Of a stretch of 64,000 nt of DNA, positions 1-64,000 are shown in pieces. The stretch is from positions 186,001 to 250,000 of the forward strand of contig NZ_WEZF01000008.1 in assembly GCF_009177065.1 (NCBI RefSeq), written 5' to 3'. A program made the position numbers and the translations under genes. The notes below the pieces were generated by a model. It was not told the origin of the DNA. It worked only from the letters and a program-made list of their open reading frames with translations, and ran no database searches. Origin of the DNA: Tautonia marina (GTDB lineage Bacteria > Planctomycetota > Planctomycetia > Isosphaerales > Isosphaeraceae). Within the stretch, counting starts at the first letter, position 1. Each line of letters begins with the position of its first letter.

Positions 1-1
1 A

Positions 2-1045
2 GACAACGGCATGACCGCGGCCTTCAGCCACGCCAACATGGTCGGCGCCCGCCGCGTCGCCTGTGCCAGCACGGGCAACACCTCGGCCTCCCTGGCCGTC
101 TTCTGCTCGGCGACCGATTTCGGCTTCAAGGCCATCATCTTCATCGGCTCGGGCAAGATCGCCTACGGCAAGCTCGCCCAGGCTCTCGACCACGGCGCCC
201 TCACGATCCAGATCGTCGGCGACTTCGACGACGCCCTGGCCCGGGTCCGCGAGGTGGCCGACCGCCTCGGCATCTACCTGATGAACTCGGTCAACCCCTT
301 CCGCCTCGAAGGGCAGAAGGCGGTGATGCTCCGGGTCCTCGAAGCCCTCGGCTGGGAGGTCCCCGACTGGATCGTCGTGCCCGGCGGCAACCTCGGCAAC
401 TCGTCGGCCTTCGGCAAGGCGTTCCAGGAACTGCATTATCTCGGCCTGATCGACCGCATCCCTCGCCTGGCGGTCATCAACGCCGCCGGCGCCCAGACCC
501 TCGACCAGCTCGTCCGCTCTCACGGCCTGAGCTGGAACAGCGGCCTGCCTGACGAGTCGATCCCGAAGGCCTATTACGACCACCTCGACCACGAGCACAT
601 CCGGGCCTCGACCATCGCCTCGGCCATCGAGATCAATCGCCCAGTGAACCTGAAGAAGTGCCTCCGGGCCCTCGACGTCTGCGACGGCGTCGTCCGGCAG
701 GTCTCCGACCAGGAGATCATGGACGCCAAGGCCCGCGTCGGGGCCGGCGGCCTGGGATGCGAACCGGCATCGGCCGCCAGTGTCGCCGGGGCCAAACGGT
801 TGCGAGAGGAAGGGATCATCGCCCCCTCCGATCGCGTCGTCTGCATCCTCACCGGCCACCAGCTCAAGGACCCGAACGCGACGGTCGCCTACCACTCGGC
901 CGACCGCGAGGAGTTTGACCGCGTGCTCGGCTCGCGAGGGGTCAAGCGGGCCGGCTTCGCCAACCGTCCGGTCGTCGTCCCGAACGAGCTGGACGCGATC
1001 ATCCGGACCATCGGCCTCTACTCCGACGCCCCGCCAACGGCCTGA
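2..1045 (+). CDS. thrC: Threonine synthase, 5' end outside the window
   Basis: PLP-dependent enzyme that converts O-phosphohomoserine to threonine, the last step of threonine synthesis in the cytoplasm. The reading frame is open at the window edge and the first codons read DNGMTAAF, which fits the SFKDxGM motif that follows the PLP-binding lysine, so that lysine lies just outside the window. Visible motifs are the phosphate-binding [10 protein letters not shown] (about 20 residues into the visible part) and [15 protein letters not shown]. The C-terminus ([15 protein letters not shown]) looks complete. The ATG at 11 is internal and is not the start. dapB follows after 36 bases, so the two aspartate-family genes are probably co-transcribed. 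Confidence 0.93.
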
Positions 1046-1081
1046 GCCATCGCTCCATCATCCTCTGGGAGACGCCCGATC

Positions 1082-1891
1082 GTGAGCCTCGGACCCTTGA
1101 ATCTTGCCATGCACGGCGCGACCGGCCGCATGGGCGCCCGCATCCTCTCGCTGATCGACGAGGCGGACGACCTGACCCTGGCCGCGGCCATCGAGCGAGC
1201 CGATCACCCCCGAATCGGCGGCGACGTGGGTCCGATCATCGGCCTCGGCCCGCTGGGGGTCTCCCTTTCGAGCGTGATCGACCCCGGCACGCCGGTCGAT
1301 GTGGTCATCGACTTCTCGGTCCCCGAGGCCTCGCTGAACATCGGCCGCTGGTGCGGTGAGCATGGCGTTCCCCTGGTCGTTGGCACGACCGGCTTCGAGC
1401 CCGCCCAGCGGACCGAGCTGGAGCAACTGGCCGACCGCATCCCCATCCTCATCGCAGCCAACTTCAGCAAGGCCGTCAACCTGCTGTTTCACCTCGTCGG
1501 CGTGGCGGCCCGCTCGCTCGGGCAATCGGCCGATATCGAGATCGTTGAACGTCACCACCGCTTCAAGAAAGACGCCCCGAGCGGCACGGCCCTTCGCCTG
1601 GCCGAAGTGGCGGCCGAAGGGATCAACACATACCGATTCGTCCATGGGAGACATGGGCTGATCGGTGAGCGGCCGACCGGCGAGATCGGTCTGCACGCCC
1701 TGCGAACCGGAGACAACCCGGGCGAGCATACGGTTGTCTTTGGCTTGATGGGAGAATGCCTGGAACTGTCGCACCGCGCCCTGAACCGCGACGGCTTCTC
1801 CCGAGGGGCCCTCGACGCCGCCCGGTATCTGGCCGGCAAGCCCCCGGGACGGTACGCGATGGAAGACCTGCTCCAGCTCGGAGGAGGATGA
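1082..1891 (+). CDS. dapB: 4-hydroxy-tetrahydrodipicolinate reductase
   Basis: Reduces 4-hydroxy-tetrahydrodipicolinate with NAD(P)H in the diaminopimelate/lysine pathway. The 269 residues match the family length. The N-terminal Rossmann motif is GATGRMG at residues 12-18. The signature ERHHRFKKDAPSGTA at about 156-170 supplies the catalytic His pair (158/159) and Lys163. The GTTGF turn is at 101-105. I use the GTG start at 1082, which has a GGGAGA ribosome site upstream. It lies directly downstream of threonine synthase, so two branches of the aspartate family are side by side. The fold and motifs are complete. Confidence 0.95.
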   Translation: MSLGPLNLAMHGATGRMGARILSLIDEADDLTLAAAIERADHPRIGGDVGPIIGLGPLGVSLSSVIDPGTPVDVVIDFSVPEASLNIGRWCGEHGVPLVVGTTGFEPAQRTELEQLADRIPILIAANFSKAVNLLFHLVGVAARSLGQSADIEIVERHHRFKKDAPSGTALRLAEVAAEGINTYRFVHGRHGLIGERPTGEIGLHALRTGDNPGEHTVVFGLMGECLELSHRALNRDGFSRGALDAARYLAGKPPGRYAMEDLLQLGGG

Positions 1892-1996
1892 TTCCATGCG
1901 ATCGGCGCGGTTCGCCTTGTCGACCGGCCCCTTGCCTCGCTATCGTGTCTGCGCCCGAAGGTCGGGCGGAGCCAACGCATCCAGGAGGGTTCGGAC

Positions 1997-2929
1997 GTGA
2001 GGACGGTGATCACCGGCGGGGCGGGTTTTGTCGGCTCCCATCTGTGCGAGCGGTTTCTGGCCGAAGGGCACGAGGTCGTCTGTGTCGACAACCTCTTGAC
2101 CGGCCTGGAACGGAATATCGCCCACCTGCGGCAGGAGCCTCGCTTCAGCTTCGTGCTGCATAATATCTCGGAGCCGGTGACGATCGACGGTCCGGTCGAT
2201 CATGTCCTGCATTTCGCCAGCCCGGCCAGCCCGGCCGATTATCTGGCCCACCCGATTCCGACCTTGAAGGTCGGCTCGCTCGGCACCCACAACGCGCTCG
2301 GCCTGGCCAAGGCCAAGGACGCCCGGTTCCTGCTGGCGAGCACGTCGGAAGTCTACGGCGATCCCGAGGTTCACCCTCAACGCGAGGATTACTGGGGGCA
2401 CGTCAACCCGATCGGTCCCCGAGGCTGTTACGACGAGGCCAAACGGTTCGCCGAGGCGATCACGATGGCCTACCACCGCTACCACGGGGTCGATACGCGG
2501 ATCGTCCGAATCTTCAACACCTACGGTCCCCGAATGCGCCTGAATGACGGCCGAGTCTTGCCGGCCTTCATGAGCCAGGTGCTGCGGGGCGAGCCGTTGA
2601 CCGTCTTCGGCGAAGGACAACAGACACGCAGTTTCTGTTATGTCGATGACCTGGTCGATGGCATTTACCGGCTACTGCTTTCCGACGAATCAATGCCGGT
2701 CAATATCGGCAATCCTTCGGAAATCACCGTTCTGGAACTGGCCAAGGAGATCATTGCGATGGTGCCCAACACCAAGAGCACCATCGACTACCGACCCTTG
2801 CCACAAGACGATCCCAAGCGACGACGGCCCGACATCACCCGAGCCCGAGAGATTCTGGGCTGGGAGCCGAAGGTCGATCGGGCCGACGGCCTGAAGAGAA
2901 CGCTGGAGTTCTTCCGTTCGGTCGTTTGA
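1997..2929 (+). CDS. NAD-dependent sugar epimerase, UDP-glucuronate decarboxylase (UXS) type
   Basis: Extended short-chain dehydrogenase of 310 residues. The NAD site GGAGFVG is at residues 7-13, the catalytic Ser/Thr region STSEVYGDP begins at about 115, and the catalytic Tyr145/Lys149 lie in GCYDEAKR. The GxCYDExKR form, the HPQREDYWG stretch and the [10 protein letters not shown] segment are typical of UXS enzymes, which turn UDP-glucuronate into UDP-xylose for cell-surface polysaccharides. dTDP-glucose dehydratase or UDP-glucose epimerase are less likely. The start is GTG at 1997, preceded by AGGAGGG at 1983-1989. It sits 105 bases after dapB with no obvious functional tie. Confidence 0.85.
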
Positions 2930-2950
2930 GCAACGGACGTTGAGGGGCCG

Positions 2951-2985
2951 AGCCTTCTCCTCCCAGGCATCTCCGAGGGAAGGCT
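2951..2985. terminator. Probable hairpin terminator between convergent genes
   Basis: AGCCTTC (2951-2957) pairs with GAAGGCT (2979-2985), and neighbouring CTC/GAG bases can extend the stem with bulges. It lies in the 90-base gap between the epimerase (+) and the GH5 gene (-), so it could serve both. No clear T-run follows, so the call is tentative. Confidence 0.35.
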
Positions 2986-3019
2986 GGGGCCCTGGCTGGC
3001 CCCACGTCTCGTGCTCCGA

Positions 3020-4525
3020 TCATCGGGAGCTAGCCCGGAGGGAAACGGCCGTCGGGCGGTCGGTCTGGATTTGAAGGCGCTGAGACGAGGCGTCGTACCA
3101 GACCGAGACGACCGCCGCCGGGTCGGCCGCGCGGACCTCGACCGGAAATCCGGGGGGGAACACCGACCGAGGGACGAAGACCTCGGTCAGTCCGCGCTCG
3201 GGATCGTGAATCCAGTCATAACCAACTGTGCTTTCGCTGAACCGTGACGAGCCACGATCGAAGGCGAAGCGCGTGGGCACGCCGGCGGTGGCTCGGGGGT
3301 AGGGTCGGGGGCGGTAGTTGGGACGGATACGGCCGGAGGGGTCGAGGATGCTGAAGTCCTCGCCGTTCCAGCCGTCCTTGAGGTGATCGGTCCAGCCGGG
3401 CGTCAGGTTCCAGTGCGCCCCGGAGGCAAAGGCGGCGTCGAGGCGGTCGTACACCTCCTCAACATAGGCCCCGCTCCCGGTCACGCGGGCGTCCATACCG
3501 AACTCTCCCACAAAAAGCGGGCAATTCCAGGCTTCGGCGGTTGAGGTCATGTGGTGGAAGGCCAGATCCATCGTCGCGGTGAGGCCGTGCCAGTGGCGCA
3601 GGACGATGGTGGACGGGTTGTAGTAGTGCGGCGCGTAGGCGACCGGACCAAATTCGGGACGGGGCAGGCGGGTCTGGATGCCGGTGTTCGTCTTGACGTG
3701 CCCTTCGAGAAACAGAATCGCCGAAGGATGCACGGATCGAATCACCGCGTTGGCGTCTCGATAGAGCGGGGCAAGCTCACGGCGCTCGTCTCCCCAGGGC
3801 TCGTTGATCAGGTCGTAGCCGATGACGCCGGGAATCGTCGCAAAGGCCGACGCAACTCGTGAAATCATGATCAGATAGCGTGATCGAACCCCATGCGTAT
3901 CGGCGTAGAAGTCGGCAAAGGAGAGGTGGGTGGTCGGGTCGAGAGCCATCATCAGGGGCCAGTCGGAACTGAGCGGCCCGTTGTTGGGGGTCGAGGGGCG
4001 GCCTCGAGGAGAGACGGCCCAGCGGGGGAAGCCGTCGCCGGTGCCGTATGAGGCGTGACGTGAGAAGCCGTCCTGGTGGAAATCGACGATCGTATACAGA
4101 CCGCGGCGGGCAGCCTCGGCCGCAACGGTCATGACCGAGGTAAGATAGGCTTCGTCGTAAACACCGGGGCTCGGCTCGTAGGCTTCCCAGACGATCAGCA
4201 GGCGGATGACGTTGAAGCCCAACTCGGCCACGCGGTCGAGATCGGCCGGGCCGATCCGGGGAGCAAACGGCGGCACCTTCGAATCGCCGGCCAGGTTGAT
4301 CCCGCGCAGAAGAATCACGCGACCGCTCGGATCGACGAACGACCGGCCGGAAACCTGAAGCGGCGCGGGTCCGGGAAGGATCTCGAACTGAGGAGTCGCC
4401 CGAACGGGATCACCCCCAGCGGCCAGGGCCAAGGGCGGCAGACCCCCAAGACCCAGCACGAAACCGAGCATCACCGCGGCGAGCGGCCCAAACCCTCGAC
4501 GGCCCCGGAGTCCCGAGCAAGCCAT
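3020..4525 (-). CDS. Secreted GH5 glycosidase, endoglycoceramidase-like
   Basis: Glycoside hydrolase of clan A with a signal peptide (about residues 1-36, ending LALAAG). The TIM barrel runs from about 60 to 400. The motif LINEPWG gives the acid/base Glu242 and LFVGEFG the nucleophile Glu341. LLRGINLAG and DFHQDGF are typical of the endoglycoceramidase branch of GH5. A C-terminal beta-sandwich of about 90 residues (from RPYPRATAG) resembles the C-terminal domain of those enzymes, which release the glycan from glycosphingolipids. Glucosylceramidase or beta-glucanase activity is possible. The 501-residue length fits the family. It is probably exported to the periplasm or outside. Confidence 0.82.
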   Translation of the reverse strand: MACSGLRGRRGFGPLAAVMLGFVLGLGGLPPLALAAGGDPVRATPQFEILPGPAPLQVSGRSFVDPSGRVILLRGINLAGDSKVPPFAPRIGPADLDRVAELGFNVIRLLIVWEAYEPSPGVYDEAYLTSVMTVAAEAARRGLYTIVDFHQDGFSRHASYGTGDGFPRWAVSPRGRPSTPNNGPLSSDWPLMMALDPTTHLSFADFYADTHGVRSRYLIMISRVASAFATIPGVIGYDLINEPWGDERRELAPLYRDANAVIRSVHPSAILFLEGHVKTNTGIQTRLPRPEFGPVAYAPHYYNPSTIVLRHWHGLTATMDLAFHHMTSTAEAWNCPLFVGEFGMDARVTGSGAYVEEVYDRLDAAFASGAHWNLTPGWTDHLKDGWNGEDFSILDPSGRIRPNYRPRPYPRATAGVPTRFAFDRGSSRFSESTVGYDWIHDPERGLTEVFVPRSVFPPGFPVEVRAADPAAVVSVWYDASSQRLQIQTDRPTAVSLRASSR

Positions 4526-4998
4526 TCAAGACCTCCGTGTCGTCGTTGCGATGCGATCGCGTTCCGTGGCCCGATCGGATCCCGTCGTGAGATCACGTCC
4601 TCGCCGGGCCGAGGTTCCGAAGGCGGCGCGTCACGCGTGCCCCTTGAACCAGGGCGGATCGATTCTGATTGCCCTTTGGAATCGATCATCGGCCCGGGAG
4701 ATCGGAAACCGTGTCCCGATCGGAGGTCGATGGCCCCGCCTCGCTCCGAAGACAACGGCAGTGCGCATCGCGACGATCAAGGCAGGATGATGCCCGCCGG
4801 CGACATGGTGGCCTTTTGACCAGGTTGCAATCACCTGTATCAATTTGCATCATACTCGACAGATGATACGCTTCAGAATGAGCCGTCTCGGAACCGATGA
4901 AGGAGAGATGGCAATCGAGCGTGTGGTGTGCTTGCTTCCTGAGCGCGATCGACCCTCGCACCCGGCACCTTCAGCCCCGAGGGGGAGCGACTTCCATC
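4526..4998. other. 473-base gap between divergent genes, no gene seen
   Basis: Lies between the GH5 gene (-) and the HD gene (+). Short open frames here have no recognisable product and look like GC-rich noise. The region from about 4810 to 4890 is clearly richer in A/T than its surroundings and probably holds the promoter of the HD gene. No tRNA-like fold was seen. Confidence 0.5.
4816..4843 (+). promoter_or_regulatory. Candidate sigma-70-type promoter for the HD gene
   Basis: TTGACC (4816-4821), a 16-base spacer and TATCAA (4838-4843) lie in the A/T-rich part of the gap. This is about 150 bases ahead of the chosen start at 4999. The match is only moderate. Confidence 0.3.
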
Positions 4999-6048
4999 AT
5001 GGCCAGCGGCATTGAAAGCTCGGTGATCCGGCTCGGCGACTTTCAGGACGGCCAGGAGGCCGAGTGCTTCGCCGTGCTCGTGAACCGAGACAAGGGGACG
5101 ACGAAAAAGAACGAGCCGTTCGTGAAATGCTACTTCCGCGACCGGCATCTGACGGTCGAGGCCCCCTTGTGGTCGGATCACCGCTTGCTGAAGCAATCGG
5201 ACGGCTGGACCGACGGGCTCGCGTATCGGATTCGGGCTCGGGGGGAGTTCAACGCCCGGTACGGCTTGCAACTGAAGCTCATCGACCTGCGGCCCGCCGG
5301 TGGCCCGGACGATGAGGCAGACGGTTTTGATTACGGAGACCTGGTCGAACGCTCCAAGTTTCCGAGTGGCGACCGGCTGGGCAAGATCCTCGAATTCGTG
5401 GGGCGATACATCGAGGACGAGAAGCTTTCGGAACTGGTCCGGCGCATTCTCGAAGGGCACGCGACGCAACTCGAGATGATGCCGGCCGCCTCTCACATGC
5501 ACCACAACGTGACCGGAGGGCTGGTCGAGCACCTCTGGAGCGTGACGCGGGTCAGCATCATGCTGGCCGAGCATTACGGGCGGTATTATGACGAATTGAA
5601 CCCGCCCTTGAACCGCGATGTGATTGTGGCCGCGGCCATCCTGCACGACATCGGCAAGCTGCGCGAGCTGGAATATCACCCGATCGAGGCGAAGTACACG
5701 ACCGAAGGAAACTTGATTGGCCATATCCTCATGGGTCGTGACCTGGTGAGAGACACGGCCCGAGAGATCGGCGAGTTTCCGGTCGAGACGCTCTTGCTGC
5801 TGGAACACGCGATCCTGGCGCATCACGGCAAGACCGAGTTCGGATCGCCGAAGCCCCCGGCAACGCTGGAAGCGATGATCCTGCACTACGCCGACGAGCT
5901 GGACGCGAAGTTCAACGCCGTGGCCAAGGCGCTTCGGGCCGAAAACGGCGACGACCTGTTTACCAAAAAGGTCTGGGCGGCCGAGAACCAGCGGTTTTAC
6001 CGAGGCACGCCGTTGCCTCCGCCAGATCAGGATCAACCGCCCTTTTGA
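4999..6048 (+). CDS. OB-fold plus HD-domain phosphohydrolase, YhaM-like 3'-5' exoribonuclease
   Basis: Protein of 349 residues with an N-terminal OB-fold-like nucleic-acid-binding region (about 7-100) and a C-terminal HD domain. Metal ligands visible in the HD part are the His in MHHNVTGGLVEH, the HD pair in AAILHDIGK (about 216-217), the HH in LAHHGK (about 275-276) and the Asp in HYADELD (about 299). The combination matches YhaM/CBF1-type exoribonucleases that trim single-stranded RNA or DNA. I chose ATG 4999 because a GGGGGAG ribosome site lies about 10 bases ahead. A longer frame from 4897 adds 34 residues that do not look conserved. It is a single gene with its own terminator. Confidence 0.8.
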   Translation: MASGIESSVIRLGDFQDGQEAECFAVLVNRDKGTTKKNEPFVKCYFRDRHLTVEAPLWSDHRLLKQSDGWTDGLAYRIRARGEFNARYGLQLKLIDLRPAGGPDDEADGFDYGDLVERSKFPSGDRLGKILEFVGRYIEDEKLSELVRRILEGHATQLEMMPAASHMHHNVTGGLVEHLWSVTRVSIMLAEHYGRYYDELNPPLNRDVIVAAAILHDIGKLRELEYHPIEAKYTTEGNLIGHILMGRDLVRDTAREIGEFPVETLLLLEHAILAHHGKTEFGSPKPPATLEAMILHYADELDAKFNAVAKALRAENGDDLFTKKVWAAENQRFYRGTPLPPPDQDQPPF

Positions 6049-6075
6049 TCGAATCACTCTTGAGATGATTTCAAA

Positions 6076-6117
6076 CGAACAGCCCCGGACGAGCAATCGC
6101 GCGTCCGGGGCCGTTTG
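6076..6117. terminator. Strong bidirectional hairpin terminator
   Basis: GCCCCGGACG (6082-6091) pairs perfectly with CGTCCGGGGC (6102-6111) around a 10-base loop. The stem can be extended by flanking AAC/GTT, and GTTTG follows. It sits between the convergent HD gene and gltD and can stop both transcripts. Confidence 0.7.
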
Positions 6118-6170
6118 TCGTGTGAGGATCAGAGGGACCGCCGGCTGGGCCAGGCGGTCCGATCGTGAGG

Positions 6171-7641
6171 TCAGACGGCGAAGGGCCGCAGATAGTTTTC
6201 GTGCTCCAGCGGGCGAGGCAGGTCGGAGGAACCCATCAGTTCCAGGTCGATGGCCTGGGCGGCGTGTCGCCCCTCGGCGATGGCCCAGACGATGAGGCTC
6301 TGGCCGCGGGTCATGTCGCCGGCGGTGTAGACCTTGGGAACGCTGGTGCGTTTGGTTTCGGGGTCGGCCTTGACGTTGCCGCGCTCGTCCAGCTCGACGC
6401 CGAAACCTTCGATGAGCTTGTTGCGTTCGGGGCCGACGAAGCCCATCGCCAGCAAAACGAGATCGGCCGGGTAGACCTTCTCGGTGCCGGGGACGGGGTC
6501 GAAGATCATGCGGTTGCCGTCGCGCTTGAGCTCGACCTGGACGGTTTCCAGCGCGGTGACGTGACCGTTTTCACCCCGGAAGCGGACGGTGCTGATGGAG
6601 TACTCGCGGTCGCCGCCTTCCTCGTGGGCGCTGGAGGTCTTGAAGGTGTTCCACCACTGCGGCCACGGGTTGTTCGGATCGCGCGAGGCGGGGGGACGCG
6701 GGACGATCTCGAACTGGTGGACGCTGGCACATCCGTGACGATGGACGGTACCGAGGCAGTCGGCCCCGGTGTCGCCGCCGCCGATGATGATGACGTTCTT
6801 CCCCTTGGCGTTCAGGGTCGGGTCGTCGGAGACGGGGTCGCCGGCCACGCGCTTGTTCTGCGCCGGGAGGAAGTCCATGGCGAAGTGAATGCCCTTGAGG
6901 TCGCGGCCCTCGATGGGCAGGTCACGGGCCTGAGTGGCTCCGCAGCAGAGGCAGACGGCGTCGTACTCGGCAAGGATTTGCTGAGGATCAACATCGACGC
7001 CGATGTTCACTCCAGGACGGAAGGTGACCCCCTCGGCCTCCATTTGCTGGAGGCGCAGGTCAATCCGCCACTTTTCCATCTTGAAGTCGGGGATGCCGTA
7101 GCGTAGGAGGCCGCCGATTCGTTCGTCACGTTCGAAGACGGTGACGTCGTGACCAGCCCGCGCGAGCTGCTGGGCGGCGGCGAGGCCGGCGGGGCCGGAG
7201 CCGATAACGGCGACCTTCTTGCCGGTCTTGACCTTCGGGGGCATGGGGGCAATCCAGCCCTCGGCCCAGCCCCGATCGACGATGGCCAGCTCGATCTGCT
7301 TGATCGTGACCGGGTCGTCGTTGATGCCGAGCACGCAACTGGCCTCGCACGGGGCGGGGCAGAGGGTGCCGGTGAACTCGGGGAAGTTGTTGGTCAGGTG
7401 CAGGCGGTCGAGGGCCTCGCGCCACTGGTCGCGGTAGACCAGGTCGTTCCAGTCGGGGATGAGGTTGCCGAGCGGGCACCCCTGGTGGCAGAAGGGGATG
7501 CCGCAGTCCATGCAGCGGGCTCCCTGGTTCTGGAGTTCCACGACGGGGAGGCTGGTGAAGACTTCTTTATAGTCCTTGCGGCGTTCCTCGACGGGCCGAT
7601 AACCGGCGGCACGTCGAGGGAGTTCCATGAATCCGGTGGGC

Positions 7642-7649
<8 letters not shown>
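6171..7649 (-). CDS. gltD: Glutamate synthase small subunit
   Basis: Beta subunit of NADPH-dependent glutamate synthase. It oxidises NADPH on FAD and passes electrons through Fe-S centres to GltB. The N-terminal Cys cluster [14 protein letters not shown] is at residues 46-59, with a second group at [10 protein letters not shown] (97-105). The FAD motif GSGPAG is at 150-155 and the NADPH motif GGGDTGADC at about 290. The length of 492 residues is normal. The start codon overlaps the end of gltB (ATGGGTAA, 8 bases), which implies translational coupling. The gene ends just before a shared terminator. Confidence 0.96.
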
Positions 7650-12495
<4,846 letters not shown>

Positions 12496-12623
12496 CAGGT
12501 TTGCTCCCTCCAGACAGACGGCTCCGGTTCGGGAAGCGCCGGCCCGCCGATCGGTCCGCGACGTGCGGACTCCGGGGGCCGGTGCCCGGCCCCGAACCTC
12601 GGGCCGATGCACCAGCATCTCAA

Positions 12624-13625
12624 TCAAGTTTTCTTGACGGCAGGGGTCCGGCCACTTCGGGAGGCGCCCCGGCCGTTCGGTTTCGGCTCGGAGGCCGAGG
12701 GGGCGGAGGACGACGCCGTGGTCGCCCCTTCCTCGGCCGTGGAGCCGTCTCGCAAGGTTTCGAGGAACCGACTCCCGGCCAGGCCCAGGGTGGCTTCGCC
12801 CCGGTGGACGATCGCCAGGGGCCGGCTCAGGGGATGATCGGTAATCGGGACCGCGACGAGACTGCCTGAAGCGACCTCGCGCTCCAGCGTCGTCCGGGGC
12901 AGTATCGCCACCCCGGCGCCCACCTCGACAGCTCGCTTGATATTCTCGATGCTGTCAAAGGCCAGGCTTGGCTCAACCTGAACGCCGCGACGCTTCAGGT
13001 GACGATCAATCGCGCGGCGAATCGGCAGTTCGGAATCGTAGTGGACGAAGCGGGCGCCGTCGAGGCGTTCCAGGCTGATCCCCTCGGAATCGGCCAGGGG
13101 GTGCCCCGGAGGAACGGCCACGACCATGTCCTCGTCTCGCCAGGCGACGACGTCGATCCCCGGCCATTTTTTCGGGAATGAGACAATGCCGAGGTCGGCA
13201 CGACCGGTGCGAACCCGATCGACGACCTCGCTGGGGTGCATGCACTCCAGGCGGCAGTCGGCCAGGGGGTGCCGGTTTCGGAATTCGGTGATGTGGCGGG
13301 TGAGCTGACCGAGGCCGACCGAGTAGATCGCCACGATCCGGACCATGCCTTCAATCTGATCGGCACGGCCCAACGCCCGAACGCGACGCTCAACATCCTG
13401 ATAGCGTTCCACCAGCTCGCGACACCCTTCATAATACATCTGGCCGTAGGGCGTCGGGATCAAGGGGCGCTTGGAACGGTCAATCAACTTGACACCAAGG
13501 CGCTCTTCAAGGTTATGCACGGCCTGGCTCGCCGTCGACTGCGAGATGCCGTTCTCGGCGGCACCGCGCGAGAAACTCGCCCGGCGCACGACATCACAGA
13601 AGATTTTGAGCGCCTCGAACTGCAT
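12624..13625 (-). CDS. LysR-family transcriptional regulator
   Basis: Protein of 333 residues with a winged helix-turn-helix at about 1-60 ([20 protein letters not shown]) and a substrate-binding effector domain at about 90-295. The last 40 residues are a Ser/Ala/Pro-rich tail ending in basic residues (GRTPAVKKT), which is unusual for the family. It lies 128 bases upstream of gltB on the same strand, so a role in regulating gltBD is plausible by analogy with GltC. LysR genes more often sit divergent to their target, so this is inference. CysB/Cbl-like control of sulfur genes is an alternative. A weak TTGACG/TAGTAT pair is present around 13828-13859. Confidence 0.88.
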
Positions 13626-13913
13626 CGCCGTGGGGGAACCTCGATCGAGTGGCGGCCCTGTCGATGCCAGGCAGACAGGACCGCGGCCAGCTGTTCAAAC
13701 CGTCGGGGCAGCCCAACCGAGGCTGCCACCGCTGTCTGCGAATGCCCGCGTCCGGCCCCCAGAGTTGAGGCCATCTCACCCCAATCGCCTCGCACGCCAT
13801 CGGGGGGACACGGTATTCGAGATTCCAATACTACACTCGGACATCAGCGGCTTCGTCAATAGCCTAACGCGCCGCGGGAGGATTTTTTCGAGAATGGAGC
13901 ACGTGAGTGCGTG

Positions 13914-15029
13914 CTAGGACCCGAACCCGTCGAGTGGGTGGGTCCGAGTGGCCAACGGGAGGGAAACCGGGGCGCCGGCCCGTTGAGACGCATAGGTCGC
14001 GAGAATCATTTCGATGGATGCGCGGCCATCGGCGCCGGAGACGAGCGGAGGACGATCGGCTTCGACCGCGGCGATCAGGTCGGCGACGATCTGGCGATTG
14101 CCGGCGTTTAACCCGCCGTCTTTGAGCGGTTCGGGTTGGCCGACACCAGCGCTGGTAATTCGCTCCCAGGAGGAACGATCGGGGACCGCGGACCAGCGGG
14201 GATCGCGGACAAGGTAAGCCTCGGGAAGCCAACCAAATCCCATGAAAATCGCTCCCGATTCGCCAAAAATTCGGAGATCGAAGCGATCGCCCGGCTTTTC
14301 GGGGCGACTGGTGGCAAAGTGAGCCACGACAGGCGTGTTTTCGAAGCCATACATGGCATCAATGCGGTCGCCCGCGAGGGGGCCGATTCCTTCGGCGCCG
14401 TCGCGAACCTGTTCGGGGCCGATCGGCTGGCCGGAATCAAGGACGCGGGCGAAGCACCAGGAGGCATCGCCAAGCAGGGCGCGAAAGAGGTCCATCGTGT
14501 GAGAACCGAGGACCATGAGATCTTCGCCTCCGCCGCGACGGTCTTCCTTGCCGCGGCCCCGGAGTTCGAGGATCGGGCCGATCGCGCCGTCGGCGATCAA
14601 TGTCTGAATTTGTGCGAAAATCGGACTGACACGCGTTTGAAAGGCAATGGCAATCTTGGTGTGCGCAGCATCGCAGGCATTGAGCATGGCGTCGCAATCG
14701 GCCGGGGAGGGGGCCATCGGTTTTTCGAGGAAGATGCCGCGCACGCCGGCCTCGGCACAGGCGATGACCATGTCGCGGTGACCGTCGAGCCATCGAGGGC
14801 AGACGGCGACGAACTCGGGGCGCTCGCGGTCGAGCATCTCGCGGTAGTCGGCGTAGGAACGCTCGACCCCAAGCCGGGCGGTGGCCTGGGCGCGGCCGCC
14901 TTCGTCCTCGTCGGCCACGGCGAGGAGCTGAAGCTTCGGTTCAGCGGCGAAGGCGAGGTCGAGGTTATGGCCGTAATTCCCTCGGCCGGTTCGACCGATG
15001 ACGGCGGCGCGATACGGGGCCTGGAACAT
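13914..15029 (-). CDS. Gfo/Idh/MocA family oxidoreductase
   Basis: NAD(P)-dependent sugar or inositol dehydrogenase-like protein of 371 residues. The Rossmann motif is VIGRTGRGNYG (about 10-20) and the family signature is LEKPMAPSP, with the catalytic-region EKP at 102-104. The C-terminal alpha/beta domain includes GGEDLMVLGSHTMDLF. No signal peptide is present, although many planctomycete members of this family are exported by Tat. The substrate cannot be told from sequence. The neighbours (LysR gene downstream, cstA divergent upstream) do not define a pathway. Confidence 0.85.
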   Translation of the reverse strand: MFQAPYRAAVIGRTGRGNYGHNLDLAFAAEPKLQLLAVADEDEGGRAQATARLGVERSYADYREMLDRERPEFVAVCPRWLDGHRDMVIACAEAGVRGIFLEKPMAPSPADCDAMLNACDAAHTKIAIAFQTRVSPIFAQIQTLIADGAIGPILELRGRGKEDRRGGGEDLMVLGSHTMDLFRALLGDASWCFARVLDSGQPIGPEQVRDGAEGIGPLAGDRIDAMYGFENTPVVAHFATSRPEKPGDRFDLRIFGESGAIFMGFGWLPEAYLVRDPRWSAVPDRSSWERITSAGVGQPEPLKDGGLNAGNRQIVADLIAAVEADRPPLVSGADGRASIEMILATYASQRAGAPVSLPLATRTHPLDGFGS

Positions 15030-15272
15030 GGCGATGGCTCGATCAGGTGTTCAACGGGTGGAGGGATTCGGTCCGCACGACGCCTGTCAGCATGACCCGA
15101 GGGTCGATCCGACGCAAGCCGCTCGCAGTCCCAGGGTTCGGGAGTGCTTCCGTGAATTTGACGCGGGTTGATGAGGCCAAGACGACACCGTAGACTTGAA
15201 CGATCATCGCCGGAAGGCTCACCGCCGGGAGGGCGATCCGGGGTCGACTGTGCTCTTGAATGGAACCAACGC

Positions 15273-17294
15273 ATGCAGACGCTCTTGATCGCCCTGGGTG
15301 CGGGCGTGGCCTTTCTGGTGGCGTATTTCACCTATGGCCGCTGGCTTGGCAGCAAGATCTTCAGGCTCTCGGCCGATTACGTCTGCCCGTCGCACCGTTT
15401 GAGAGACGACGCCGACTACGTGCCGACCTCGAAGCCGGTGGTTTTCGGCCACCACTTCACGTCGATCGCCGGCACGGGGCCGATCGTCGGCCCGGCAATC
15501 GCGGTGATGTGGGGGTGGGTGCCGGCCTTGATCTGGGTCTTGCTCGGCTCGATCTTCATCGGGGCGGTGCACGACTTCGGGGCGCTGGTCGTCTCGATCC
15601 GGAACAATGGGCAGACGGTGGGAGACATTGCCGGCCGCCTGATCAACCGCCGGGCCCGGATCCTGTTCTTGCTCATCCTGTTCATGGCCTTGACGATCGT
15701 GCTGGCGATCTTCGGCCTGGTGATCGCCGCGGTCTTCCGGCAGTTCCCGGCCTCGATCTTCCCATGCCTCGTGCAGATTCCAATTGCCGTGGGAATCGGC
15801 GTCTGGCTGCACCGCAGGGGGGCAAAGCTGGCGGTGCCGTCGCTGGTGGCGCTGGGATTGATGTACCTGGCGGTGATCTTCGGCGACCAGAACACGCCGG
15901 TCGCGGCAATGGCCGGGTTGCCCGAGTGGCTGGCAGGGGGAATTGGCTGGATCGAGGAGACCCTGCACCGTTTCAACACCTCGCTGGCGGCCTGGCCAAT
16001 CATCGTCTGGGTGGCAGTGTTGCTGATTTACTCGTATGTGGCGTCGGTCTTGCCGGTCTGGATCCTGTTGCAGCCGAGGGATTACATCAATTCCTTGCAA
16101 CTGATTAGCGCGTTGGGGTTGATCGTCGTCGGCCTGGCCGTCGCCGCGGTGGCGGGCGGAGCACCGGTCGGCGATCTGGGACGACCCGAGTTGGCCATTG
16201 CCGCTCCTGCGATCGACTTCAACCCGACCGATGCGCCGTTGATGATCCCGTTTCTGTTCGTGACGATCGCCTGCGGCGCGATCAGCGGGTTTCACTGCCT
16301 GGTCAGTAGCGGGACATCGAGCAAGCAGATCAACCGCGAGCCCGACGCGAGGTTCGTCGGCTACGGCGGGATGCTGACCGAAGGATTTCTGGCCACCCTC
16401 GTGATTCTGGCCTGCGTGGCCGGGCTTGGGCTGGGGGTGGCGGGTGAAGGAGGGGCGACCTTGCTCGGCCGAGAGGCCTTCCAGGCGCGGTACGGGTCTT
16501 GGAATGCGTCGCAAGGGTTGGCCTCGACCGTCGCGGCGTTTGTCGATGGTTCGGCCAACTTCCTGAGGGCGATGGGATTGCCGACCGGGGTGTCGGTGGC
16601 CTTGATGGGAGTGCTGGTCGCCTCGTTCGCGGGGACGACGCTCGATACAGCCTGCCGCCTTCAGCGATATGTGGTGCAAGAGCTGGCCGCGGCCTTGTTG
16701 AGCCTCGGGCGGCGAGACGATGAGGAAGCCAGGGCGGGGGACGGTCTGTTCCAGCGGAAGCCGATCGGGCTTTCGGGCAATCCGTTGACCTGGCTGGCGA
16801 ACAAGCACGGCGCGACGATCTTTGCCGTGGTGCTGGCCGGGGCGTTGGCGGCGTTTCCGAAGTCGGGAGACGCCTGGAGCTGGCAATCGGCCGGGCAGGG
16901 GGGTTTGATCCTCTGGCCCCTGTTCGGGGCGACGAACCAGTTGCTCGGGGGATTGTCGTTCCTGGTGATCGCCTTCTACCTGCGGCGGCGAGGCTTGCCG
17001 AACTGGTTCCTGATCGCCCCGCTCGTCTTCATGCTGATCTTGCCGGCCTGGGCGATGCTTTGGCAGATCTTCATCGATGCCCCCGGCCCCGGAGGGAGCT
17101 GGCTGGCGGATCGCCAGTGGATCTTGCTCGGAATCGGGCTGGTGACGATCGTGCTGGAAGGGTGGCTCGTGGTCGAGGCGGCCCTGCTCTGGCCCCGGAT
17201 TCGAGGGGTGATGGAGCAACTGATCGCGCCCGAGCCGATCTCCCTGTCGCGGTCGAACGCGGCTGCGCGGATGGGATCGGCCGTGGGATCGTGA
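15273..17294 (+). CDS. cstA: Carbon starvation protein A, peptide/pyruvate transporter family
   Basis: Inner-membrane protein of 673 residues with more than a dozen hydrophobic segments. The N-terminal block (SRPVVFGHHFTSIAG-like, here SKPVVFGHHFTSIAGTGP) and VHDFGALVVSIRNNGQ are CstA hallmarks. HCLVSSGTSSKQI and ATNQLLGGLSFLV are seen further on. CstA proteins import peptides or pyruvate under carbon limitation. I chose ATG 15273, which gives the expected start LLIALGAGVAFLVAYF; the longer frame from 15168 adds an arginine-rich stretch that does not fit a membrane protein. It is divergent from the Gfo/Idh/MocA gene. Confidence 0.92.
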   Translation: MQTLLIALGAGVAFLVAYFTYGRWLGSKIFRLSADYVCPSHRLRDDADYVPTSKPVVFGHHFTSIAGTGPIVGPAIAVMWGWVPALIWVLLGSIFIGAVHDFGALVVSIRNNGQTVGDIAGRLINRRARILFLLILFMALTIVLAIFGLVIAAVFRQFPASIFPCLVQIPIAVGIGVWLHRRGAKLAVPSLVALGLMYLAVIFGDQNTPVAAMAGLPEWLAGGIGWIEETLHRFNTSLAAWPIIVWVAVLLIYSYVASVLPVWILLQPRDYINSLQLISALGLIVVGLAVAAVAGGAPVGDLGRPELAIAAPAIDFNPTDAPLMIPFLFVTIACGAISGFHCLVSSGTSSKQINREPDARFVGYGGMLTEGFLATLVILACVAGLGLGVAGEGGATLLGREAFQARYGSWNASQGLASTVAAFVDGSANFLRAMGLPTGVSVALMGVLVASFAGTTLDTACRLQRYVVQELAAALLSLGRRDDEEARAGDGLFQRKPIGLSGNPLTWLANKHGATIFAVVLAGALAAFPKSGDAWSWQSAGQGGLILWPLFGATNQLLGGLSFLVIAFYLRRRGLPNWFLIAPLVFMLILPAWAMLWQIFIDAPGPGGSWLADRQWILLGIGLVTIVLEGWLVVEAALLWPRIRGVMEQLIAPEPISLSRSNAAARMGSAVGS

Positions 17295-17302
17295 GGGAGA
17301 AT

Positions 17303-17420
17303 GAGCCACGGATGAAACACGGATCAGGGAGATGGTTCACGTCCGCGTGACGGCGGGACCTCTCCTGATCTGCTTTCTGTCCTCTGTCTTCTGTCTTGAT
17401 CTGTGTTTCATCCGTGGCTC
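17303..17420. repeat. Intergenic inverted repeat, copy 1
   Basis: The left arm (17303-17324) begins GAGCCACGGATGAAACACGG. The right arm (17399-17420) is its reverse complement with one mismatch over 22 bases. Flanking AGGGAGA and TCTCCCT extend the pairing imperfectly. The 74-base loop ends in a pyrimidine-rich stretch with CTTGATCTG. The element fills the gap between the convergent cstA and ion-channel genes. The same arms recur at 54633-54778. Confidence 0.85.
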
Positions 17421-17449
17421 AGATCTCCCTGCGGACCGCTCAGGCCGGA

Positions 17450-18250
17450 TCAGGAGAGTTCGCGTCCGCAGTGCGGGCATGTGCGGCCGCGGAGTTCCTT
17501 GCGTTTTTCGACTTCCTCGATGAAGCCGGAACCGAGGATGGCGGTCGGCAGGGCGAAGAAGCCGATGCCAAGGATCGCGGACAAGGAGGCGAGCAGGCGA
17601 CCGAGCGAGGTCACCGGATGGACGTCTCCGTAGCCGACGGTCGTCAGGGTGACGACAGACCACCACATCGCGGCCGGGATGCTGGAGAAGGCCTCGGGCT
17701 GGGCCTCGTGTTCGGCAAAATACATGAGGCAGGAGGTGATCAGGAGCATCAAGGCGAACACACAGGTCGTGAGAACCAGCTCCTCGCGCTTCGCCCGAAT
17801 CACGTCGCCAAAAAGCCGAAGGGCGGAGATGTAGCGGGCGAGCTTGGCGGCGCGGAAGATCCGCAAGAGTCGCAAGGCCCGGACGAATCGCAGGTCGAAG
17901 CCCAGCATGGGCAGATATGCCGGCAGCACGGCCATCAGGTCGATCAGGGCCATCGGCGTGACCATGAACCGCAGTCGGCCCCAGATCGGCCGGGCGAAGC
18001 GCGGGTCGGCCGGGGCCGACCAGACGCGCAGCAGGTACTCGGCCGAGAAAACCGCCACCGAGAACCACTCGAAGGCGTTGAGGGCGGGCCCGATCCGGCG
18101 ATTGATGGAGGCGACCGAATCCACGATCACGGCCAGGATGTTCAGGACGATCAGGGCCAGCAAACCAATGTCGAAGCCACGACTGAGGCGATCGCCCGGC
18201 CTGGCGACGTCAAGGATGGCCCAGAGACGATCTCGAATGGGGTGACTCAT
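17450..18250 (-). CDS. Voltage-gated-type potassium channel
   Basis: Six-transmembrane ion channel of 266 residues. S4 carries Arg at every third position (121, 124, 127, 130, 133), the voltage-sensor pattern, and the selectivity filter is TVGYGD at 204-209 between S5 and S6. The C-terminus has a short charged helix and ends in CPHCG (Cys258, Cys261), which resembles half of a zinc site and could bring subunits of the tetramer together. It is predicted to conduct K+ in the inner membrane. No cyclic-nucleotide or RCK domain is present. It is transcribed alone and converges on cstA across an inverted repeat. Confidence 0.88.
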   Translation of the reverse strand: MSHPIRDRLWAILDVARPGDRLSRGFDIGLLALIVLNILAVIVDSVASINRRIGPALNAFEWFSVAVFSAEYLLRVWSAPADPRFARPIWGRLRFMVTPMALIDLMAVLPAYLPMLGFDLRFVRALRLLRIFRAAKLARYISALRLFGDVIRAKREELVLTTCVFALMLLITSCLMYFAEHEAQPEAFSSIPAAMWWSVVTLTTVGYGDVHPVTSLGRLLASLSAILGIGFFALPTAILGSGFIEEVEKRKELRGRTCPHCGRELS

Positions 18251-18458
18251 CAGATCAAGAGGACGAATCGCCGGGGATGACGAGGGGGAACCAAAGCGAA
18301 ACCGGGGCGCGGCGTTGCGTCTCGGCGGATTGCGGGAAGGGCCATTGTAACCGGATCGAGGCCGGAGATTCTCGACGGTTGCGAATCGGCATCGTCCGAA
18401 GGCGATCGGGAGGGAAGGCGGGCGGGCTCGTCAGCCCCTGGCAGGTTGGGGAGGGATC

Positions 18459-18467
18459 TGCTATAGA
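18459..18467 (+). promoter_or_regulatory. Candidate extended -10 element
   Basis: TGCTATAGA reads as an extended -10 (TGnTATAAT with one difference) about 57 bases ahead of the NSS transporter start. No convincing -35 box is visible. Confidence 0.3.
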
Positions 18468-18523
18468 GTCCGATCTGGTCAGGGATTGCATGGAGCAGGC
18501 ACGGGTTGGCCGAAGGGGGATGC

Positions 18524-20194
18524 ATGGGAAAACATGAGCGTTGGGCCTCTCGGATCGGCCTGGTGCTGGCGATGGCCGGCAACGCCGTGGGGCTCGGAAA
18601 CTTCTTGCGATTTCCGGCCCAGGCCGCCCAGAACGGCGGCGGGGCGTTCATGATTCCGTACCTCGTGGCCCTGCTCGTCATGGGGATTCCGTTGATGTGG
18701 ATTGAGTGGACGATGGGCCGGTACGGCGGGAGCCTCGGCCACCACTCGACGCCGGGCATCTTTCAGTCGATGGGCAAGAGCCGGGCCTGGAAGTACCTGG
18801 GGGTGCTCGGCCTGCTGACGTGCCTCGGGATCGCGTCGTATTACCTGTATATCGAGTCGTGGTGCCTCTCGTACGCGATCTACTCGTTGCTGGGAGGCTT
18901 CGGGGCCGATGAGCCGGCGAGCTTCTTCGGCCGGATCACCGGGCAGAGCGACAACCAGCTTTTTGCGTTCAGCATCCCTGGCCTGGTGATGTTCGCCATT
19001 TGCATCGGCATCAATATCTTCATCCTCTCGCGAGGGGTGTCGGGCGGGATCGAGGTGGTGGCCAAGGTGGCGATGCCCCTCTTGCTCCTGTTTGGCGTCG
19101 TGCTGGCCGTACGAGGGTTGATGAGCGACCCGCTGGCCGACGAGGCCGTAAAGGAGAGCCCCTGGGTCGGCCTGAACTACATCTGGAGCGTGCCCGACTT
19201 CACGCAGATCGCCAACCCGGCGGTCTGGCTGGCGGCGGCGGGGCAGATCTTCTTCACCCTGTCGATCGGCATGGGATCGATCCATTGCTATGCGTCGTAC
19301 CTGCGCAAGAAGGACGACGTGGCCCTGACCGGCGCAACAACCGCCTGGACAAACCAGATGTGCGAGGTGGTGATCGGAAGCGCTTTGCTCCTGCCGATCG
19401 CCGTCAGCTACCTCGGTCTGCAGGGGGTCAAGGATAGCGTGGCCGGGGGCTCGGGCTTCGGCCTGGCCTTCTTCACCTTGCCGACCTTGTTCAACAACTG
19501 GGGACCGCAATTCGCGCCGCTGGCCGGGTTCCTCTGGTTCGGGCTGCTGTTCCTGGCGGCGATTACCAGTTCGCTGGCGATGGGACAGCCGGTGATGGCC
19601 TTCCTGGAAGACGAGTTCAAGCTGAGCCGGGTCAAGGCGTCGTGGGCCTTGATGGGGATGCTGCTCTTCCTGGCCGTGCCGGTGGCGATGATCCACGAGC
19701 AGGGGGTCTTCAGCGACTTCGACTTCTGGGTCGGCACGTTCGCCCTGGTCGTCTTCGCCCTGATGGAGGTGATCCTCTTCGCCTGGGCCTTCGGCATCGA
19801 CAAAGGGTGGGAGGAGCTGACCCGAGGGGCCGAGCTGAAGGTGCCGCGGGCCTTCTTCTACATCATGAAATATGTGACGCCGACGTTCATCATCGTCATC
19901 CTGCTGGCGGCGATCTTCAAGCCGAGCGTCGGCTGGGACGGCTTCTTCGGGTCGATCGGCTCGGGCCAGGGGGTGCCGACCTGGGAATGGGCCGGTGACA
20001 GTGTGATCGGCAAGATCCTGCACAAGGATCTGGTCACTCCCGAGGACGCCTCGCCCGAGGTCGTCACCTACTACGAGAACCTGCGGACGGTTCGCACGTA
20101 CGACCGGATCGGCCTGCTGGCCATCTTCGCCTTATTCTCGATCCTGGTGGCGATCGCCTGGCGTCGCAAGGGCAAAGGGGGAACCCCGTCATGA
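18524..20194 (+). CDS. Sodium-dependent transporter of the NSS/SNF family
   Basis: LeuT-fold Na+-coupled amino-acid symporter of 556 residues with about 12 membrane segments. The N-terminal signature GNAVGLGNFLRFP with NGGGAFMIPY is the unwound TM1/TM2 region that binds Na+ and substrate. The central IFFTLSIGMGSIHCYASY fits TM6. ATG 18524 is chosen because AAGGGGGA lies just ahead; the TTG at 18506 is less likely. Its stop overlaps the next start in ATGA, so translation is coupled to a small membrane protein as in MetP/MetS methionine-alanine importers. The substrate is therefore probably a neutral amino acid, by inference. Confidence 0.92.
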   Translation: MGKHERWASRIGLVLAMAGNAVGLGNFLRFPAQAAQNGGGAFMIPYLVALLVMGIPLMWIEWTMGRYGGSLGHHSTPGIFQSMGKSRAWKYLGVLGLLTCLGIASYYLYIESWCLSYAIYSLLGGFGADEPASFFGRITGQSDNQLFAFSIPGLVMFAICIGINIFILSRGVSGGIEVVAKVAMPLLLLFGVVLAVRGLMSDPLADEAVKESPWVGLNYIWSVPDFTQIANPAVWLAAAGQIFFTLSIGMGSIHCYASYLRKKDDVALTGATTAWTNQMCEVVIGSALLLPIAVSYLGLQGVKDSVAGGSGFGLAFFTLPTLFNNWGPQFAPLAGFLWFGLLFLAAITSSLAMGQPVMAFLEDEFKLSRVKASWALMGMLLFLAVPVAMIHEQGVFSDFDFWVGTFALVVFALMEVILFAWAFGIDKGWEELTRGAELKVPRAFFYIMKYVTPTFIIVILLAAIFKPSVGWDGFFGSIGSGQGVPTWEWAGDSVIGKILHKDLVTPEDASPEVVTYYENLRTVRTYDRIGLLAIFALFSILVAIAWRRKGKGGTPS

Positions 20195-20370
20195 ACACCA
20201 CCGGCATGACCCCATCGGCCTGGATCTTCATGGGGATCGTCTGGACGGTCGTCCTGGGCATGACCGCCTACTGCTTCGCCAAGCTGTTGACCTCGAAGCA
20301 GTTCACCGAGCCCGACCACGACCCCGACCACACGCCGACGTTCAAGCCCGAGGAGGAGAACGACGGCTGA
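20191..20370 (+). CDS. Small single-span membrane protein, MetS-like transporter subunit
   Basis: A 59-residue protein. It begins MNTTGMTPSAWIFMGIVW and has one hydrophobic helix (about residues 9-32), followed by a hydrophilic tail rich in Asp, His, Pro and Glu (FTEPDHDPDHTPTF). Its ATG overlaps the TGA of the NSS transporter (ATGA), and a strong terminator follows 36 bases later, so it completes a two-gene unit. Position, size and topology match the small MetS subunit of bacterial NSS methionine/alanine importers, which is needed for activity of the large subunit. Function is inferred from context; sequence identity to MetS was not tested. Confidence 0.72.
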   Translation: MNTTGMTPSAWIFMGIVWTVVLGMTAYCFAKLLTSKQFTEPDHDPDHTPTFKPEEENDG

Positions 20371-20406
20371 TCCGGAGGGATCGGATCGCAGGGAATCAAA
20401 CGCAAT

Positions 20407-20442
20407 CGGCCCCGATCACCGGCGAATCGGTGATCGGGGCCG
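20407..20442. terminator. Strong bidirectional hairpin terminator
   Basis: A perfect 15-base-pair stem (20407-20421 with 20428-20442; arm CGGCCCCGATCACCG) closes a 6-base loop and is followed by TGTTCGTT. It separates the convergent NSS and AGCS transporter genes and should stop transcription from both sides. Confidence 0.78.
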
Positions 20443-20464
20443 TGTTCGTTGAAGAACGACGAGC

Positions 20465-22216
20465 TTACTGCACGTCTCGGCCTTCGACCACGTCGGTGAT
20501 CGAGGGCGCGGCGTGGGGAGGGTCCATCTCGCCGGCCTTGAAGCGGCGGAAGTAGTCGTGATAGGCGTTCATGGCCTGGCGGCCGAAGATGAGCATGATC
20601 GGGATGTTCGCCCAGAGCATCACGCCGGTGCCGAAGCTGGAAATGGTGTCGAGGGCCACGTCGGTTGTGATGAAGCCGGGCACGCAGGCGGCGACGATCA
20701 ACAGGCAGTAGACAAACTTGTACGGCAGGACGCTGCGGGAGCCAAGCAGGTAGATCATTCCTTGCTCGCCGTAGTAGCTCCACGAGATCATCGTCGAGAT
20801 GGCGAAGAGCCACGAAGCGATCGTCACCAGCCACTTGCCCAGCCCCGGTTGGACCCGGTTAAAGGCGTGGCTCGTCAGAGCCGCGCCGGGGTAGTCGCGG
20901 TAGACGCCAAAGCCCCCTTCGGACAGCGGTTCAATCCGGGGTTCGACCAGGCTGACGATGTCGGACCAGGAGACGACGTGGCGGTTCTGCTCGGCATCGA
21001 ACGTGACGTTCCCCATCACCCGGCGCGAGGTACCGCCGGTCAGGCGGTTCTCGTCGGCCTGGACGACGAGGAAGACCATGTCGGTGCCGGTCTGCCAGCC
21101 GTCTCGGCTTGATTCGGGCAACGGCCCGGTCTCGACGCGCCACTGATCCAGTTGCTCGCCCTGGACGATGCGGGGGGCCTCGTCAAAGGTCGCGTTCGGC
21201 TCACGATTCCAGGCGCCGGTGAGCAGAAGGACCAGGGCGGTGAGGGTGCAGACGACAATCGTGTCGATAAACGGTTCGAGCCCCGCGACCACCCCTTCGC
21301 GGACCGGCTCGTCGGTCTTGGCGGCCGAGTGGGCGATGGGAGAGGACCCCTGGCCGGCCTCGCTAGAGAACAAGGCCCGCTTCATCCCCCAGACCAGGGC
21401 ATAGCCGAACGTCCCTCCCACAAACGCCCCCTGCGCCTCCAGGGGGTTGAAGGCCGTGCGGACGATCAGGGCGAGCATTGCGGGGACCTCGGTGATGTTC
21501 ACCGCGATCACATAAAAGGCCGCCAGCAGATAGATACCGCACATGAAGGGGACCAATCGGCCGGCGACCGCGCCAATCCGCTTGATGCCGCCGATAATGA
21601 CCACGCCGACGATCAGGGCCATGACGATTCCGCTGAGAATTTGCGGGACGCCGAAATCCTTCTCGGTCACGATGCCGACATTCCAGGCCTGGAACATGTT
21701 GCCGCCGGTGATGGTCGAGATGAGCAAGGTGATGCAGAAAATCCCACCGATGACCGATCCGACCGGGGCCAGCTTCGGACCCATCGCCGAGAACCCCTGC
21801 TTGACCACCCACATCGGCCCGCCATGCGGGTTCTCGGGGTCGTCGGTATTGCGGTAGAGCATCGACAGGGTCACTTCGGTCGTCTTCAGGGCCATGCCAA
21901 CCAGGCCGACCATCCACATCCAGAAGACCGCCCCCGGCCCCCCGAGCGCGATGGCCAGGGCGACCCCGGCAATGTTCCCCAGACCGACCGTCGCCGAAAG
22001 CGCGGCCGAAAGTGCCTGAAAGTGATTAATTGCCCCGGGATCACCCTTGTCGTCGTACTTACCAAGAATCACCGGGGTGCCGTGCGTCAACGCGCGGACC
22101 TGCGACACTCCGCTCCAGATCGTAAACAGCACTCCCACCGCGAGCAAAAAGAACAGGACGTATTCATGCCAAATAACATCATTCAGGGCATTCAACGTGT
22201 CCAGCAGGGGTTCCAT
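20465..22216 (-). CDS. AGCS-family sodium:alanine/glycine symporter with an inserted domain
   Basis: Na+-coupled symporter of 583 residues. Family signatures are SALSATVGLGNIAGVA and GGPGAVFWMW near residues 75-105, NPHGGPMWVVKQGF and GMKRALFSSEAGQGSSPIAH at about 277-297. The usual length is near 450-480. The excess is a hydrophilic block of about 100 residues (roughly 337-440) placed after the helix VVCTLTALVLLLTGAW, predicted to face the periplasm. I chose ATG 22216 with AGGTGG about 9 bases upstream; a GTG four codons earlier is possible. It is convergent with the NSS transporter, so two Na+/amino-acid symporters share a terminator. Confidence 0.9.
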   Translation of the reverse strand: MEPLLDTLNALNDVIWHEYVLFFLLAVGVLFTIWSGVSQVRALTHGTPVILGKYDDKGDPGAINHFQALSAALSATVGLGNIAGVALAIALGGPGAVFWMWMVGLVGMALKTTEVTLSMLYRNTDDPENPHGGPMWVVKQGFSAMGPKLAPVGSVIGGIFCITLLISTITGGNMFQAWNVGIVTEKDFGVPQILSGIVMALIVGVVIIGGIKRIGAVAGRLVPFMCGIYLLAAFYVIAVNITEVPAMLALIVRTAFNPLEAQGAFVGGTFGYALVWGMKRALFSSEAGQGSSPIAHSAAKTDEPVREGVVAGLEPFIDTIVVCTLTALVLLLTGAWNREPNATFDEAPRIVQGEQLDQWRVETGPLPESSRDGWQTGTDMVFLVVQADENRLTGGTSRRVMGNVTFDAEQNRHVVSWSDIVSLVEPRIEPLSEGGFGVYRDYPGAALTSHAFNRVQPGLGKWLVTIASWLFAISTMISWSYYGEQGMIYLLGSRSVLPYKFVYCLLIVAACVPGFITTDVALDTISSFGTGVMLWANIPIMLIFGRQAMNAYHDYFRRFKAGEMDPPHAAPSITDVVEGRDVQ

Positions 22217-22436
22217 CGTGAATTCCACCTCTCGGAGTGGCCCGGTCGAAGATGCGGGCGTTCGACGTGCGAGTGATCAGACCGGGGCAATCCGGCCCGA
22301 GGACAGGAAGGAAAGGAGAATGCCGGGAGAGGGGCAGCAACGTCTTGAGGATGGGAAGGACGATCCCGGCGCGATGCTCCACCCTTATGGATTGGGAGCA
22401 GCGCGCCGGGGTTCTGGCAATCGTCGCCAGGTGGAA

Positions 22437-23072
22437 TCAGGGCAGTTCCATGACCTCAATCTTGCGCAGCGAGACGACGCTGCCGGGGTCGTGCCCCTGG
22501 AAGGCGAAGTGCCCTTGTGTGTACTGACGGTCGTAGTCGAGCAGTTCGTACAGGACCTTATCGTTGACCTTCACGGTGATCGACGTCACGACCTTGCCGC
22601 GGTATTCCTTGTCGACCACCTCGACTTCCTGGGTGAACCAGGTGTCGGGCGGCACGAGTTCCTCGTAGACGTGAACACGAGTGTAGATCGATCCGGTCTT
22701 GATCGGGTCGCCGTGGGTGCTGTTAATCTGGGCTTCGTAGCCGCCGGAGAAGGTCGGGCCTTTTTCCGATCGGAAGTACATGCCCGAGTTGCCGCCGTCG
22801 TTAATCTTGATCTCGGCGCGGAAGCGGAAGTTGGTGTAATCCCCCTTGGGGCTAAAGAGCATCGACGGATCGCCCCGGCCGACGAGAAGGCCATCCTCGA
22901 CCGTCCAGCTGCAATCGCCGTCGGGACGAAGCTTGATCATCTCCCAACCGCTGAGGGTTTCTCCATCGAACAGCGAGGTCCACTCCTCGGCCTTCGGCTC
23001 GGCCGCGCAGGCCACCAGGGGAACAAGCAGGGCGAGCGTTGCCGCCGCGCAGCAGGTGCGAAGCATGGTCAT
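22437..23072 (-). CDS. Secreted DUF1080 (3-keto-disaccharide hydrolase-like) protein
   Basis: Protein of 211 residues with a signal peptide (about 1-23, ending LVACAAEP), followed by a concanavalin-like jelly-roll domain. Typical DUF1080 motifs are WTSLFDGETLSGWEM near residue 30, WTVEDGLLVGRGD, and the C-terminal GHFAFQGHDPGSVVSLRKIEV. Members bind or hydrolyse sugars and are abundant in planctomycetes; some act on 3-keto-disaccharides. The Cys near the cleavage site could make it a lipoprotein, but the lipobox is not clean. ATG 23072 has GAGGT ahead; the longer frame has no support. Confidence 0.85.
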   Translation of the reverse strand: MTMLRTCCAAATLALLVPLVACAAEPKAEEWTSLFDGETLSGWEMIKLRPDGDCSWTVEDGLLVGRGDPSMLFSPKGDYTNFRFRAEIKINDGGNSGMYFRSEKGPTFSGGYEAQINSTHGDPIKTGSIYTRVHVYEELVPPDTWFTQEVEVVDKEYRGKVVTSITVKVNDKVLYELLDYDRQYTQGHFAFQGHDPGSVVSLRKIEVMELP

Positions 23073-23275
23073 CGTACCTCGATTGTCAGCGTCCAAAGAG
23101 GGGAGAGAACACGAGCCTTGGCCGGCCTTGGTCCGATCCGATTCGATCCGGCTGAGGACCACTCCGGCAAGAATGCCGGATCTTACGTCACCCGAAGGCC
23201 CGACGCCAGCACCGCCCGCCGTGCAGAGCCCCCTGAGATCGACCCGCTCCCCCTCGCCGCTGAGGACCACCGCTC

Positions 23276-23956
23276 ATGACCGCTGCCGAGGCCATCCAAC
23301 GCCGCCAATCCTTCGTCCGGTTCGACCCCGATCGCCTCGTGCCCGACACGGTGCTGGCACGCTTGCTCCACCTGGCAAGCCGGGCCCACTCACCGCACCA
23401 TCTCCAGCCCTGGCGGTTCCTCGTCCTCCGCGATCGGAACAACCGCAATCGGCTCCACCGCGCCGCGTTTCATCATCCCCGGTTGTTTGAGGCTCCGGTG
23501 GCGATTCTCGTCCTCGGCTACCACCACCCGCACCAAAGCCACTGGGAGGCAATCCGAGAGCAGTTGGCCGCGGCTGCGCCGCTCTCCGCCGAGGATCTTG
23601 GCCGGATGAACGCTGAGGTCCGCCGCGACCTCGCCGCCGAGCCCGATCTCGGCGTCTGGGCCTGTCGGCACGCCCAGGCCGCCGCGACCACCCTGATGAT
23701 CGCCGCGCCGGAACTCGGCCTCGCCACCGCGCCGATCGACCGCTTCGACGCTACGTTGATCGGCCAAACGTTCGGGATTCCCAACGATCACACCCTCTGC
23801 GCCGTCATCGCCCTGGGCTATCCGATCGACGATCCTCCCACGCCGCCGTGCCTTCCGCTGGCCGAGCTTTGCTTTCAGGAGCACTTCGGCCAGCCCTGGA
23901 CGCTGGGGGAAGGAGACGATCCCGCTCCTCCCGAGGGGCGGTCTTCGTCCGATTGA
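23276..23956 (+). CDS. Nitroreductase-family flavoprotein
   Basis: Protein of 226 residues with the FMN-binding nitroreductase fold. RRQSFVRFDPDRLVPD near the start matches the RRSxRxF motif that binds the FMN phosphate, SPHHLQPWRFLVLRD gives the SxxNxQPWxF motif with His in place of Asn, and the C-terminal VIALGYPIDD is the usual GYP segment. Members reduce nitro groups, quinones or enals with NAD(P)H. The physiological substrate is unknown. It starts 203 bases from the divergent DUF1080 gene and is followed 31 bases later by the SGNH hydrolase on the same strand. Confidence 0.85.
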   Translation: MTAAEAIQRRQSFVRFDPDRLVPDTVLARLLHLASRAHSPHHLQPWRFLVLRDRNNRNRLHRAAFHHPRLFEAPVAILVLGYHHPHQSHWEAIREQLAAAAPLSAEDLGRMNAEVRRDLAAEPDLGVWACRHAQAAATTLMIAAPELGLATAPIDRFDATLIGQTFGIPNDHTLCAVIALGYPIDDPPTPPCLPLAELCFQEHFGQPWTLGEGDDPAPPEGRSSSD

Positions 23957-23987
23957 CGCCTTCCCGATCTCGTTCTACGATCACGCG

Positions 23988-25691
23988 ATGACCCGTTTTC
24001 GAGCCATCCGACGCCTCTTGATCCTTCTCGCGGTTCCGAGCGTCATTGCCGGAATGCTCGTCGCTCACTTCGCCGCTCTGGCCGGTCGGGAACCGGCGCG
24101 GCGATCTCCGACGCGGCCCATCCCTCGGCCCGAGCTACCGGGATGGCTCGACCAGCACTCGCTGATGGTCGATCAGGCGATGAGAGGGCAAATCGACCTG
24201 CTTTTTCTGGGAGACTCGATCACCCGAGGGTGGCTCGGCCAGGGCCGAAACCCGTTCGAAGGAGACGGGCTGGATCTCTGGCAAGCACGATTCGCCCCCC
24301 GACGCGCGGCCAACTTCGGTATCGGCAGCGATCGGATTGAGCACCTGCTCTGGCGCATCCGGCACGGCGAGCTTTCAGGCCAGCTCGATCCGAGCGTCGT
24401 CGTCCTGATGATCGGCACGAACAACATCGGACTCGACCCTCCGGAGGTGATCGCCGACGGCATCGCCACGGTCGTCTCGGAAATCCGCCGCCGCCTGCCC
24501 CGATCGGTGATTCTGCTGATGGCGCTGACGCCCCGAGGGCTCTCGCCGACGCTTTCCTCGCCGCCGACGCACGACCGAGCCCATCCGGACGTGGCCGAGG
24601 TCAACCGCCTGATCGCGCCACTCGCCCGGTTGCCCCGAGTCGGGTTCATCGACTTCGGGTCGGCCCTGCTCGGCGAGAACGGCCTGGTGCCCAGCGCCCA
24701 GTTTCCGGATTACCTGCACCTCAGCCGATCGGCCTATCTGGCCTGGGCCGAGGCGATCGAGCCGTTCCTCCAGATCGTGCTGGGGGCGGTTTCCGAAGCA
24801 GAAGGCTCACCCCTCGGAGTCCCGGAGCAACCCTCGGAAAATGGCCTCGGCCAACGGCAGATCCTCTCTCCTGGTGATCTTGAGATTCCAGGGCGATCCG
24901 GGGACGATCCGGCACGCATGGCCGATCGCCTCGACAAGCTGGGCGTCGTCGGTCACGGGCACCGAAAGGTTGGTTCGGTTGGCGTGGGCCTGGCGGAGCA
25001 GGTCGAGCCGGAAGGCCTGCGGCGTTTGCACGGCAAAAAGGCCGTCTCGGGAGACGGTTTCCGTGATCACCCCGTCGTCTCCGGCCCGCTTCAAGGTGTC
25101 GGAAACCGGAAGACCGGGCAAGGCCGCGCCGTACGTTCGGGCCGCCTCGAAGACACGGTCGATGACCGCTCGGGTCGGGAACGGTCGGGCCGCGTCATGC
25201 ACGGCGACGAATTCGCAGGCAGGGTCGATCCGATCCAGACACAGCGCCACCGTATCAAACCGCTCGGCCCCGCCTTCGACCAGGGTGATGCCCAGTTCCG
25301 CCAGGTCGGCCCGGTAGCGGTTTTCGAACCGCTCGCGGTCCTCGGGAGCGACGGCCAGGATACGCTGTGCCACGTCGTCGCGACGAGCGAACGGCTCGAC
25401 CGCCCAGCGCCAGACAGGCCGGCCGTCGATCTCGTGGTCCACTTTTTTCCGGGTCGCATCTCCGAAGCGCCGGGACTGCCCAGCGGCCGGAAAAAGAACG
25501 GCGAACGGACCCATGCGCGGCCCTCCTTCGAGGAATCGAGGCAGTTCGACGGCCAGGGGCGTTCATCTTGCGATCGACGACCGGGCCTCGTCAACGCTCC
25601 GCAACCCTCATCCCGATCCGGCGTTCCCCTCGGATTGGGAGGGTTCTCTCAGCGGACGACGCACAACGAAAAGGAACGAACCAATGTTTGA
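23988..25691 (+). CDS. SGNH/GDSL-type hydrolase with an extended frame antisense to ispD
   Basis: The first 265 residues form an SGNH hydrolase with an N-terminal membrane anchor or signal (LLILLAVPSVIAGMLVAHF). Catalytic elements are Ser77 in LFLGDSITRGW, Asn145 in MIGTNNIG, and Asp241/His244 in DYLHLS. Likely role: esterase, deacetylase or platelet-activating-factor acetylhydrolase-like activity outside the membrane. The frame has no stop where the domain ends (about 24790). It continues for some 300 codons exactly opposite ispD, producing a Gly/Arg/Asp-rich sequence that looks non-coding. The true protein may carry this tail, or a stop may have been lost by mutation or sequencing error. 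Confidence 0.75.
   Translation: MTRFRAIRRLLILLAVPSVIAGMLVAHFAALAGREPARRSPTRPIPRPELPGWLDQHSLMVDQAMRGQIDLLFLGDSITRGWLGQGRNPFEGDGLDLWQARFAPRRAANFGIGSDRIEHLLWRIRHGELSGQLDPSVVVLMIGTNNIGLDPPEVIADGIATVVSEIRRRLPRSVILLMALTPRGLSPTLSSPPTHDRAHPDVAEVNRLIAPLARLPRVGFIDFGSALLGENGLVPSAQFPDYLHLSRSAYLAWAEAIEPFLQIVLGAVSEAEGSPLGVPEQPSENGLGQRQILSPGDLEIPGRSGDDPARMADRLDKLGVVGHGHRKVGSVGVGLAEQVEPEGLRRLHGKKAVSGDGFRDHPVVSGPLQGVGNRKTGQGRAVRSGRLEDTVDDRSGRERSGRVMHGDEFAGRVDPIQTQRHRIKPLGPAFDQGDAQFRQVGPVAVFEPLAVLGSDGQDTLCHVVATSERLDRPAPDRPAVDLVVHFFPGRISEAPGLPSGRKKNGERTHARPSFEESRQFDGQGRSSCDRRPGLVNAPQPSSRSGVPLGLGGFSQRTTHNEKERTNV
24807..25514 (-). CDS. ispD: 2-C-methyl-D-erythritol 4-phosphate cytidylyltransferase
   Basis: Joins CTP and methylerythritol phosphate in the non-mevalonate isoprenoid pathway. 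The 235 residues match the family length. The nucleotide-binding motif FPAAGQSRRFGDATRKK is at residues 8-24, AVHDAARPFP at about 104-113 carries the conserved Asp, and TPQAFRLDLL near 170 is typical. ATG 25514 has an excellent AAGGAGGG ribosome site. The whole gene lies opposite the 3' extension of the SGNH hydrolase frame, and its stop falls where the hydrolase domain ends. The ispD motifs show this strand is the coding one. Confidence 0.93.
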   Translation of the reverse strand: MGPFAVLFPAAGQSRRFGDATRKKVDHEIDGRPVWRWAVEPFARRDDVAQRILAVAPEDRERFENRYRADLAELGITLVEGGAERFDTVALCLDRIDPACEFVAVHDAARPFPTRAVIDRVFEAARTYGAALPGLPVSDTLKRAGDDGVITETVSRDGLFAVQTPQAFRLDLLRQAHANRTNLSVPVTDDAQLVEAIGHACRIVPGSPWNLKITRREDLPLAEAIFRGLLRDSEG

Positions 25692-25800
25692 TCCCTCGAA
25701 TCGAATGCCCTGAGACGAAGGGCGTGGTCCGCGATGCCGCGTCATGCCGAACGGTTTCCCTCGATTCCAGGGGATCTTCCTTCCGGAGCCGGAACCAATC

Positions 25801-28278
25801 ATGGATACGATGCTCGAAAGGCTGCTGCCGATCCTCGTGGTGAGTGTGATGGTCGGGGTCTTGATCTGGCGATTCGGCGGCAGATTGCTCGGCTCGAATG
25901 CCGAACCCAAATCCGGAAGCGATTCAGACGGGAGCTGGCTGAGCCGGCTCTTGCTCGGCGCCGCGGTGATCGGCCTGACGATCGGGGCCGGCATCTTCAG
26001 TTCGTTCGGGATCGACCAGATCCGTCGTCAACGCGACCTGGAGCGCGTTCCCCGCACCGAAGTCACCGCGGCCCTGACAGGCGAGATCAATCTGGTCGGC
26101 CGGGCGGAAGTGGACCCGGCCGCGGGAGTGGTCATCGCCCCGCGAACCAATACGCCTTGCCTTTACTTCCACTACACCGTCGAGAAGAAAACCAAGGATT
26201 CCGACGGAAACACCAAGTGGAGCACCATCGAAACCCGAGACGAATGGGCCCCCACCTTTCAACTCGTGGACGATTCGGGGTCAATGACCATTCGACCGGC
26301 TGAGGCCGACCACTTCCACACCAGCAACCGCGATTTTACGGAAACCGTGGGCGACCTCCGCTACCGGGAATGGCGAATCGAGCCCGGCCAGCGCGTGTTT
26401 CTGTTCGGATTCGCCCAGGTCGATGCCGAAGGTCGCGGCTCGGTCGGCTTTACCGAGCCGGGACACTACACGCCGATGATCTCCGAGAGCGACGAGGTGG
26501 CCGAACGCCGCTCGATGGCCGTCGGCGCGGTCTTCCTGTCCTGGATGGCCCTGTCGTCACTGTCCTTCTCGGTCTTCTTCGCGTGCTGGTTGGTCCGGCT
26601 TCACCAAACGCCGATTTACCTGGCCCTGATCGCCATGCTCATGATCTGCGGCCTGACCTACTGCGGCCTTCGGATGATGCACGACGACCTGAGCGGGGCA
26701 CGAAACCGGCTGCATCGGGTCCGCACCTCGGCTCGGGAGGCGGTGGGCGATCTGCTCCAGCGCCACAGAATTCCCTGGGATGGTGACTGGTCGAGCCTGG
26801 GCCGCTTCGATGATTCGTCGGCGTTCGCCTCGCTCGATGATCGCGAACGACGACGCCTGACCCGGCTCCGGATCGACCTGGCCCGCACCGTCTTGCGAAC
26901 CAATGCCATCCGCGAACGCTTCCCGGAACGCGTGCTCGCTCCCTTCTGGGGAGTTCACCGCGAGCCGCTCATCCCCCTGCCGGAACCCGATCAGGCGACT
27001 CTCGCACAGCTGGACCGCGAGTTCGAGGTCGCCCGCCTCAGCCCCGGCCTGGCCGGGATCGCCGGGCCGGTCGCCCTGGTGATCGCTCTGGTCGGCTCCT
27101 GGTTCGGCCTGAAAAAAATCAAAGAAAAGCGATACATTGAAAACGTTCCGACCTGCCCGACCTCCGGGGTGGCCGTCGGCTTCACCGAAATCATGGGCAC
27201 CATCGTCCCAACCGAAGAAGGCAAGACGCTTTCAGGGCCGCTCTCAGAGCGTCCGTGCGCCCAGTTTCATTACACGGTTCAGGAGCGTCGCGGCAGCGGG
27301 AAAAATGCCAAATGGGTGACGATCGAGGAACGGAAGGAACAGATAGCTTTTCTCTGCCAGGATGACCACGGCTGCCTGCTCGTTCTTCCGGAAGGGGCCG
27401 AGATTCTGACCCGTCACCATGATTCCCGCCGATCGGGCAAGCTGCGCTACAGCGAAACACGGCTCGAAATTGGCGACCCGCTTTACGCCCTGGGCACGGC
27501 GACGATTGAGCCCGAGGAAATGGCTTCCTTGCGCCTCGAACGCGGCGACGACCGCTCGCTGCCTTACGTGCTGAGTAACTATTCCGAGTCGACCTTGATG
27601 CACCGCAAGGCCAGGGTCGGGCAGTTCTGGATCACGGCGGCCGTTGATGCCTTGATCTTGCCGACCCTCCTGCTGTTTGGCCTGCTCGGCTCGTTTCAGG
27701 CAACCGACTTCCTCGCGGCCACGCTCGTCGCGATTGGCTACTTTGTGCTTGCCGTGACGATCTTGCTGTTCAACGATCTGGTGTTTCTCCGCAACCGAGT
27801 CCGCCGCGCCTGGCACAACATCGAGGTTTCGCTCAAGAAGCGGGCCGATCTGGTGCCGAACCTTCAACAGGTCGTTCAGGGCTATCTGTCTCATGAACGT
27901 GGAGCCCAGGAAGACCTCGCCCTGATGCGGCAAGCCTACGGCGGCGGGGCCATGCTCGACCTGACCCACGCGACCGAGATGCTCACCGCCGAGCGATCGC
28001 TGCTCGACCGGATCATCGGCCTCCGAGAGGCCGCTCCGAACCTCAAAGGGGATCAGCTTACCGGCGACCTGATGCGCCGCTTGACCCTGCTCGAAAACGA
28101 GATCGCCCTGATGCGCCAGGGGTACAACGACGCCGTGGAACGCTATAACACGCGGATCGCCCACATTCCGGAAGTTCTGCTCGCCTCGCTGTTCCGGTTC
28201 ACCGAGGCATCGTACTTCCATGCACCGGTTGATGTTCACGATGCCCCTCAACTCGATTTTAGCCCCGGCTCTGCCTGA
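25801..28278 (+). CDS. Membrane protein with two BAM/GIDE-like domains fused to a LemA domain
   Basis: An 825-residue protein. After a membrane helix, one BAM/GIDE-like domain spans about 75-215 and a second about 440-600. Both share the pattern inner signature (TALTGEINLVGRAEV / GVAVGFTEIMGTIVP), CxxFHYTVxE/Q, KWxTIE, and LRYRE/LRYSE with a later GxA segment. Paired helices separate them. The C-terminus (about 640-800) is LemA-like: NDLVFLRNRVRRAWHNIEVSLKKRADLVPNLQQVV, then helices with ALMRQGYNDAVERYN. LemA and GIDE/MULAN-type BAM domains are known to associate in bacteria. A duplicated BAM fused to LemA in one chain seems unusual. ATG 25801 is preferred; an upstream ATG at 25744 lacks a ribosome site. 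The role is probably membrane stress or envelope quality control, by inference. Confidence 0.8.
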   Translation: MDTMLERLLPILVVSVMVGVLIWRFGGRLLGSNAEPKSGSDSDGSWLSRLLLGAAVIGLTIGAGIFSSFGIDQIRRQRDLERVPRTEVTAALTGEINLVGRAEVDPAAGVVIAPRTNTPCLYFHYTVEKKTKDSDGNTKWSTIETRDEWAPTFQLVDDSGSMTIRPAEADHFHTSNRDFTETVGDLRYREWRIEPGQRVFLFGFAQVDAEGRGSVGFTEPGHYTPMISESDEVAERRSMAVGAVFLSWMALSSLSFSVFFACWLVRLHQTPIYLALIAMLMICGLTYCGLRMMHDDLSGARNRLHRVRTSAREAVGDLLQRHRIPWDGDWSSLGRFDDSSAFASLDDRERRRLTRLRIDLARTVLRTNAIRERFPERVLAPFWGVHREPLIPLPEPDQATLAQLDREFEVARLSPGLAGIAGPVALVIALVGSWFGLKKIKEKRYIENVPTCPTSGVAVGFTEIMGTIVPTEEGKTLSGPLSERPCAQFHYTVQERRGSGKNAKWVTIEERKEQIAFLCQDDHGCLLVLPEGAEILTRHHDSRRSGKLRYSETRLEIGDPLYALGTATIEPEEMASLRLERGDDRSLPYVLSNYSESTLMHRKARVGQFWITAAVDALILPTLLLFGLLGSFQATDFLAATLVAIGYFVLAVTILLFNDLVFLRNRVRRAWHNIEVSLKKRADLVPNLQQVVQGYLSHERGAQEDLALMRQAYGGGAMLDLTHATEMLTAERSLLDRIIGLREAAPNLKGDQLTGDLMRRLTLLENEIALMRQGYNDAVERYNTRIAHIPEVLLASLFRFTEASYFHAPVDVHDAPQLDFSPGSA

Positions 28279-28299
28279 ACCGCTCGACTACCCGCCATG

Positions 28300-28333
28300 C
28301 CCCGATCCCTTCCGACTCGCCAGGGGATCGGGG
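28300..28333 (+). terminator. Probable hairpin terminator after the LemA fusion gene
   Basis: CCCCGATCCC (28300-28309) pairs perfectly with GGGATCGGGG (28324-28333) around a 14-base loop. It lies 21 bases past the stop. GTACACT follows rather than a T-run, so it could also be part of the sppA promoter region. Confidence 0.5.
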
Positions 28334-28400
28334 TACACTGGGGTTCTTCCGACAGGAGATCTCCAGGAAGCCCGTTCTCATCCCATTCGAGAATCACGAG

Positions 28401-29399
28401 ATGAGCTATCATTCGTCCAATGCCCCTCCTCCTCCCCCTCCTGGCCAGACGATCGTCCTGGAACGTCGCGAGCGCAACGGCTGGTTCCGTCGCCTGTTCT
28501 GGCCGGTCCTGATCATCTCGGTCCTGATCAACTTCACGCTCCTGTCGCAACGCACGGCGGGGCTTCGGCCCGATCCACTGGAGGAACAGTACGTCGGCGG
28601 GTCGCTCAGTCCGACCGCCGACAAGATTGCCGTCGTGCGGGTGGAAGGGCCGATTGCGCTCAATACCGTCGATTTTGCGGTCGAACAGGTCCGCCAGGCC
28701 CGCAACGACCAGCGCGTGAAGGCCGTCGTCCTTCGGGTCGATTCCCCCGGGGGAACCGTGACCGGCTCCGACCAGATCTGGCGTGAGGTGGCCTTGCTCA
28801 AGAAGACGGGCAAGCCAGTGATCGTCTCGATGGGAGGGCTGGCGGCCTCGGGAGGCTATTACGTCTCGGCGGCGGCCGACGAGATCATCGCCGAACCGAC
28901 TACCACCACCGGCTCGATCGGCGTGCTGATCGAGCTGCCGAACGCCTCCGACCTGCTCGACAAGGTGGGCGTGCAGTTCCAGTCGATCACCGCGGGCGAG
29001 TGGAAGAACATGGGTTCACCCTTTCAACCGCTCGAAGAACGTGACCTCGCCCGCTTTCAAGAACTGGTGGACGACACCTACACCCGCTTCCTGCGCATCG
29101 TTGCTCAGGGCCGAGACCTCTCGATGGACGAAGCCCGAGCGGTGGCCGACGGCAAAATTTACTCGGCCGACGAGGCCCTGGCGATCGGCCTGATTGACCG
29201 CCTCGGCTACCAGGAAGACGCCATCACCGAGGCGACCTCCCGCGCCAAGCTCGACGCGCCTCGGGTCATTCGATACAGCAAACCGATCAGCCTGGGAAGC
29301 CTGTTCGGTCTTTCCGCCTCAGCCCGATCGAACCCGTTGTTCGACGAGCAAACCATCATGGAATGGCGAACGCCTCGCATGATGATGATTTTGCGATAG
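28401..29399 (+). CDS. sppA: Signal peptide peptidase SppA, short form
   Basis: Membrane-anchored serine protease of 332 residues that degrades cleaved signal peptides. A proline-rich cytoplasmic start (APPPPPPGQ) and one helix (about 34-50) precede the S49 peptidase domain. The catalytic Ser150 is in GGLAASGGYYVS and the general-base Lys202 in ITAGEWKNMGSP. VLRVDSPGGTV and TTTTGSIGVL are conserved. The length fits single-domain Ser/Lys-dyad SppA enzymes. It begins 122 bases after the LemA fusion gene, a pairing that suits a shared role in membrane protein turnover, though a hairpin lies between them. Confidence 0.92.
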   Translation: MSYHSSNAPPPPPPGQTIVLERRERNGWFRRLFWPVLIISVLINFTLLSQRTAGLRPDPLEEQYVGGSLSPTADKIAVVRVEGPIALNTVDFAVEQVRQARNDQRVKAVVLRVDSPGGTVTGSDQIWREVALLKKTGKPVIVSMGGLAASGGYYVSAAADEIIAEPTTTTGSIGVLIELPNASDLLDKVGVQFQSITAGEWKNMGSPFQPLEERDLARFQELVDDTYTRFLRIVAQGRDLSMDEARAVADGKIYSADEALAIGLIDRLGYQEDAITEATSRAKLDAPRVIRYSKPISLGSLFGLSASARSNPLFDEQTIMEWRTPRMMMILR

Positions 29400-29544
29400 C
29401 AACCATCGGCATCGGGATCGTCCCCTCTCAGGCGGGCGGGGCGGATCACGAAATGGCGATCGTCACGAACCTCTGGACGCCTGGCAATTCCGAATCCACC
29501 ATTTGCCATCGTCCGATGAAATCCTCAGCCCCGGGAGCCCCCCC

Positions 29545-30843
29545 GTGCAAACCGATCTTCGCCTCGGCACCTTCGACATCGACGCCTCTCCCCCGATGAA
29601 CCACTCCCTCTGCGGAGGGTGGATCACCCCGGTCGTGGGCCAGGACGACCCGCTTCGCCTCCGAGGGATCGTCATCCTCGGCGCGGACGACCCGATTGTC
29701 ATCGCCTCGCTCGACTGGACCGGCGTGATGAACGAGTCGCACCGTCTCTGGACCGAGCAACTGGCCGAGGCGGCCGGCACCACCCCCGACCGCGTCGCCT
29801 TGCACTGTGTCCATCAGCACAATGCCCCCTTTATCGACCACGAGGGGAACCGCCTGCTCCGGGAGGCTGGGGCCGACCGCCTCCTCTTTGATGAACCGTT
29901 CGTCGCGGACTTGATGGCGCAATCGGCGGAAGCCGTCGCCGAGGCCGTGCGCTCGGCCGTGCCGGTCGACCGGATCGGGGTCGGCTCTGCCGAGGTCACT
30001 CAGGTCGCCTGCAATCGGCGGGTCATTGGCCCCGACGGGAAAATTCTCTACACCCGGACCAGTTCCACCCGCGATCCTGCCGCCCGCGCCGCCCCCGATG
30101 GCACCATCGACCCCATGCTGCAATCCCTCTCGTTCTATCGCGAGGGGTTCCCGGTCGCCCGCCTCTACTATTACACGACCCACCCGATGAGCTACTACGG
30201 CGATGGTCGTGTCTCGGCGGACTTCGTCGGGATCGCTCGGGCCAACCGATCGGCTGATGAGGAAGGAACGCTTCACCTCTACTTCACCGGCGCGGCCGGA
30301 AACGTCACGGCCGGAAAATACAACGACGGTTCACCTGAGAATCGCCCGATCCTTGCGTCACGCATCTATCAGGCGATGGCGAGCGCCGACGCCGCGGCCG
30401 AGGATCACCCGCTCGACCACCTCTCCTGGACCACCGTTCCCATCGAGTTCAATCCGCGAGAGGACCTGGACCTCGACCGCCTGAAGGCCATCGTTGCCGA
30501 CCCGAACGCCTCGACCGTCGACCGCAACCGCAACGCCATGACCTGCGGTTGGCTGATGCGTCTGGCAACGAAGCGGCCGATCCTCCTCGGCCGGCTCGAC
30601 ACGAACGCCAACAGCGTCTTGCATCTGCCCGCCGAGACGTTCGTCGAGTACCAGCTCTACGCGAAATCCCTCGCCGGCGGCGTCCCCCTCGCCGTGGCCG
30701 CCTATGGCGACGGCGGCCCCTGGTACATCCCGCTCGAACGCTCCTACGCCGAAGGAGGATACGAACCCTCCGTCTCCTGGGTCAGTACCATGAGCGAACC
30801 GATGTACAAGTCCAAGATCGAGGAACTGATTCGCAAGTCCTGA
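29545..30843 (+). CDS. Neutral/alkaline ceramidase-like hydrolase
   Basis: Protein of 432 residues resembling the N-terminal domain of neutral ceramidases, zinc amidases that split ceramide into sphingosine and fatty acid. Visible zinc-site candidates are the HCVHQHNAP motif (His87, 90, 92) and the His in YYTTHPMSYYGDG (about 213). LYFTGAAGNVTAGKYN carries the conserved Gly/Asn loop. The start GTG 29545 has GGGAG 7 bases upstream; the TTG at 29503 is less likely. No signal peptide is visible, unlike secreted ceramidases, and the C-terminal domain is short. Many planctomycetes have such proteins of unproven substrate, so the activity is inference. Confidence 0.68.
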   Translation: MQTDLRLGTFDIDASPPMNHSLCGGWITPVVGQDDPLRLRGIVILGADDPIVIASLDWTGVMNESHRLWTEQLAEAAGTTPDRVALHCVHQHNAPFIDHEGNRLLREAGADRLLFDEPFVADLMAQSAEAVAEAVRSAVPVDRIGVGSAEVTQVACNRRVIGPDGKILYTRTSSTRDPAARAAPDGTIDPMLQSLSFYREGFPVARLYYYTTHPMSYYGDGRVSADFVGIARANRSADEEGTLHLYFTGAAGNVTAGKYNDGSPENRPILASRIYQAMASADAAAEDHPLDHLSWTTVPIEFNPREDLDLDRLKAIVADPNASTVDRNRNAMTCGWLMRLATKRPILLGRLDTNANSVLHLPAETFVEYQLYAKSLAGGVPLAVAAYGDGGPWYIPLERSYAEGGYEPSVSWVSTMSEPMYKSKIEELIRKS

Positions 30844-30861
30844 CCCTCGATCAACCCTCAC

Positions 30862-30915
30862 ACCGGTCTGATACCGGGCGAGCCCTTCCCGAAGGCGGCC
30901 CGGCATCAGACCGGT
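30862..30915. terminator. Strong bidirectional hairpin terminator
   Basis: ACCGGTCTGAT (30862-30872) pairs perfectly with ATCAGACCGGT (30905-30915). After one mismatch, CCGGGC pairs with GCCCGG inside it. It lies between the convergent ceramidase-like and sialidase-like genes and probably marks the end of the minus-strand amidohydrolase transcript. Confidence 0.75.
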
Positions 30916-30958
30916 CAAGGTTCGACCCCAAGGCGATTCCGATACGAACGCCCGAGAA

Positions 30959-32800
30959 TCACTCGGCATTGGCCGGTTCGGGCACGCCAGCGCGGAAGTT
31001 CCCGACGGCCTCGGAGGTCCGCAAGGGACGATCGTAGACCCGGACCGATCGGAGTTCGCCGTAGAGTCGCGACGCTAGCGTGGCCCGATCGAGAGCGTTG
31101 AGATTGCCCAGCTCGGGCGGGAAGCGTCCCCAGCCGTACTGACGGATCGCGCCTCCGTCATTCAAAATCCCATCCACAACCACGCTGATGATGCGGGGTC
31201 CGGCATCGACCGTGACCACGATGTGCTGCCAGTCGCCGACCTTCAAGGTGCCGAACGCGGTGCCGGGGTCGCTATCCCAGGCGGCCTCGTGCTCACCGTC
31301 GCTCAGGGTGATGCCAAGCGTCGATCGCCCAGTGGTAAACAGGTGCAACCCGCGGCCGGAATCATCTCGCGTGTAGAGCAGCGATTGCCCCTCGGTCAGT
31401 TCTCGGAATCGGACCCAGAGGCCAATGGAGAACCCGCCTCGATCGCCAAGGTCGGGCAGGAGAGGCATGGCCACCTCGGTTCCAGGCGCGATCGGATCGG
31501 CGGCCAGGCCGAGAACTAGACCCGAGCGCTCGACCTCGCGGCGGTCCAACTGACCCCAAAGGTCATCGAGCAAACTCGGATCGACCCGGTGAACGCGGGC
31601 AATTTCTTTTTGCGTCTCGGTCACATAAAGGTCACCGCCATCTTCGATGAAATCTGGATAGCTGATGCGAACATTCGGATCATCGTCGTAGAGCAAGATT
31701 TCAGGCTCGGACCAGTGAATGAACCCATCACGCTCGATCCCGCCAAGGACCCATGCCGGGTTCCGCCCCTGATAGGGGTTCCAGTCGTCTCGGTGAACCT
31801 GCTCACCGCCGTGATTGTGAAACCAGTAGAGATATTTTCCGTTCGAAAACTTCTTCACAAAATTGGCGGCTCGGGGATGCTTCACCCGGCGACCCTCGGG
31901 ACCATACGTCATGTAGGCGGACGGGGTCCAGGTTCGCCCCCCGTCTCTGCTATACGCATGGCATGGGTAGCCGTCGATGGTCCGATACGTGGCGAACAGC
32001 GAACCGTCGGAGAGCGCGACCAGGTTGGCCTCATCGGACACGGGACCTTTCGGAGCCCGCAATCCTTCATCTCCCTCCGGGAGCAGCTCCCAGCGGATGC
32101 GGGTCGGGTCGGGCTCGGTCAAGATGTTGTCGCTTCGCATGAACACGCCTTGCGATTCGACCATACCTCCGGGAACACCCCACTTGCCCACCTTGGCGAA
32201 CCCGAAATAGGCCGCGTCGCCGGTGGTGATCGGCTTCCCAACGCCCCAGAAAAACAGGGTCTCGCCACCGGTGGTGTTCCCTCGATCGATCCGCATGGAT
32301 CGCATCGGGATCTCCAGGCGATCGTCCGACCAGGTCAGGCCGCCATCGTCGCTCCACTTGAAGGCGTAGGCCCCCAGGGTATCGACGCGACGTCCCACGT
32401 TCGGGCTATTCGAGGGCACCTCTCGAAGGTTCTTCGAGTTATAGGTGTAAAATGCGTAGATTCGTCCGCTGGGCACCTTCAAGGGCATGACCCACGAGGC
32501 TTCCGGCCCGTCGCTCGGTTCAATCGGAATCAGGTCCGACCACGTCCGGCCTCGGTCGTGGCTGATGGTGGCGACGATGTGCTGACCGACCGCCCCCTCC
32601 TTACCCTCACCGGTGGTCATCGTACAGAGCCAGTGCCCCTGATCGGTCACGACCACGTAAGGCTGATCGCAATAGCCCTCGTCGGGGATGGTCCAGCCGT
32701 TGCGAATCCGCCTCGGATCCTCCTGCGCAGAAGCGGGATCTGGCACCACCAGCAACGCCGGCAGACCAACACAGCACGAAACAAGCACTCGGAACAGCAT
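30959..32800 (-). CDS. Secreted BNR-repeat sialidase-like protein with a LamG domain
   Basis: Protein of 613 residues with a signal peptide (about 1-26, ending DPASAQ). Residues 30-420 form a six-bladed sialidase-type propeller with Asp-box-like turns: SHDRGRTWSD, SDDGGLTWSD and SRDGGRTWT (S-x-D-x-G-x-T-W). Residues 425-613 form a LamG/concanavalin-like jelly roll (GFSIGLWVRF, DWQHIVVTVD, RSVRVYDRPL). The architecture suits an extracellular exo-sialidase or another BNR glycosidase with a carbohydrate-binding module. The catalytic Arg triad was not mapped. ATG 32800 directs a proper signal peptide; the longer frame is not supported. It lies 102 bases after the last amidohydrolase gene on the same strand. 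Confidence 0.78.
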   Translation of the reverse strand: MLFRVLVSCCVGLPALLVVPDPASAQEDPRRIRNGWTIPDEGYCDQPYVVVTDQGHWLCTMTTGEGKEGAVGQHIVATISHDRGRTWSDLIPIEPSDGPEASWVMPLKVPSGRIYAFYTYNSKNLREVPSNSPNVGRRVDTLGAYAFKWSDDGGLTWSDDRLEIPMRSMRIDRGNTTGGETLFFWGVGKPITTGDAAYFGFAKVGKWGVPGGMVESQGVFMRSDNILTEPDPTRIRWELLPEGDEGLRAPKGPVSDEANLVALSDGSLFATYRTIDGYPCHAYSRDGGRTWTPSAYMTYGPEGRRVKHPRAANFVKKFSNGKYLYWFHNHGGEQVHRDDWNPYQGRNPAWVLGGIERDGFIHWSEPEILLYDDDPNVRISYPDFIEDGGDLYVTETQKEIARVHRVDPSLLDDLWGQLDRREVERSGLVLGLAADPIAPGTEVAMPLLPDLGDRGGFSIGLWVRFRELTEGQSLLYTRDDSGRGLHLFTTGRSTLGITLSDGEHEAAWDSDPGTAFGTLKVGDWQHIVVTVDAGPRIISVVVDGILNDGGAIRQYGWGRFPPELGNLNALDRATLASRLYGELRSVRVYDRPLRTSEAVGNFRAGVPEPANAE

Positions 32801-32902
32801 GGCAAGACCTCGAACATCGGTGGAAGGCCACATCGATTCCGAGGGTATCCAACCTCGACCAGGGTCGCAAGCAACAGACTCCGCGACCCTGGTCGTCATC
32901 AC

Positions 32903-34552
32903 TCAACGGCTGTTCCGATCGAAGACCGGATAAACGCGATCTTCGGCCCGCTTGTACCGAACCTTGCCATTGACGATCGCTGTTTCGACATACGTGCGAT
33001 AATCGAGCGGAGCCCCGTCAAGGACGAGCAGATCCGCATCCTTGCCTGTTTCGATGCTGCCGATCCGATCGTCAAGCCCCAGGATGCGGGCCGGAACGAT
33101 GGTTAGCGCGGCCAGGGCGGTCGATTCGGAAGCCCCGCCTCGAACGGCAAAGGCCGCTTCCAAAGGAAGGCTGGTCAGGTCTCGACCAGCCAGGCCGTTC
33201 AGGCTGACCCCGCTCGACAGGGGCGTGATGGCGAAGGAAACCGATGCGCTCTGGAGAATGCCTGGTGTCTCGATGGACGTGCCGGTCGAATCCTCCCGCC
33301 CCGGTTGCGGACTCCGTCGTGATCGAGGGGTCAGAACGACCGGCACGCCGGCCTTCCCCAGATCCTCGGCAACCACCCACGATTCGGCACCCCCATCGAT
33401 GACGAGGCGATAGTCCAACTCGCGGGCAAGCGCCACCATGCTTCGGATGCCATCGGCGGAATCCGCAGAGATTCTCAACGGAATTTCCTTCTTGACGAGC
33501 CGAATCAGACCGTCATCCACCGGCTTCCGAGGCTCCTTGATGTCTTTCTTTCCGGCCTCTTTATCGGCCTCGTATTGCGCAAGGTCTTCAAGATACGAGC
33601 GAGCTTTCTTGACGTTTTCACGCCAGCTATACAGATTAAACGGGCCGACCAGCGATGACGCCGGCAAACTGTAGAACGGGTCTTCGGCCAGGAGCATTCC
33701 GGAAAGCTCGCCGTAGGCCAGCTTGATAACGGCGTGGTTGTTCGGTCGCGGACGAACCGGCGAAGGCGGAGCGAGTGGTTCAGGAAGCGTTTCGATGACC
33801 GTGGCCGAGCAATGGGCACATGCGCCGGATCGGTCGATTTCACTGAAAAATCGATCATCGAACGGTGAAACCATTCCGGGACCATCTCCTCCCGCGAACA
33901 GACCCAGCGATTCGTCGTGCGACTCGTCCTGACCATCCCCATGCTCAGACGCATGAGCGACCAGATGATCGAGCACGTCTTGACCGATCTGCCCCTCTCG
34001 GACGAGTGCAATCAAATCTTCAAGGGTCAGCTCAACCAGACCGGGATGTTCGGAACCGGGACCACTCTCGAAGCGGAAGCGAAATCCCGACGAGCTTCCC
34101 ACCTGAACAGCCCCGGCCGTGATCCCTGAGCCGAGACAGAACTTCATGGTTCGATCGAACGGATCCAGCGCATCGGCCACCTTGTTGCTACTGCCGATGG
34201 ACCTCGTGCGCACCGCCGGCCCCAACCCCACGCCACTCATTTCCAGCGCAATAAATCCGGGCGTGATGACTTTGCCCGCCGCGTCGATCACCTCGGCGTT
34301 GTCAGGCACCTCAATTTCCTGGCCGACCTCCTGGATTTTTCCGTCCTGGATCAGGATGGTCCCACGCCGAATCGTCCCTTGTGTCACCGTCTCGATGTCG
34401 CCCCCCACGATCGCCAGCACCGGACCGGACGTTTGGGACTCGCCTGCGTCGTCCGACTCGGTCGCCGACTCGGACTGGGCAAACACGAACCCCGTGGACA
34501 GCAGGACCAGGACAAGGGGGATCAGGTTGCGAAGCCATTCAATCGGTTTCAT
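32903..34552 (-). CDS. Secreted amidohydrolase-superfamily protein, metal site lost
   Basis: A 549-residue protein with a signal peptide (about 1-25, FVFAQ). The N-terminal beta-sandwich half (GTIRRGTILIQDGKIQEVG) and the C-terminal end GSIETGKDADLLVLDG are typical of imidazolonepropionase/dihydroorotase-like amidohydrolases. After the PGF turn, where family members have DxHxH, it reads IALEMS, with no His. The later metal His positions are also replaced (PLRISAD, IDGGAE). A His/Asp/Glu-rich stretch (HASEHGDGQDESHDE, about 190-215) and an ACAHC motif (about 245) are extra. Its start overlaps the previous gene by 14 bases. Last of the seven-gene array. Probably non-catalytic as written. Confidence 0.82.
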   Translation of the reverse strand: MKPIEWLRNLIPLVLVLLSTGFVFAQSESATESDDAGESQTSGPVLAIVGGDIETVTQGTIRRGTILIQDGKIQEVGQEIEVPDNAEVIDAAGKVITPGFIALEMSGVGLGPAVRTRSIGSSNKVADALDPFDRTMKFCLGSGITAGAVQVGSSSGFRFRFESGPGSEHPGLVELTLEDLIALVREGQIGQDVLDHLVAHASEHGDGQDESHDESLGLFAGGDGPGMVSPFDDRFFSEIDRSGACAHCSATVIETLPEPLAPPSPVRPRPNNHAVIKLAYGELSGMLLAEDPFYSLPASSLVGPFNLYSWRENVKKARSYLEDLAQYEADKEAGKKDIKEPRKPVDDGLIRLVKKEIPLRISADSADGIRSMVALARELDYRLVIDGGAESWVVAEDLGKAGVPVVLTPRSRRSPQPGREDSTGTSIETPGILQSASVSFAITPLSSGVSLNGLAGRDLTSLPLEAAFAVRGGASESTALAALTIVPARILGLDDRIGSIETGKDADLLVLDGAPLDYRTYVETAIVNGKVRYKRAEDRVYPVFDRNSR

Positions 34553-35795
34553 AGACGGTCTTCCCTTCGAGAATGACGGTACGAAGGCGGCTGTACGGGT
34601 CGAACGGATCGCCGTCGAACATCAGGAGCGACGCGGACTTGCCCTCCTCGATCCGACCGAGCGAGTCTCCCATGCCAATCAATTCGGCCGGGCGGCTGGT
34701 GAGTGCTTTGAGGGCTTCATCTCGGGGAAGTCCGGTGGCGATCAGGTAGCCAATATCGAACAATGGCGTATCCTGGCCCGATTGCAGTGCAGCCCGGCTG
34801 AATCCCTGGGTGAAGGCAAACTTGATGCCCCGTTCATTCACGATTCGAGGCACATTGATTCGATCACGATTCTGCGGCATCGTGTCCACGGTCGGGCGCA
34901 AGACAAGGGTGATCGACGGTCGGTCCGCCAGCTGATCGAGTGTCAACATGACGTCTCGACCCGAAGCGATCAACGCGATCTGCACCTTCTCATGCGGCTT
35001 GACCGCGTCCAAAAGATACAGGATGGAGGCCGCGTTCCCGGCATCGACGATGAGCGGTGCCTTCCCTTCGACCACGGATCGCCAGAGGTCTCGGGATGAG
35101 TTCGAGGCCCCCGAACCTTGCGAACCAGCATCGCCTGAGTCGGAACCGCCACGTCCCGAGCCTCCTCGCTCCGACGATTCCGACCGACTCGCCTCCTGAA
35201 GACTCTTACGAAGGAGTTCCAGCGTGGGGGTACTGTTGGAGAGGGAAAGCATCAAGCGTCCCTCCCGCTCCAGGATGGCAGCGGTGGGATCGTCCGGCAC
35301 GTTTCGAACCACGGCGGTCTGGCCGTAGTCCGGCGGAAGCAGGTCGAGATACGTCAGGCCCGATCGGAGCAAGGGATCAAAGTTTGTCCGGTAGGGGTCG
35401 AACAGGTCGGCTGCTCGCAAGAACGAGGGGGTCCGGCTCGAACTGGAACCACTCATGATCACAACTTGATTTCCAATCACCACCGTACCCGAACTTCCAC
35501 TTAGCGACCCTCGCGCCGAGAGGGCCGGCTCGACAAGACCAGGCATGATCGTGCGGCCGGATGCGTCGATCACCTGTGCCGCTTCGGGAATCGTGATCTC
35601 GTCCAGCGGCCCGACCGCCTCGATCGTCCCCTTGTGCAGGACGATCACCCCCGATTCGATTCGACCGGCTTCACCAACCGTCTCGATGGTCGCACCTTTC
35701 AGCGCCAGCGGACGGTCCTGGCCCTGGGTCGGCAGGGGAAGGGCGACCAGCACAAGAGCCGCCCCGAGCAGCGGGGCAAGGCGGTTGAATCTCAC
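34539..35795 (-). CDS. Secreted amidohydrolase-superfamily protein, metal site lost
   Basis: About 418 residues. The signal peptide is RFNRLAPLLGAALVLVALPL, cleaved after PTQGQ. The family pattern is GVIVLHKGTIEAVGP and GRIEEGKSASLLMFDG. The DxHxH motif is replaced by EPALS after PGLV, and the equivalent of the next metal His is Asp (PLIVDAG). A Ser/Gly-rich low-complexity block (GGSGRGGSDSGDAGSQGSG) sits where sister genes have acidic coiled coils. GTG 35795 is chosen because it gives a normal signal peptide and has GGAG upstream; an in-frame GTG at 35834 would add 13 residues. It overlaps the next gene by 14 bases, so translation is probably coupled. Confidence 0.8.
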   Translation of the reverse strand: MRFNRLAPLLGAALVLVALPLPTQGQDRPLALKGATIETVGEAGRIESGVIVLHKGTIEAVGPLDEITIPEAAQVIDASGRTIMPGLVEPALSARGSLSGSSGTVVIGNQVVIMSGSSSSRTPSFLRAADLFDPYRTNFDPLLRSGLTYLDLLPPDYGQTAVVRNVPDDPTAAILEREGRLMLSLSNSTPTLELLRKSLQEASRSESSERGGSGRGGSDSGDAGSQGSGASNSSRDLWRSVVEGKAPLIVDAGNAASILYLLDAVKPHEKVQIALIASGRDVMLTLDQLADRPSITLVLRPTVDTMPQNRDRINVPRIVNERGIKFAFTQGFSRAALQSGQDTPLFDIGYLIATGLPRDEALKALTSRPAELIGMGDSLGRIEEGKSASLLMFDGDPFDPYSRLRTVILEGKTVYETD

Positions 35796-35854
35796 GGCTC
35801 GGGGCTCCGATTGCGTTGAACTCAAACACGTCACGCCGCGATCGCCGAGTGCGA

Positions 35855-37099
35855 TCAGTAGCGGCGGCGGTCCTTGGTGATATCGTAGATCACTCGACCC
35901 TCGATCATCACCTGGGTCACATAATTGCGCGGGTCAAGAATCGATCCGGTGCAGATCACAAGATCGGCATCCTTGCCCGGTTCGATGGAGCCGACACGGT
36001 CGTCAATCATCAGGGCCCGAGCCGGTTCGATGGTGATTCCCCGAATGGCGTCCTCCTCGTTCCAGCCGTAGCGCACAGCCATCGCGGCCTGATAGGCGAG
36101 GTCCTCCTGAGGAATCACCGGAGAATCGGTATTCACGCCCAGAAAGCCGATCCCGCGCTCGCTGTACTCGGCAACGATACCGTGGATCTGGCCGTCATCC
36201 GGATCGAACCGAAAGCCCCGAGGTCCAGCCATCACGGGAATCTCACGCTTCTGAATCTCCTCGGAAATCAAGTATCCCTCGAACGTCCCGTGACCGATCA
36301 CAACCTTCAGTTCCATCGCATCATGGAGCATTTCGAGGGTGGCCTGGATACCTTGATACCCTTGCGTATGAACAAGCACGGGAATTTCGCGTCGAAAGAG
36401 TGGCTTGAAGTTTTCGAGCCGAAGGTTGATCTCGGGCGGTTCGGCGCGCCGGCCGGCGTCGTACTCGTCCCAGGCCTGAACGTATCGGCGGCCTTCTTCA
36501 AGCTGGTCGCGGATGATCCAGTTCATGCCCATGCGGCCCGAGCCGAGGGTTCCGTCTCGACGCTCCGGATTGCCCCACTGAGCGATCTTCAAAACGCCGG
36601 GAAAGCGAACCAGCACATCGTCAAGCGATCCTGGCCCAGTTTTGAGGATCGCGCCGAAGCCTCCCATGTTCGTGCCGCTGCCGGGAATGTAGCAGACCGT
36701 GGTCACGCCACCCGCAATCCCGACTTTCAGCGAATCGTTGTGCGGAATGATCTGATCGAGCGTCCGAAGGTCGGGGTTCGTTTGATAGACCATCTCGTTC
36801 AGGTCGCCCGAACCGCCAATGTGGCAGTGAACCTCGACCAGGCCGGGCATGACAAACTTGTCCCCGCAGTCGATCACCTCGTAGCCCTCGGGCACCTCGA
36901 TCTCGCTGCGAGGACCAACCGCTTCAATCGTGCCGTCGCGGACCAGTACCGTTCCATCGACGATCGGATCAACCGCGCAAGTGATAATCTTCCCGGCATG
37001 GAGCGCCAGGGGTCGGCCCTCCGATTCCTCGGCGAAGGCAGGACCGGACGCTATCAGCACCGCGGCGATGATCGGGGCGAATGGCGCAAGGCGAAGCAT
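35855..37099 (-). CDS. Secreted amidohydrolase with intact HxH metal site
   Basis: A 414-residue protein with a signal peptide (LRLAPFAPIIAAVLIASG, ending AFAEE). This is the only member of the array with the metal site: VEVHCH after PGL (the HxH pair), His in IPVLVHTQG, His in VVIGHGTFEG and Asp in GVNTDSPVI. It ends DRVGSIEPGKDADLVICTG. It is therefore probably a metal-dependent hydrolase of imidazolonepropionase-like type; the substrate is unknown. ATG 37099 shares its A with the TGA of the upstream gene (TGATG), a sign of translational coupling; a longer frame from 37132 is disfavoured. It has no acidic insertion. Confidence 0.86.
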   Translation of the reverse strand: MLRLAPFAPIIAAVLIASGPAFAEESEGRPLALHAGKIITCAVDPIVDGTVLVRDGTIEAVGPRSEIEVPEGYEVIDCGDKFVMPGLVEVHCHIGGSGDLNEMVYQTNPDLRTLDQIIPHNDSLKVGIAGGVTTVCYIPGSGTNMGGFGAILKTGPGSLDDVLVRFPGVLKIAQWGNPERRDGTLGSGRMGMNWIIRDQLEEGRRYVQAWDEYDAGRRAEPPEINLRLENFKPLFRREIPVLVHTQGYQGIQATLEMLHDAMELKVVIGHGTFEGYLISEEIQKREIPVMAGPRGFRFDPDDGQIHGIVAEYSERGIGFLGVNTDSPVIPQEDLAYQAAMAVRYGWNEEDAIRGITIEPARALMIDDRVGSIEPGKDADLVICTGSILDPRNYVTQVMIEGRVIYDITKDRRRY

Positions 37100-39837
37100 C
37101 AACGTTCGTCCTCCCGAGAAAGATAGACCCATGAGCCGTCGATCATCACGGCAAGCACTCGACTGGCAGGAGCAAACGGCGGTCCGCTCCAGACCACCAG
37201 ATCGGCATCTCGTCCGGGGGCAAGTGTACCGATCCGATCGTCCAGGCCCAGAAACGCCGCCGGTGACGAGGAAAGACCCGCGAGCGCGTCTCCCGTGCCC
37301 AGGCCGAGCCGAACCGCGTAGCGAACAGCTCTCGGCAGGGTTGCCGACCCGCTCCCGGCCTGTGACTGAAATCCGAAGGAAATCCCCTCGGTTGCGAGCA
37401 CCTGGGCCAGGTTCACCGTCGCACGATCCACCTGACGGATCAGGTCTGGCCCCACCACGGCGGGCACTTCTGCGTCGGCAAGTAAGGTTGCGTCGCGGAA
37501 TGCATCGTCGGCCCCGAGCAAGACGGTGTCGAGCGAATACTCCTCGCGAAACAGTTTCAGCGCTGCTCGAATCGTATCCAGCGAACCCACCTCGACCAGG
37601 GCCGGAATCGCTCCGGCGAACAGAGGGCGATACGGTTCGAGCGAGGCCACGGTATTCGGTTTCTTGGGGGCTTTCGGCTCCTCGGGCATTTCCTCCTCGG
37701 CCGAGTCGGTGGTGGGTTTTTCGTCGTCCTTGGCCTCGGGTTCGTCCTTCGCGTCGGGATTCTCCTTCGACTCGTCCTCTCCTTCGTCGTCGTCCTTGCC
37801 CTCGGGTGAGTCTTCCGATTCCTTCTTTGAGTCGTCGTCGGATTGCTTGGAGTCGCTGGATTCGTCCCCGTCCTGCTTCTCCTTTTTACGAGCCTCCTCG
37901 GCCTTTTTGCGGGCCTCCTCGGCACGTTTCTTTTCGTCGAGTCGAGCCTTGGCCTCCTCATAGTCTTTCTTCTTCGACTCGTATTCGGCAAGGTCAGCCG
38001 CGTATTTCTCCCAGGAATCGGCATACGTCTTGGCCCGTCGAAGGGCCGATCGCAGGCTGTTTGCCGAGGCGGTCGCGTTGCCGGAGAGACGGAAGCGGAG
38101 GGCGACGGGATCGCGCAGGACCTTCGGATCATCCCCCAGCTTGAACGCCACGACCGGCGCCGGCGAGATATCGCGGGGGCCGGTCAGGGCCGTCGTGATC
38201 CCTCCTCGACGCGCCACGTCCACGGCCGGATCGCCCGAGATCAGGCGATCGCCGAGCTTGGTGTCCAGGCCCACACTCGTTCGGGAAGGTCCCCCCTGAT
38301 CGCTTCCTGAATCACTCGATGAAGATCGGGACGACGAGGACAGCGGTCCTCCCAATCCCAAATCGGTCGCCAGATCGATCAGGCCGGGAGTGACTACCGC
38401 CTCATCAAACGTGATGATCTCGGCATCAATCGGTGCGGAGACATCGGGGCCGACCCCCCGGATGGTGCCGTCCTGCACCACGATCGACGCATTGCTTAGC
38501 TCCGATCCATCACCGATCTGCACCGACGAGGCTCGAATGACGATCGCCTTCGATTCGGCATCCACCGACCAGGCGCGGCGACCGGAAACGTACACCTCAC
38601 GGACCTGAGCATGGAGATCGAACGGATCAGCGGAAAGAACGGCGAAATCGGCGTCCTTGCCCGACGAAAGCGTTCCGACCCGGTCGGCCACGCCGAGGAG
38701 TTCCGCTGGGGCGGCCGTGATCATCCTCAAAACCTGTTCATCGCTGAACCCCCCGGCGGCAAACTGCGAGGCCAGAAAGAGTAGCTCGTTCAGGTCGGCA
38801 TCGGTTGACGGAACCACGGCGACCGACACCCCGGCCTCGATCAAGGCCGCGGCGTCGTCCCAGGGGTCTTGGGGGGCGGGCTGGTCCGGGTCGGGCAAGG
38901 GAAGGTCTGCAATCCGACCCGGCCGAGAGCGGGGGTCGAGCACGACCCCATCAACCACCTCGGCCCAGGAGTCGAGGCGGTCGAGCCAGGGGCGCAGATC
39001 GGTCGGCCCCACGAGGACGAGCTTCAGATCAAACGTCCCGGCCAGACTAAGCGCCGCCCGGATTTCGGCCGCTCCGGGGGCGGAAACCCGCAATCGAGCC
39101 GTCCTGTCCAGGGCCTCGACCAGCGGGTCGAGCAGGGGATCGGTCCCCGGATCGGGGCGATCGGCCCGAGCAGCCTCAATCAACGATCGCAAGCCCGCGA
39201 CCGCTCCGGCCAGGCTCGAAGCAAGTTGCGGCTGCGTTGGATCAATGGGCCGGTCCCGCGCGACCAGTCGGGGAGGAGGTTCATAAATGCGAGGTGGATT
39301 CAATGCGTCGGATGTCAGCAGAACCCGAAGATCCCCCTCGGCCTCCAGCGTTCGGTCCTCAGGGTCCATCCCGGCCAGCTTGACCACCGCCCCTCGCCCG
39401 GGCATCAGTCGATTGCGGCCGGGGCTGAGATGGACGGTCGTCACCCCTCCCGAGAGCGGACCGGTGAAATCATCGAAGGGATCAAACCCGTCGATCGCTC
39501 GCACGCCGGGAGTCAGAGCTCGTTCGTCGTCGGCCGACACCACCCCCAGGCCCGACTCGGCCGCGACCAGGCCCGGAATGACCACCGACGACGGCCCGAG
39601 ATCCACCTGCCGGGCCGTCTCCGGCACCTCCACGTCGGCGACCTGACCCACCGCGACGATTCGGCCGTCGGCGACCAGAAGCACCGCGTCGTCGATCGGT
39701 GGGCCATCCCCGGTCCAGAGCTTCGCCGCCCGGTACGCGACCACCTCGGCAGTCGAAGTCGAGATCGAAGCCGTGGCCGAGGCCGAAAAGCCGGGCAGAA
39801 GCAGCAACGGGGCCAGAAACAGGAGGCGTGCGCGCAT
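37099..39837 (-). CDS. Secreted two-domain amidohydrolase-like protein with acidic coiled-coil insertion
   Basis: A 912-residue protein with a signal peptide (RARLLFLAPLLLLPGF) and two amidohydrolase-like domains in tandem. The first has PGLVAAESG and the second PGLIDLATD in place of DxHxH, so both metal sites are lost. Each domain ends with a GKDADFAVLSADPFD or GRDADLVVWSGPPFA type motif. The second domain carries a long insertion (+ coordinates about 37660-38010): a Lys/Glu coiled coil followed by an Asp/Glu/Lys/Ser tract that includes DDDEGEDESKENPD. After the tract the fold resumes with PLFAGAIPALVEV. ATG 39837 precedes the signal peptide. It overlaps the next gene in TGATG. Confidence 0.83.
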   Translation of the reverse strand: MRARLLFLAPLLLLPGFSASATASISTSTAEVVAYRAAKLWTGDGPPIDDAVLLVADGRIVAVGQVADVEVPETARQVDLGPSSVVIPGLVAAESGLGVVSADDERALTPGVRAIDGFDPFDDFTGPLSGGVTTVHLSPGRNRLMPGRGAVVKLAGMDPEDRTLEAEGDLRVLLTSDALNPPRIYEPPPRLVARDRPIDPTQPQLASSLAGAVAGLRSLIEAARADRPDPGTDPLLDPLVEALDRTARLRVSAPGAAEIRAALSLAGTFDLKLVLVGPTDLRPWLDRLDSWAEVVDGVVLDPRSRPGRIADLPLPDPDQPAPQDPWDDAAALIEAGVSVAVVPSTDADLNELLFLASQFAAGGFSDEQVLRMITAAPAELLGVADRVGTLSSGKDADFAVLSADPFDLHAQVREVYVSGRRAWSVDAESKAIVIRASSVQIGDGSELSNASIVVQDGTIRGVGPDVSAPIDAEIITFDEAVVTPGLIDLATDLGLGGPLSSSSRSSSSDSGSDQGGPSRTSVGLDTKLGDRLISGDPAVDVARRGGITTALTGPRDISPAPVVAFKLGDDPKVLRDPVALRFRLSGNATASANSLRSALRRAKTYADSWEKYAADLAEYESKKKDYEEAKARLDEKKRAEEARKKAEEARKKEKQDGDESSDSKQSDDDSKKESEDSPEGKDDDEGEDESKENPDAKDEPEAKDDEKPTTDSAEEEMPEEPKAPKKPNTVASLEPYRPLFAGAIPALVEVGSLDTIRAALKLFREEYSLDTVLLGADDAFRDATLLADAEVPAVVGPDLIRQVDRATVNLAQVLATEGISFGFQSQAGSGSATLPRAVRYAVRLGLGTGDALAGLSSSPAAFLGLDDRIGTLAPGRDADLVVWSGPPFAPASRVLAVMIDGSWVYLSREDER

Positions 39838-39944
39838 GATGCGGTGGCTCGGAAGCGGTGGCAGGTCGTGATTCGAGCACATCAACCGAAATCCATCAGA
39901 AGCGTTCGGGCAGAACGGCCGGCCATCATGATCGGACCAGGCCC

Positions 39945-41345
39945 TTACTCCTGATCGGGTGACTCCTCGGCGTTGGGAAAGAGCAACGCTCGCATCCGGG
40001 AATCGTCCTCGCGACGGTAGACGATCTTGCCGTCGATGATGGTGGTATCGACCCAGGTGCCGAGCTTCAGGGGATCGCCGGTCAGAATCACCAAATCGGC
40101 ATCCTTACCTGGTTCGATGGAACCGACAAACGAATCGACGCCGATCAACCGGGCCGGGCGCAGGGTGAGGGCTTCGAGCGCCTCCTCCTCGGGCATCCCG
40201 TATTTCACGGCCATGGCCGCCTGATACCAGAGCAGGCTCGGTCCCAGGGTCGTCGCCGAGAACAAGGACGAGCCAGAGGTCTGAAAAGTGATCGGCACCC
40301 CCGCCTCGCGGTAAAGCCGGGGCAGAACAATCTGATCGTCCCGATCGGTCCTCGGGTCGGTTTCCCAGAAGACCAGTTCCGGGTCGAGGATGACCGGCTC
40401 GTCTCGACCTGCCAGCAGATCGACGGCCTTGTAGCAATCTCGGCCCAGGATCAGGGTTGCCTTCATCTTGTAATCGTCGATGAGCCGCAGGGCGTGGGGC
40501 ACGTCCATCGCCAGCTCACAGTAGAGGAACGCGGGCAGCTCCCCCTTGAGCAGGCGGACCATCGCCTCGCGCTGAGCGTCAGGAGCGGCATCCTCGGGGT
40601 TTGATGCCGAGTTCGAATCGTCGTCGTCCTTCGCCTCGTCCTCGTCTTGCGGAGCCTTCGGATCGTCGGAGGATTCCTCATCGGCCGTGTCGTCGTCCTT
40701 CGCCTCGTCCTCCGATTCCTGCGCCTTCTCCTCGAGCGAGGCCATGTACCGCTTCGTTTCGTCCAGCTCGCGGCGCAGCCGGGCCAGGTGACTCATTCGG
40801 CTCGAGCTACCCGCAGGGCGAAGCGACAGCTTCAGGCCGGCGTCTCGTTTTAACACCATGTCTTCGGCAAAGGTGCCCGAAGTCTTCACCACGGCCGACT
40901 TGCCGCCGAACATCGTGCTGTTGCCGGGAATCGCATGGACGGCGGTCACGCCGTTGCGGCGTGCTTCTTCGAAGTAGATCGCATTCGGATCCACCGCGTC
41001 GACGACCGTCACAAACGGCACGTTCGGGTTCACCTCGTTCGGCTGTACCAGCGGTTCGGGGCTATGCGGCTCGACAAAGCCGGGCAACACCGTCTTACCC
41101 GTCGCGTCGATCACCCTGGCCTCAATCGGGATCTCCAGGTCCTTGCCCACCTCCTGAATCGTCCCGTCCCGAATCAGGATCACGCCGTCGTCGATCGGTT
41201 CGCCGACGATCGGCACGATGCGTCCGCCCTTGATCGCCAGCTGCTCCTGAGCGTCGGCTCCCACCGTCGGCAACACGGCGATCGTGAACGTCAGAATCAG
41301 AGCCAGACCACTGTTCCACACACCGGATCGTTGCGTCGTCGCCAT
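39945..41345 (-). CDS. Secreted amidohydrolase-superfamily protein with acidic insertion
   Basis: A 466-residue protein with a signal peptide (NSGLALILTFTIAVLPTVG, cleaved near ADAQ). Family elements are GVILIRDGTIQEVGK, TAVHAIPGNSTMFGG and GSIEPGKDADLVILTG. The metal motif is VEPHSP, so one His remains and the second is Pro. The next two metal His positions are Tyr (PAFLYCE) and LGR. The insertion (about residues 190-255) starts as a helix (LARLRRELDETKRYMASLEE) and becomes an Asp/Glu tract, then LLKGELPAFLY. It starts 7 bases after the stop of the preceding gene. Probably a structural or regulatory partner and not an enzyme. Confidence 0.82.
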   Translation of the reverse strand: MATTQRSGVWNSGLALILTFTIAVLPTVGADAQEQLAIKGGRIVPIVGEPIDDGVILIRDGTIQEVGKDLEIPIEARVIDATGKTVLPGFVEPHSPEPLVQPNEVNPNVPFVTVVDAVDPNAIYFEEARRNGVTAVHAIPGNSTMFGGKSAVVKTSGTFAEDMVLKRDAGLKLSLRPAGSSSRMSHLARLRRELDETKRYMASLEEKAQESEDEAKDDDTADEESSDDPKAPQDEDEAKDDDDSNSASNPEDAAPDAQREAMVRLLKGELPAFLYCELAMDVPHALRLIDDYKMKATLILGRDCYKAVDLLAGRDEPVILDPELVFWETDPRTDRDDQIVLPRLYREAGVPITFQTSGSSLFSATTLGPSLLWYQAAMAVKYGMPEEEALEALTLRPARLIGVDSFVGSIEPGKDADLVILTGDPLKLGTWVDTTIIDGKIVYRREDDSRMRALLFPNAEESPDQE

Positions 41346-41352
41346 GACAGGT

Positions 41353-42591
41353 TCAGTCCTCCTGCGAGGGCTCGGGGCGGGGGAATTGGACGACGCCGTC
41401 GACCATCACCCAGCGCACGGGGGTCGTGAATTCCAGAGGATCGCCTTGCAGGGCGACAAGATCGGCCGCTTTTCCTACCGCAATCGACCCGAGGCGATCG
41501 TTCACGCCGAGCACCTTTGCCGGCTCAATCGTGATCGCCTTCAGGGCCTCATCCTTCGGCAAGCCGAACCGCGCCGCGAACCGGGCCTGCTCCAGCAAAT
41601 CACCCCCGGACAGGGCGACCGCCACACCGGCCTCGTGCAAGACACCAGCCGTATTCCAGGCCAGTTCGGTCCGCTCGGGGCCATACGCCCCATTGATTCG
41701 TAACGGGCCAAGGACCACCGCCGAGCCCACGGCCGCCAGCGGCTCCGCCACCTTGTAGGCTTCGTGCCCGCCCAGAATCGTCGGCACATAACCGAACTCA
41801 CCGGCTAGCCGAAGCGACGTCAAGATATCATAATCGGTACGACTGACGGTCAAGACCGACCGCCGACCGCGAATCACGTCGCGCAGCGGTTCGTACGGGT
41901 CGGCCTCGATCGGCAAGGTCGTGTCCAGGTCGGGATCGGCTCCACGAGAGGCCCGGTTCATGGCATCGCGGAGCATCGCAACTACTCCCATCCGGTTCGT
42001 CGGCTGGCGGACGTAGATCGAGTCGGGCCGGGTCCGCGATCGGTTGCGTGAGGCCGGATCAGACGCGATCGTCACCACCAGCGCCGCCTCGGCCTCCACC
42101 ACCCGACCTGATCCGGCCGTCTTGACCACCGGGGCCATTCCGGGCACGACATTCTCGCTCAGGGGGATCAAGGCTCCCGCCGTCGTACCGCCGGCCAGCG
42201 CCTCGACGAACGACCGCGACGACCAGTCAATCGCCGGCAAGGGGTTGAACCTCGGCGTGATTTCCCGAGTGATCTCGACCGAAGGCCCGATCACTCCCCC
42301 TGGCAAGTCCACATCCACAAAGCCGGGAAGCAGGGTCGAGCCCTCTCCCAGGTCGATCACTTCGGCTCCCTCGGGAGCCTCAACCGACGCCCCCACCGCG
42401 GCAATCTTCCCCTCCGAAACGAGGACCGCCCCCGGAGCAAAGGTGTCACCCTCAACCGTCTCCACCGTTCCGGCCCGGATGAGAATGTCCCCTTCCGCCC
42501 CGACCGCGGCCCCTGAGCCAACCGGGAACAGCATCAGCGGCAAGATCGCGAAAACCCAGGTTCGAATTCTCACACGAAGCGATCGGCTCAT
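41353..42591 (-). CDS. Secreted amidohydrolase-superfamily protein, metal site lost
   Basis: A 412-residue protein with a signal peptide (TWVFAILPLMLFPVGSG, ending AVGAE). Family elements are GAVLVSEGKIAAVGA, TTAGALIPLSENVVPG and GSIAVGKAADLVALQG. In place of HxH it has VDVDLP, and the other metal positions are also changed (RRSVLTVS, LGGHEAYK). It lacks the acidic insertion. ATG 42591 starts the signal peptide; the longer frame from 42684 is unlikely. It lies 110 bases after the first gene of the array and 7 bases before the next, with the same strand and the same decay of the active site. Confidence 0.82.
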   Translation of the reverse strand: MSRSLRVRIRTWVFAILPLMLFPVGSGAAVGAEGDILIRAGTVETVEGDTFAPGAVLVSEGKIAAVGASVEAPEGAEVIDLGEGSTLLPGFVDVDLPGGVIGPSVEITREITPRFNPLPAIDWSSRSFVEALAGGTTAGALIPLSENVVPGMAPVVKTAGSGRVVEAEAALVVTIASDPASRNRSRTRPDSIYVRQPTNRMGVVAMLRDAMNRASRGADPDLDTTLPIEADPYEPLRDVIRGRRSVLTVSRTDYDILTSLRLAGEFGYVPTILGGHEAYKVAEPLAAVGSAVVLGPLRINGAYGPERTELAWNTAGVLHEAGVAVALSGGDLLEQARFAARFGLPKDEALKAITIEPAKVLGVNDRLGSIAVGKAADLVALQGDPLEFTTPVRWVMVDGVVQFPRPEPSQED

Positions 42592-42701
42592 GGTGCGGCT
42601 CGACTCGGGGTAGGGCAAGCTCCGGCCTGCCGGCCGACGGGGCAGACATTGGTCTGCCCGACAGTGATGGAGATACTCACACATAGATTTGCATCATGAC
42701 G

Positions 42702-45392
42702 TCAGGGAACGATACGCCCATCGACCACCACCGTCAACGGACGGCTCGACAGGTCGATCGGCGTGTCGTCCCAGATCACGAAATCGGCCGGGCGGCCCGA
42801 TTCCCAGCACGAGCCGGGTTCGTCGAGCGCGATGGGATCCATGACGGCGAGGGCTTGCAATGCCGTTGCTCTCGGCAGGCCGGCGGCCACGGCCGAAGCG
42901 GCCAGCAGGCGAAGCTCCTCCGGATCATCGGCCGCAAACACGAGCCCGGCGCCGGCCTCGACCGCCTGGCGAATGCTCGCCCACCGTCGCACCTGCTCCG
43001 GCCCGGAAGGCATTGGCCGCGCCACCAGCACAAGGTCCGGCCCTTCACTCGCAAGGCGGGCGATCCGATCAAGCTGGGTTTCGATCGCTCCGGGGCCGAC
43101 CAGCGCCACACAGCTTCCCAACTCCTCCGCCAAGTCGAGCGCCAGGGCCACTTCGGTTTCCTCGTCCACCTCGATGAACGCCCCGCACTGGCCGTCTCGA
43201 AGCAGGGCAGCGCGCTCGCGTCGAACGGCGTCGAGGCGGTCGATGGCCGGACCGCTCAGGTAATAGTCGAGCGAGCGTCGGACATCGGGGTCGGCTTCTC
43301 CCTGCTCGCCCAGGAACTGTCGGATCAAGGACACCTGGCCCGGCAAGCTCACCGGGAACCGATCCAGGTTCCTCGACGCGGACGAGAGCACCAGATTCAT
43401 CCCGATCACCGGATTCACCACCGGCTCATCCGATCCGAGACGCACCGCTCCCACGGCCCCGCCGATCACATTCGCCGAAGCCGGCGCAAACCCGGCCCGC
43501 AAGACCCCGCCCCGCACCATCTCCCGAACGGTTCGGCCGTTCGGATCGAAGGCATCGACGGCTTGCAGGAACCCGGCATCGGCCCCGGCCGATTCGGCGA
43601 CCGCCCGCCCCTGGCCAAGCGTGCTGTGCGCGGTCAGCAATCCGGGAGAAACGATCGCGTCTCCCACGTCAAAGACTGGCACGTCATCCTCGGCCTCGAC
43701 CGTTTCGCCACTGGCCGCGATGGTCCCGTCAACGACGAGCAAGGCCCCCGGCTTCGTCGTCCCGTCATCATGCACAAACCGTCTCGACCGCAGCACGAAC
43801 CGACTCGGCAAGCGATCGGGCAGGTCGAGATCAACCACCGTGGCCAGGTCGTCCTCGGTCGGCGCCACCTGGTCATTCCGATAAACGACGTCCCCCCCGG
43901 AGAGGACCAGAGCGACGGCCGTGGCCGGGTCGATCGGATCCCCCGCGAAGGCGACGAGATCCGCTCGTTTCCCTTCGGCGATCGTCCCCAGGTCGTCGGC
44001 CAGGCCGAGCACCTCGGCCGCTCCAGCGGTCAGGGCCCGCAAGACCCGATCACGCGGCACGCCTCGGGCGACGGCCGAGGCGGCATGGGCGCGGAGCAGG
44101 GCGGAATCGCTCGGCCGATCGCTGTAGGTGCCGATCGCCCATCGACTATCCTCGGCCGGAATTCCGGACGGCCACGATCGATCTCGGTTGCGTCGATACG
44201 GCGGTGGGCTCCCCAATTCGAGAATCGGCCCGAGCACCATCGGCGTGCGCTTCGCAACCAGTTCCGCTCGCGTTGATTGCGGATCACTCAGCCCCTCGAC
44301 GATCAGTTTCAGGTCAAACTCCTCCGCCAGCGCCAGCGCGTTGATCAGGTCGTCTTCGCGATGCACTTCGATCCGAAGCGGCACCTCTCCCTTGAGCAGG
44401 CCGACCAGAAACTCCTTGGTTTCATCCCGCTCCGGTTCCTTCGGAGGCTCGTCCTTCTTGGTGTCCGAATCATCGTCTTTCTCAGACGTGTCCTTCGAGT
44501 CGGCAGGTGTCTCGCCCTCCTCCTTGCCGTCGTCGTCCCCCTCCTCCTCGTCCTGCGTGGGACCAGCCCCCGAGTCCTCGCCGGATTCGTCCGGGTCGTC
44601 GTCCTGCGACTCCTCACCCTCTTTCGTCTCGGATTGCTTCGTGTCGTCGTCCTTCGATTCCTTCTCGGCGTTCTCGTTCTTCTCGTCCTTGTCCTTCTTC
44701 GCGGCCTTCTCCTTGGCCTCGTTGTACTTGGCGAGGGCCTTCTCGTACGATTCCCACTCCTCCTTGTAGCGCTTCACGCTGTCGAGGGTTCGCTTGAGCT
44801 GCTCGAACTGCTGGTAGCGGAGCACCGAGTTGCCCGACGCGTTGCTCACCCCCAGCGCAGCCTGCACAAAGGCATCGGCCTTGAGGGTCAGCTCCTCAAC
44901 GGTCCCTCCCGGACCAACGCGAAGCACCGCCCCCCGGCCACCGAGCCGTCCCTCGTTGCTCGGCTGAACCGCCACGGCGGTCACTCCCGATCGGGCCACG
45001 TCGATCCAGTCGTCGGCGAACGGATCGACCCCATCAAGGATGTTCAGCGCTCCGTCGTTTCCCCCATCGCGCCGGGTCGCCGAAGGTAGCCAGAGCACGC
45101 TCCTTGCGTCGATCAGGCCCGGCGTCACGGTCAGGCCCGAGACGTCGATCCGCTCGGCCCCCTCAGGAATCTCGACCGCCTCGCCGACGGCCTCAATCCG
45201 GCCGTCGCGCACGAGGATCGTTCCCTCGATCGTCCCGGCTTCGGTCTGTGTCAGCAACCGACCGCCGACCAGGGCCACCACCCCCGATCGGTCGGCGTCG
45301 TCGCCTTGATCCGCGCGAGCCTCGCGGAACCAGGGCATCATCAGTGACACGAGAACCAGTGGAAGCGCAAGGCGCAGCATCATCATCGGCAT
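42702..45392 (-). CDS. Secreted two-domain amidohydrolase-like protein with long acidic insertion
   Basis: An 896-residue protein with a signal peptide (LRLALPLVLVSLMMPW, ending ARADQ), first gene of the array. Its two tandem amidohydrolase-like domains have PGLIDARSV and PGLLTAHST instead of DxHxH, so neither has a full metal site. The N-terminal domain carries the longest insertion of the cluster (+ coordinates about 44390-44800): a coiled coil (SVKRYKEEWESYEKALAKYN) followed by about 100 residues almost all Asp, Glu, Lys, Ser or Thr, then LLKGEVPLRIEVHRED. Several ATGs cluster at 45380-45392; I use the most upstream of these. A possible -10 lies at 45486-45491. Confidence 0.83.
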   Translation of the reverse strand: MPMMMLRLALPLVLVSLMMPWFREARADQGDDADRSGVVALVGGRLLTQTEAGTIEGTILVRDGRIEAVGEAVEIPEGAERIDVSGLTVTPGLIDARSVLWLPSATRRDGGNDGALNILDGVDPFADDWIDVARSGVTAVAVQPSNEGRLGGRGAVLRVGPGGTVEELTLKADAFVQAALGVSNASGNSVLRYQQFEQLKRTLDSVKRYKEEWESYEKALAKYNEAKEKAAKKDKDEKNENAEKESKDDDTKQSETKEGEESQDDDPDESGEDSGAGPTQDEEEGDDDGKEEGETPADSKDTSEKDDDSDTKKDEPPKEPERDETKEFLVGLLKGEVPLRIEVHREDDLINALALAEEFDLKLIVEGLSDPQSTRAELVAKRTPMVLGPILELGSPPPYRRNRDRSWPSGIPAEDSRWAIGTYSDRPSDSALLRAHAASAVARGVPRDRVLRALTAGAAEVLGLADDLGTIAEGKRADLVAFAGDPIDPATAVALVLSGGDVVYRNDQVAPTEDDLATVVDLDLPDRLPSRFVLRSRRFVHDDGTTKPGALLVVDGTIAASGETVEAEDDVPVFDVGDAIVSPGLLTAHSTLGQGRAVAESAGADAGFLQAVDAFDPNGRTVREMVRGGVLRAGFAPASANVIGGAVGAVRLGSDEPVVNPVIGMNLVLSSASRNLDRFPVSLPGQVSLIRQFLGEQGEADPDVRRSLDYYLSGPAIDRLDAVRRERAALLRDGQCGAFIEVDEETEVALALDLAEELGSCVALVGPGAIETQLDRIARLASEGPDLVLVARPMPSGPEQVRRWASIRQAVEAGAGLVFAADDPEELRLLAASAVAAGLPRATALQALAVMDPIALDEPGSCWESGRPADFVIWDDTPIDLSSRPLTVVVDGRIVP

Positions 45393-45485
45393 CGTGTGAA
45401 ACCGGGTCGCGATCTCAGATCGGTGGTGCGTGCAAGGAGGAGAGGAGCAACACGACAGCACCGGGGCGTTCAACGTCTCTTCTTT

Positions 45486-45491
45486 ATCATA
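45486..45491 (-). promoter_or_regulatory. Candidate -10 box of the amidohydrolase operon
   Basis: On the minus strand the sequence reads TATGAT followed by AAAGAAG, within an A/T-rich patch about 95 bases ahead of the first amidohydrolase gene. No good -35 is seen 16-18 bases upstream, so the call is weak. Confidence 0.25.
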
Positions 45492-45584
45492 GCGATCCGG
45501 CGAGGCAGGCTGGGAGATTTTTTCTACCTATTTTCGTCAGAATACCTGATCCAATGGTCCTGCGTTCTCCTCCCGGTCCCCTCG

Positions 45585-48500
45585 TCATGGTGCTGACGAG
45601 GGATTCGAGCCGTTGGCGTCCCCTTCCGTTCGGACCGATTCCGTCGCGATCACGAGCCGGTTTCCGTGCCGGATCAGACGGCCGGAATCAATCAGCGACG
45701 CGACGACCGAGGCCACCCGATTGCGCATCTCGTCGGTCGTGCGAGGGAAGCCGAGCAATCGGCAGACGGCGGCGGGCAGGTCGTCGGGAGCAACCCGAAT
45801 CGCATCGGCCACCACCCGTTCGGCGGCGGCGGCCACCTCCTCCGGAGCAACGTATTCCAGGCGTCGCGAGGCCGTCGGCAGGCTCGATCGGTCGCGCGGC
45901 TGCGGTCGATCGAGGTCGGCGGGCCAGAGGAACGCCCCTCGGCGCCGAATCGCCCCGCCATCCCGGAAGGGGGCCGAGGCCGCCTGCTCGATCGCCTCTT
46001 TCGGCTTGCCCGCCAGTCGCTTCAGGCCAATCGCATCAGCCAGGCGACGAACAACATCCGCCTCATGCACCGGCCCTTCCACCCGGACCACCTCCGCCAC
46101 CCAGGCCGCCAGCCGGTCGCTCGACAGAGCCATCGGATCGACCGGTTCGGTCCCCAGGTCGAGCGTGGCGACCCGATACGGCGGCAAGGCGGGCACATCC
46201 AGCTCCTCGTCGCTCCGTTCCTCCCGGGCAATCGACGCAGGGCGAGGGACCGAGGGCAGCTTGACCGGATCGGTCGGATCGGCCTCGATCACCGCCATCA
46301 ATCCGGCCAGGGTTCCCGACGGGTCGTGCCACCAGTCTGCCGACCAGGCATGCGCCAATCGCCAACCGAGCCCCTGAAGCACCGCCGGACGAATCCGGTC
46401 GCGGTCCCTCGCCGATCGCGGCGCGGCGTACGACGGCCCATCACAAAGAATCCCAAGCCGATAACGCCCCGGATCGTCCCGATCGACCACCGCCAGATCG
46501 ACGCGCGATTCGGCCGATCCCAGCGCCCGAGCCACCTCGTACCCTTCCTGCTCAATCGCCTTCGCAAGCACCTCCTCAAACGTCGAGAGGGGAATCGTTG
46601 AGCCCGCCGAGCCCTCCATTCCATCAAAGGTTCCTCGCTCGGCAAAATGAAGGAAGGTTCGCAGCGAGGCCACCCCTCGGGCCGTCGATCGCCCACGGTC
46701 CAGATCGGTCGCCCGTAAATTGGTGAACACCTCGCAGCGCAAGCGTGCCCTGGTAATCAAGACATTGAGCCGACGCTCTCCCCCTTCCCCATTCAAAGGA
46801 CCGAAGTTCATCGACACCCGACCGTCGGCATCGCGTCCATAACCGACGCTAATGAACATGGCATCGCGTTCGTCTCCTTGCACACTTTCCAGATTCTTGA
46901 CGAAGAACGGCTCGAATCCCCCTTCGGCGAAGAAGTCCTCGCACGACGGATCATCACGCCGCAAGCGTTCCAGCCGTCGCGTAATCGCCTCGGCCTGCGC
47001 CGCGCTGAAGGCGGCCACGCCAAGCGTCAGGCGACGATCGGCCGGCTCGGCCAGTTGTGCTCGGGCAAAATCCATCACCGCCGAGGCCACGGCGGCGGCT
47101 TCTTCCGGATTGGTCCGCGAGCCTCCCCGGTCGTACACCGTCTCGGGCAGGTGCCGCAACACCAGGCCCCGAGCCGATCGGTCTCCCTCGGGGCCGGGGA
47201 AGACGATCAACCGACCGTCGTAAAATTCCCGGTTCGAGACGGCAATTAGCGACTCGTGCCGGCTCCGATAATGCCAGCGGAGCATCCGCCGTGCTGCCCC
47301 CTGAGCCAGGAACAGGCCAAGCACACTTTCGAGCGCATCGGAGGCCGAGGCCAGCCGCTCCTCATCCTCCTCCATTCCCTCGTCACCGGCCGTCAAACGG
47401 TCGAAGAAGGTGGTGGGAGGCAACTGGCGATCATCCCCCACGACGATGGCTTGCCGACCACGCAGCAAGGCCCCGAGGGCATCGACCGGCCGCACCTGGC
47501 TCGCCTCGTCGAAGACGACCAGATCAAACCCAAGCTGCCCCGGCTCCAGGTACGCCGCGACCGACAGCGGGCTCATCAGGAAGACTGGCTTGACCGCCTG
47601 CACCGCTCTGCCGGCCTGTGAGAACAGAACTCGCAACGGCAGGTGACGTGTCTTTTTTTCCAGCTCCCGACGCAAGACGGCCAGGTCGCCCGCCAACGCC
47701 TGACGCCTCGGCAACCGCTCCCAGTGCTCGGCCGCTGCCCAGGCCCGGTTGTGCCCGAGCACGCTCACATCGACCGCCGCAAATCGACCGGCAATCGCCT
47801 CGTGATCCCCTCCGGAGAACCCGGCCAGCGCCGGCCGCTCGCGGGCGGCACGATCAATCAACGTTTCAGCCCAGCGCACCCGGAAGGCCGTTGCCAGCAA
47901 TTGCGGAGCCTCCGGCCAGCTCTGTGCCGCCTCGACAATCGCTCCAAGCCCTTCCTCTCGGCACGAGGCCGCCCGCTGATTCACCAGGGCAATCGCGTGC
48001 AGACGTTCCGCCCGATGGCTCGCCCATTCAATCCGATCGCGCAATTCTTGAAACGAATCCTCATTTCCTTGCAAACGATCCAAACCCGCGAAATCGGCCA
48101 GCCGATCCAGCGCAACACGGTGTGCCTCCAGGGCGTCTCGCACCCGTTTTGCCGGCTCCGAGGCCCGCCGCACCACCTTGTCATTCGTCAATGCCTGGAT
48201 CGTTTCCTCGGGGAGTTGATTGTCCCGCACCCCCTCCCGAACCCGTCTCGCGAACCGCGTGACCTCGGCCAGCTCCACAAAGTCCGACGACTCCCGCTTC
48301 CACTGACCACCGAACAGATGACCGGCCAGACAGGCATGCTCCTGAATGGTCTTGCGAAGCCGTTGCGCATCGAGCACGGCATCCACCAGCCCCAGCATCT
48401 CCGCGTTCGATCGCGGCGGCTCTCCTCGACAAAGCGTTGCCAGGCGGAACCGAGCCCGGCGATACGATCCCGAGAACCACCGCCACCAGCGACGGCCGAC

Positions 48501-50348
48501 GGTATTGAAGGTCGCCCGCGTCTCGATCAGGTCACGATCCCACGCCTCGGGCATCAACTGCGCATCGAACCGTTCATGCAAGGCGGCAAACGTCGATCCG
48601 GCGTCGAGCAAGACGTCCAGCGCGGCCCGATGCTCCTCCCAGCTCGGATCATCCAGCGGAAACGGCTGTGGATCACCGCCCGAGGTGGGAGGCATCGCCG
48701 CCTCAGCCATCGCCAACGCCCCGGCGCAATCAGTCGGAGCCGCCACACCCAGCGCCTCGGCCAGTTCCGCCGAGGCCGCTTTCAGCGTATCGGTCGCCTC
48801 CCGAGCCAGGGCCGCCAGGCGAGCCAGCTCCGACTGATCCGAGGGTGTCCAGAGCGTGCGCGACGACCATTTCAACGTCTGGTCATCTTCGGAATCATTC
48901 GCCGCGGCCAGCCTCGCCTGAAGCTGTTCGACGAGCAGTTCCTTCGCCTGAAACTCGGGGCCCGACCAGTCAGCCATCCCCGGCACGTCGATCGGCGGCG
49001 GTACCGCATCACCCAGCGCGGTCCGCTCACGAAGCAGAAGACCCGCCGCGTCGTGCGGGCTGATGCCGCTGGCCCCGATCGGCGTGTTCACCGCCTCGGC
49101 CACGATGTTGAGCCGGCCACGCAGGTCGGCCAGCACCTTCGCGTCTTCCTCGGCCGCTCCCACTCTTGGGCGCCCCAGTTGCAAGGTCCGCCGCAGGTCA
49201 TCCAGTACGTCTCGCTTGCGCGTACGGTTGCTGTGCAATTCCAGACAGGCCGCCCCCAGCCCCACGGCATCGAGCCGACGATGCACGACTTCGAGCGCCG
49301 CCGCCTTCTCGGCCACGAACAAAACGGTGCGGCCCCGACCGACGGCATCGGCAATCACATTCGCAATCGTTTGGCTTTTTCCCGTCCCCGGAGGCCCCTG
49401 AATCACCAGGTTCCTCCCCTGGCTCGCATCGACCAGGGCGAGCATCTGTGATCCGTCGGCATCGAGCACCGGCCGCACGTCGAGCGGTCCGAGCTTCGCG
49501 TCAAGATGCTCGTCCTCTCCGATCGCCGCCTCCCCTTCCTCGATTCCTTCCCCCAGCAATCCCGACACCACTGGATGCCCCGACGGCCCCGACCCTTCCG
49601 GCCACCGTGTCGCGTCCAGATCCCGGTACATGAGCAATCGGCTGAACGAAAAGAACCCCAGCGCCACCGCATCCCGATCAACCTTCCAGCCTTTTTCCCG
49701 CGCAACCGCCGCATCCACCGCGTCGAAGTAGGCGACCGGGTCGAGGTCGTCGGCCCCCGGAATCTCAGGAAGTTCGATTCCGAACCCCGCCCGCAACCGT
49801 TCGGCCAGCGACAGATTCGTGCCGAAGTCTTCACCCGTAAATCGGACCCGAAACCGATCCCGAGCGTTCGCCCGGCTCAGCGCCACGGGCAGAAGGATCA
49901 ACGGCGCGCACACCTTCCGGCCGTTCTGCTCCTCCGACCAGTTCAGCATCCCGAGCGCGAGAAAGAGCGTGTTGACCCCCATCTCCTCAACCGATGTCCG
50001 CGCCGCCGCGTCAATCGCCAGTAAGCGGTCCTGAAGCTGGTCTTCCGGCACATCGGTCTGAAGCTTCAGGTCGGTCGGGTCGATCGGCGGCAACTCGAGC
50101 ACGCCGTTCCCCTCGACCGCTTCCCCTTCCGCCGCCTGCTCCTCCGACCGTTCCAGCGCCGGCTCAAAGGTCATCCGCTTGCCGTCGCGCAGGAGAATCC
50201 GCACGATCTCCGCGGGCGATTCCCCGACGATCGTCAAGCCTCGCCGCCTTGCTCGATAATTCAACAGCGGATTGCGCAAGCTCAGATCAAGCAAGGCACG
50301 CCGGTCGGCGTCGAGCCGCTCGGCGATCAGGGCAGGGGACACACTCAT
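45585..50348 (-). CDS. DUF4011 - SF1 helicase - Vsr-like nuclease - DUF3320 protein
   Basis: A 1587-residue multidomain protein. N-terminal DUF4011 begins with LLDLSLRNPLLNYR at about 20. The superfamily-1 helicase has Walker A GPPGTGKSQTIAN (about 317), Walker B VVFDEAS (about 943) with GDDRQLPPT, and the C-terminal motif RLNVLITRAR. A Vsr/MTES_1575-type nuclease fold follows at about 1250-1340 (STFEEVLAKAIEQ, SRVDLAVVD, LGILCDG), and DUF3320-like C-terminal helices at about 1400-1570. Proteins of this layout are found in defence regions, and I recall one reported as antiphage (name hhe), not verified here. It stands alone, without methylase or partner. Both ATPase and nuclease motifs look intact. 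Confidence 0.85.
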   Translation of the reverse strand: MSVSPALIAERLDADRRALLDLSLRNPLLNYRARRRGLTIVGESPAEIVRILLRDGKRMTFEPALERSEEQAAEGEAVEGNGVLELPPIDPTDLKLQTDVPEDQLQDRLLAIDAAARTSVEEMGVNTLFLALGMLNWSEEQNGRKVCAPLILLPVALSRANARDRFRVRFTGEDFGTNLSLAERLRAGFGIELPEIPGADDLDPVAYFDAVDAAVAREKGWKVDRDAVALGFFSFSRLLMYRDLDATRWPEGSGPSGHPVVSGLLGEGIEEGEAAIGEDEHLDAKLGPLDVRPVLDADGSQMLALVDASQGRNLVIQGPPGTGKSQTIANVIADAVGRGRTVLFVAEKAAALEVVHRRLDAVGLGAACLELHSNRTRKRDVLDDLRRTLQLGRPRVGAAEEDAKVLADLRGRLNIVAEAVNTPIGASGISPHDAAGLLLRERTALGDAVPPPIDVPGMADWSGPEFQAKELLVEQLQARLAAANDSEDDQTLKWSSRTLWTPSDQSELARLAALAREATDTLKAASAELAEALGVAAPTDCAGALAMAEAAMPPTSGGDPQPFPLDDPSWEEHRAALDVLLDAGSTFAALHERFDAQLMPEAWDRDLIETRATFNTVGRRWWRWFSGSYRRARFRLATLCRGEPPRSNAEMLGLVDAVLDAQRLRKTIQEHACLAGHLFGGQWKRESSDFVELAEVTRFARRVREGVRDNQLPEETIQALTNDKVVRRASEPAKRVRDALEAHRVALDRLADFAGLDRLQGNEDSFQELRDRIEWASHRAERLHAIALVNQRAASCREEGLGAIVEAAQSWPEAPQLLATAFRVRWAETLIDRAARERPALAGFSGGDHEAIAGRFAAVDVSVLGHNRAWAAAEHWERLPRRQALAGDLAVLRRELEKKTRHLPLRVLFSQAGRAVQAVKPVFLMSPLSVAAYLEPGQLGFDLVVFDEASQVRPVDALGALLRGRQAIVVGDDRQLPPTTFFDRLTAGDEGMEEDEERLASASDALESVLGLFLAQGAARRMLRWHYRSRHESLIAVSNREFYDGRLIVFPGPEGDRSARGLVLRHLPETVYDRGGSRTNPEEAAAVASAVMDFARAQLAEPADRRLTLGVAAFSAAQAEAITRRLERLRRDDPSCEDFFAEGGFEPFFVKNLESVQGDERDAMFISVGYGRDADGRVSMNFGPLNGEGGERRLNVLITRARLRCEVFTNLRATDLDRGRSTARGVASLRTFLHFAERGTFDGMEGSAGSTIPLSTFEEVLAKAIEQEGYEVARALGSAESRVDLAVVDRDDPGRYRLGILCDGPSYAAPRSARDRDRIRPAVLQGLGWRLAHAWSADWWHDPSGTLAGLMAVIEADPTDPVKLPSVPRPASIAREERSDEELDVPALPPYRVATLDLGTEPVDPMALSSDRLAAWVAEVVRVEGPVHEADVVRRLADAIGLKRLAGKPKEAIEQAASAPFRDGGAIRRRGAFLWPADLDRPQPRDRSSLPTASRRLEYVAPEEVAAAAERVVADAIRVAPDDLPAAVCRLLGFPRTTDEMRNRVASVVASLIDSGRLIRHGNRLVIATESVRTEGDANGSNPSSAP

Positions 50349-50481
50349 GCGTCATCTCGGTCGCTTGCAGTCATTCGAGCGTCAATCACGCCGACCAGGG
50401 AAGGGGGCCGGTTCCGATGCCACGGGCCCGAGGCCCACTGATTGTAACGACCGCCAGGCCCCTCGTCCGACCCCACGAGCC

Positions 50482-50886
50482 TCAGAACATGACAGCCGCC
50501 TTCTCGTACAGGATTAGGCTCATCAGAGTCCCGACCGTGGCCACGATCATCCCCAGGCCGAACAGGAGCGGCCCGAGCATCTCGCCCTTCACCCCGAGCC
50601 ACCTCAGGTACGCTTCCACCACCGGGCCGGCACAGAAGCACAGGTTCGCTCCCAGGGCGCCGAAGACCAGCAACTCCCAGAACTCGGCCTCCGTCATCCA
50701 TTGCCACCTGTCCATCCCGATGACAATCCCCATCACCTCGACCACCAGGACGAGGTTGTAGAGCACCCGCCACCGCTCCCAGCGGGCCATGAATGCCAGG
50801 TCGGGCTCACTACCAGGGTCGGGGGAGTCTCTCCTGGCAGGCGTTCCGGGTGCCGCATAAACATTTTCGTCATCAGGGATATTCAT
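50482..50886 (-). CDS. Small membrane protein coupled to cytidine deaminase
   Basis: A 134-residue protein of unknown family. A hydrophilic N-terminus of about 37 residues (Asp/Pro-rich) precedes three hydrophobic segments: LYNLVLVVEVMGIVIGM, LLVFGALGANLCFCAG and LGPLLFGLGMIVATVGTLMS. Its ATG at 50886 overlaps the TGA of the cytidine deaminase gene (ATGA), so the two are translated together. The longer frame from 50991 lies inside the deaminase gene and is not used. No function can be assigned. Confidence 0.65.
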   Translation of the reverse strand: MNIPDDENVYAAPGTPARRDSPDPGSEPDLAFMARWERWRVLYNLVLVVEVMGIVIGMDRWQWMTEAEFWELLVFGALGANLCFCAGPVVEAYLRWLGVKGEMLGPLLFGLGMIVATVGTLMSLILYEKAAVMF

Positions 50887-51323
50887 GAAAGCGGCCGTTT
50901 TGGATCGTCGGCAGGATCGAGTGCCCTCGGCCCGAATGCCGCCGGCAAGAGTTCGGCAAGCCTTGCCCGCAATCGATCCGGCCCGTCGCACACGCTGATG
51001 ATCTCCGCCCCCGGCCCGAATTCATGGATCACCTGACGACACGCCCCGCACGGGGCCGTCGGCGTCTCGGTCGGCGTGAACACGACCACTGCGCGGATCG
51101 TCGTCAATCCCTTCGCCACTGCCGCGAAGATCGCGTTCCGCTCGGCGCAGACCGTCAGGCCATATGACGCATTCTCAACATTGCACCCGCCGACGATCGC
51201 CCCGTCTTCCGCCAGCACCGCCGCGCCCACGGGGAACCGGCTGTACGGACAATACGCCGCTTCGCTCGCCCGGCGAGCTGTTTCGATCAAGGTCTGAAGC
51301 GTCTCGTCATCGTCGGTCATCAT
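50883..51323 (-). CDS. cdd: Cytidine deaminase
   Basis: Zinc enzyme of 146 residues that deaminates cytidine and deoxycytidine in pyrimidine salvage. The catalytic motif is LTVCAERNAIF (zinc Cys and proton-shuttle Glu) and the second zinc site is APCGACRQVIHEFG (PCxxC). Substrate-binding segments are CPYSRFPVGAAVL and GCNVENASYG. Three Cys zinc ligands indicate the small tetrameric type. The start ATG 51323 (or 51320) has GGAGGGAAGG ahead; the longer frame reads into the intergenic repeat. It is followed by a coupled membrane protein. Confidence 0.93.
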   Translation of the reverse strand: MMTDDDETLQTLIETARRASEAAYCPYSRFPVGAAVLAEDGAIVGGCNVENASYGLTVCAERNAIFAAVAKGLTTIRAVVVFTPTETPTAPCGACRQVIHEFGPGAEIISVCDGPDRLRARLAELLPAAFGPRALDPADDPKRPLS

Positions 51324-51380
51324 GGGGCCTTCCCTCCCGGCTGGCAGGCCCCTCATCCTATCCCGAGCAAGCCCTGGGTG

Positions 51381-51467
51381 AGAAGATCTCACGCAGAGCC
51401 GCAGAGCCTCGGAGAGATAACCAAAACTTCGTCTCCGTGTCTCCAAGGCTCTGCGCGAGCTTCTCCG
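51381..51467. repeat. Intergenic inverted repeat of the CGCAGAGCCGCAGAG type
   Basis: The left part (51381-51417) contains TCTCACGCAGAGCCGCAGAG. The right part (51430-51467) contains GTCTCCAAGGCTCTGCGCGA and pairs with it imperfectly around a short A-rich centre. Repeats of this ACGCAGAG form are, from memory, scattered between genes in several bacterial phyla. It lies between the sulfite reductase and cytidine deaminase genes and may act as a terminator hairpin. Confidence 0.7.
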
Positions 51468-51480
51468 AACTCACTCCGTC

Positions 51481-53259
51481 TCACGCCTTCGCCGCTTCTT
51501 CTTCTTCGGCTGCGAGCGTCTCAACCCCGACCCGGTGGCAGAAGTCGCCGAAGGCCTCGCCCGGCTGGCGATCGGCCTTGAAGCGGGAGAAGACGGGGAC
51601 CAGTTCCTCGACGATCTTTTCCAGGGGCACGTAGTCCTTGAAGACCGTGTTCAGCCGGTCCCCTTGCACCCGACCGCCGAGGAAAATCGTGTACGTCCCC
51701 GGCCCGGGCGAGCCGTCGGGATTCTTCGAGGCCCCCCGGCCCACCAGGCCGATGTCGCAGTTATACGGCCGGGCGCACCCGTTCGGGCAGCCGGTCATGT
51801 GGACGGCGTAGCGTTCGCCTTCCAGGCCGAGCCGGGACATCGCCTCCTCGAACTGGTCCATGACCGAAGGGAGCACCCGCTCCGATTCCGTCACGGCCAG
51901 GCCGCAGGTGGGCAGGGCAGGGCAGGCCATCGCCCAGCGTCGGACGGTCGAGGTCTGCTCGACCGAGGCGATCCCGTACTCCTGGAGCCAGGCGTTGACC
52001 TCGTCCTTGCGCTCCGTCGGAATGTCGATGAGCAAGATCGACTGCAAGCAGGTCAGCCGAGCCGGGGTGCCGTACTTCTCGAAGTAGGCCCGCAGGCCGC
52101 TGGCCATCCGCACCGATCCCTCGTCCTTGATCCGGCCGTTCTCGACCGGAATGCCGAGGAACCAGCGCCCGTCTCCTTGCTCGTGCCAGCCCATGTGGTC
52201 GTCCACCTCGTTCACCGTGATCGGCTTCGAGGGGGCCAGCGGTTCGCCGAGGTATTCTTCAACCTTCGCCTTGAAGGCGTCGATCCCCCAGTCGTAAATG
52301 ACGTACTTCAGGCGGGCCCGCTTGCGGTCGCTCCGGTCGCCGAAGTCGCGCTGAACCTTCACCACCGCCTCGCCAATGCGAAGCACCTCCGACCGCGGCA
52401 CGTAGCACAGATCGACCGCCACCGCCGGGAACGTCTTCTTCGCGCTCGGGGTCGTGCCCATCCCGCCGCCGACGACGATGTTGTAGCCAACCAGCTCGCC
52501 GTTCTCGACCACGGCAATGTAGCCAAGGTCGTTGGCGTACACATCCGTGCAATTGTCTTCGGGCAGGGCAAAGGCGGTCTTGAACTTCCGGGGCATGTAG
52601 GTCTTGCCGTAGATCGGCTCAACCGTGTCGTCGCCAGGGGTCGGCACGAGGGCCGGCTGAGGCTTCGGCGCGTCGGGATTCTCGATCTTCTCGCCGTCGA
52701 GCCAGATGTCCCAGTAACTCGTCGCCCGGGGGCTCAGGTGCGCGGCCAGCTTCAGCAGATCCTCCTGCATCTGGTCGCGGACGGTGCCGTGAAACGGCGC
52801 CGGGCAGCTCAAGATGTTCCGCTCCACGTCGCCGCAGGCAGCCAGCGTGTCGAGCAGGGTCTCGTTCACCTTGCGAACGGTCGCCTTCAGGTCCTGCTTC
52901 AAGATGCCGTGAAGCTGGAACTCCTGCCGCGTGGTGATCCGCAGCGTCTCATTCCCAACGGTTCGGGCCAGCTCATCGCACGCGAGATACTGCTTCGCGT
53001 TGATCCGACCGCCCGGAATCCGGACCCGGACCATGAACGAGTAAGCGACCTCCTGCTTCTCGCGACGCCGTTGCACCCGAACATCGCGGTCATCTTGCTG
53101 ATACGAACCGTGAAACTTCAAGACCTGCATCGCCGGTTCGCTGATCGAGTTGCCTCCGGCATTCACCTCGTCAATCAGCGGGAGCTTCAGGTACTGGCTC
53201 TCCAGCTTCAAGGTTTCGGCCTTGCTCTGCTTCGGTGCGCCGTTGCCGCCGGTACTCAC
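51481..53259 (-). CDS. sir: Ferredoxin-type sulfite reductase
   Basis: Siroheme and [4Fe-4S] enzyme of 592 residues that reduces sulfite to sulfide with six electrons. The N-terminal segment VLKFHGSYQQDDRDVR matches plant and cyanobacterial ferredoxin-sulfite reductases more closely than E. coli CysI. The duplicated siroheme domains have ITTRQEFQLHG. The four cluster ligands are in CPALPTCGLAVTESE (about 443 and 449) and TGCPNGCARPYN (about 489 and 493). GTG 53259 is chosen because GGAGGGG lies just ahead; a frame from 53361 would begin at or before the predicted transcript start. No flavoprotein subunit lies nearby. NADPH-linked CysI is the alternative. Confidence 0.9.
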   Translation of the reverse strand: MSTGGNGAPKQSKAETLKLESQYLKLPLIDEVNAGGNSISEPAMQVLKFHGSYQQDDRDVRVQRRREKQEVAYSFMVRVRIPGGRINAKQYLACDELARTVGNETLRITTRQEFQLHGILKQDLKATVRKVNETLLDTLAACGDVERNILSCPAPFHGTVRDQMQEDLLKLAAHLSPRATSYWDIWLDGEKIENPDAPKPQPALVPTPGDDTVEPIYGKTYMPRKFKTAFALPEDNCTDVYANDLGYIAVVENGELVGYNIVVGGGMGTTPSAKKTFPAVAVDLCYVPRSEVLRIGEAVVKVQRDFGDRSDRKRARLKYVIYDWGIDAFKAKVEEYLGEPLAPSKPITVNEVDDHMGWHEQGDGRWFLGIPVENGRIKDEGSVRMASGLRAYFEKYGTPARLTCLQSILLIDIPTERKDEVNAWLQEYGIASVEQTSTVRRWAMACPALPTCGLAVTESERVLPSVMDQFEEAMSRLGLEGERYAVHMTGCPNGCARPYNCDIGLVGRGASKNPDGSPGPGTYTIFLGGRVQGDRLNTVFKDYVPLEKIVEELVPVFSRFKADRQPGEAFGDFCHRVGVETLAAEEEEAAKA

Positions 53260-53366
53260 GAGGCCCCTCCATCCCTCTTCGGTGCGAACACTCTCCGAGA
53301 TCGCCGCTTTCCTGCGTGAAAAGACGTCAATCTTCAGTAGTTTCATGAACAACGTGAACAATGCCC

Positions 53367-53403
53367 ATTCTAGTGCGATCCGCCCGTCGGATCAATCGCA
53401 CTT
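53367..53403 (-). promoter_or_regulatory. Promoter with embedded inverted repeat ahead of sulfite reductase
   Basis: On the minus strand TTGATC (53390-53395), a 17-base spacer and TAGAAT (53367-53372) form a good sigma-70-type promoter. An interrupted palindrome, AGTGCGATCCG (53372-53382) with CGGATCAATCGCACT (53388-53402), covers the spacer and both boxes and could be a repressor or activator site. The transcript would start near 53360, leaving a 100-base leader. Confidence 0.5.
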
Positions 53404-53558
53404 GCAACACCCCCCGAATTTCGTCTCCCCATCGCCTCCTGATCTCTACCCCCTCGCCTCGATTGCTGGGAACCTTGCGGCCCGATCGGTACACTGTGGG
53501 GCGAGACAAAAGACCGGCTTCGTCCTCGTCACCGATTCGGCACAATAGGAGGGACGCG

Positions 53559-54050
53559 ATGGGAGCCTACCGGCTCGAAGGACCCAAGCCGGCCCGGATG
53601 TACGAGGTCATCCTGCCGAAAAAATTAGGCTATTTCGGCAAGATTGAGGAGGTGCTCGAAGACCTGTTCAACGAAGACGCCATCCGATCCGTCCCGTTCG
53701 TCCGCAGCCTGATTGCCGAGGCCCGCCAACGCGACCCCGCCTTCGACGAGCACCAGTGGATCCGCACCCTCTGCCAGGCGTCTCGCGGCTACTCGATCTA
53801 CGAGATGGACGGCCGCTTCCTCTCGGCCGACGGCCCGATCGACGAGCGGGTCCTCGTCTTCCGCTTCATCTTCCACAACCCGATCGACACCCTCGACCCC
53901 CGCACCGATTTCCTCGCCGCCTCGCTGGAGGTGGTCAATTACCTCGTCGCCCACCGCTTCGCCGAGGAGCTGGGGGTCGAGGAGGAAATCTGGTTCCTCG
54001 AATACACCGAGCCCCGCCTGGCCATCTGGCGCAAAGAGATCGCCCCCTGA
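53559..54050 (+). CDS. Conserved-looking protein of unknown function, 163 residues
   Basis: A soluble acidic/aromatic protein without signal peptide or membrane segment. It starts at ATG 53559 with an ideal AGGAGGG site. Features include YEVILPKKLGYFGKIEEVL near the start, an alternating helix pattern through the middle (RTLCQASRGYSIYEMDGRF) and EEIWFLEYTEPRLAIWRKE at the end. I do not recognise the family. A longer frame from 53361 is an artefact. It is followed 51 bases later by the DinB-like gene on the same strand and shares a GATCGGTACACTG upstream motif with sppA. Confidence 0.75.
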   Translation: MGAYRLEGPKPARMYEVILPKKLGYFGKIEEVLEDLFNEDAIRSVPFVRSLIAEARQRDPAFDEHQWIRTLCQASRGYSIYEMDGRFLSADGPIDERVLVFRFIFHNPIDTLDPRTDFLAASLEVVNYLVAHRFAEELGVEEEIWFLEYTEPRLAIWRKEIAP

Positions 54051-54101
54051 ACCCCACCCCGTTGCCGACCCGAATCCTCCCCGCTTGATGGAGCCCGCAT
54101 C

Positions 54102-54602
54102 GTGACGCTGAACGATTTGATCGACCACTACGAAAAGGGTGGTCCCTTGCTCGCCTACGCCATGTCCAGCCTCTCCCGAGAGCAGGAAACCGCCCGGCCC
54201 GGCCCCGGCGCCTGGAGCCTCGCCGAGCTGGCCATTCACCTGCTCGATAGCGACCTCGTCGCCGGCGACCGCATCAAGCGCGTGATTGCCGAGGACGCTC
54301 CGACCCTGCTGGCCTACGACGAGAACGCCTGGTGCGCCCGGCTCGACTACCAGTCCCTTCCCGTCGAGGAAGCCGTCAGCATGTTCGTCGCCAATCGCCG
54401 ATGGATCGCCCACATCCTCCGGTCGCTCCCCGAATCCGACTTCGCCCGATCCGGCAACCACACCGAGCGAGGCCGAGTCACCCTGGCCGACCTCGTCCGC
54501 AGCTCCGTCGGCCACCTCGACCACCACCTCGCCTTCCTCTACGCCAAGCGAGGCAACCTCGGCGTCTCCATTTATCCGAGATACCGCATGGTCCCCGAGT
54601 AA
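54102..54602 (+). CDS. DinB-superfamily protein
   Basis: A 166-residue four-helix-bundle protein of the DinB/YfiT family, which uses a three-His metal site. Candidate ligands are His46 (AELAIHLLDSD), His138 and His142 (GHLDHHLAFLY). PGPGAWSLAELAIHL is the typical family opening, where the Trp-Ser motif precedes the first His. Members include thiol transferases and enzymes acting on mycothiol or bacillithiol, but the substrate here is unknown. The start is GTG 54102 with GGAG 8 bases upstream. It lies between the unknown 163-residue gene and an intergenic repeat. Confidence 0.85.
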   Translation: MTLNDLIDHYEKGGPLLAYAMSSLSREQETARPGPGAWSLAELAIHLLDSDLVAGDRIKRVIAEDAPTLLAYDENAWCARLDYQSLPVEEAVSMFVANRRWIAHILRSLPESDFARSGNHTERGRVTLADLVRSSVGHLDHHLAFLYAKRGNLGVSIYPRYRMVPE

Positions 54603-54632
54603 TCCCCGGGACGCAGAATAGAAGAGAAACTT

Positions 54633-54778
54633 GAGCCACGGATGAAACACGGATGGAACACGGATTTACATCAAGAGAATCCATTCTCTCATCGAATTGA
54701 CTTCTCCTGTCCGGTTCTCTCTGCTCTCTCTTGATCTGTCTTCCCATCCGTGTTTCATCCGTGTTTCATCCGTGGCTC
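54633..54778. repeat. Intergenic inverted repeat, copy 2
   Basis: The left arm (54633-54665) begins GAGCCACGGATGAAACACGG and repeats the ACACGGAT unit. The right arm (54746-54778) is its reverse complement with one mismatch in 33. The 80-base loop is A/T- and pyrimidine-rich and again has CTTGATCTGTC near its end, as in copy 1 at 17303-17420. It lies between the DinB-like gene and the SUI1 gene. Confidence 0.87.
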
Positions 54779-54818
54779 ATTCCTCCCCTCATTCCCTCCT
54801 CCCGGAGCCCCTCCTCTC

Positions 54819-55178
54819 ATGGGCCGACTCTTCGCCGGAACACAATGGGACCGCCCCCCGCGCTGCGAACGCTGCGGGGCCCTGGAAGCGGAATGCACCT
54901 GCCCTCCCGCCGAGCCTCCCGTCCCGGAGCGCATCGACCCGAGTCGCCAGACCGCCCGCATCCGGGTCGAGAAGCGACCGAAGGGGAAATCCGTCACCAC
55001 CGTTCGCGGGCTTGATCCGCTCGGCAACGACCTGCCCGCGCTGGCCGCTCAGCTCAAAACCGCCATCGGCGGCGGCGGCACGGTCAAGGACGACGGCTCG
55101 ATCGAGATCCAAGGGAGCCACCTCGACCGCGTCGAGTCTCTCCTCGCCTCGATCGGTTACAAGACCAAACACGGCTGA
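54819..55178 (+). CDS. SUI1/eIF1-family translation factor with zinc-ribbon start
   Basis: A 119-residue protein. The C-terminal SUI1 domain (about 45-119) has KRPKGKSVTTVRGLDPLGNDLPALAAQLK and GGTVKDDGSIEIQG, close to bacterial YciH and archaeal aIF1. These factors bind the small ribosomal subunit and help check start codons. The first 30 residues hold RCERCGALEAECTCPP, four Cys arranged as a possible zinc ribbon, which standard YciH lacks. ATG 54819 is chosen; the upstream frame reads into the intergenic repeat. It is followed 9 bases later by a small membrane protein. Confidence 0.88.
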   Translation: MGRLFAGTQWDRPPRCERCGALEAECTCPPAEPPVPERIDPSRQTARIRVEKRPKGKSVTTVRGLDPLGNDLPALAAQLKTAIGGGGTVKDDGSIEIQGSHLDRVESLLASIGYKTKHG

Positions 55179-55187
55179 ATCCTCCCC

Positions 55188-55544
55188 ATGCCCAGGCCCC
55201 TCACGCTCGCCCGCCTCACCGCCGCGATTCTTGCCCTCGTCGTGCTCGCCTGGCAGGCCGGCAACGCCGCGGCCGGCCGCTTCGTCCACCCCTTCCTGAT
55301 CGCCGACCTCATCCTCTCCACCTGGCTGCTGCTCGCCGCATTCTGGCCTCACGATCGCCCCGCCTCCCTCGCCCTCCTCTCCGGCTTCGGCGCGATGCTC
55401 GGCGTCTTCCTCTCCGCCGTCACCGCCCGCATGCTCGCCGGCAGCCTCGATCCCGGCACCATCGCCGCGGGCTTGGGCATCCTCCCCTGCCTCCTGGGGG
55501 CGCTTCTCGCAGGACGATCGGTGGGCTCGGCGTCGTCGCCCTGA
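55188..55544 (+). CDS. Small four-helix membrane protein of unknown function
   Basis: A 118-residue hydrophobic protein with about four membrane segments: LTAAILALVVLAWQAGN, FLIADLILSTWLLLAAFW, LALLSGFGAMLGVFLSAVTA and IAAGLGILPCLLGALLAG. No conserved motif is recognised. It begins 9 bases after the SUI1 gene without its own clear ribosome site, so it is probably translated from the same transcript. Confidence 0.65.
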   Translation: MPRPLTLARLTAAILALVVLAWQAGNAAAGRFVHPFLIADLILSTWLLLAAFWPHDRPASLALLSGFGAMLGVFLSAVTARMLAGSLDPGTIAAGLGILPCLLGALLAGRSVGSASSP

Positions 55545-55735
55545 CGCCACGCTGCCAGCCGAGATGCTTGAATTTCCATCTCGCCATGATCACACTCGAT
55601 CATCCGGCCGTTCTTGTAGCAACGGCCCAGGCAGGTTCATTCAGAACTGATGAAGCCGATCCTTCAAGCATCTTTGCTTTACGAACAATCATTTCTCCGC
55701 ATGTTTGAGTTTAGACTCCACAACGGAGGTGACTG

Positions 55736-56695
55736 GTGAGATCGAACACTCAACTCCCGAATCGTGTGATTTTTCGTGCGTCGATGACCCTCTTGATGCT
55801 TGCCGCCACAATTGTTCTGAACCCCGGGGATGCGTTCGCAGCTCAGAAGGAGTGTTCCGGGCAGGGTGATCGCCCCACGGCTGTGATCCAGCTACCGAAA
55901 CAGACCTGGATCGGCGCCATGGACCCGGCAGATCGTGAGGCGGCTGCACACAGACATCTGACCATCTACGTCACACGATTGCAAAGTCGGAAGGTCCTCC
56001 TTGAGGTCGCCGAGGACCCCGAGGTTGCCAGGCTTCCCTTCGTCAAGGAATCGGAGAACGTGGTCTCAGCCCTGGCCGAAGACCTCGACTTTCAGATCGA
56101 CCGGGATGCCTCGATCATCACGATTTCCTCTCGCGGCCTCCCTCCGTCGCAGGGTGCGATCGTCGTCAACGCCGTGGTCCGATATGCTTGCCAAACACTC
56201 GTCGAACAGTATCAGGCAGCGATTGAGAAGCGTATCCAGTCACTCGAAGGAATGCTTGTCCAGTCCACCACGAGACTTGAAGCGAAGAATCACTCGATCG
56301 AGCCTTTGTCTCGCCTCGTCCTCGAACCCGGCGGGCGCGAGGTCAACCGGCCCGTCCTTGAGGCGGAACTCCTCGACGGTCTCCGACGACTTCGCCAGGT
56401 CAGACTTGACCGCATCGCCATCGATGCCCGATTGAACGCCGCGGAAGAATCGGACCCGGCACGCTCCAGCCTGGAAACCGCGAAGATCCACGAACGTCAG
56501 GAGGCTATGCTCGCCTCGGAACGGGATCACCTGCTCGGCCAACTCGCCAAGATCAAATCAGCCGAAGCGGCCGAAAGCGAACGTCGAATACAAAGAGAAC
56601 ACAGGGAGGAGATCGCCACTGAAATCGACAGTCTCCGGACGAGATTGTCAGCGCAACTCCACGTCCCGACCGTGATCCGCACGGCCCACCCCTGA
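55736..56695 (+). CDS. Secreted coiled-coil protein resembling a Wzz chain-length domain
   Basis: A 319-residue protein with a signal peptide (about 1-36, ending DAFAAQ). Residues 65-170 resemble the Wzz/GumC domain of polysaccharide co-polymerases: LQSRKVLLEVAEDPEVARLP, VVSALAEDLDFQIDRDASII, ISSRGLPPSQGAIVVNAVV. Residues 175-310 are mostly helical and rich in Glu, Arg and Leu, with heptad-like spacing. The second membrane helix and tyrosine kinase domain of full co-polymerases are missing. GTG 55736 has GGAGGT upstream. Base composition is lower in GC than the neighbours, as is the 190 bases ahead of it, which may point to acquisition. Function is unknown; a link to exopolysaccharide is inference. 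Confidence 0.68.
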   Translation: MRSNTQLPNRVIFRASMTLLMLAATIVLNPGDAFAAQKECSGQGDRPTAVIQLPKQTWIGAMDPADREAAAHRHLTIYVTRLQSRKVLLEVAEDPEVARLPFVKESENVVSALAEDLDFQIDRDASIITISSRGLPPSQGAIVVNAVVRYACQTLVEQYQAAIEKRIQSLEGMLVQSTTRLEAKNHSIEPLSRLVLEPGGREVNRPVLEAELLDGLRRLRQVRLDRIAIDARLNAAEESDPARSSLETAKIHERQEAMLASERDHLLGQLAKIKSAEAAESERRIQREHREEIATEIDSLRTRLSAQLHVPTVIRTAHP

Positions 56696-56716
56696 TCTTG
56701 CCCGCCTCCGACGCCC

Positions 56717-57805
56717 TCACGGCCCCGGAGCCAGCATCCAGGGGCCGGTCGGGGGCAACAGATAACGCCCCAGGAAGCGGTAGGCGTCTTCCTGGTTCTC
56801 GCGGAAGTAGTGGATGTTGTGCGATGCCAGGGGGTCGGTCACCAGCTCGACATGCACGCCCTGCGAGGCCGCCAGCCAAGCGAACGACAGAGCGTGCGCG
56901 TCGAAGTTCCAGTTGTCCCGCCCGCCGAAGTGGCAGAAGATCGCCAGTTCGCCCGGTTGAAGGCCGCTCGTGAACAGCAAATCGGCCGGATTCAACGCAC
57001 GAAGGTGATCGTTCACGTCGGGGCCATCGCCGAACAGCGGCCCGATATATTTGGACGCTCGCGTGCGCCGCAATCCGAATGAAAAGACGCCGTAAACCTC
57101 ATCCGGATCGTAATATTCCTTCCACCGGTACGTCTCGGGGTTGAAGCTCGACCGGGGCCCGCTCGGCCGGATGTCGTCGTAGCGCACATTGATTGGCGAG
57201 GCCAGCGTGGCCACCGCGCCGAACAGATCGCGGCGTCGGATGGCAATGCTCATCCCGCCGAACCCACCGCCTGAGAGGCCAAGAATGCCGTGCGCCTCCC
57301 GTTCCGGTCGGATCGAATAGTGCGCCATCACAAACGGGAGGACCTCGTGGACCAGGTGGTCCTCGAAGCGTCCGACCCGACTATTGACGAACAATGAGTG
57401 AACCGCCGTGGTCCGGTTCTCGCCGTCGGCCGTGGCGTCGGGGGCGGCAATCACCACCGGCGGCATCTCCCCGCGCTGAATCATCCGGTCAAGCCGCCGC
57501 AGGGCCGGGGTGCCGACGAACACGTGTTCATCCACATACCCCATGTGCAGCCAGAGGATCACCGGATACTGCCGCCTCGGGTCGTAACCGGGAGGCGTGT
57601 AGACGTACAGGTCGCGCGATCGGCCGAGAATCGGAGAAAAAATGCGCCGGTCTTCGCCGTGGTTCTGGGTGTAATCGTCGACGTGGCCGGCAAGCCGGTG
57701 GTTGAGCCACTTGAGGTTCGTGAGGTTGAAATACTGTCCCTCAGCCGGTGCCGAGCCCATCAGCAACAGCAGGAGTGCCGCAATCGGGCCTCGCCAGCCT
57801 CGCAT
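56717..57805 (-). CDS. Secreted alpha/beta-hydrolase esterase
   Basis: A 362-residue esterase (esterase D / enterochelin esterase-like) with a signal peptide (about 1-23, ending APAEGQ). SRDLYVYTPPGYDP is the usual first strand. The nucleophile Ser178 is in GLSGGGFGGM, the acid is likely Asp in FGGRDNWNFD, and the base is likely His in DPLASHNIHYF. VVIAAPDAT precedes the oxyanion region. It probably hydrolyses carbohydrate or siderophore esters in the periplasm. ATG 57805 has a GAGG site; the longer frame is not needed. It is convergent with the Wzz-like gene, with only 21 bases between them. Confidence 0.85.
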   Translation of the reverse strand: MRGWRGPIAALLLLLMGSAPAEGQYFNLTNLKWLNHRLAGHVDDYTQNHGEDRRIFSPILGRSRDLYVYTPPGYDPRRQYPVILWLHMGYVDEHVFVGTPALRRLDRMIQRGEMPPVVIAAPDATADGENRTTAVHSLFVNSRVGRFEDHLVHEVLPFVMAHYSIRPEREAHGILGLSGGGFGGMSIAIRRRDLFGAVATLASPINVRYDDIRPSGPRSSFNPETYRWKEYYDPDEVYGVFSFGLRRTRASKYIGPLFGDGPDVNDHLRALNPADLLFTSGLQPGELAIFCHFGGRDNWNFDAHALSFAWLAASQGVHVELVTDPLASHNIHYFRENQEDAYRFLGRYLLPPTGPWMLAPGP

Positions 57806-57940
57806 GGTGAACCTCGCCCTTCCCTTCAAGGAGCCGTCCGTGCTCGCCGTTCGATGGGGTTCGATCCGATCCTCGGACCTCCCGGCCCATCGCACCTCCG
57901 ACAGAGGGGCTTGATCGACGAATCGACGGGCAGCCTTCAC

Positions 57941-58630
57941 TCAATCGGGCAAAGGCCCCCCAGGATCGGCGGCACGTTCGTTACGAACCAGCGCCATCCG
58001 AACCGCGGCGACGACTTCAGACACCTCGGCCATGCCGCCGCGTCCCTCGTCGCCACAGGCCAGGCGTTTGACAATCGGCCCAACGAGCCGAAGCCCTGGC
58101 GCGTGTTTCTCGAAAAGCTCAGGGGCCTCGTCGAGCGTCCAGGCCCGATCGGGGCCGCCGTCTCCCCAGTCCTCAAGCAAGAGCCGCAATTGACGACGGG
58201 TGACGGGGCTTTCCCACATCAAGGTATTCATCGCCGGGGCCAGCACCACCGGACGGGCAAAATCCCAGGCCCGGAACAGGCAACTCAGGCACGAATCGCT
58301 CAATCCCAGCGCAAACTTGCCCAGCGTATTGGCATCCAAAGGTGCGACCACCAGCAATTCGGCCCAGCGCCGCAACTCGATGTGCAGCACCGGATCATCA
58401 CGCCTCCAGCGATCGAAGGCCCACTCGTCGGCATCGCGATAGAGCGGGCCGCCCATCCGCAAGGCGTCATCCGGGTCGGGGGGACCCAGCTCGGCCGGGT
58501 CAAAAAACTTCAAGGCCGGTTCCGTGGCAACCACCCGAACCTCGTGCCCCTCGGCCCTCAGGGCGGCTCGGAGCATCGGCGTGCGAATTGCCGCCACCGA
58601 GCCGGTTACACCGAGGATGATCCGCGCCAT
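57941..58630 (-). CDS. Flavoprotein decarboxylase, phosphopantothenoylcysteine decarboxylase type
   Basis: A 229-residue homo-oligomeric flavin-containing Cys decarboxylase. Motifs: ILGVTGSVAAIRTP at the start (FMN phosphate loop), active His83 in VLHIELRRWA, APLDANTLGKFALGLSD, PAMNTLMW (132-139) and LACGDEGRGGM (Cys192), the substrate-recognition clamp. These fit the CoaC half of CoaBC, which decarboxylates phosphopantothenoylcysteine in CoA synthesis. No CoaB half is fused here, so it is either a stand-alone CoaC or a related peptide-cysteine decarboxylase. The ribosome site GGGAGGG is clear. Confidence 0.87.
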   Translation of the reverse strand: MARIILGVTGSVAAIRTPMLRAALRAEGHEVRVVATEPALKFFDPAELGPPDPDDALRMGGPLYRDADEWAFDRWRRDDPVLHIELRRWAELLVVAPLDANTLGKFALGLSDSCLSCLFRAWDFARPVVLAPAMNTLMWESPVTRRQLRLLLEDWGDGGPDRAWTLDEAPELFEKHAPGLRLVGPIVKRLACGDEGRGGMAEVSEVVAAVRMALVRNERAADPGGPLPD

Positions 58631-58716
58631 CGGGGTTTACCCTCCCTGCTCGAACCCCCAAAGCCACTCATTCGGCGCGATCATCCTGATCCACACCACA
58701 CCGACGAACCGAGTCC

Positions 58717-58959
58717 TTAGCGGCACTCGGCGGTCAGCGGGGCCATCGTCTCGTTGACGGATTCGGAGAGGCGGCTGAGCAGGTCGCGGTGCAGTTGGCG
58801 GTACTCGCGGCGCGTCAGCAAGAGGCGCTCATGAGCGCGTCGGGTGAGCATGGTAGCGACCGCCTTGAGATCGGCCTCGATCAGACCGCTCAGGTCCTCG
58901 AACTCGGCAGGCAGGTTCAACTCGGTCGCGGGGGCGGACGTTTGGCTCGGGCAGGACAT
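58717..58959 (-). CDS. Small helical protein of unknown function, 80 residues
   Basis: A soluble protein with a disordered start (SCPSQTSAPATELN) followed by two predicted amphipathic helices (DLSGLIEADLKAVATML and ERLLLTRREYRQLHRDLLSRL). No family is recognised. ATG 58959 has a perfect AAGGAGGG site 8 bases upstream, which is the main support for a real gene. It lies downstream of a 418-base gap and upstream of the flavoprotein decarboxylase on the same strand. Confidence 0.65.
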   Translation of the reverse strand: MSCPSQTSAPATELNLPAEFEDLSGLIEADLKAVATMLTRRAHERLLLTRREYRQLHRDLLSRLSESVNETMAPLTAECR

Positions 58960-59377
58960 CAATAACCCTCCTTGGCTGGGACGTTCGCGGCGGCACAGAC
59001 TCCCTGTGCCCAGTCTCTCTCTGACACGAATAGCCGCGAGGCGGTCACCAGTCAAGACTCTTGAGAACCGTTCGATTCGGTCGTGTGCGAGGTGCCGAAC
59101 GGTGCAATGCATGTGCCGGTCGATGGTCCGACCAACACAATCAACTCAGATGAACAACCACTGCCTCAGCCCGAACCACAGATCGTGTCATGTTCGGGCC
59201 ATCGCTTGGGTTTCGGTTCGACCCGGTCGTGCCCGCGGCGGGTGCCTCAAGGCGATCAACCAGGGGGGAGAAACAGACCCGGCTCGCGAGTCCGTACAGG
59301 CGACATTGTATGCTACGTCGTCAAGACCGCCACGGGACACTCAGGCCGAATTTTTTTCCGACCCTCCCCAATGCCGG
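58960..59377. other. 418-base gap, no gene seen
   Basis: Lies between the Mrr-like gene and the 80-residue protein gene, both on the minus strand, so it should contain the promoter of the latter. Open frames on the plus strand here have no recognisable product. A T-run (TTTTTTT near 59350) directly past the Mrr stop could end the Mrr transcript on the complementary reading only weakly. No tRNA or riboswitch fold was recognised. Confidence 0.45.
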
Positions 59378-60301
59378 TCAGAACCAGAGCGGCTCGGGCT
59401 CCTTGACTGCCCCCGGACCCATCGCCTCGCGCACCAGTTCGACGAGCCTCGGCCCGTCCACCAGCTCGATCGGATGGTCGCCGGCAAACCGTTCGGCGGC
59501 GAGGGAAAAGGTCCGCGTGGTCACGAAAAACCCCTTGTGGCTTGATGTGTGGTGAATCGTCCCCAGAAATTTCTGAAGCTCGGGAGAACCGACCACCCCT
59601 TTTTTATGATATTTGCACTGGACGACCCCTCGAAGCCCCTTGCGCTCCACACGCAAATCGACCCCTTCGTCTCCCGTGCCTCCCACCCGATCAACCGTGT
59701 AGCCGATCGCCTCGAACAGCTCGGCCACGAACTCCTCAAACCCTTCGGGCGTCAGGTCCGCCAGTTGCGCCAGCTTCAGGTCGGCCCGACGCGCTTGCAG
59801 CCGCAACCGCTCCGCCTTCTCCCGAGCCTCAACCACCATCTCCTCGATCACCCGGCGGCGACGCTCCACGGCCGAGCCCATTTCGCCCGCCAGTCGAGCC
59901 GCGTACCGTTCAATCTTGAACAGGACGTTGCGAATCGTGTTGTCCAGCCTTGCCCGTTCGGCCCGTGTCAGTTGATTCTCGAAACGACGGAAGACCGCGT
60001 ATTCGAGGTGTTCGAACGCCCCCTCCAGTTCCGCCTCCGACCGGATCGCCGGCGCATCGTCATCGTACGAAACGCTCGACCACAGCATGCCTTGCACCGG
60101 CTTCGACGCACCATCGGCCGACACTCGCCCCGGCACGTCCTCGCCTTCCGCCGGCATCGCCTCGGCTCGCGTGCGGAGCCACTCCAGTAACATGGTGGCG
60201 CACTGTGGTCCCAAACACTCCATCGATCCGATTGACTCCGTTGATTCGATCGTCACTCCGGCAGACGCTCCAAACGTCTCCCTCGCCGATTCGGAGATCA
60301 C
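59378..60301 (-). CDS. Mrr-type restriction endonuclease-like protein with coiled-coil region
   Basis: A 307-residue protein. Residues 1-90 are variable, about 90-180 form charged helices (ERRRRVIEEMVVEAREKAER), and the C-terminal 120 residues are an Mrr_cat nuclease. The PD-(D/E)xK core is visible as GGTGDEGVDLRVERKG (Asp215) and GVVQCKYHKKG (Gln228, Lys230), with Glu near FEEFVAELF. Mrr nucleases cut methylated or other modified DNA. No methylase lies nearby, in line with a modification-dependent enzyme. The start is uncertain: GTG 60301 has GGAGGGA too close, and ATG 60223 or 60193 are alternatives that would drop 26-36 residues. Confidence 0.82.
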   Translation of the reverse strand: MISESARETFGASAGVTIESTESIGSMECLGPQCATMLLEWLRTRAEAMPAEGEDVPGRVSADGASKPVQGMLWSSVSYDDDAPAIRSEAELEGAFEHLEYAVFRRFENQLTRAERARLDNTIRNVLFKIERYAARLAGEMGSAVERRRRVIEEMVVEAREKAERLRLQARRADLKLAQLADLTPEGFEEFVAELFEAIGYTVDRVGGTGDEGVDLRVERKGLRGVVQCKYHKKGVVGSPELQKFLGTIHHTSSHKGFFVTTRTFSLAAERFAGDHPIELVDGPRLVELVREAMGPGAVKEPEPLWF

Positions 60302-60463
60302 TCCCTCCTCTCCGAGTCGAGCCCCATCATAATCGAACCCCCCGCCCGATCCACTGCCTACCCCTCAATTCCCAAAAACGCAGCCCCCCGAATCATCATG
60401 CGCTCGCATGCTGATCCGGGTGACTGCGATTTCGTCACGGCCCGAGCCGATCGACCGATCGAC

Positions 60464-62758
60464 TCAAGGCTGTTCATCCGTCCGATCGCCCAACTTGGGC
60501 GCCGGCAGCTCGAACGGCTCGGCCGGAACCAGGAACACCGCGCCAGGGCCTTCGGCCCCCATCGCAGCGAACCGGAGCCCGTTGACCACCGATCCGAGCC
60601 GAACCGTCGCCACCCCCTCGGGATCAGCCAGCCGCACCTCGATGGTCAATCCCGGCGCATCGAGCCCGCTCCCTTCGGGCATCGGCCCCTCATCCTGCAC
60701 AATCTGATCGGCCGTCAGCTCCGAGAGGCTCGCTGCCAGGGCCGCGACCCGATCGGCGTCGTACCCTTCCGGCCAGCCGTCCGCTCCCGCCTCGGGCTCC
60801 CAGGTTCCCGAGTCTCCCCGAACAAACACCACCTCCGTGTCCGGGCCTCGAACCGCGATCCGCACCGCCTGCTCGACCGGAAACGCCAGCAAGCGCCGCT
60901 CGCGGAACTCGGCCGCCAGCACCGCCAGCAGCTTCGGGCCGATCGTGAAAATTCCCGGCTCGGTGTCGATCGTCGCGTACGCTTCTTCGGGATGATCCGG
61001 CACCATCGCTCCCACGACCAGGGTCCGCGCCGCCGGCTCGCCCGACTCGCTTTCCCACGTCACCCGGACGTTCGGCTGATCAAGTCCAAAACGCGAACGC
61101 TCGTCCTCCGATTCGTCCACCCAACGCTCGGCACGCAGACGGGCCAGCCCTTCAATCAGCATCATCGTTGCCAGCCGATCGGCCGGGGCGACGGTCGGTT
61201 CGACCACCTGCCAGACCCCTTGCCCCCCTCCCGCGCCGGGGCTGGCCGAGCGTTCCAGAACGAGCGATCGCGCCCCTCGGGTCAACTCAATCCGATCGAC
61301 GGTCCTCGGGTCCTGCCGCACGAGGGTCCGATCGCGCAGGGCAAGCCGTCCTTCGGGAATGATCTTCAGGACGGTTTCCGGCAAGGCGAGGACCGTCTCC
61401 TCATCCCGTTCCAGTTGGCCGTACACCAGCTTGCGACCGGCATCGAATCGACCGATTTTCAACGACGCATTGGCCGATCGTTCGAACAGCGGGCCGTCGT
61501 CGTCTCCCGGCTCGGGCCGATCGAGCCAGACCGAGACGGTCGCCGCCGGCGCATCGAGTCCCGACCGCTCGCTCTGGACCGTTTCCGCCTGGAAGAATTC
61601 GGCCGATTCCAACCCGACGAGCGTTTCCAGCAAGGTTGCCACATCGATCGCATCGGCCGGCCCTTCGCTCGGCGATCGCACCATCCAGCCGTCCGATTCC
61701 TTCACCAGCCGAGAGGTCTGGCTTCCGGCCTCGATCCGAATCCCCAGCACCTCGTTCGGCCGGAAATCGACCACCTTCCGGCTCCGCACGGATTGCGGGT
61801 CCAGACCAATGTCGGCCACCGTCCGGGGGCGAACCACCAGCACGTCATCCTGCCCCTCTCGCCTCGCGTAGCGCAGGTCGTCCTGGCCGTCCGGGGCACT
61901 CCCGAGATACGCCACCTGCGGCTCGGCAGGTCCGGTCAGTCCCGCGGGCAGCAGGCTGATGGTGGTGGCGTTCTCCGGATCAAGACCATAGGGCGAAAGG
62001 TCGTCCACATCCTCGGCCGCGAACCCCTCGGCCCCGGCAATCGCGTCCAGCTCGGCCAGATCGGCCAGCAATCCGTTGATCGCTTCCGCATTGGCCGGAG
62101 CCCGGAACGGATGGACAATCCTCCACCGACCGCCATCGAACACCACGTTCAGCCGCCGACCCGGGCCGACCACATTGATCGCCTTCACGTCATACGAAAA
62201 GATCTCGAACAGACCACGATCACGCCAGAGCAGGGGGTCCACCGCGTTTGGTTCGACGCGAACCGCATCGGCCAGGGTGATCGGCCCCCCTTCGGCCCTC
62301 ACGTAGCGCAGGCGTTCCAGTTCGTCTCCCAGGGCGAGCGAGGCGATCGGCTCTTGCTCCTCCGATCGAAACAACCGAATCACCCGATCCGGCGGCTCCA
62401 GTCCGAACCGTTCCGGATCCCCCGCCAGGGTGCCCGCCTCGGGAGCGCTTTGAAGCCCCTTCAGGTTGTTGAGCAGCCCCTCGGCCTTCCGGCGATCGGC
62501 CAGGGCATTGATCGGCGCGACGATCTGCCAGTCATCTCCCTGGCGTTCCAGCGCAACCTGATCCCCCGAGCCTGGGTCTTCGACCTCGATCCGGGCAATC
62601 TCCGTCGTCTCCACCTTGAGCAACTGCGGCAAGACGCGGCCTTCCATCGCCCGCCGCTCGTCGGCCGTCGGCACACCTGCCGTCTTTGCCCACCAGAGCG
62701 CCCCCAGCCCTCCAAAAAAGAGGACGAGCAGGACCACCGTTGCTCGTTTGCCCATCAT
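60464..62758 (-). CDS. DUF4340 membrane-anchored protein
   Basis: A 764-residue protein with an N-terminal membrane helix (VVLLVLFFGGLGALWW) and a large periplasmic part made of repeated beta-rich units. The repeats show the pattern ERQGDDWQIVAPINALADRRKAEG, KESDGWMVRSP and GVWQVVEPTVAPADR, i.e. DGW-x-V followed by P and A-D positions, as in DUF4340 proteins. Such genes commonly follow gldG-like genes of GldA/F/G ABC transporters, and here the GldG-like gene lies immediately upstream (109-base gap). It probably works with that transporter in the envelope. The cargo is unknown. Confidence 0.85.
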   Translation of the reverse strand: MMGKRATVVLLVLFFGGLGALWWAKTAGVPTADERRAMEGRVLPQLLKVETTEIARIEVEDPGSGDQVALERQGDDWQIVAPINALADRRKAEGLLNNLKGLQSAPEAGTLAGDPERFGLEPPDRVIRLFRSEEQEPIASLALGDELERLRYVRAEGGPITLADAVRVEPNAVDPLLWRDRGLFEIFSYDVKAINVVGPGRRLNVVFDGGRWRIVHPFRAPANAEAINGLLADLAELDAIAGAEGFAAEDVDDLSPYGLDPENATTISLLPAGLTGPAEPQVAYLGSAPDGQDDLRYARREGQDDVLVVRPRTVADIGLDPQSVRSRKVVDFRPNEVLGIRIEAGSQTSRLVKESDGWMVRSPSEGPADAIDVATLLETLVGLESAEFFQAETVQSERSGLDAPAATVSVWLDRPEPGDDDGPLFERSANASLKIGRFDAGRKLVYGQLERDEETVLALPETVLKIIPEGRLALRDRTLVRQDPRTVDRIELTRGARSLVLERSASPGAGGGQGVWQVVEPTVAPADRLATMMLIEGLARLRAERWVDESEDERSRFGLDQPNVRVTWESESGEPAARTLVVGAMVPDHPEEAYATIDTEPGIFTIGPKLLAVLAAEFRERRLLAFPVEQAVRIAVRGPDTEVVFVRGDSGTWEPEAGADGWPEGYDADRVAALAASLSELTADQIVQDEGPMPEGSGLDAPGLTIEVRLADPEGVATVRLGSVVNGLRFAAMGAEGPGAVFLVPAEPFELPAPKLGDRTDEQP

Positions 62759-62867
62759 CCCGCCACCTCAGCCAGCCAGTCCATTCGAGTCGAAACGCGT
62801 CGCCAATCTCGACCACTGTGTGCGGTCCCCAAGCCCCTCAGGGATCCGCCTTCCCTGCAACCCGCTC

Positions 62868-64000
62868 TCACTCCCTCCGCGCCAGGTACGTTGCCACCCC
62901 CAGGCCCACCAGCACCGAAACGGCCAGCAAGGTCGGCAGCAAGACCAGCTTCGCCCTCAGGTTCGGCCCGGCCTTCAAGACGCGGGCCACGTAGGTCCGA
63001 GGCGCCAGGCCGACCAGATCGGGCCGATCCTGCAACCAACTGATCGCGTTGACGATCAGATCGAGATTCGCCACGCCGACGGCCGCGACCGTCTGGTTGT
63101 CGGCGGCTGTCGGGCTGGAGATCACCACGAGCCTCGGCGTCAGTTCCGGCGAGCGTTCGGTCGGGCTCGGCCGATCGGCCACTGCCGCGGCCACCACCAC
63201 CGGCCCCGCCTGGTCCTCGTCCGCGTCACGTTGCGGAGGGCCGGCCTCGGGCGTCGATTCGACGAACGACGTTCCCCCTGTCCGCAAGAGCGGCATCACC
63301 AGGAACGCCGCGACCGCGTCGGCTCCGGCCTTCACCGCGATCGGCGCCGCCTGCGGCATCAGGATCATCCGTCCCTCGATCGGCGCGACGATCGGATGGT
63401 TCCGCGCTCCCGGCTCGATCGGCACCAGCGGCAAATCGGCCCGACCCCGGAAGGCCAGGCCCGGATCGACCACCCGGCCCGCCTCGATCCCGGCGCCCCA
63501 CTCCTCCAGCCACGGTTCCAGGCCGCTCGGCGTCGTGTTGCCGACCATCACCAGGATCCGCCCGCCGGTGTCGGCAAACCCCCGCAACCGGGCCACTACG
63601 TCCGGCCCGATGGTCTCCTCGGGAGCGGCCACGACCACCACCGACGCCCCCTCCGGCACCTGCCCGGCCGGATTGAAGGAAACCGCTTTCATGCCCACCG
63701 ATTCGAGCCTCGCCCGCAACTGTCCCAGCCCCGGGCGTCTCGGGTCCATTGCGTCGATCGAGGGCTCGCCGTGGCCGGTCGTGAAGGCGACGATCGGCTG
63801 TTCCCCCTGTTTCAGGCGGATCAGGGCCGTCGTCAGCGCCGCCTCGCCCAGAAACGAGGTCTCGGCCACGATGCTCGACCCCGGATCGTCCGGCACCTCG
63901 GCCGCGAACATGTCCGAATTGCGGACGATGATCCGCCGCGCCTCGTCCCCTTCGCCGTAGGTCACCAGCACGCCTCCCCCTTCGGTCAGGGCCAGGCCAG
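62868..64000 (-). CDS. GldG-like ABC-transporter auxiliary protein, 5' end outside the window
   Basis: The frame is open to the window edge (it reads GLALTEGGGVLVTYGEG), so the N-terminal part is missing; the GTG at 63969-63971 is not the start. The visible 377 residues contain an ABC-type uncharacterised-transport (GldG/DUF4350-like) domain: VAFTTGHGEPSID, QVPEGASVVVVAAPEE and GGRILVMVGN. A C-terminal membrane helix (KLVLLPTLLAVSVLVGLGVATYLA) ends in ARRE. GldG proteins pair with GldF permease and GldA ATPase, which should lie just beyond the window. It is followed by the DUF4340 gene. Confidence 0.83.
   Translation of the reverse strand, partial: GLALTEGGGVLVTYGEGDEARRIIVRNSDMFAAEVPDDPGSSIVAETSFLGEAALTTALIRLKQGEQPIVAFTTGHGEPSIDAMDPRRPGLGQLRARLESVGMKAVSFNPAGQVPEGASVVVVAAPEETIGPDVVARLRGFADTGGRILVMVGNTTPSGLEPWLEEWGAGIEAGRVVDPGLAFRGRADLPLVPIEPGARNHPIVAPIEGRMILMPQAAPIAVKAGADAVAAFLVMPLLRTGGTSFVESTPEAGPPQRDADEDQAGPVVVAAAVADRPSPTERSPELTPRLVVISSPTAADNQTVAAVGVANLDLIVNAISWLQDRPDLVGLAPRTYVARVLKAGPNLRAKLVLLPTLLAVSVLVGLGVATYLARRE

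Follow-up and report, generated by a model that had tools for sequence, protein, structure and literature searches.

Introduction

Hetero-oligomers that include one or two dead paralogues are already known. The protein Csd2 is not known to have an active site. In Helicobacter pylori, Csd1 and Csd2 form a heterodimer (PMC5053510). The AdoMetDC of Trypanosoma heterodimerises with prozyme, a dead paralogue that activates it (PMC5201418). In the class A aspartate transcarbamoylase of Pseudomonas, an inactive dihydroorotase partner is a subunit needed for assembly, and an inactive pseudo-DHOase domain is found in fungal proteins (PMC4581275).

The window analysed in this study, a stretch of 64,000 nucleotides from Tautonia marina, contains an array of amidohydrolase genes in which a single domain has a complete metal site. 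In our view the array probably encodes one secreted (periplasmic) hetero-oligomeric amidohydrolase, in which the protein named A3 below would be the catalytic subunit, joined by eight pseudoenzyme subunits; the formation of a complex is an inference.

Results

Nine amidohydrolase domains are located in seven adjacent genes, all on the minus strand, at positions 32903-45473 of the window. The original prediction had described just such a set, and it is confirmed by open reading frames, by domain parsing and by the Pfam families Amidohydro_1 (PF01979) and Amidohydro_3 (PF07969), which match all seven proteins above their curated cut-offs. We named the positions in the order of transcription: A7 (A7n, A7c), A6, A5, A4 (A4n, A4c), A3, A2 and A1. 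The first gene transcribed, A7 (42702-45473), has two pseudo-amidohydrolase domains, A7n at about 43863-45278 (ligand columns RVEGY) and A7c at about 42705-43778 (HTEGD). It is followed by A6 (41353-42684), with one such domain at about 41362-42486 (DPVGG), and by A5 (39945-41345), with one at about 39996-41240 (HPYLS). A4 (37099-39885) again has two, A4n at about 38548-39741 (EGSGS) and A4c at about 37102-38544 (ADEGQ); both A4 and A7 are made of two units, with N- and C-terminal modules. A3 (35855-37132, domain at about 35864-37009) holds the sole full metal site of the array. One pseudo-amidohydrolase domain each is found in A2 (34539-35834, domain at about 34542-35708, ASDSG) and in the last gene, A1 (32903-34552, domain at about 32933-34417, ESSGL).

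The genes are closely packed. A1 and A2 overlap by 14 bases, and gaps of 20, 59, 7 and 17 bases separate A2 from A3, A4 from A5, A5 from A6 and A6 from A7, respectively. A3 and A4 overlap by 34 bases when A3 is read from its first ATG and by 1 base (TGATG) when it is read from a downstream ATG; the previously listed values of 14, 1 and 7 were all recovered, the 1 only with this downstream start. A hydrophobic, signal-peptide-like stretch was found at the N-terminus of all seven gene products with our own hydrophobicity rule, in line with the signal peptides that had been predicted.

In the alignment, the metal ligands of A3 are H102, H104, H255, H281 and D336, that is HxH / His / His / Asp. 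Amidohydrolases with this set generally bind a single metal. Of the five ligands, two remain in A7c, one in A5 and none in the other six pseudo-domains. The motifs reported in the original prediction (ARSV, AHST, VDLP, PHSP, AESG, LATD, PALS and LEMS, and VHCH in A3 only) were read correctly. The third metal His, at beta-5, is replaced by Glu in A7n and A7c, Val in A6, Tyr in A5, Ser in A4n, Glu in A4c, Asp in A2 and Ser in A1. A3 also has the beta-6 His and the beta-8 Asp, which had not been listed before. Next to its Tyr at beta-5, A5 retains the first His of HxH.

The best structural reference for A3 is PDB 3OOQ (E 1.5e-53, residues 59-416), with an identical HxH/H/H/D set. Several known enzymes were rejected as identities for A3: it scores 51.4 bits with imidazolonepropionase HutI (TIGR01224; equivalog cut-off 298), 36.2 bits with dihydroorotase (TIGR00857; cut-off 279) and 73.7 bits with Xaa-Pro dipeptidase (NF051886; cut-off 500), which is its top NCBIfam match. 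None of the top 25 NCBIfam matches listed for each of the proteins reaches its curated cut-off, and the reaction can therefore not be named beyond the hydrolysis of a C-N bond.

An A3-like domain (E 1e-15) is present in 41 of the 45 genomes of the window's family, and a close A3 orthologue in five of them, the four of the window's genus and one of another genus. Among 397 Planctomycetia genomes, 13 have an A3 orthologue at E 1.1e-179 or better, the next match being at 1.6e-56. All 13 have seven genes and nine domains in identical order, so the array order is kept in related planctomycetes. Three of the seven genes (A3, A1 and A5) were searched singly in the 397 genomes. A1 was found in exactly the same 13 as A3, and A5 in these and, as one distant match at 32%, in G259, where it belongs to a two-gene pair of an active and an inactive member. 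Active and inactive paralogues thus co-occur. Scattering or independent loss in close relatives, which would have counted against the original prediction, was not seen for A1, A3 and A5, all 13 genomes having the ordered array. Since the array is conserved in other genomes, chance can be excluded; its patchy distribution (13 of 397) indicates that the system is dispensable in Planctomycetia.

When the A3 of another array, L112, was used as the query, 96 of 392 genomes of the phylum matched at E 1e-75, so that at this search threshold as many as a quarter of the Planctomycetota genomes sampled would have an unknown secreted hydrolase system. Leaving out the window's own genome, 95 matching genomes remain; 42 stretches were fetched from 41 of them, picked non-randomly for family diversity and usable contigs. 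All nine positions are present in 33 of these, eight are cut, and L164 (genome G538) is the exception. Within the limits set by the ends of contigs or fetched stretches, 40 of the 41 inspected genomes have the array order; in G538 there is A3-A2-A1 only, and the 915 bases (1-915) up to the contig end contain no A4c that could be recognised. This break may reflect rearrangement, loss or misassembly. At least 21 loci with an A3 at 63-79% identity were found in named genomes, some of them on contigs that had already been found, and there are distant ones too. Altogether, 78 array loci less six repeats give 72 distinct loci, nearly all in Planctomycetota: 52 with nine positions, 19 cut by the end of the contig or fetch, and L164. 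L144, L145 and L174 were scored as complete after re-inspection of stop-to-stop frames, the first domain is itself cut in L133 and L165, and the names of positions in distant arrays rest on place as well as on profile score.

Outside Planctomycetota the observed spread is a lower bound. The array of Candidatus Aminicenantes (L068) comes from one MAG chromosome of 4.35 Mb and consists of nine single-domain genes in the order A7n, A7c, A6, A5, A4n, A4c, A3, A2, A1; its A3 alone has the full ligands. Two further genomes have unusual arrays. G452 has two, L143 and L159, one of Planctomycetia type and one of the other type, and G412 is listed outside this class, yet its array (L141) is of Planctomycetia type. 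Either whole-array transfer or contamination of the assemblies may lie behind these patterns.

The number of A3 copies per locus is one in 58 of the 72 loci, two in seven, three in four and four in three (lower bounds where loci are cut). The non-A3 positions are single-copy, save for split frames in L064 and L152. The claim of a conserved set of paralogues around one intact enzyme is supported, with one refinement: the set consists of nine fixed positions instead of a loose collection of decayed paralogues, and the active one alone varies in copy number.

All five ligands are complete in A3 of the 13 Planctomycetia orthologues and, over the 72 loci, in 93 of 96 A3-type domains, compared with none of the 497 other domains (a few split frames of L064 and L152 included). 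Among these 497, four ligands are kept in a single domain, A7c of L133 (HHDHD), three ligands in three domains, two in 39, one in 138 and none in 316. The incomplete A3-type domains, in L150, L158 and L165, have lost the beta-6 His (HHHGD), and the defect always sits in the last copy of three to four tandem A3; such a copy may mark the onset of a change from enzyme into pseudoenzyme.

The partner domains are not all equally dead, and this raises the alternative of a multi-enzyme pathway, in which several metal-less domains would still be catalytic, either through a changed metal site or without any metal. Certain arrays from other classes have A7c or A4c domains that retain HxH or as many as four of the five ligands. 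At ligand positions of the 13 Planctomycetia orthologues, A5 has His in all 13 and Tyr in 12, and A4c has Glu in all 13; these conserved residues could serve binding or other chemistry. Against such a pathway, most ligand columns of A1, A2, A4n and A6 vary, apart from a Leu in A1 and a Gly in A6, and not one of the 497 non-A3 domains has the five ligands. Alternative intact metal sites in most domains, a finding that would have refuted the original prediction, were likewise not seen as far as these five superfamily ligands are concerned; from sequence, a non-canonical metal site in the non-A3 domains cannot be excluded. We give the multi-enzyme pathway a slim chance, and continue with the reading of A3 as the one catalytic position.

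Across loci, the gaps between genes have a median of -4 bases and are at most 60 bases in 233 of 244 cases; since the first start codon was used for these counts, overlaps are overestimated. Counts of promoters and terminators inside the operon equalled those in shuffled sequences and are hence uninformative. Neighbouring positions are often fused: A4n with A4c in 37 of the 38 nine-domain loci (they are unfused in L068), A7n with A7c in 20 of the 38, A7n, A7c and A6 in L138, and A2 with A1 in L133. No flanking gene is generally common: within the fetched stretches, where some flanks are only a few kb long, the top cluster adjoins four of 59 loci, and in the two of its four loci that were scanned it is a transketolase. 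As the flanking genes differ between loci, the array looks self-contained. In the window, a protein with BNR repeats and a Laminin_G_3 domain (30959-32902) is encoded directly downstream of the array, and a large helicase-nuclease (DUF4011/AAA/MTES_1575, 45585-50348) directly upstream. The latter is a candidate defence protein, its best PADLOC match being PDC-S37 with 1738 bits. A functional link between the array and these neighbours was rejected, because relatives of each stand beside the array only in three loci of the same genus.

Selection on the partner genes was estimated against two relatives. With L010, the nearest relative of the window, A3 gives a dN/dS of 0.06 and its six partner genes give values of 0.096-0.167; two flanking genes lie at 0.13 and 0.096. 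The comparison with L012 yields 0.109 for A3 and 0.128-0.253 for its six partners. The partner genes are under purifying selection and are not decaying. These values bear on the notion that the partners are pseudogenes, i.e., tandem duplicates decaying beside one working enzyme. The partners do diverge faster than A3 (mean column entropy 1.24-1.95 vs 0.70), as this notion would have it; yet their frames are open, they have signal-peptide-like starts, their positions form clades of their own, and their order is kept in 52 loci. Contradicted by dN/dS (0.096-0.253) and conservation, pseudogene decay can be dismissed almost with certainty.

The variability of the ligand columns was assessed in 19 Planctomycetia-type loci. 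All five are invariant in A3. In A2, A7c and A4n their variability is close to or above that of an average column; for A1, A6 and A7n, most former ligand columns are not specially conserved. Nearly invariant former ligand columns are His, Tyr and Leu in A5, Glu and Gly in A4c, and one each in A7n (Glu), A6 (Gly) and A1 (Leu). For several partners, the variable columns speak for a structural function rather than for binding in the former pocket; for A5 and A4c, either remains possible.

The same columns are relevant to a further explanation, in which the eight proteins without a metal site would be secreted binders in their own right, serving substrate capture or sensing in one pathway and co-transcribed, but not assembled, with A3. 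Conserved order and operon structure are also compatible with co-regulated proteins acting apart, and the signal-peptide-like starts, the purifying selection and the nearly invariant columns just listed are what one would expect of binders. On the other hand, the variable columns of A2, A7c and A4n, and the unspecial majority of those in A1, A6 and A7n, do not resemble a kept pocket, and a nine-position order that is fixed throughout the phylum, with fusions of neighbours, exceeds the needs of co-regulation. Separate binding proteins are in our judgement unlikely, although they deserve to be kept in mind, and we retain assembly around A3 as the preferred explanation.

Structures were predicted for two of the pseudo-proteins, A2 and A4, with structure alignments of 18 rows each. 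The A2 model (pLDDT 79.7) has 3OOQ as its best PDB match (E 6.4e-24). In the A4 model (pLDDT 76.8, pTM 0.62), A4n aligns to 3OOQ with Z 41.4 over 354 residues, and A4c to other amidohydrolases, human CRMPs included, with Z of about 25; the contact between A4n and A4c is unreliable because of the pTM of 0.62. CRMPs are not known to have the enzyme activity. According to these models, both pseudo-proteins retain the amidohydrolase fold. Charged inserts rich in Lys, Glu and Asp precede strand 5 in A4c, A5 and A7n, and the one in A4c is predicted to form a long helix of 65 residues (604-668), with a stretch of low confidence after it.

A quick tree-building method, with SH-aLRT support only, was applied to 111 domains taken from eleven arrays and from outside relatives. 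A5, A4n, A3, A2 and A1 each form one supported group that includes the L068 member, while A7n, A7c, A6 and A4c require two changes each. The Aminicenantes A7n falls inside a supported group of A1 and A7n, its A6 joins nine other A6 (support 87), its A7c sits with other A7c under weak support, and its A4c has no assigned place. Because the Aminicenantes sequences fall inside position-specific groups, five or more of the nine positions, probably the full set, predate the separation of the two phyla's arrays, which may share them either by descent or by whole-array transfer. A1 and A7n, and A2 and A5, are apparent sister positions, and A3 clusters with free-standing and paired active enzymes.

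Simpler relatives of the same subfamily exist in other bacteria. A single active gene is found in Clostridia (L072 by alignment, others by profile), and an active gene paired with an inactive one at L082, L089, L108, L111 and L170. Active and inactive domains are fused in proteins of about 885 residues (L014-L016, L044-L047), and inactive-active-inactive fusions of about 1420-1630 residues occur at L017-L029. The fusions were assigned by motif, and only L014, L017 and L021 by alignment. The inactive pair members of L082 and L089 group with active enzymes and those of L108 and L111 elsewhere in the tree; placed apart in this way, they indicate that loss of the metal site probably happened repeatedly. 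One inactive-active-inactive fusion is encoded by the genome that contains the window, on another contig (G000 contig C4, 340346-344794; L017:2347-6795), with three amidohydrolase domains in 1482 residues. Twelve further loci of the family were read for fusions of three domains, and all of them have one (L018-L029). The pairs and fusions likewise have an active domain beside one or two inactive ones, but have two or three domains where the array has nine. The combination of one active domain and inactive sisters is thus found widely, with the nine-position array as its most extreme form.

Discussion

Under the explanation that we prefer, catalysis would be the task of A3, acting as a single-metal hydrolase of the 3OOQ subfamily on a C-N bond in an amide or cyclic amide; its one-metal chemistry is inferred, and its substrate is unknown. 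The eight other domains would have kept the fold, as modelled for two proteins, and the contacts between subunits, which we infer, while their loss of ligands and the purifying selection on their genes are observed. They would hold fixed places around A3 and contribute to assembly, substrate access or activation, the individual role of each inactive subunit again being an inference. The physical complex is inferred too: the evidence for a hetero-oligomer is indirect, consisting of the observed order and linkage of the genes, their co-occurrence and their fusions, and the stoichiometry is unknown. As to its origin, an ancestor which we infer to have been homo-oligomeric may have been duplicated, and the copies then specialised by position; position-specific clades are observed for at least five positions. 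The two-gene state and the two- and three-domain fusions of other bacteria would represent simpler versions of the same principle.

A bolder version of this explanation can be put forward only tentatively, and it may well claim too much: a secreted machine made of nine different subunits with the amidohydrolase fold, eight of them obligate pseudoenzymes, its composition and order kept throughout one phylum and in a second, in which some lineages multiply an exchangeable catalytic position and so change the substrate range. A secreted bacterial set of eight dead paralogues and a live one, with its order preserved across deep divergence, would offer an extreme and tractable example of the passage from a homomer to an obligate heteromer. 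Possible intermediates are found in living bacteria, i.e., the single enzyme, the pair, the two- and three-domain fusions and the nine positions. With these, and with three arrays in which an A3 copy lacks one ligand, the evolutionary path can be followed.

Full-text searches of the literature found no description of a nine-position amidohydrolase array, and a full-text search by PDB code found no paper on 3OOQ, a Thermotoga maritima amidohydrolase whose title states no function. A3 shares the metal set of 3OOQ, and A2 and A4n its fold; the entry has ten chains of one sequence, to which the array adds eight different domains without a metal site. Like the array, aspartate transcarbamoylase has an inactive member of the amidohydrolase superfamily as a subunit; there, however, a single inactive protein accompanies an active transferase to which it is unrelated (PMC4581275), whereas the array has eight inactive paralogues alongside an active paralogue, and signal-peptide-like starts. 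Prozyme is one dead paralogue, in another enzyme family, where the array has eight (PMC5201418). Csd1 and Csd2 are paralogous metallohydrolases of the cell envelope that pair with each other, but they are two M23 peptidases, as opposed to nine amidohydrolase domains (PMC5053510). Complexes of enzymes with pseudoenzymes are known, and there is a real chance that the array described here encodes a machine unprecedented in bacteria.
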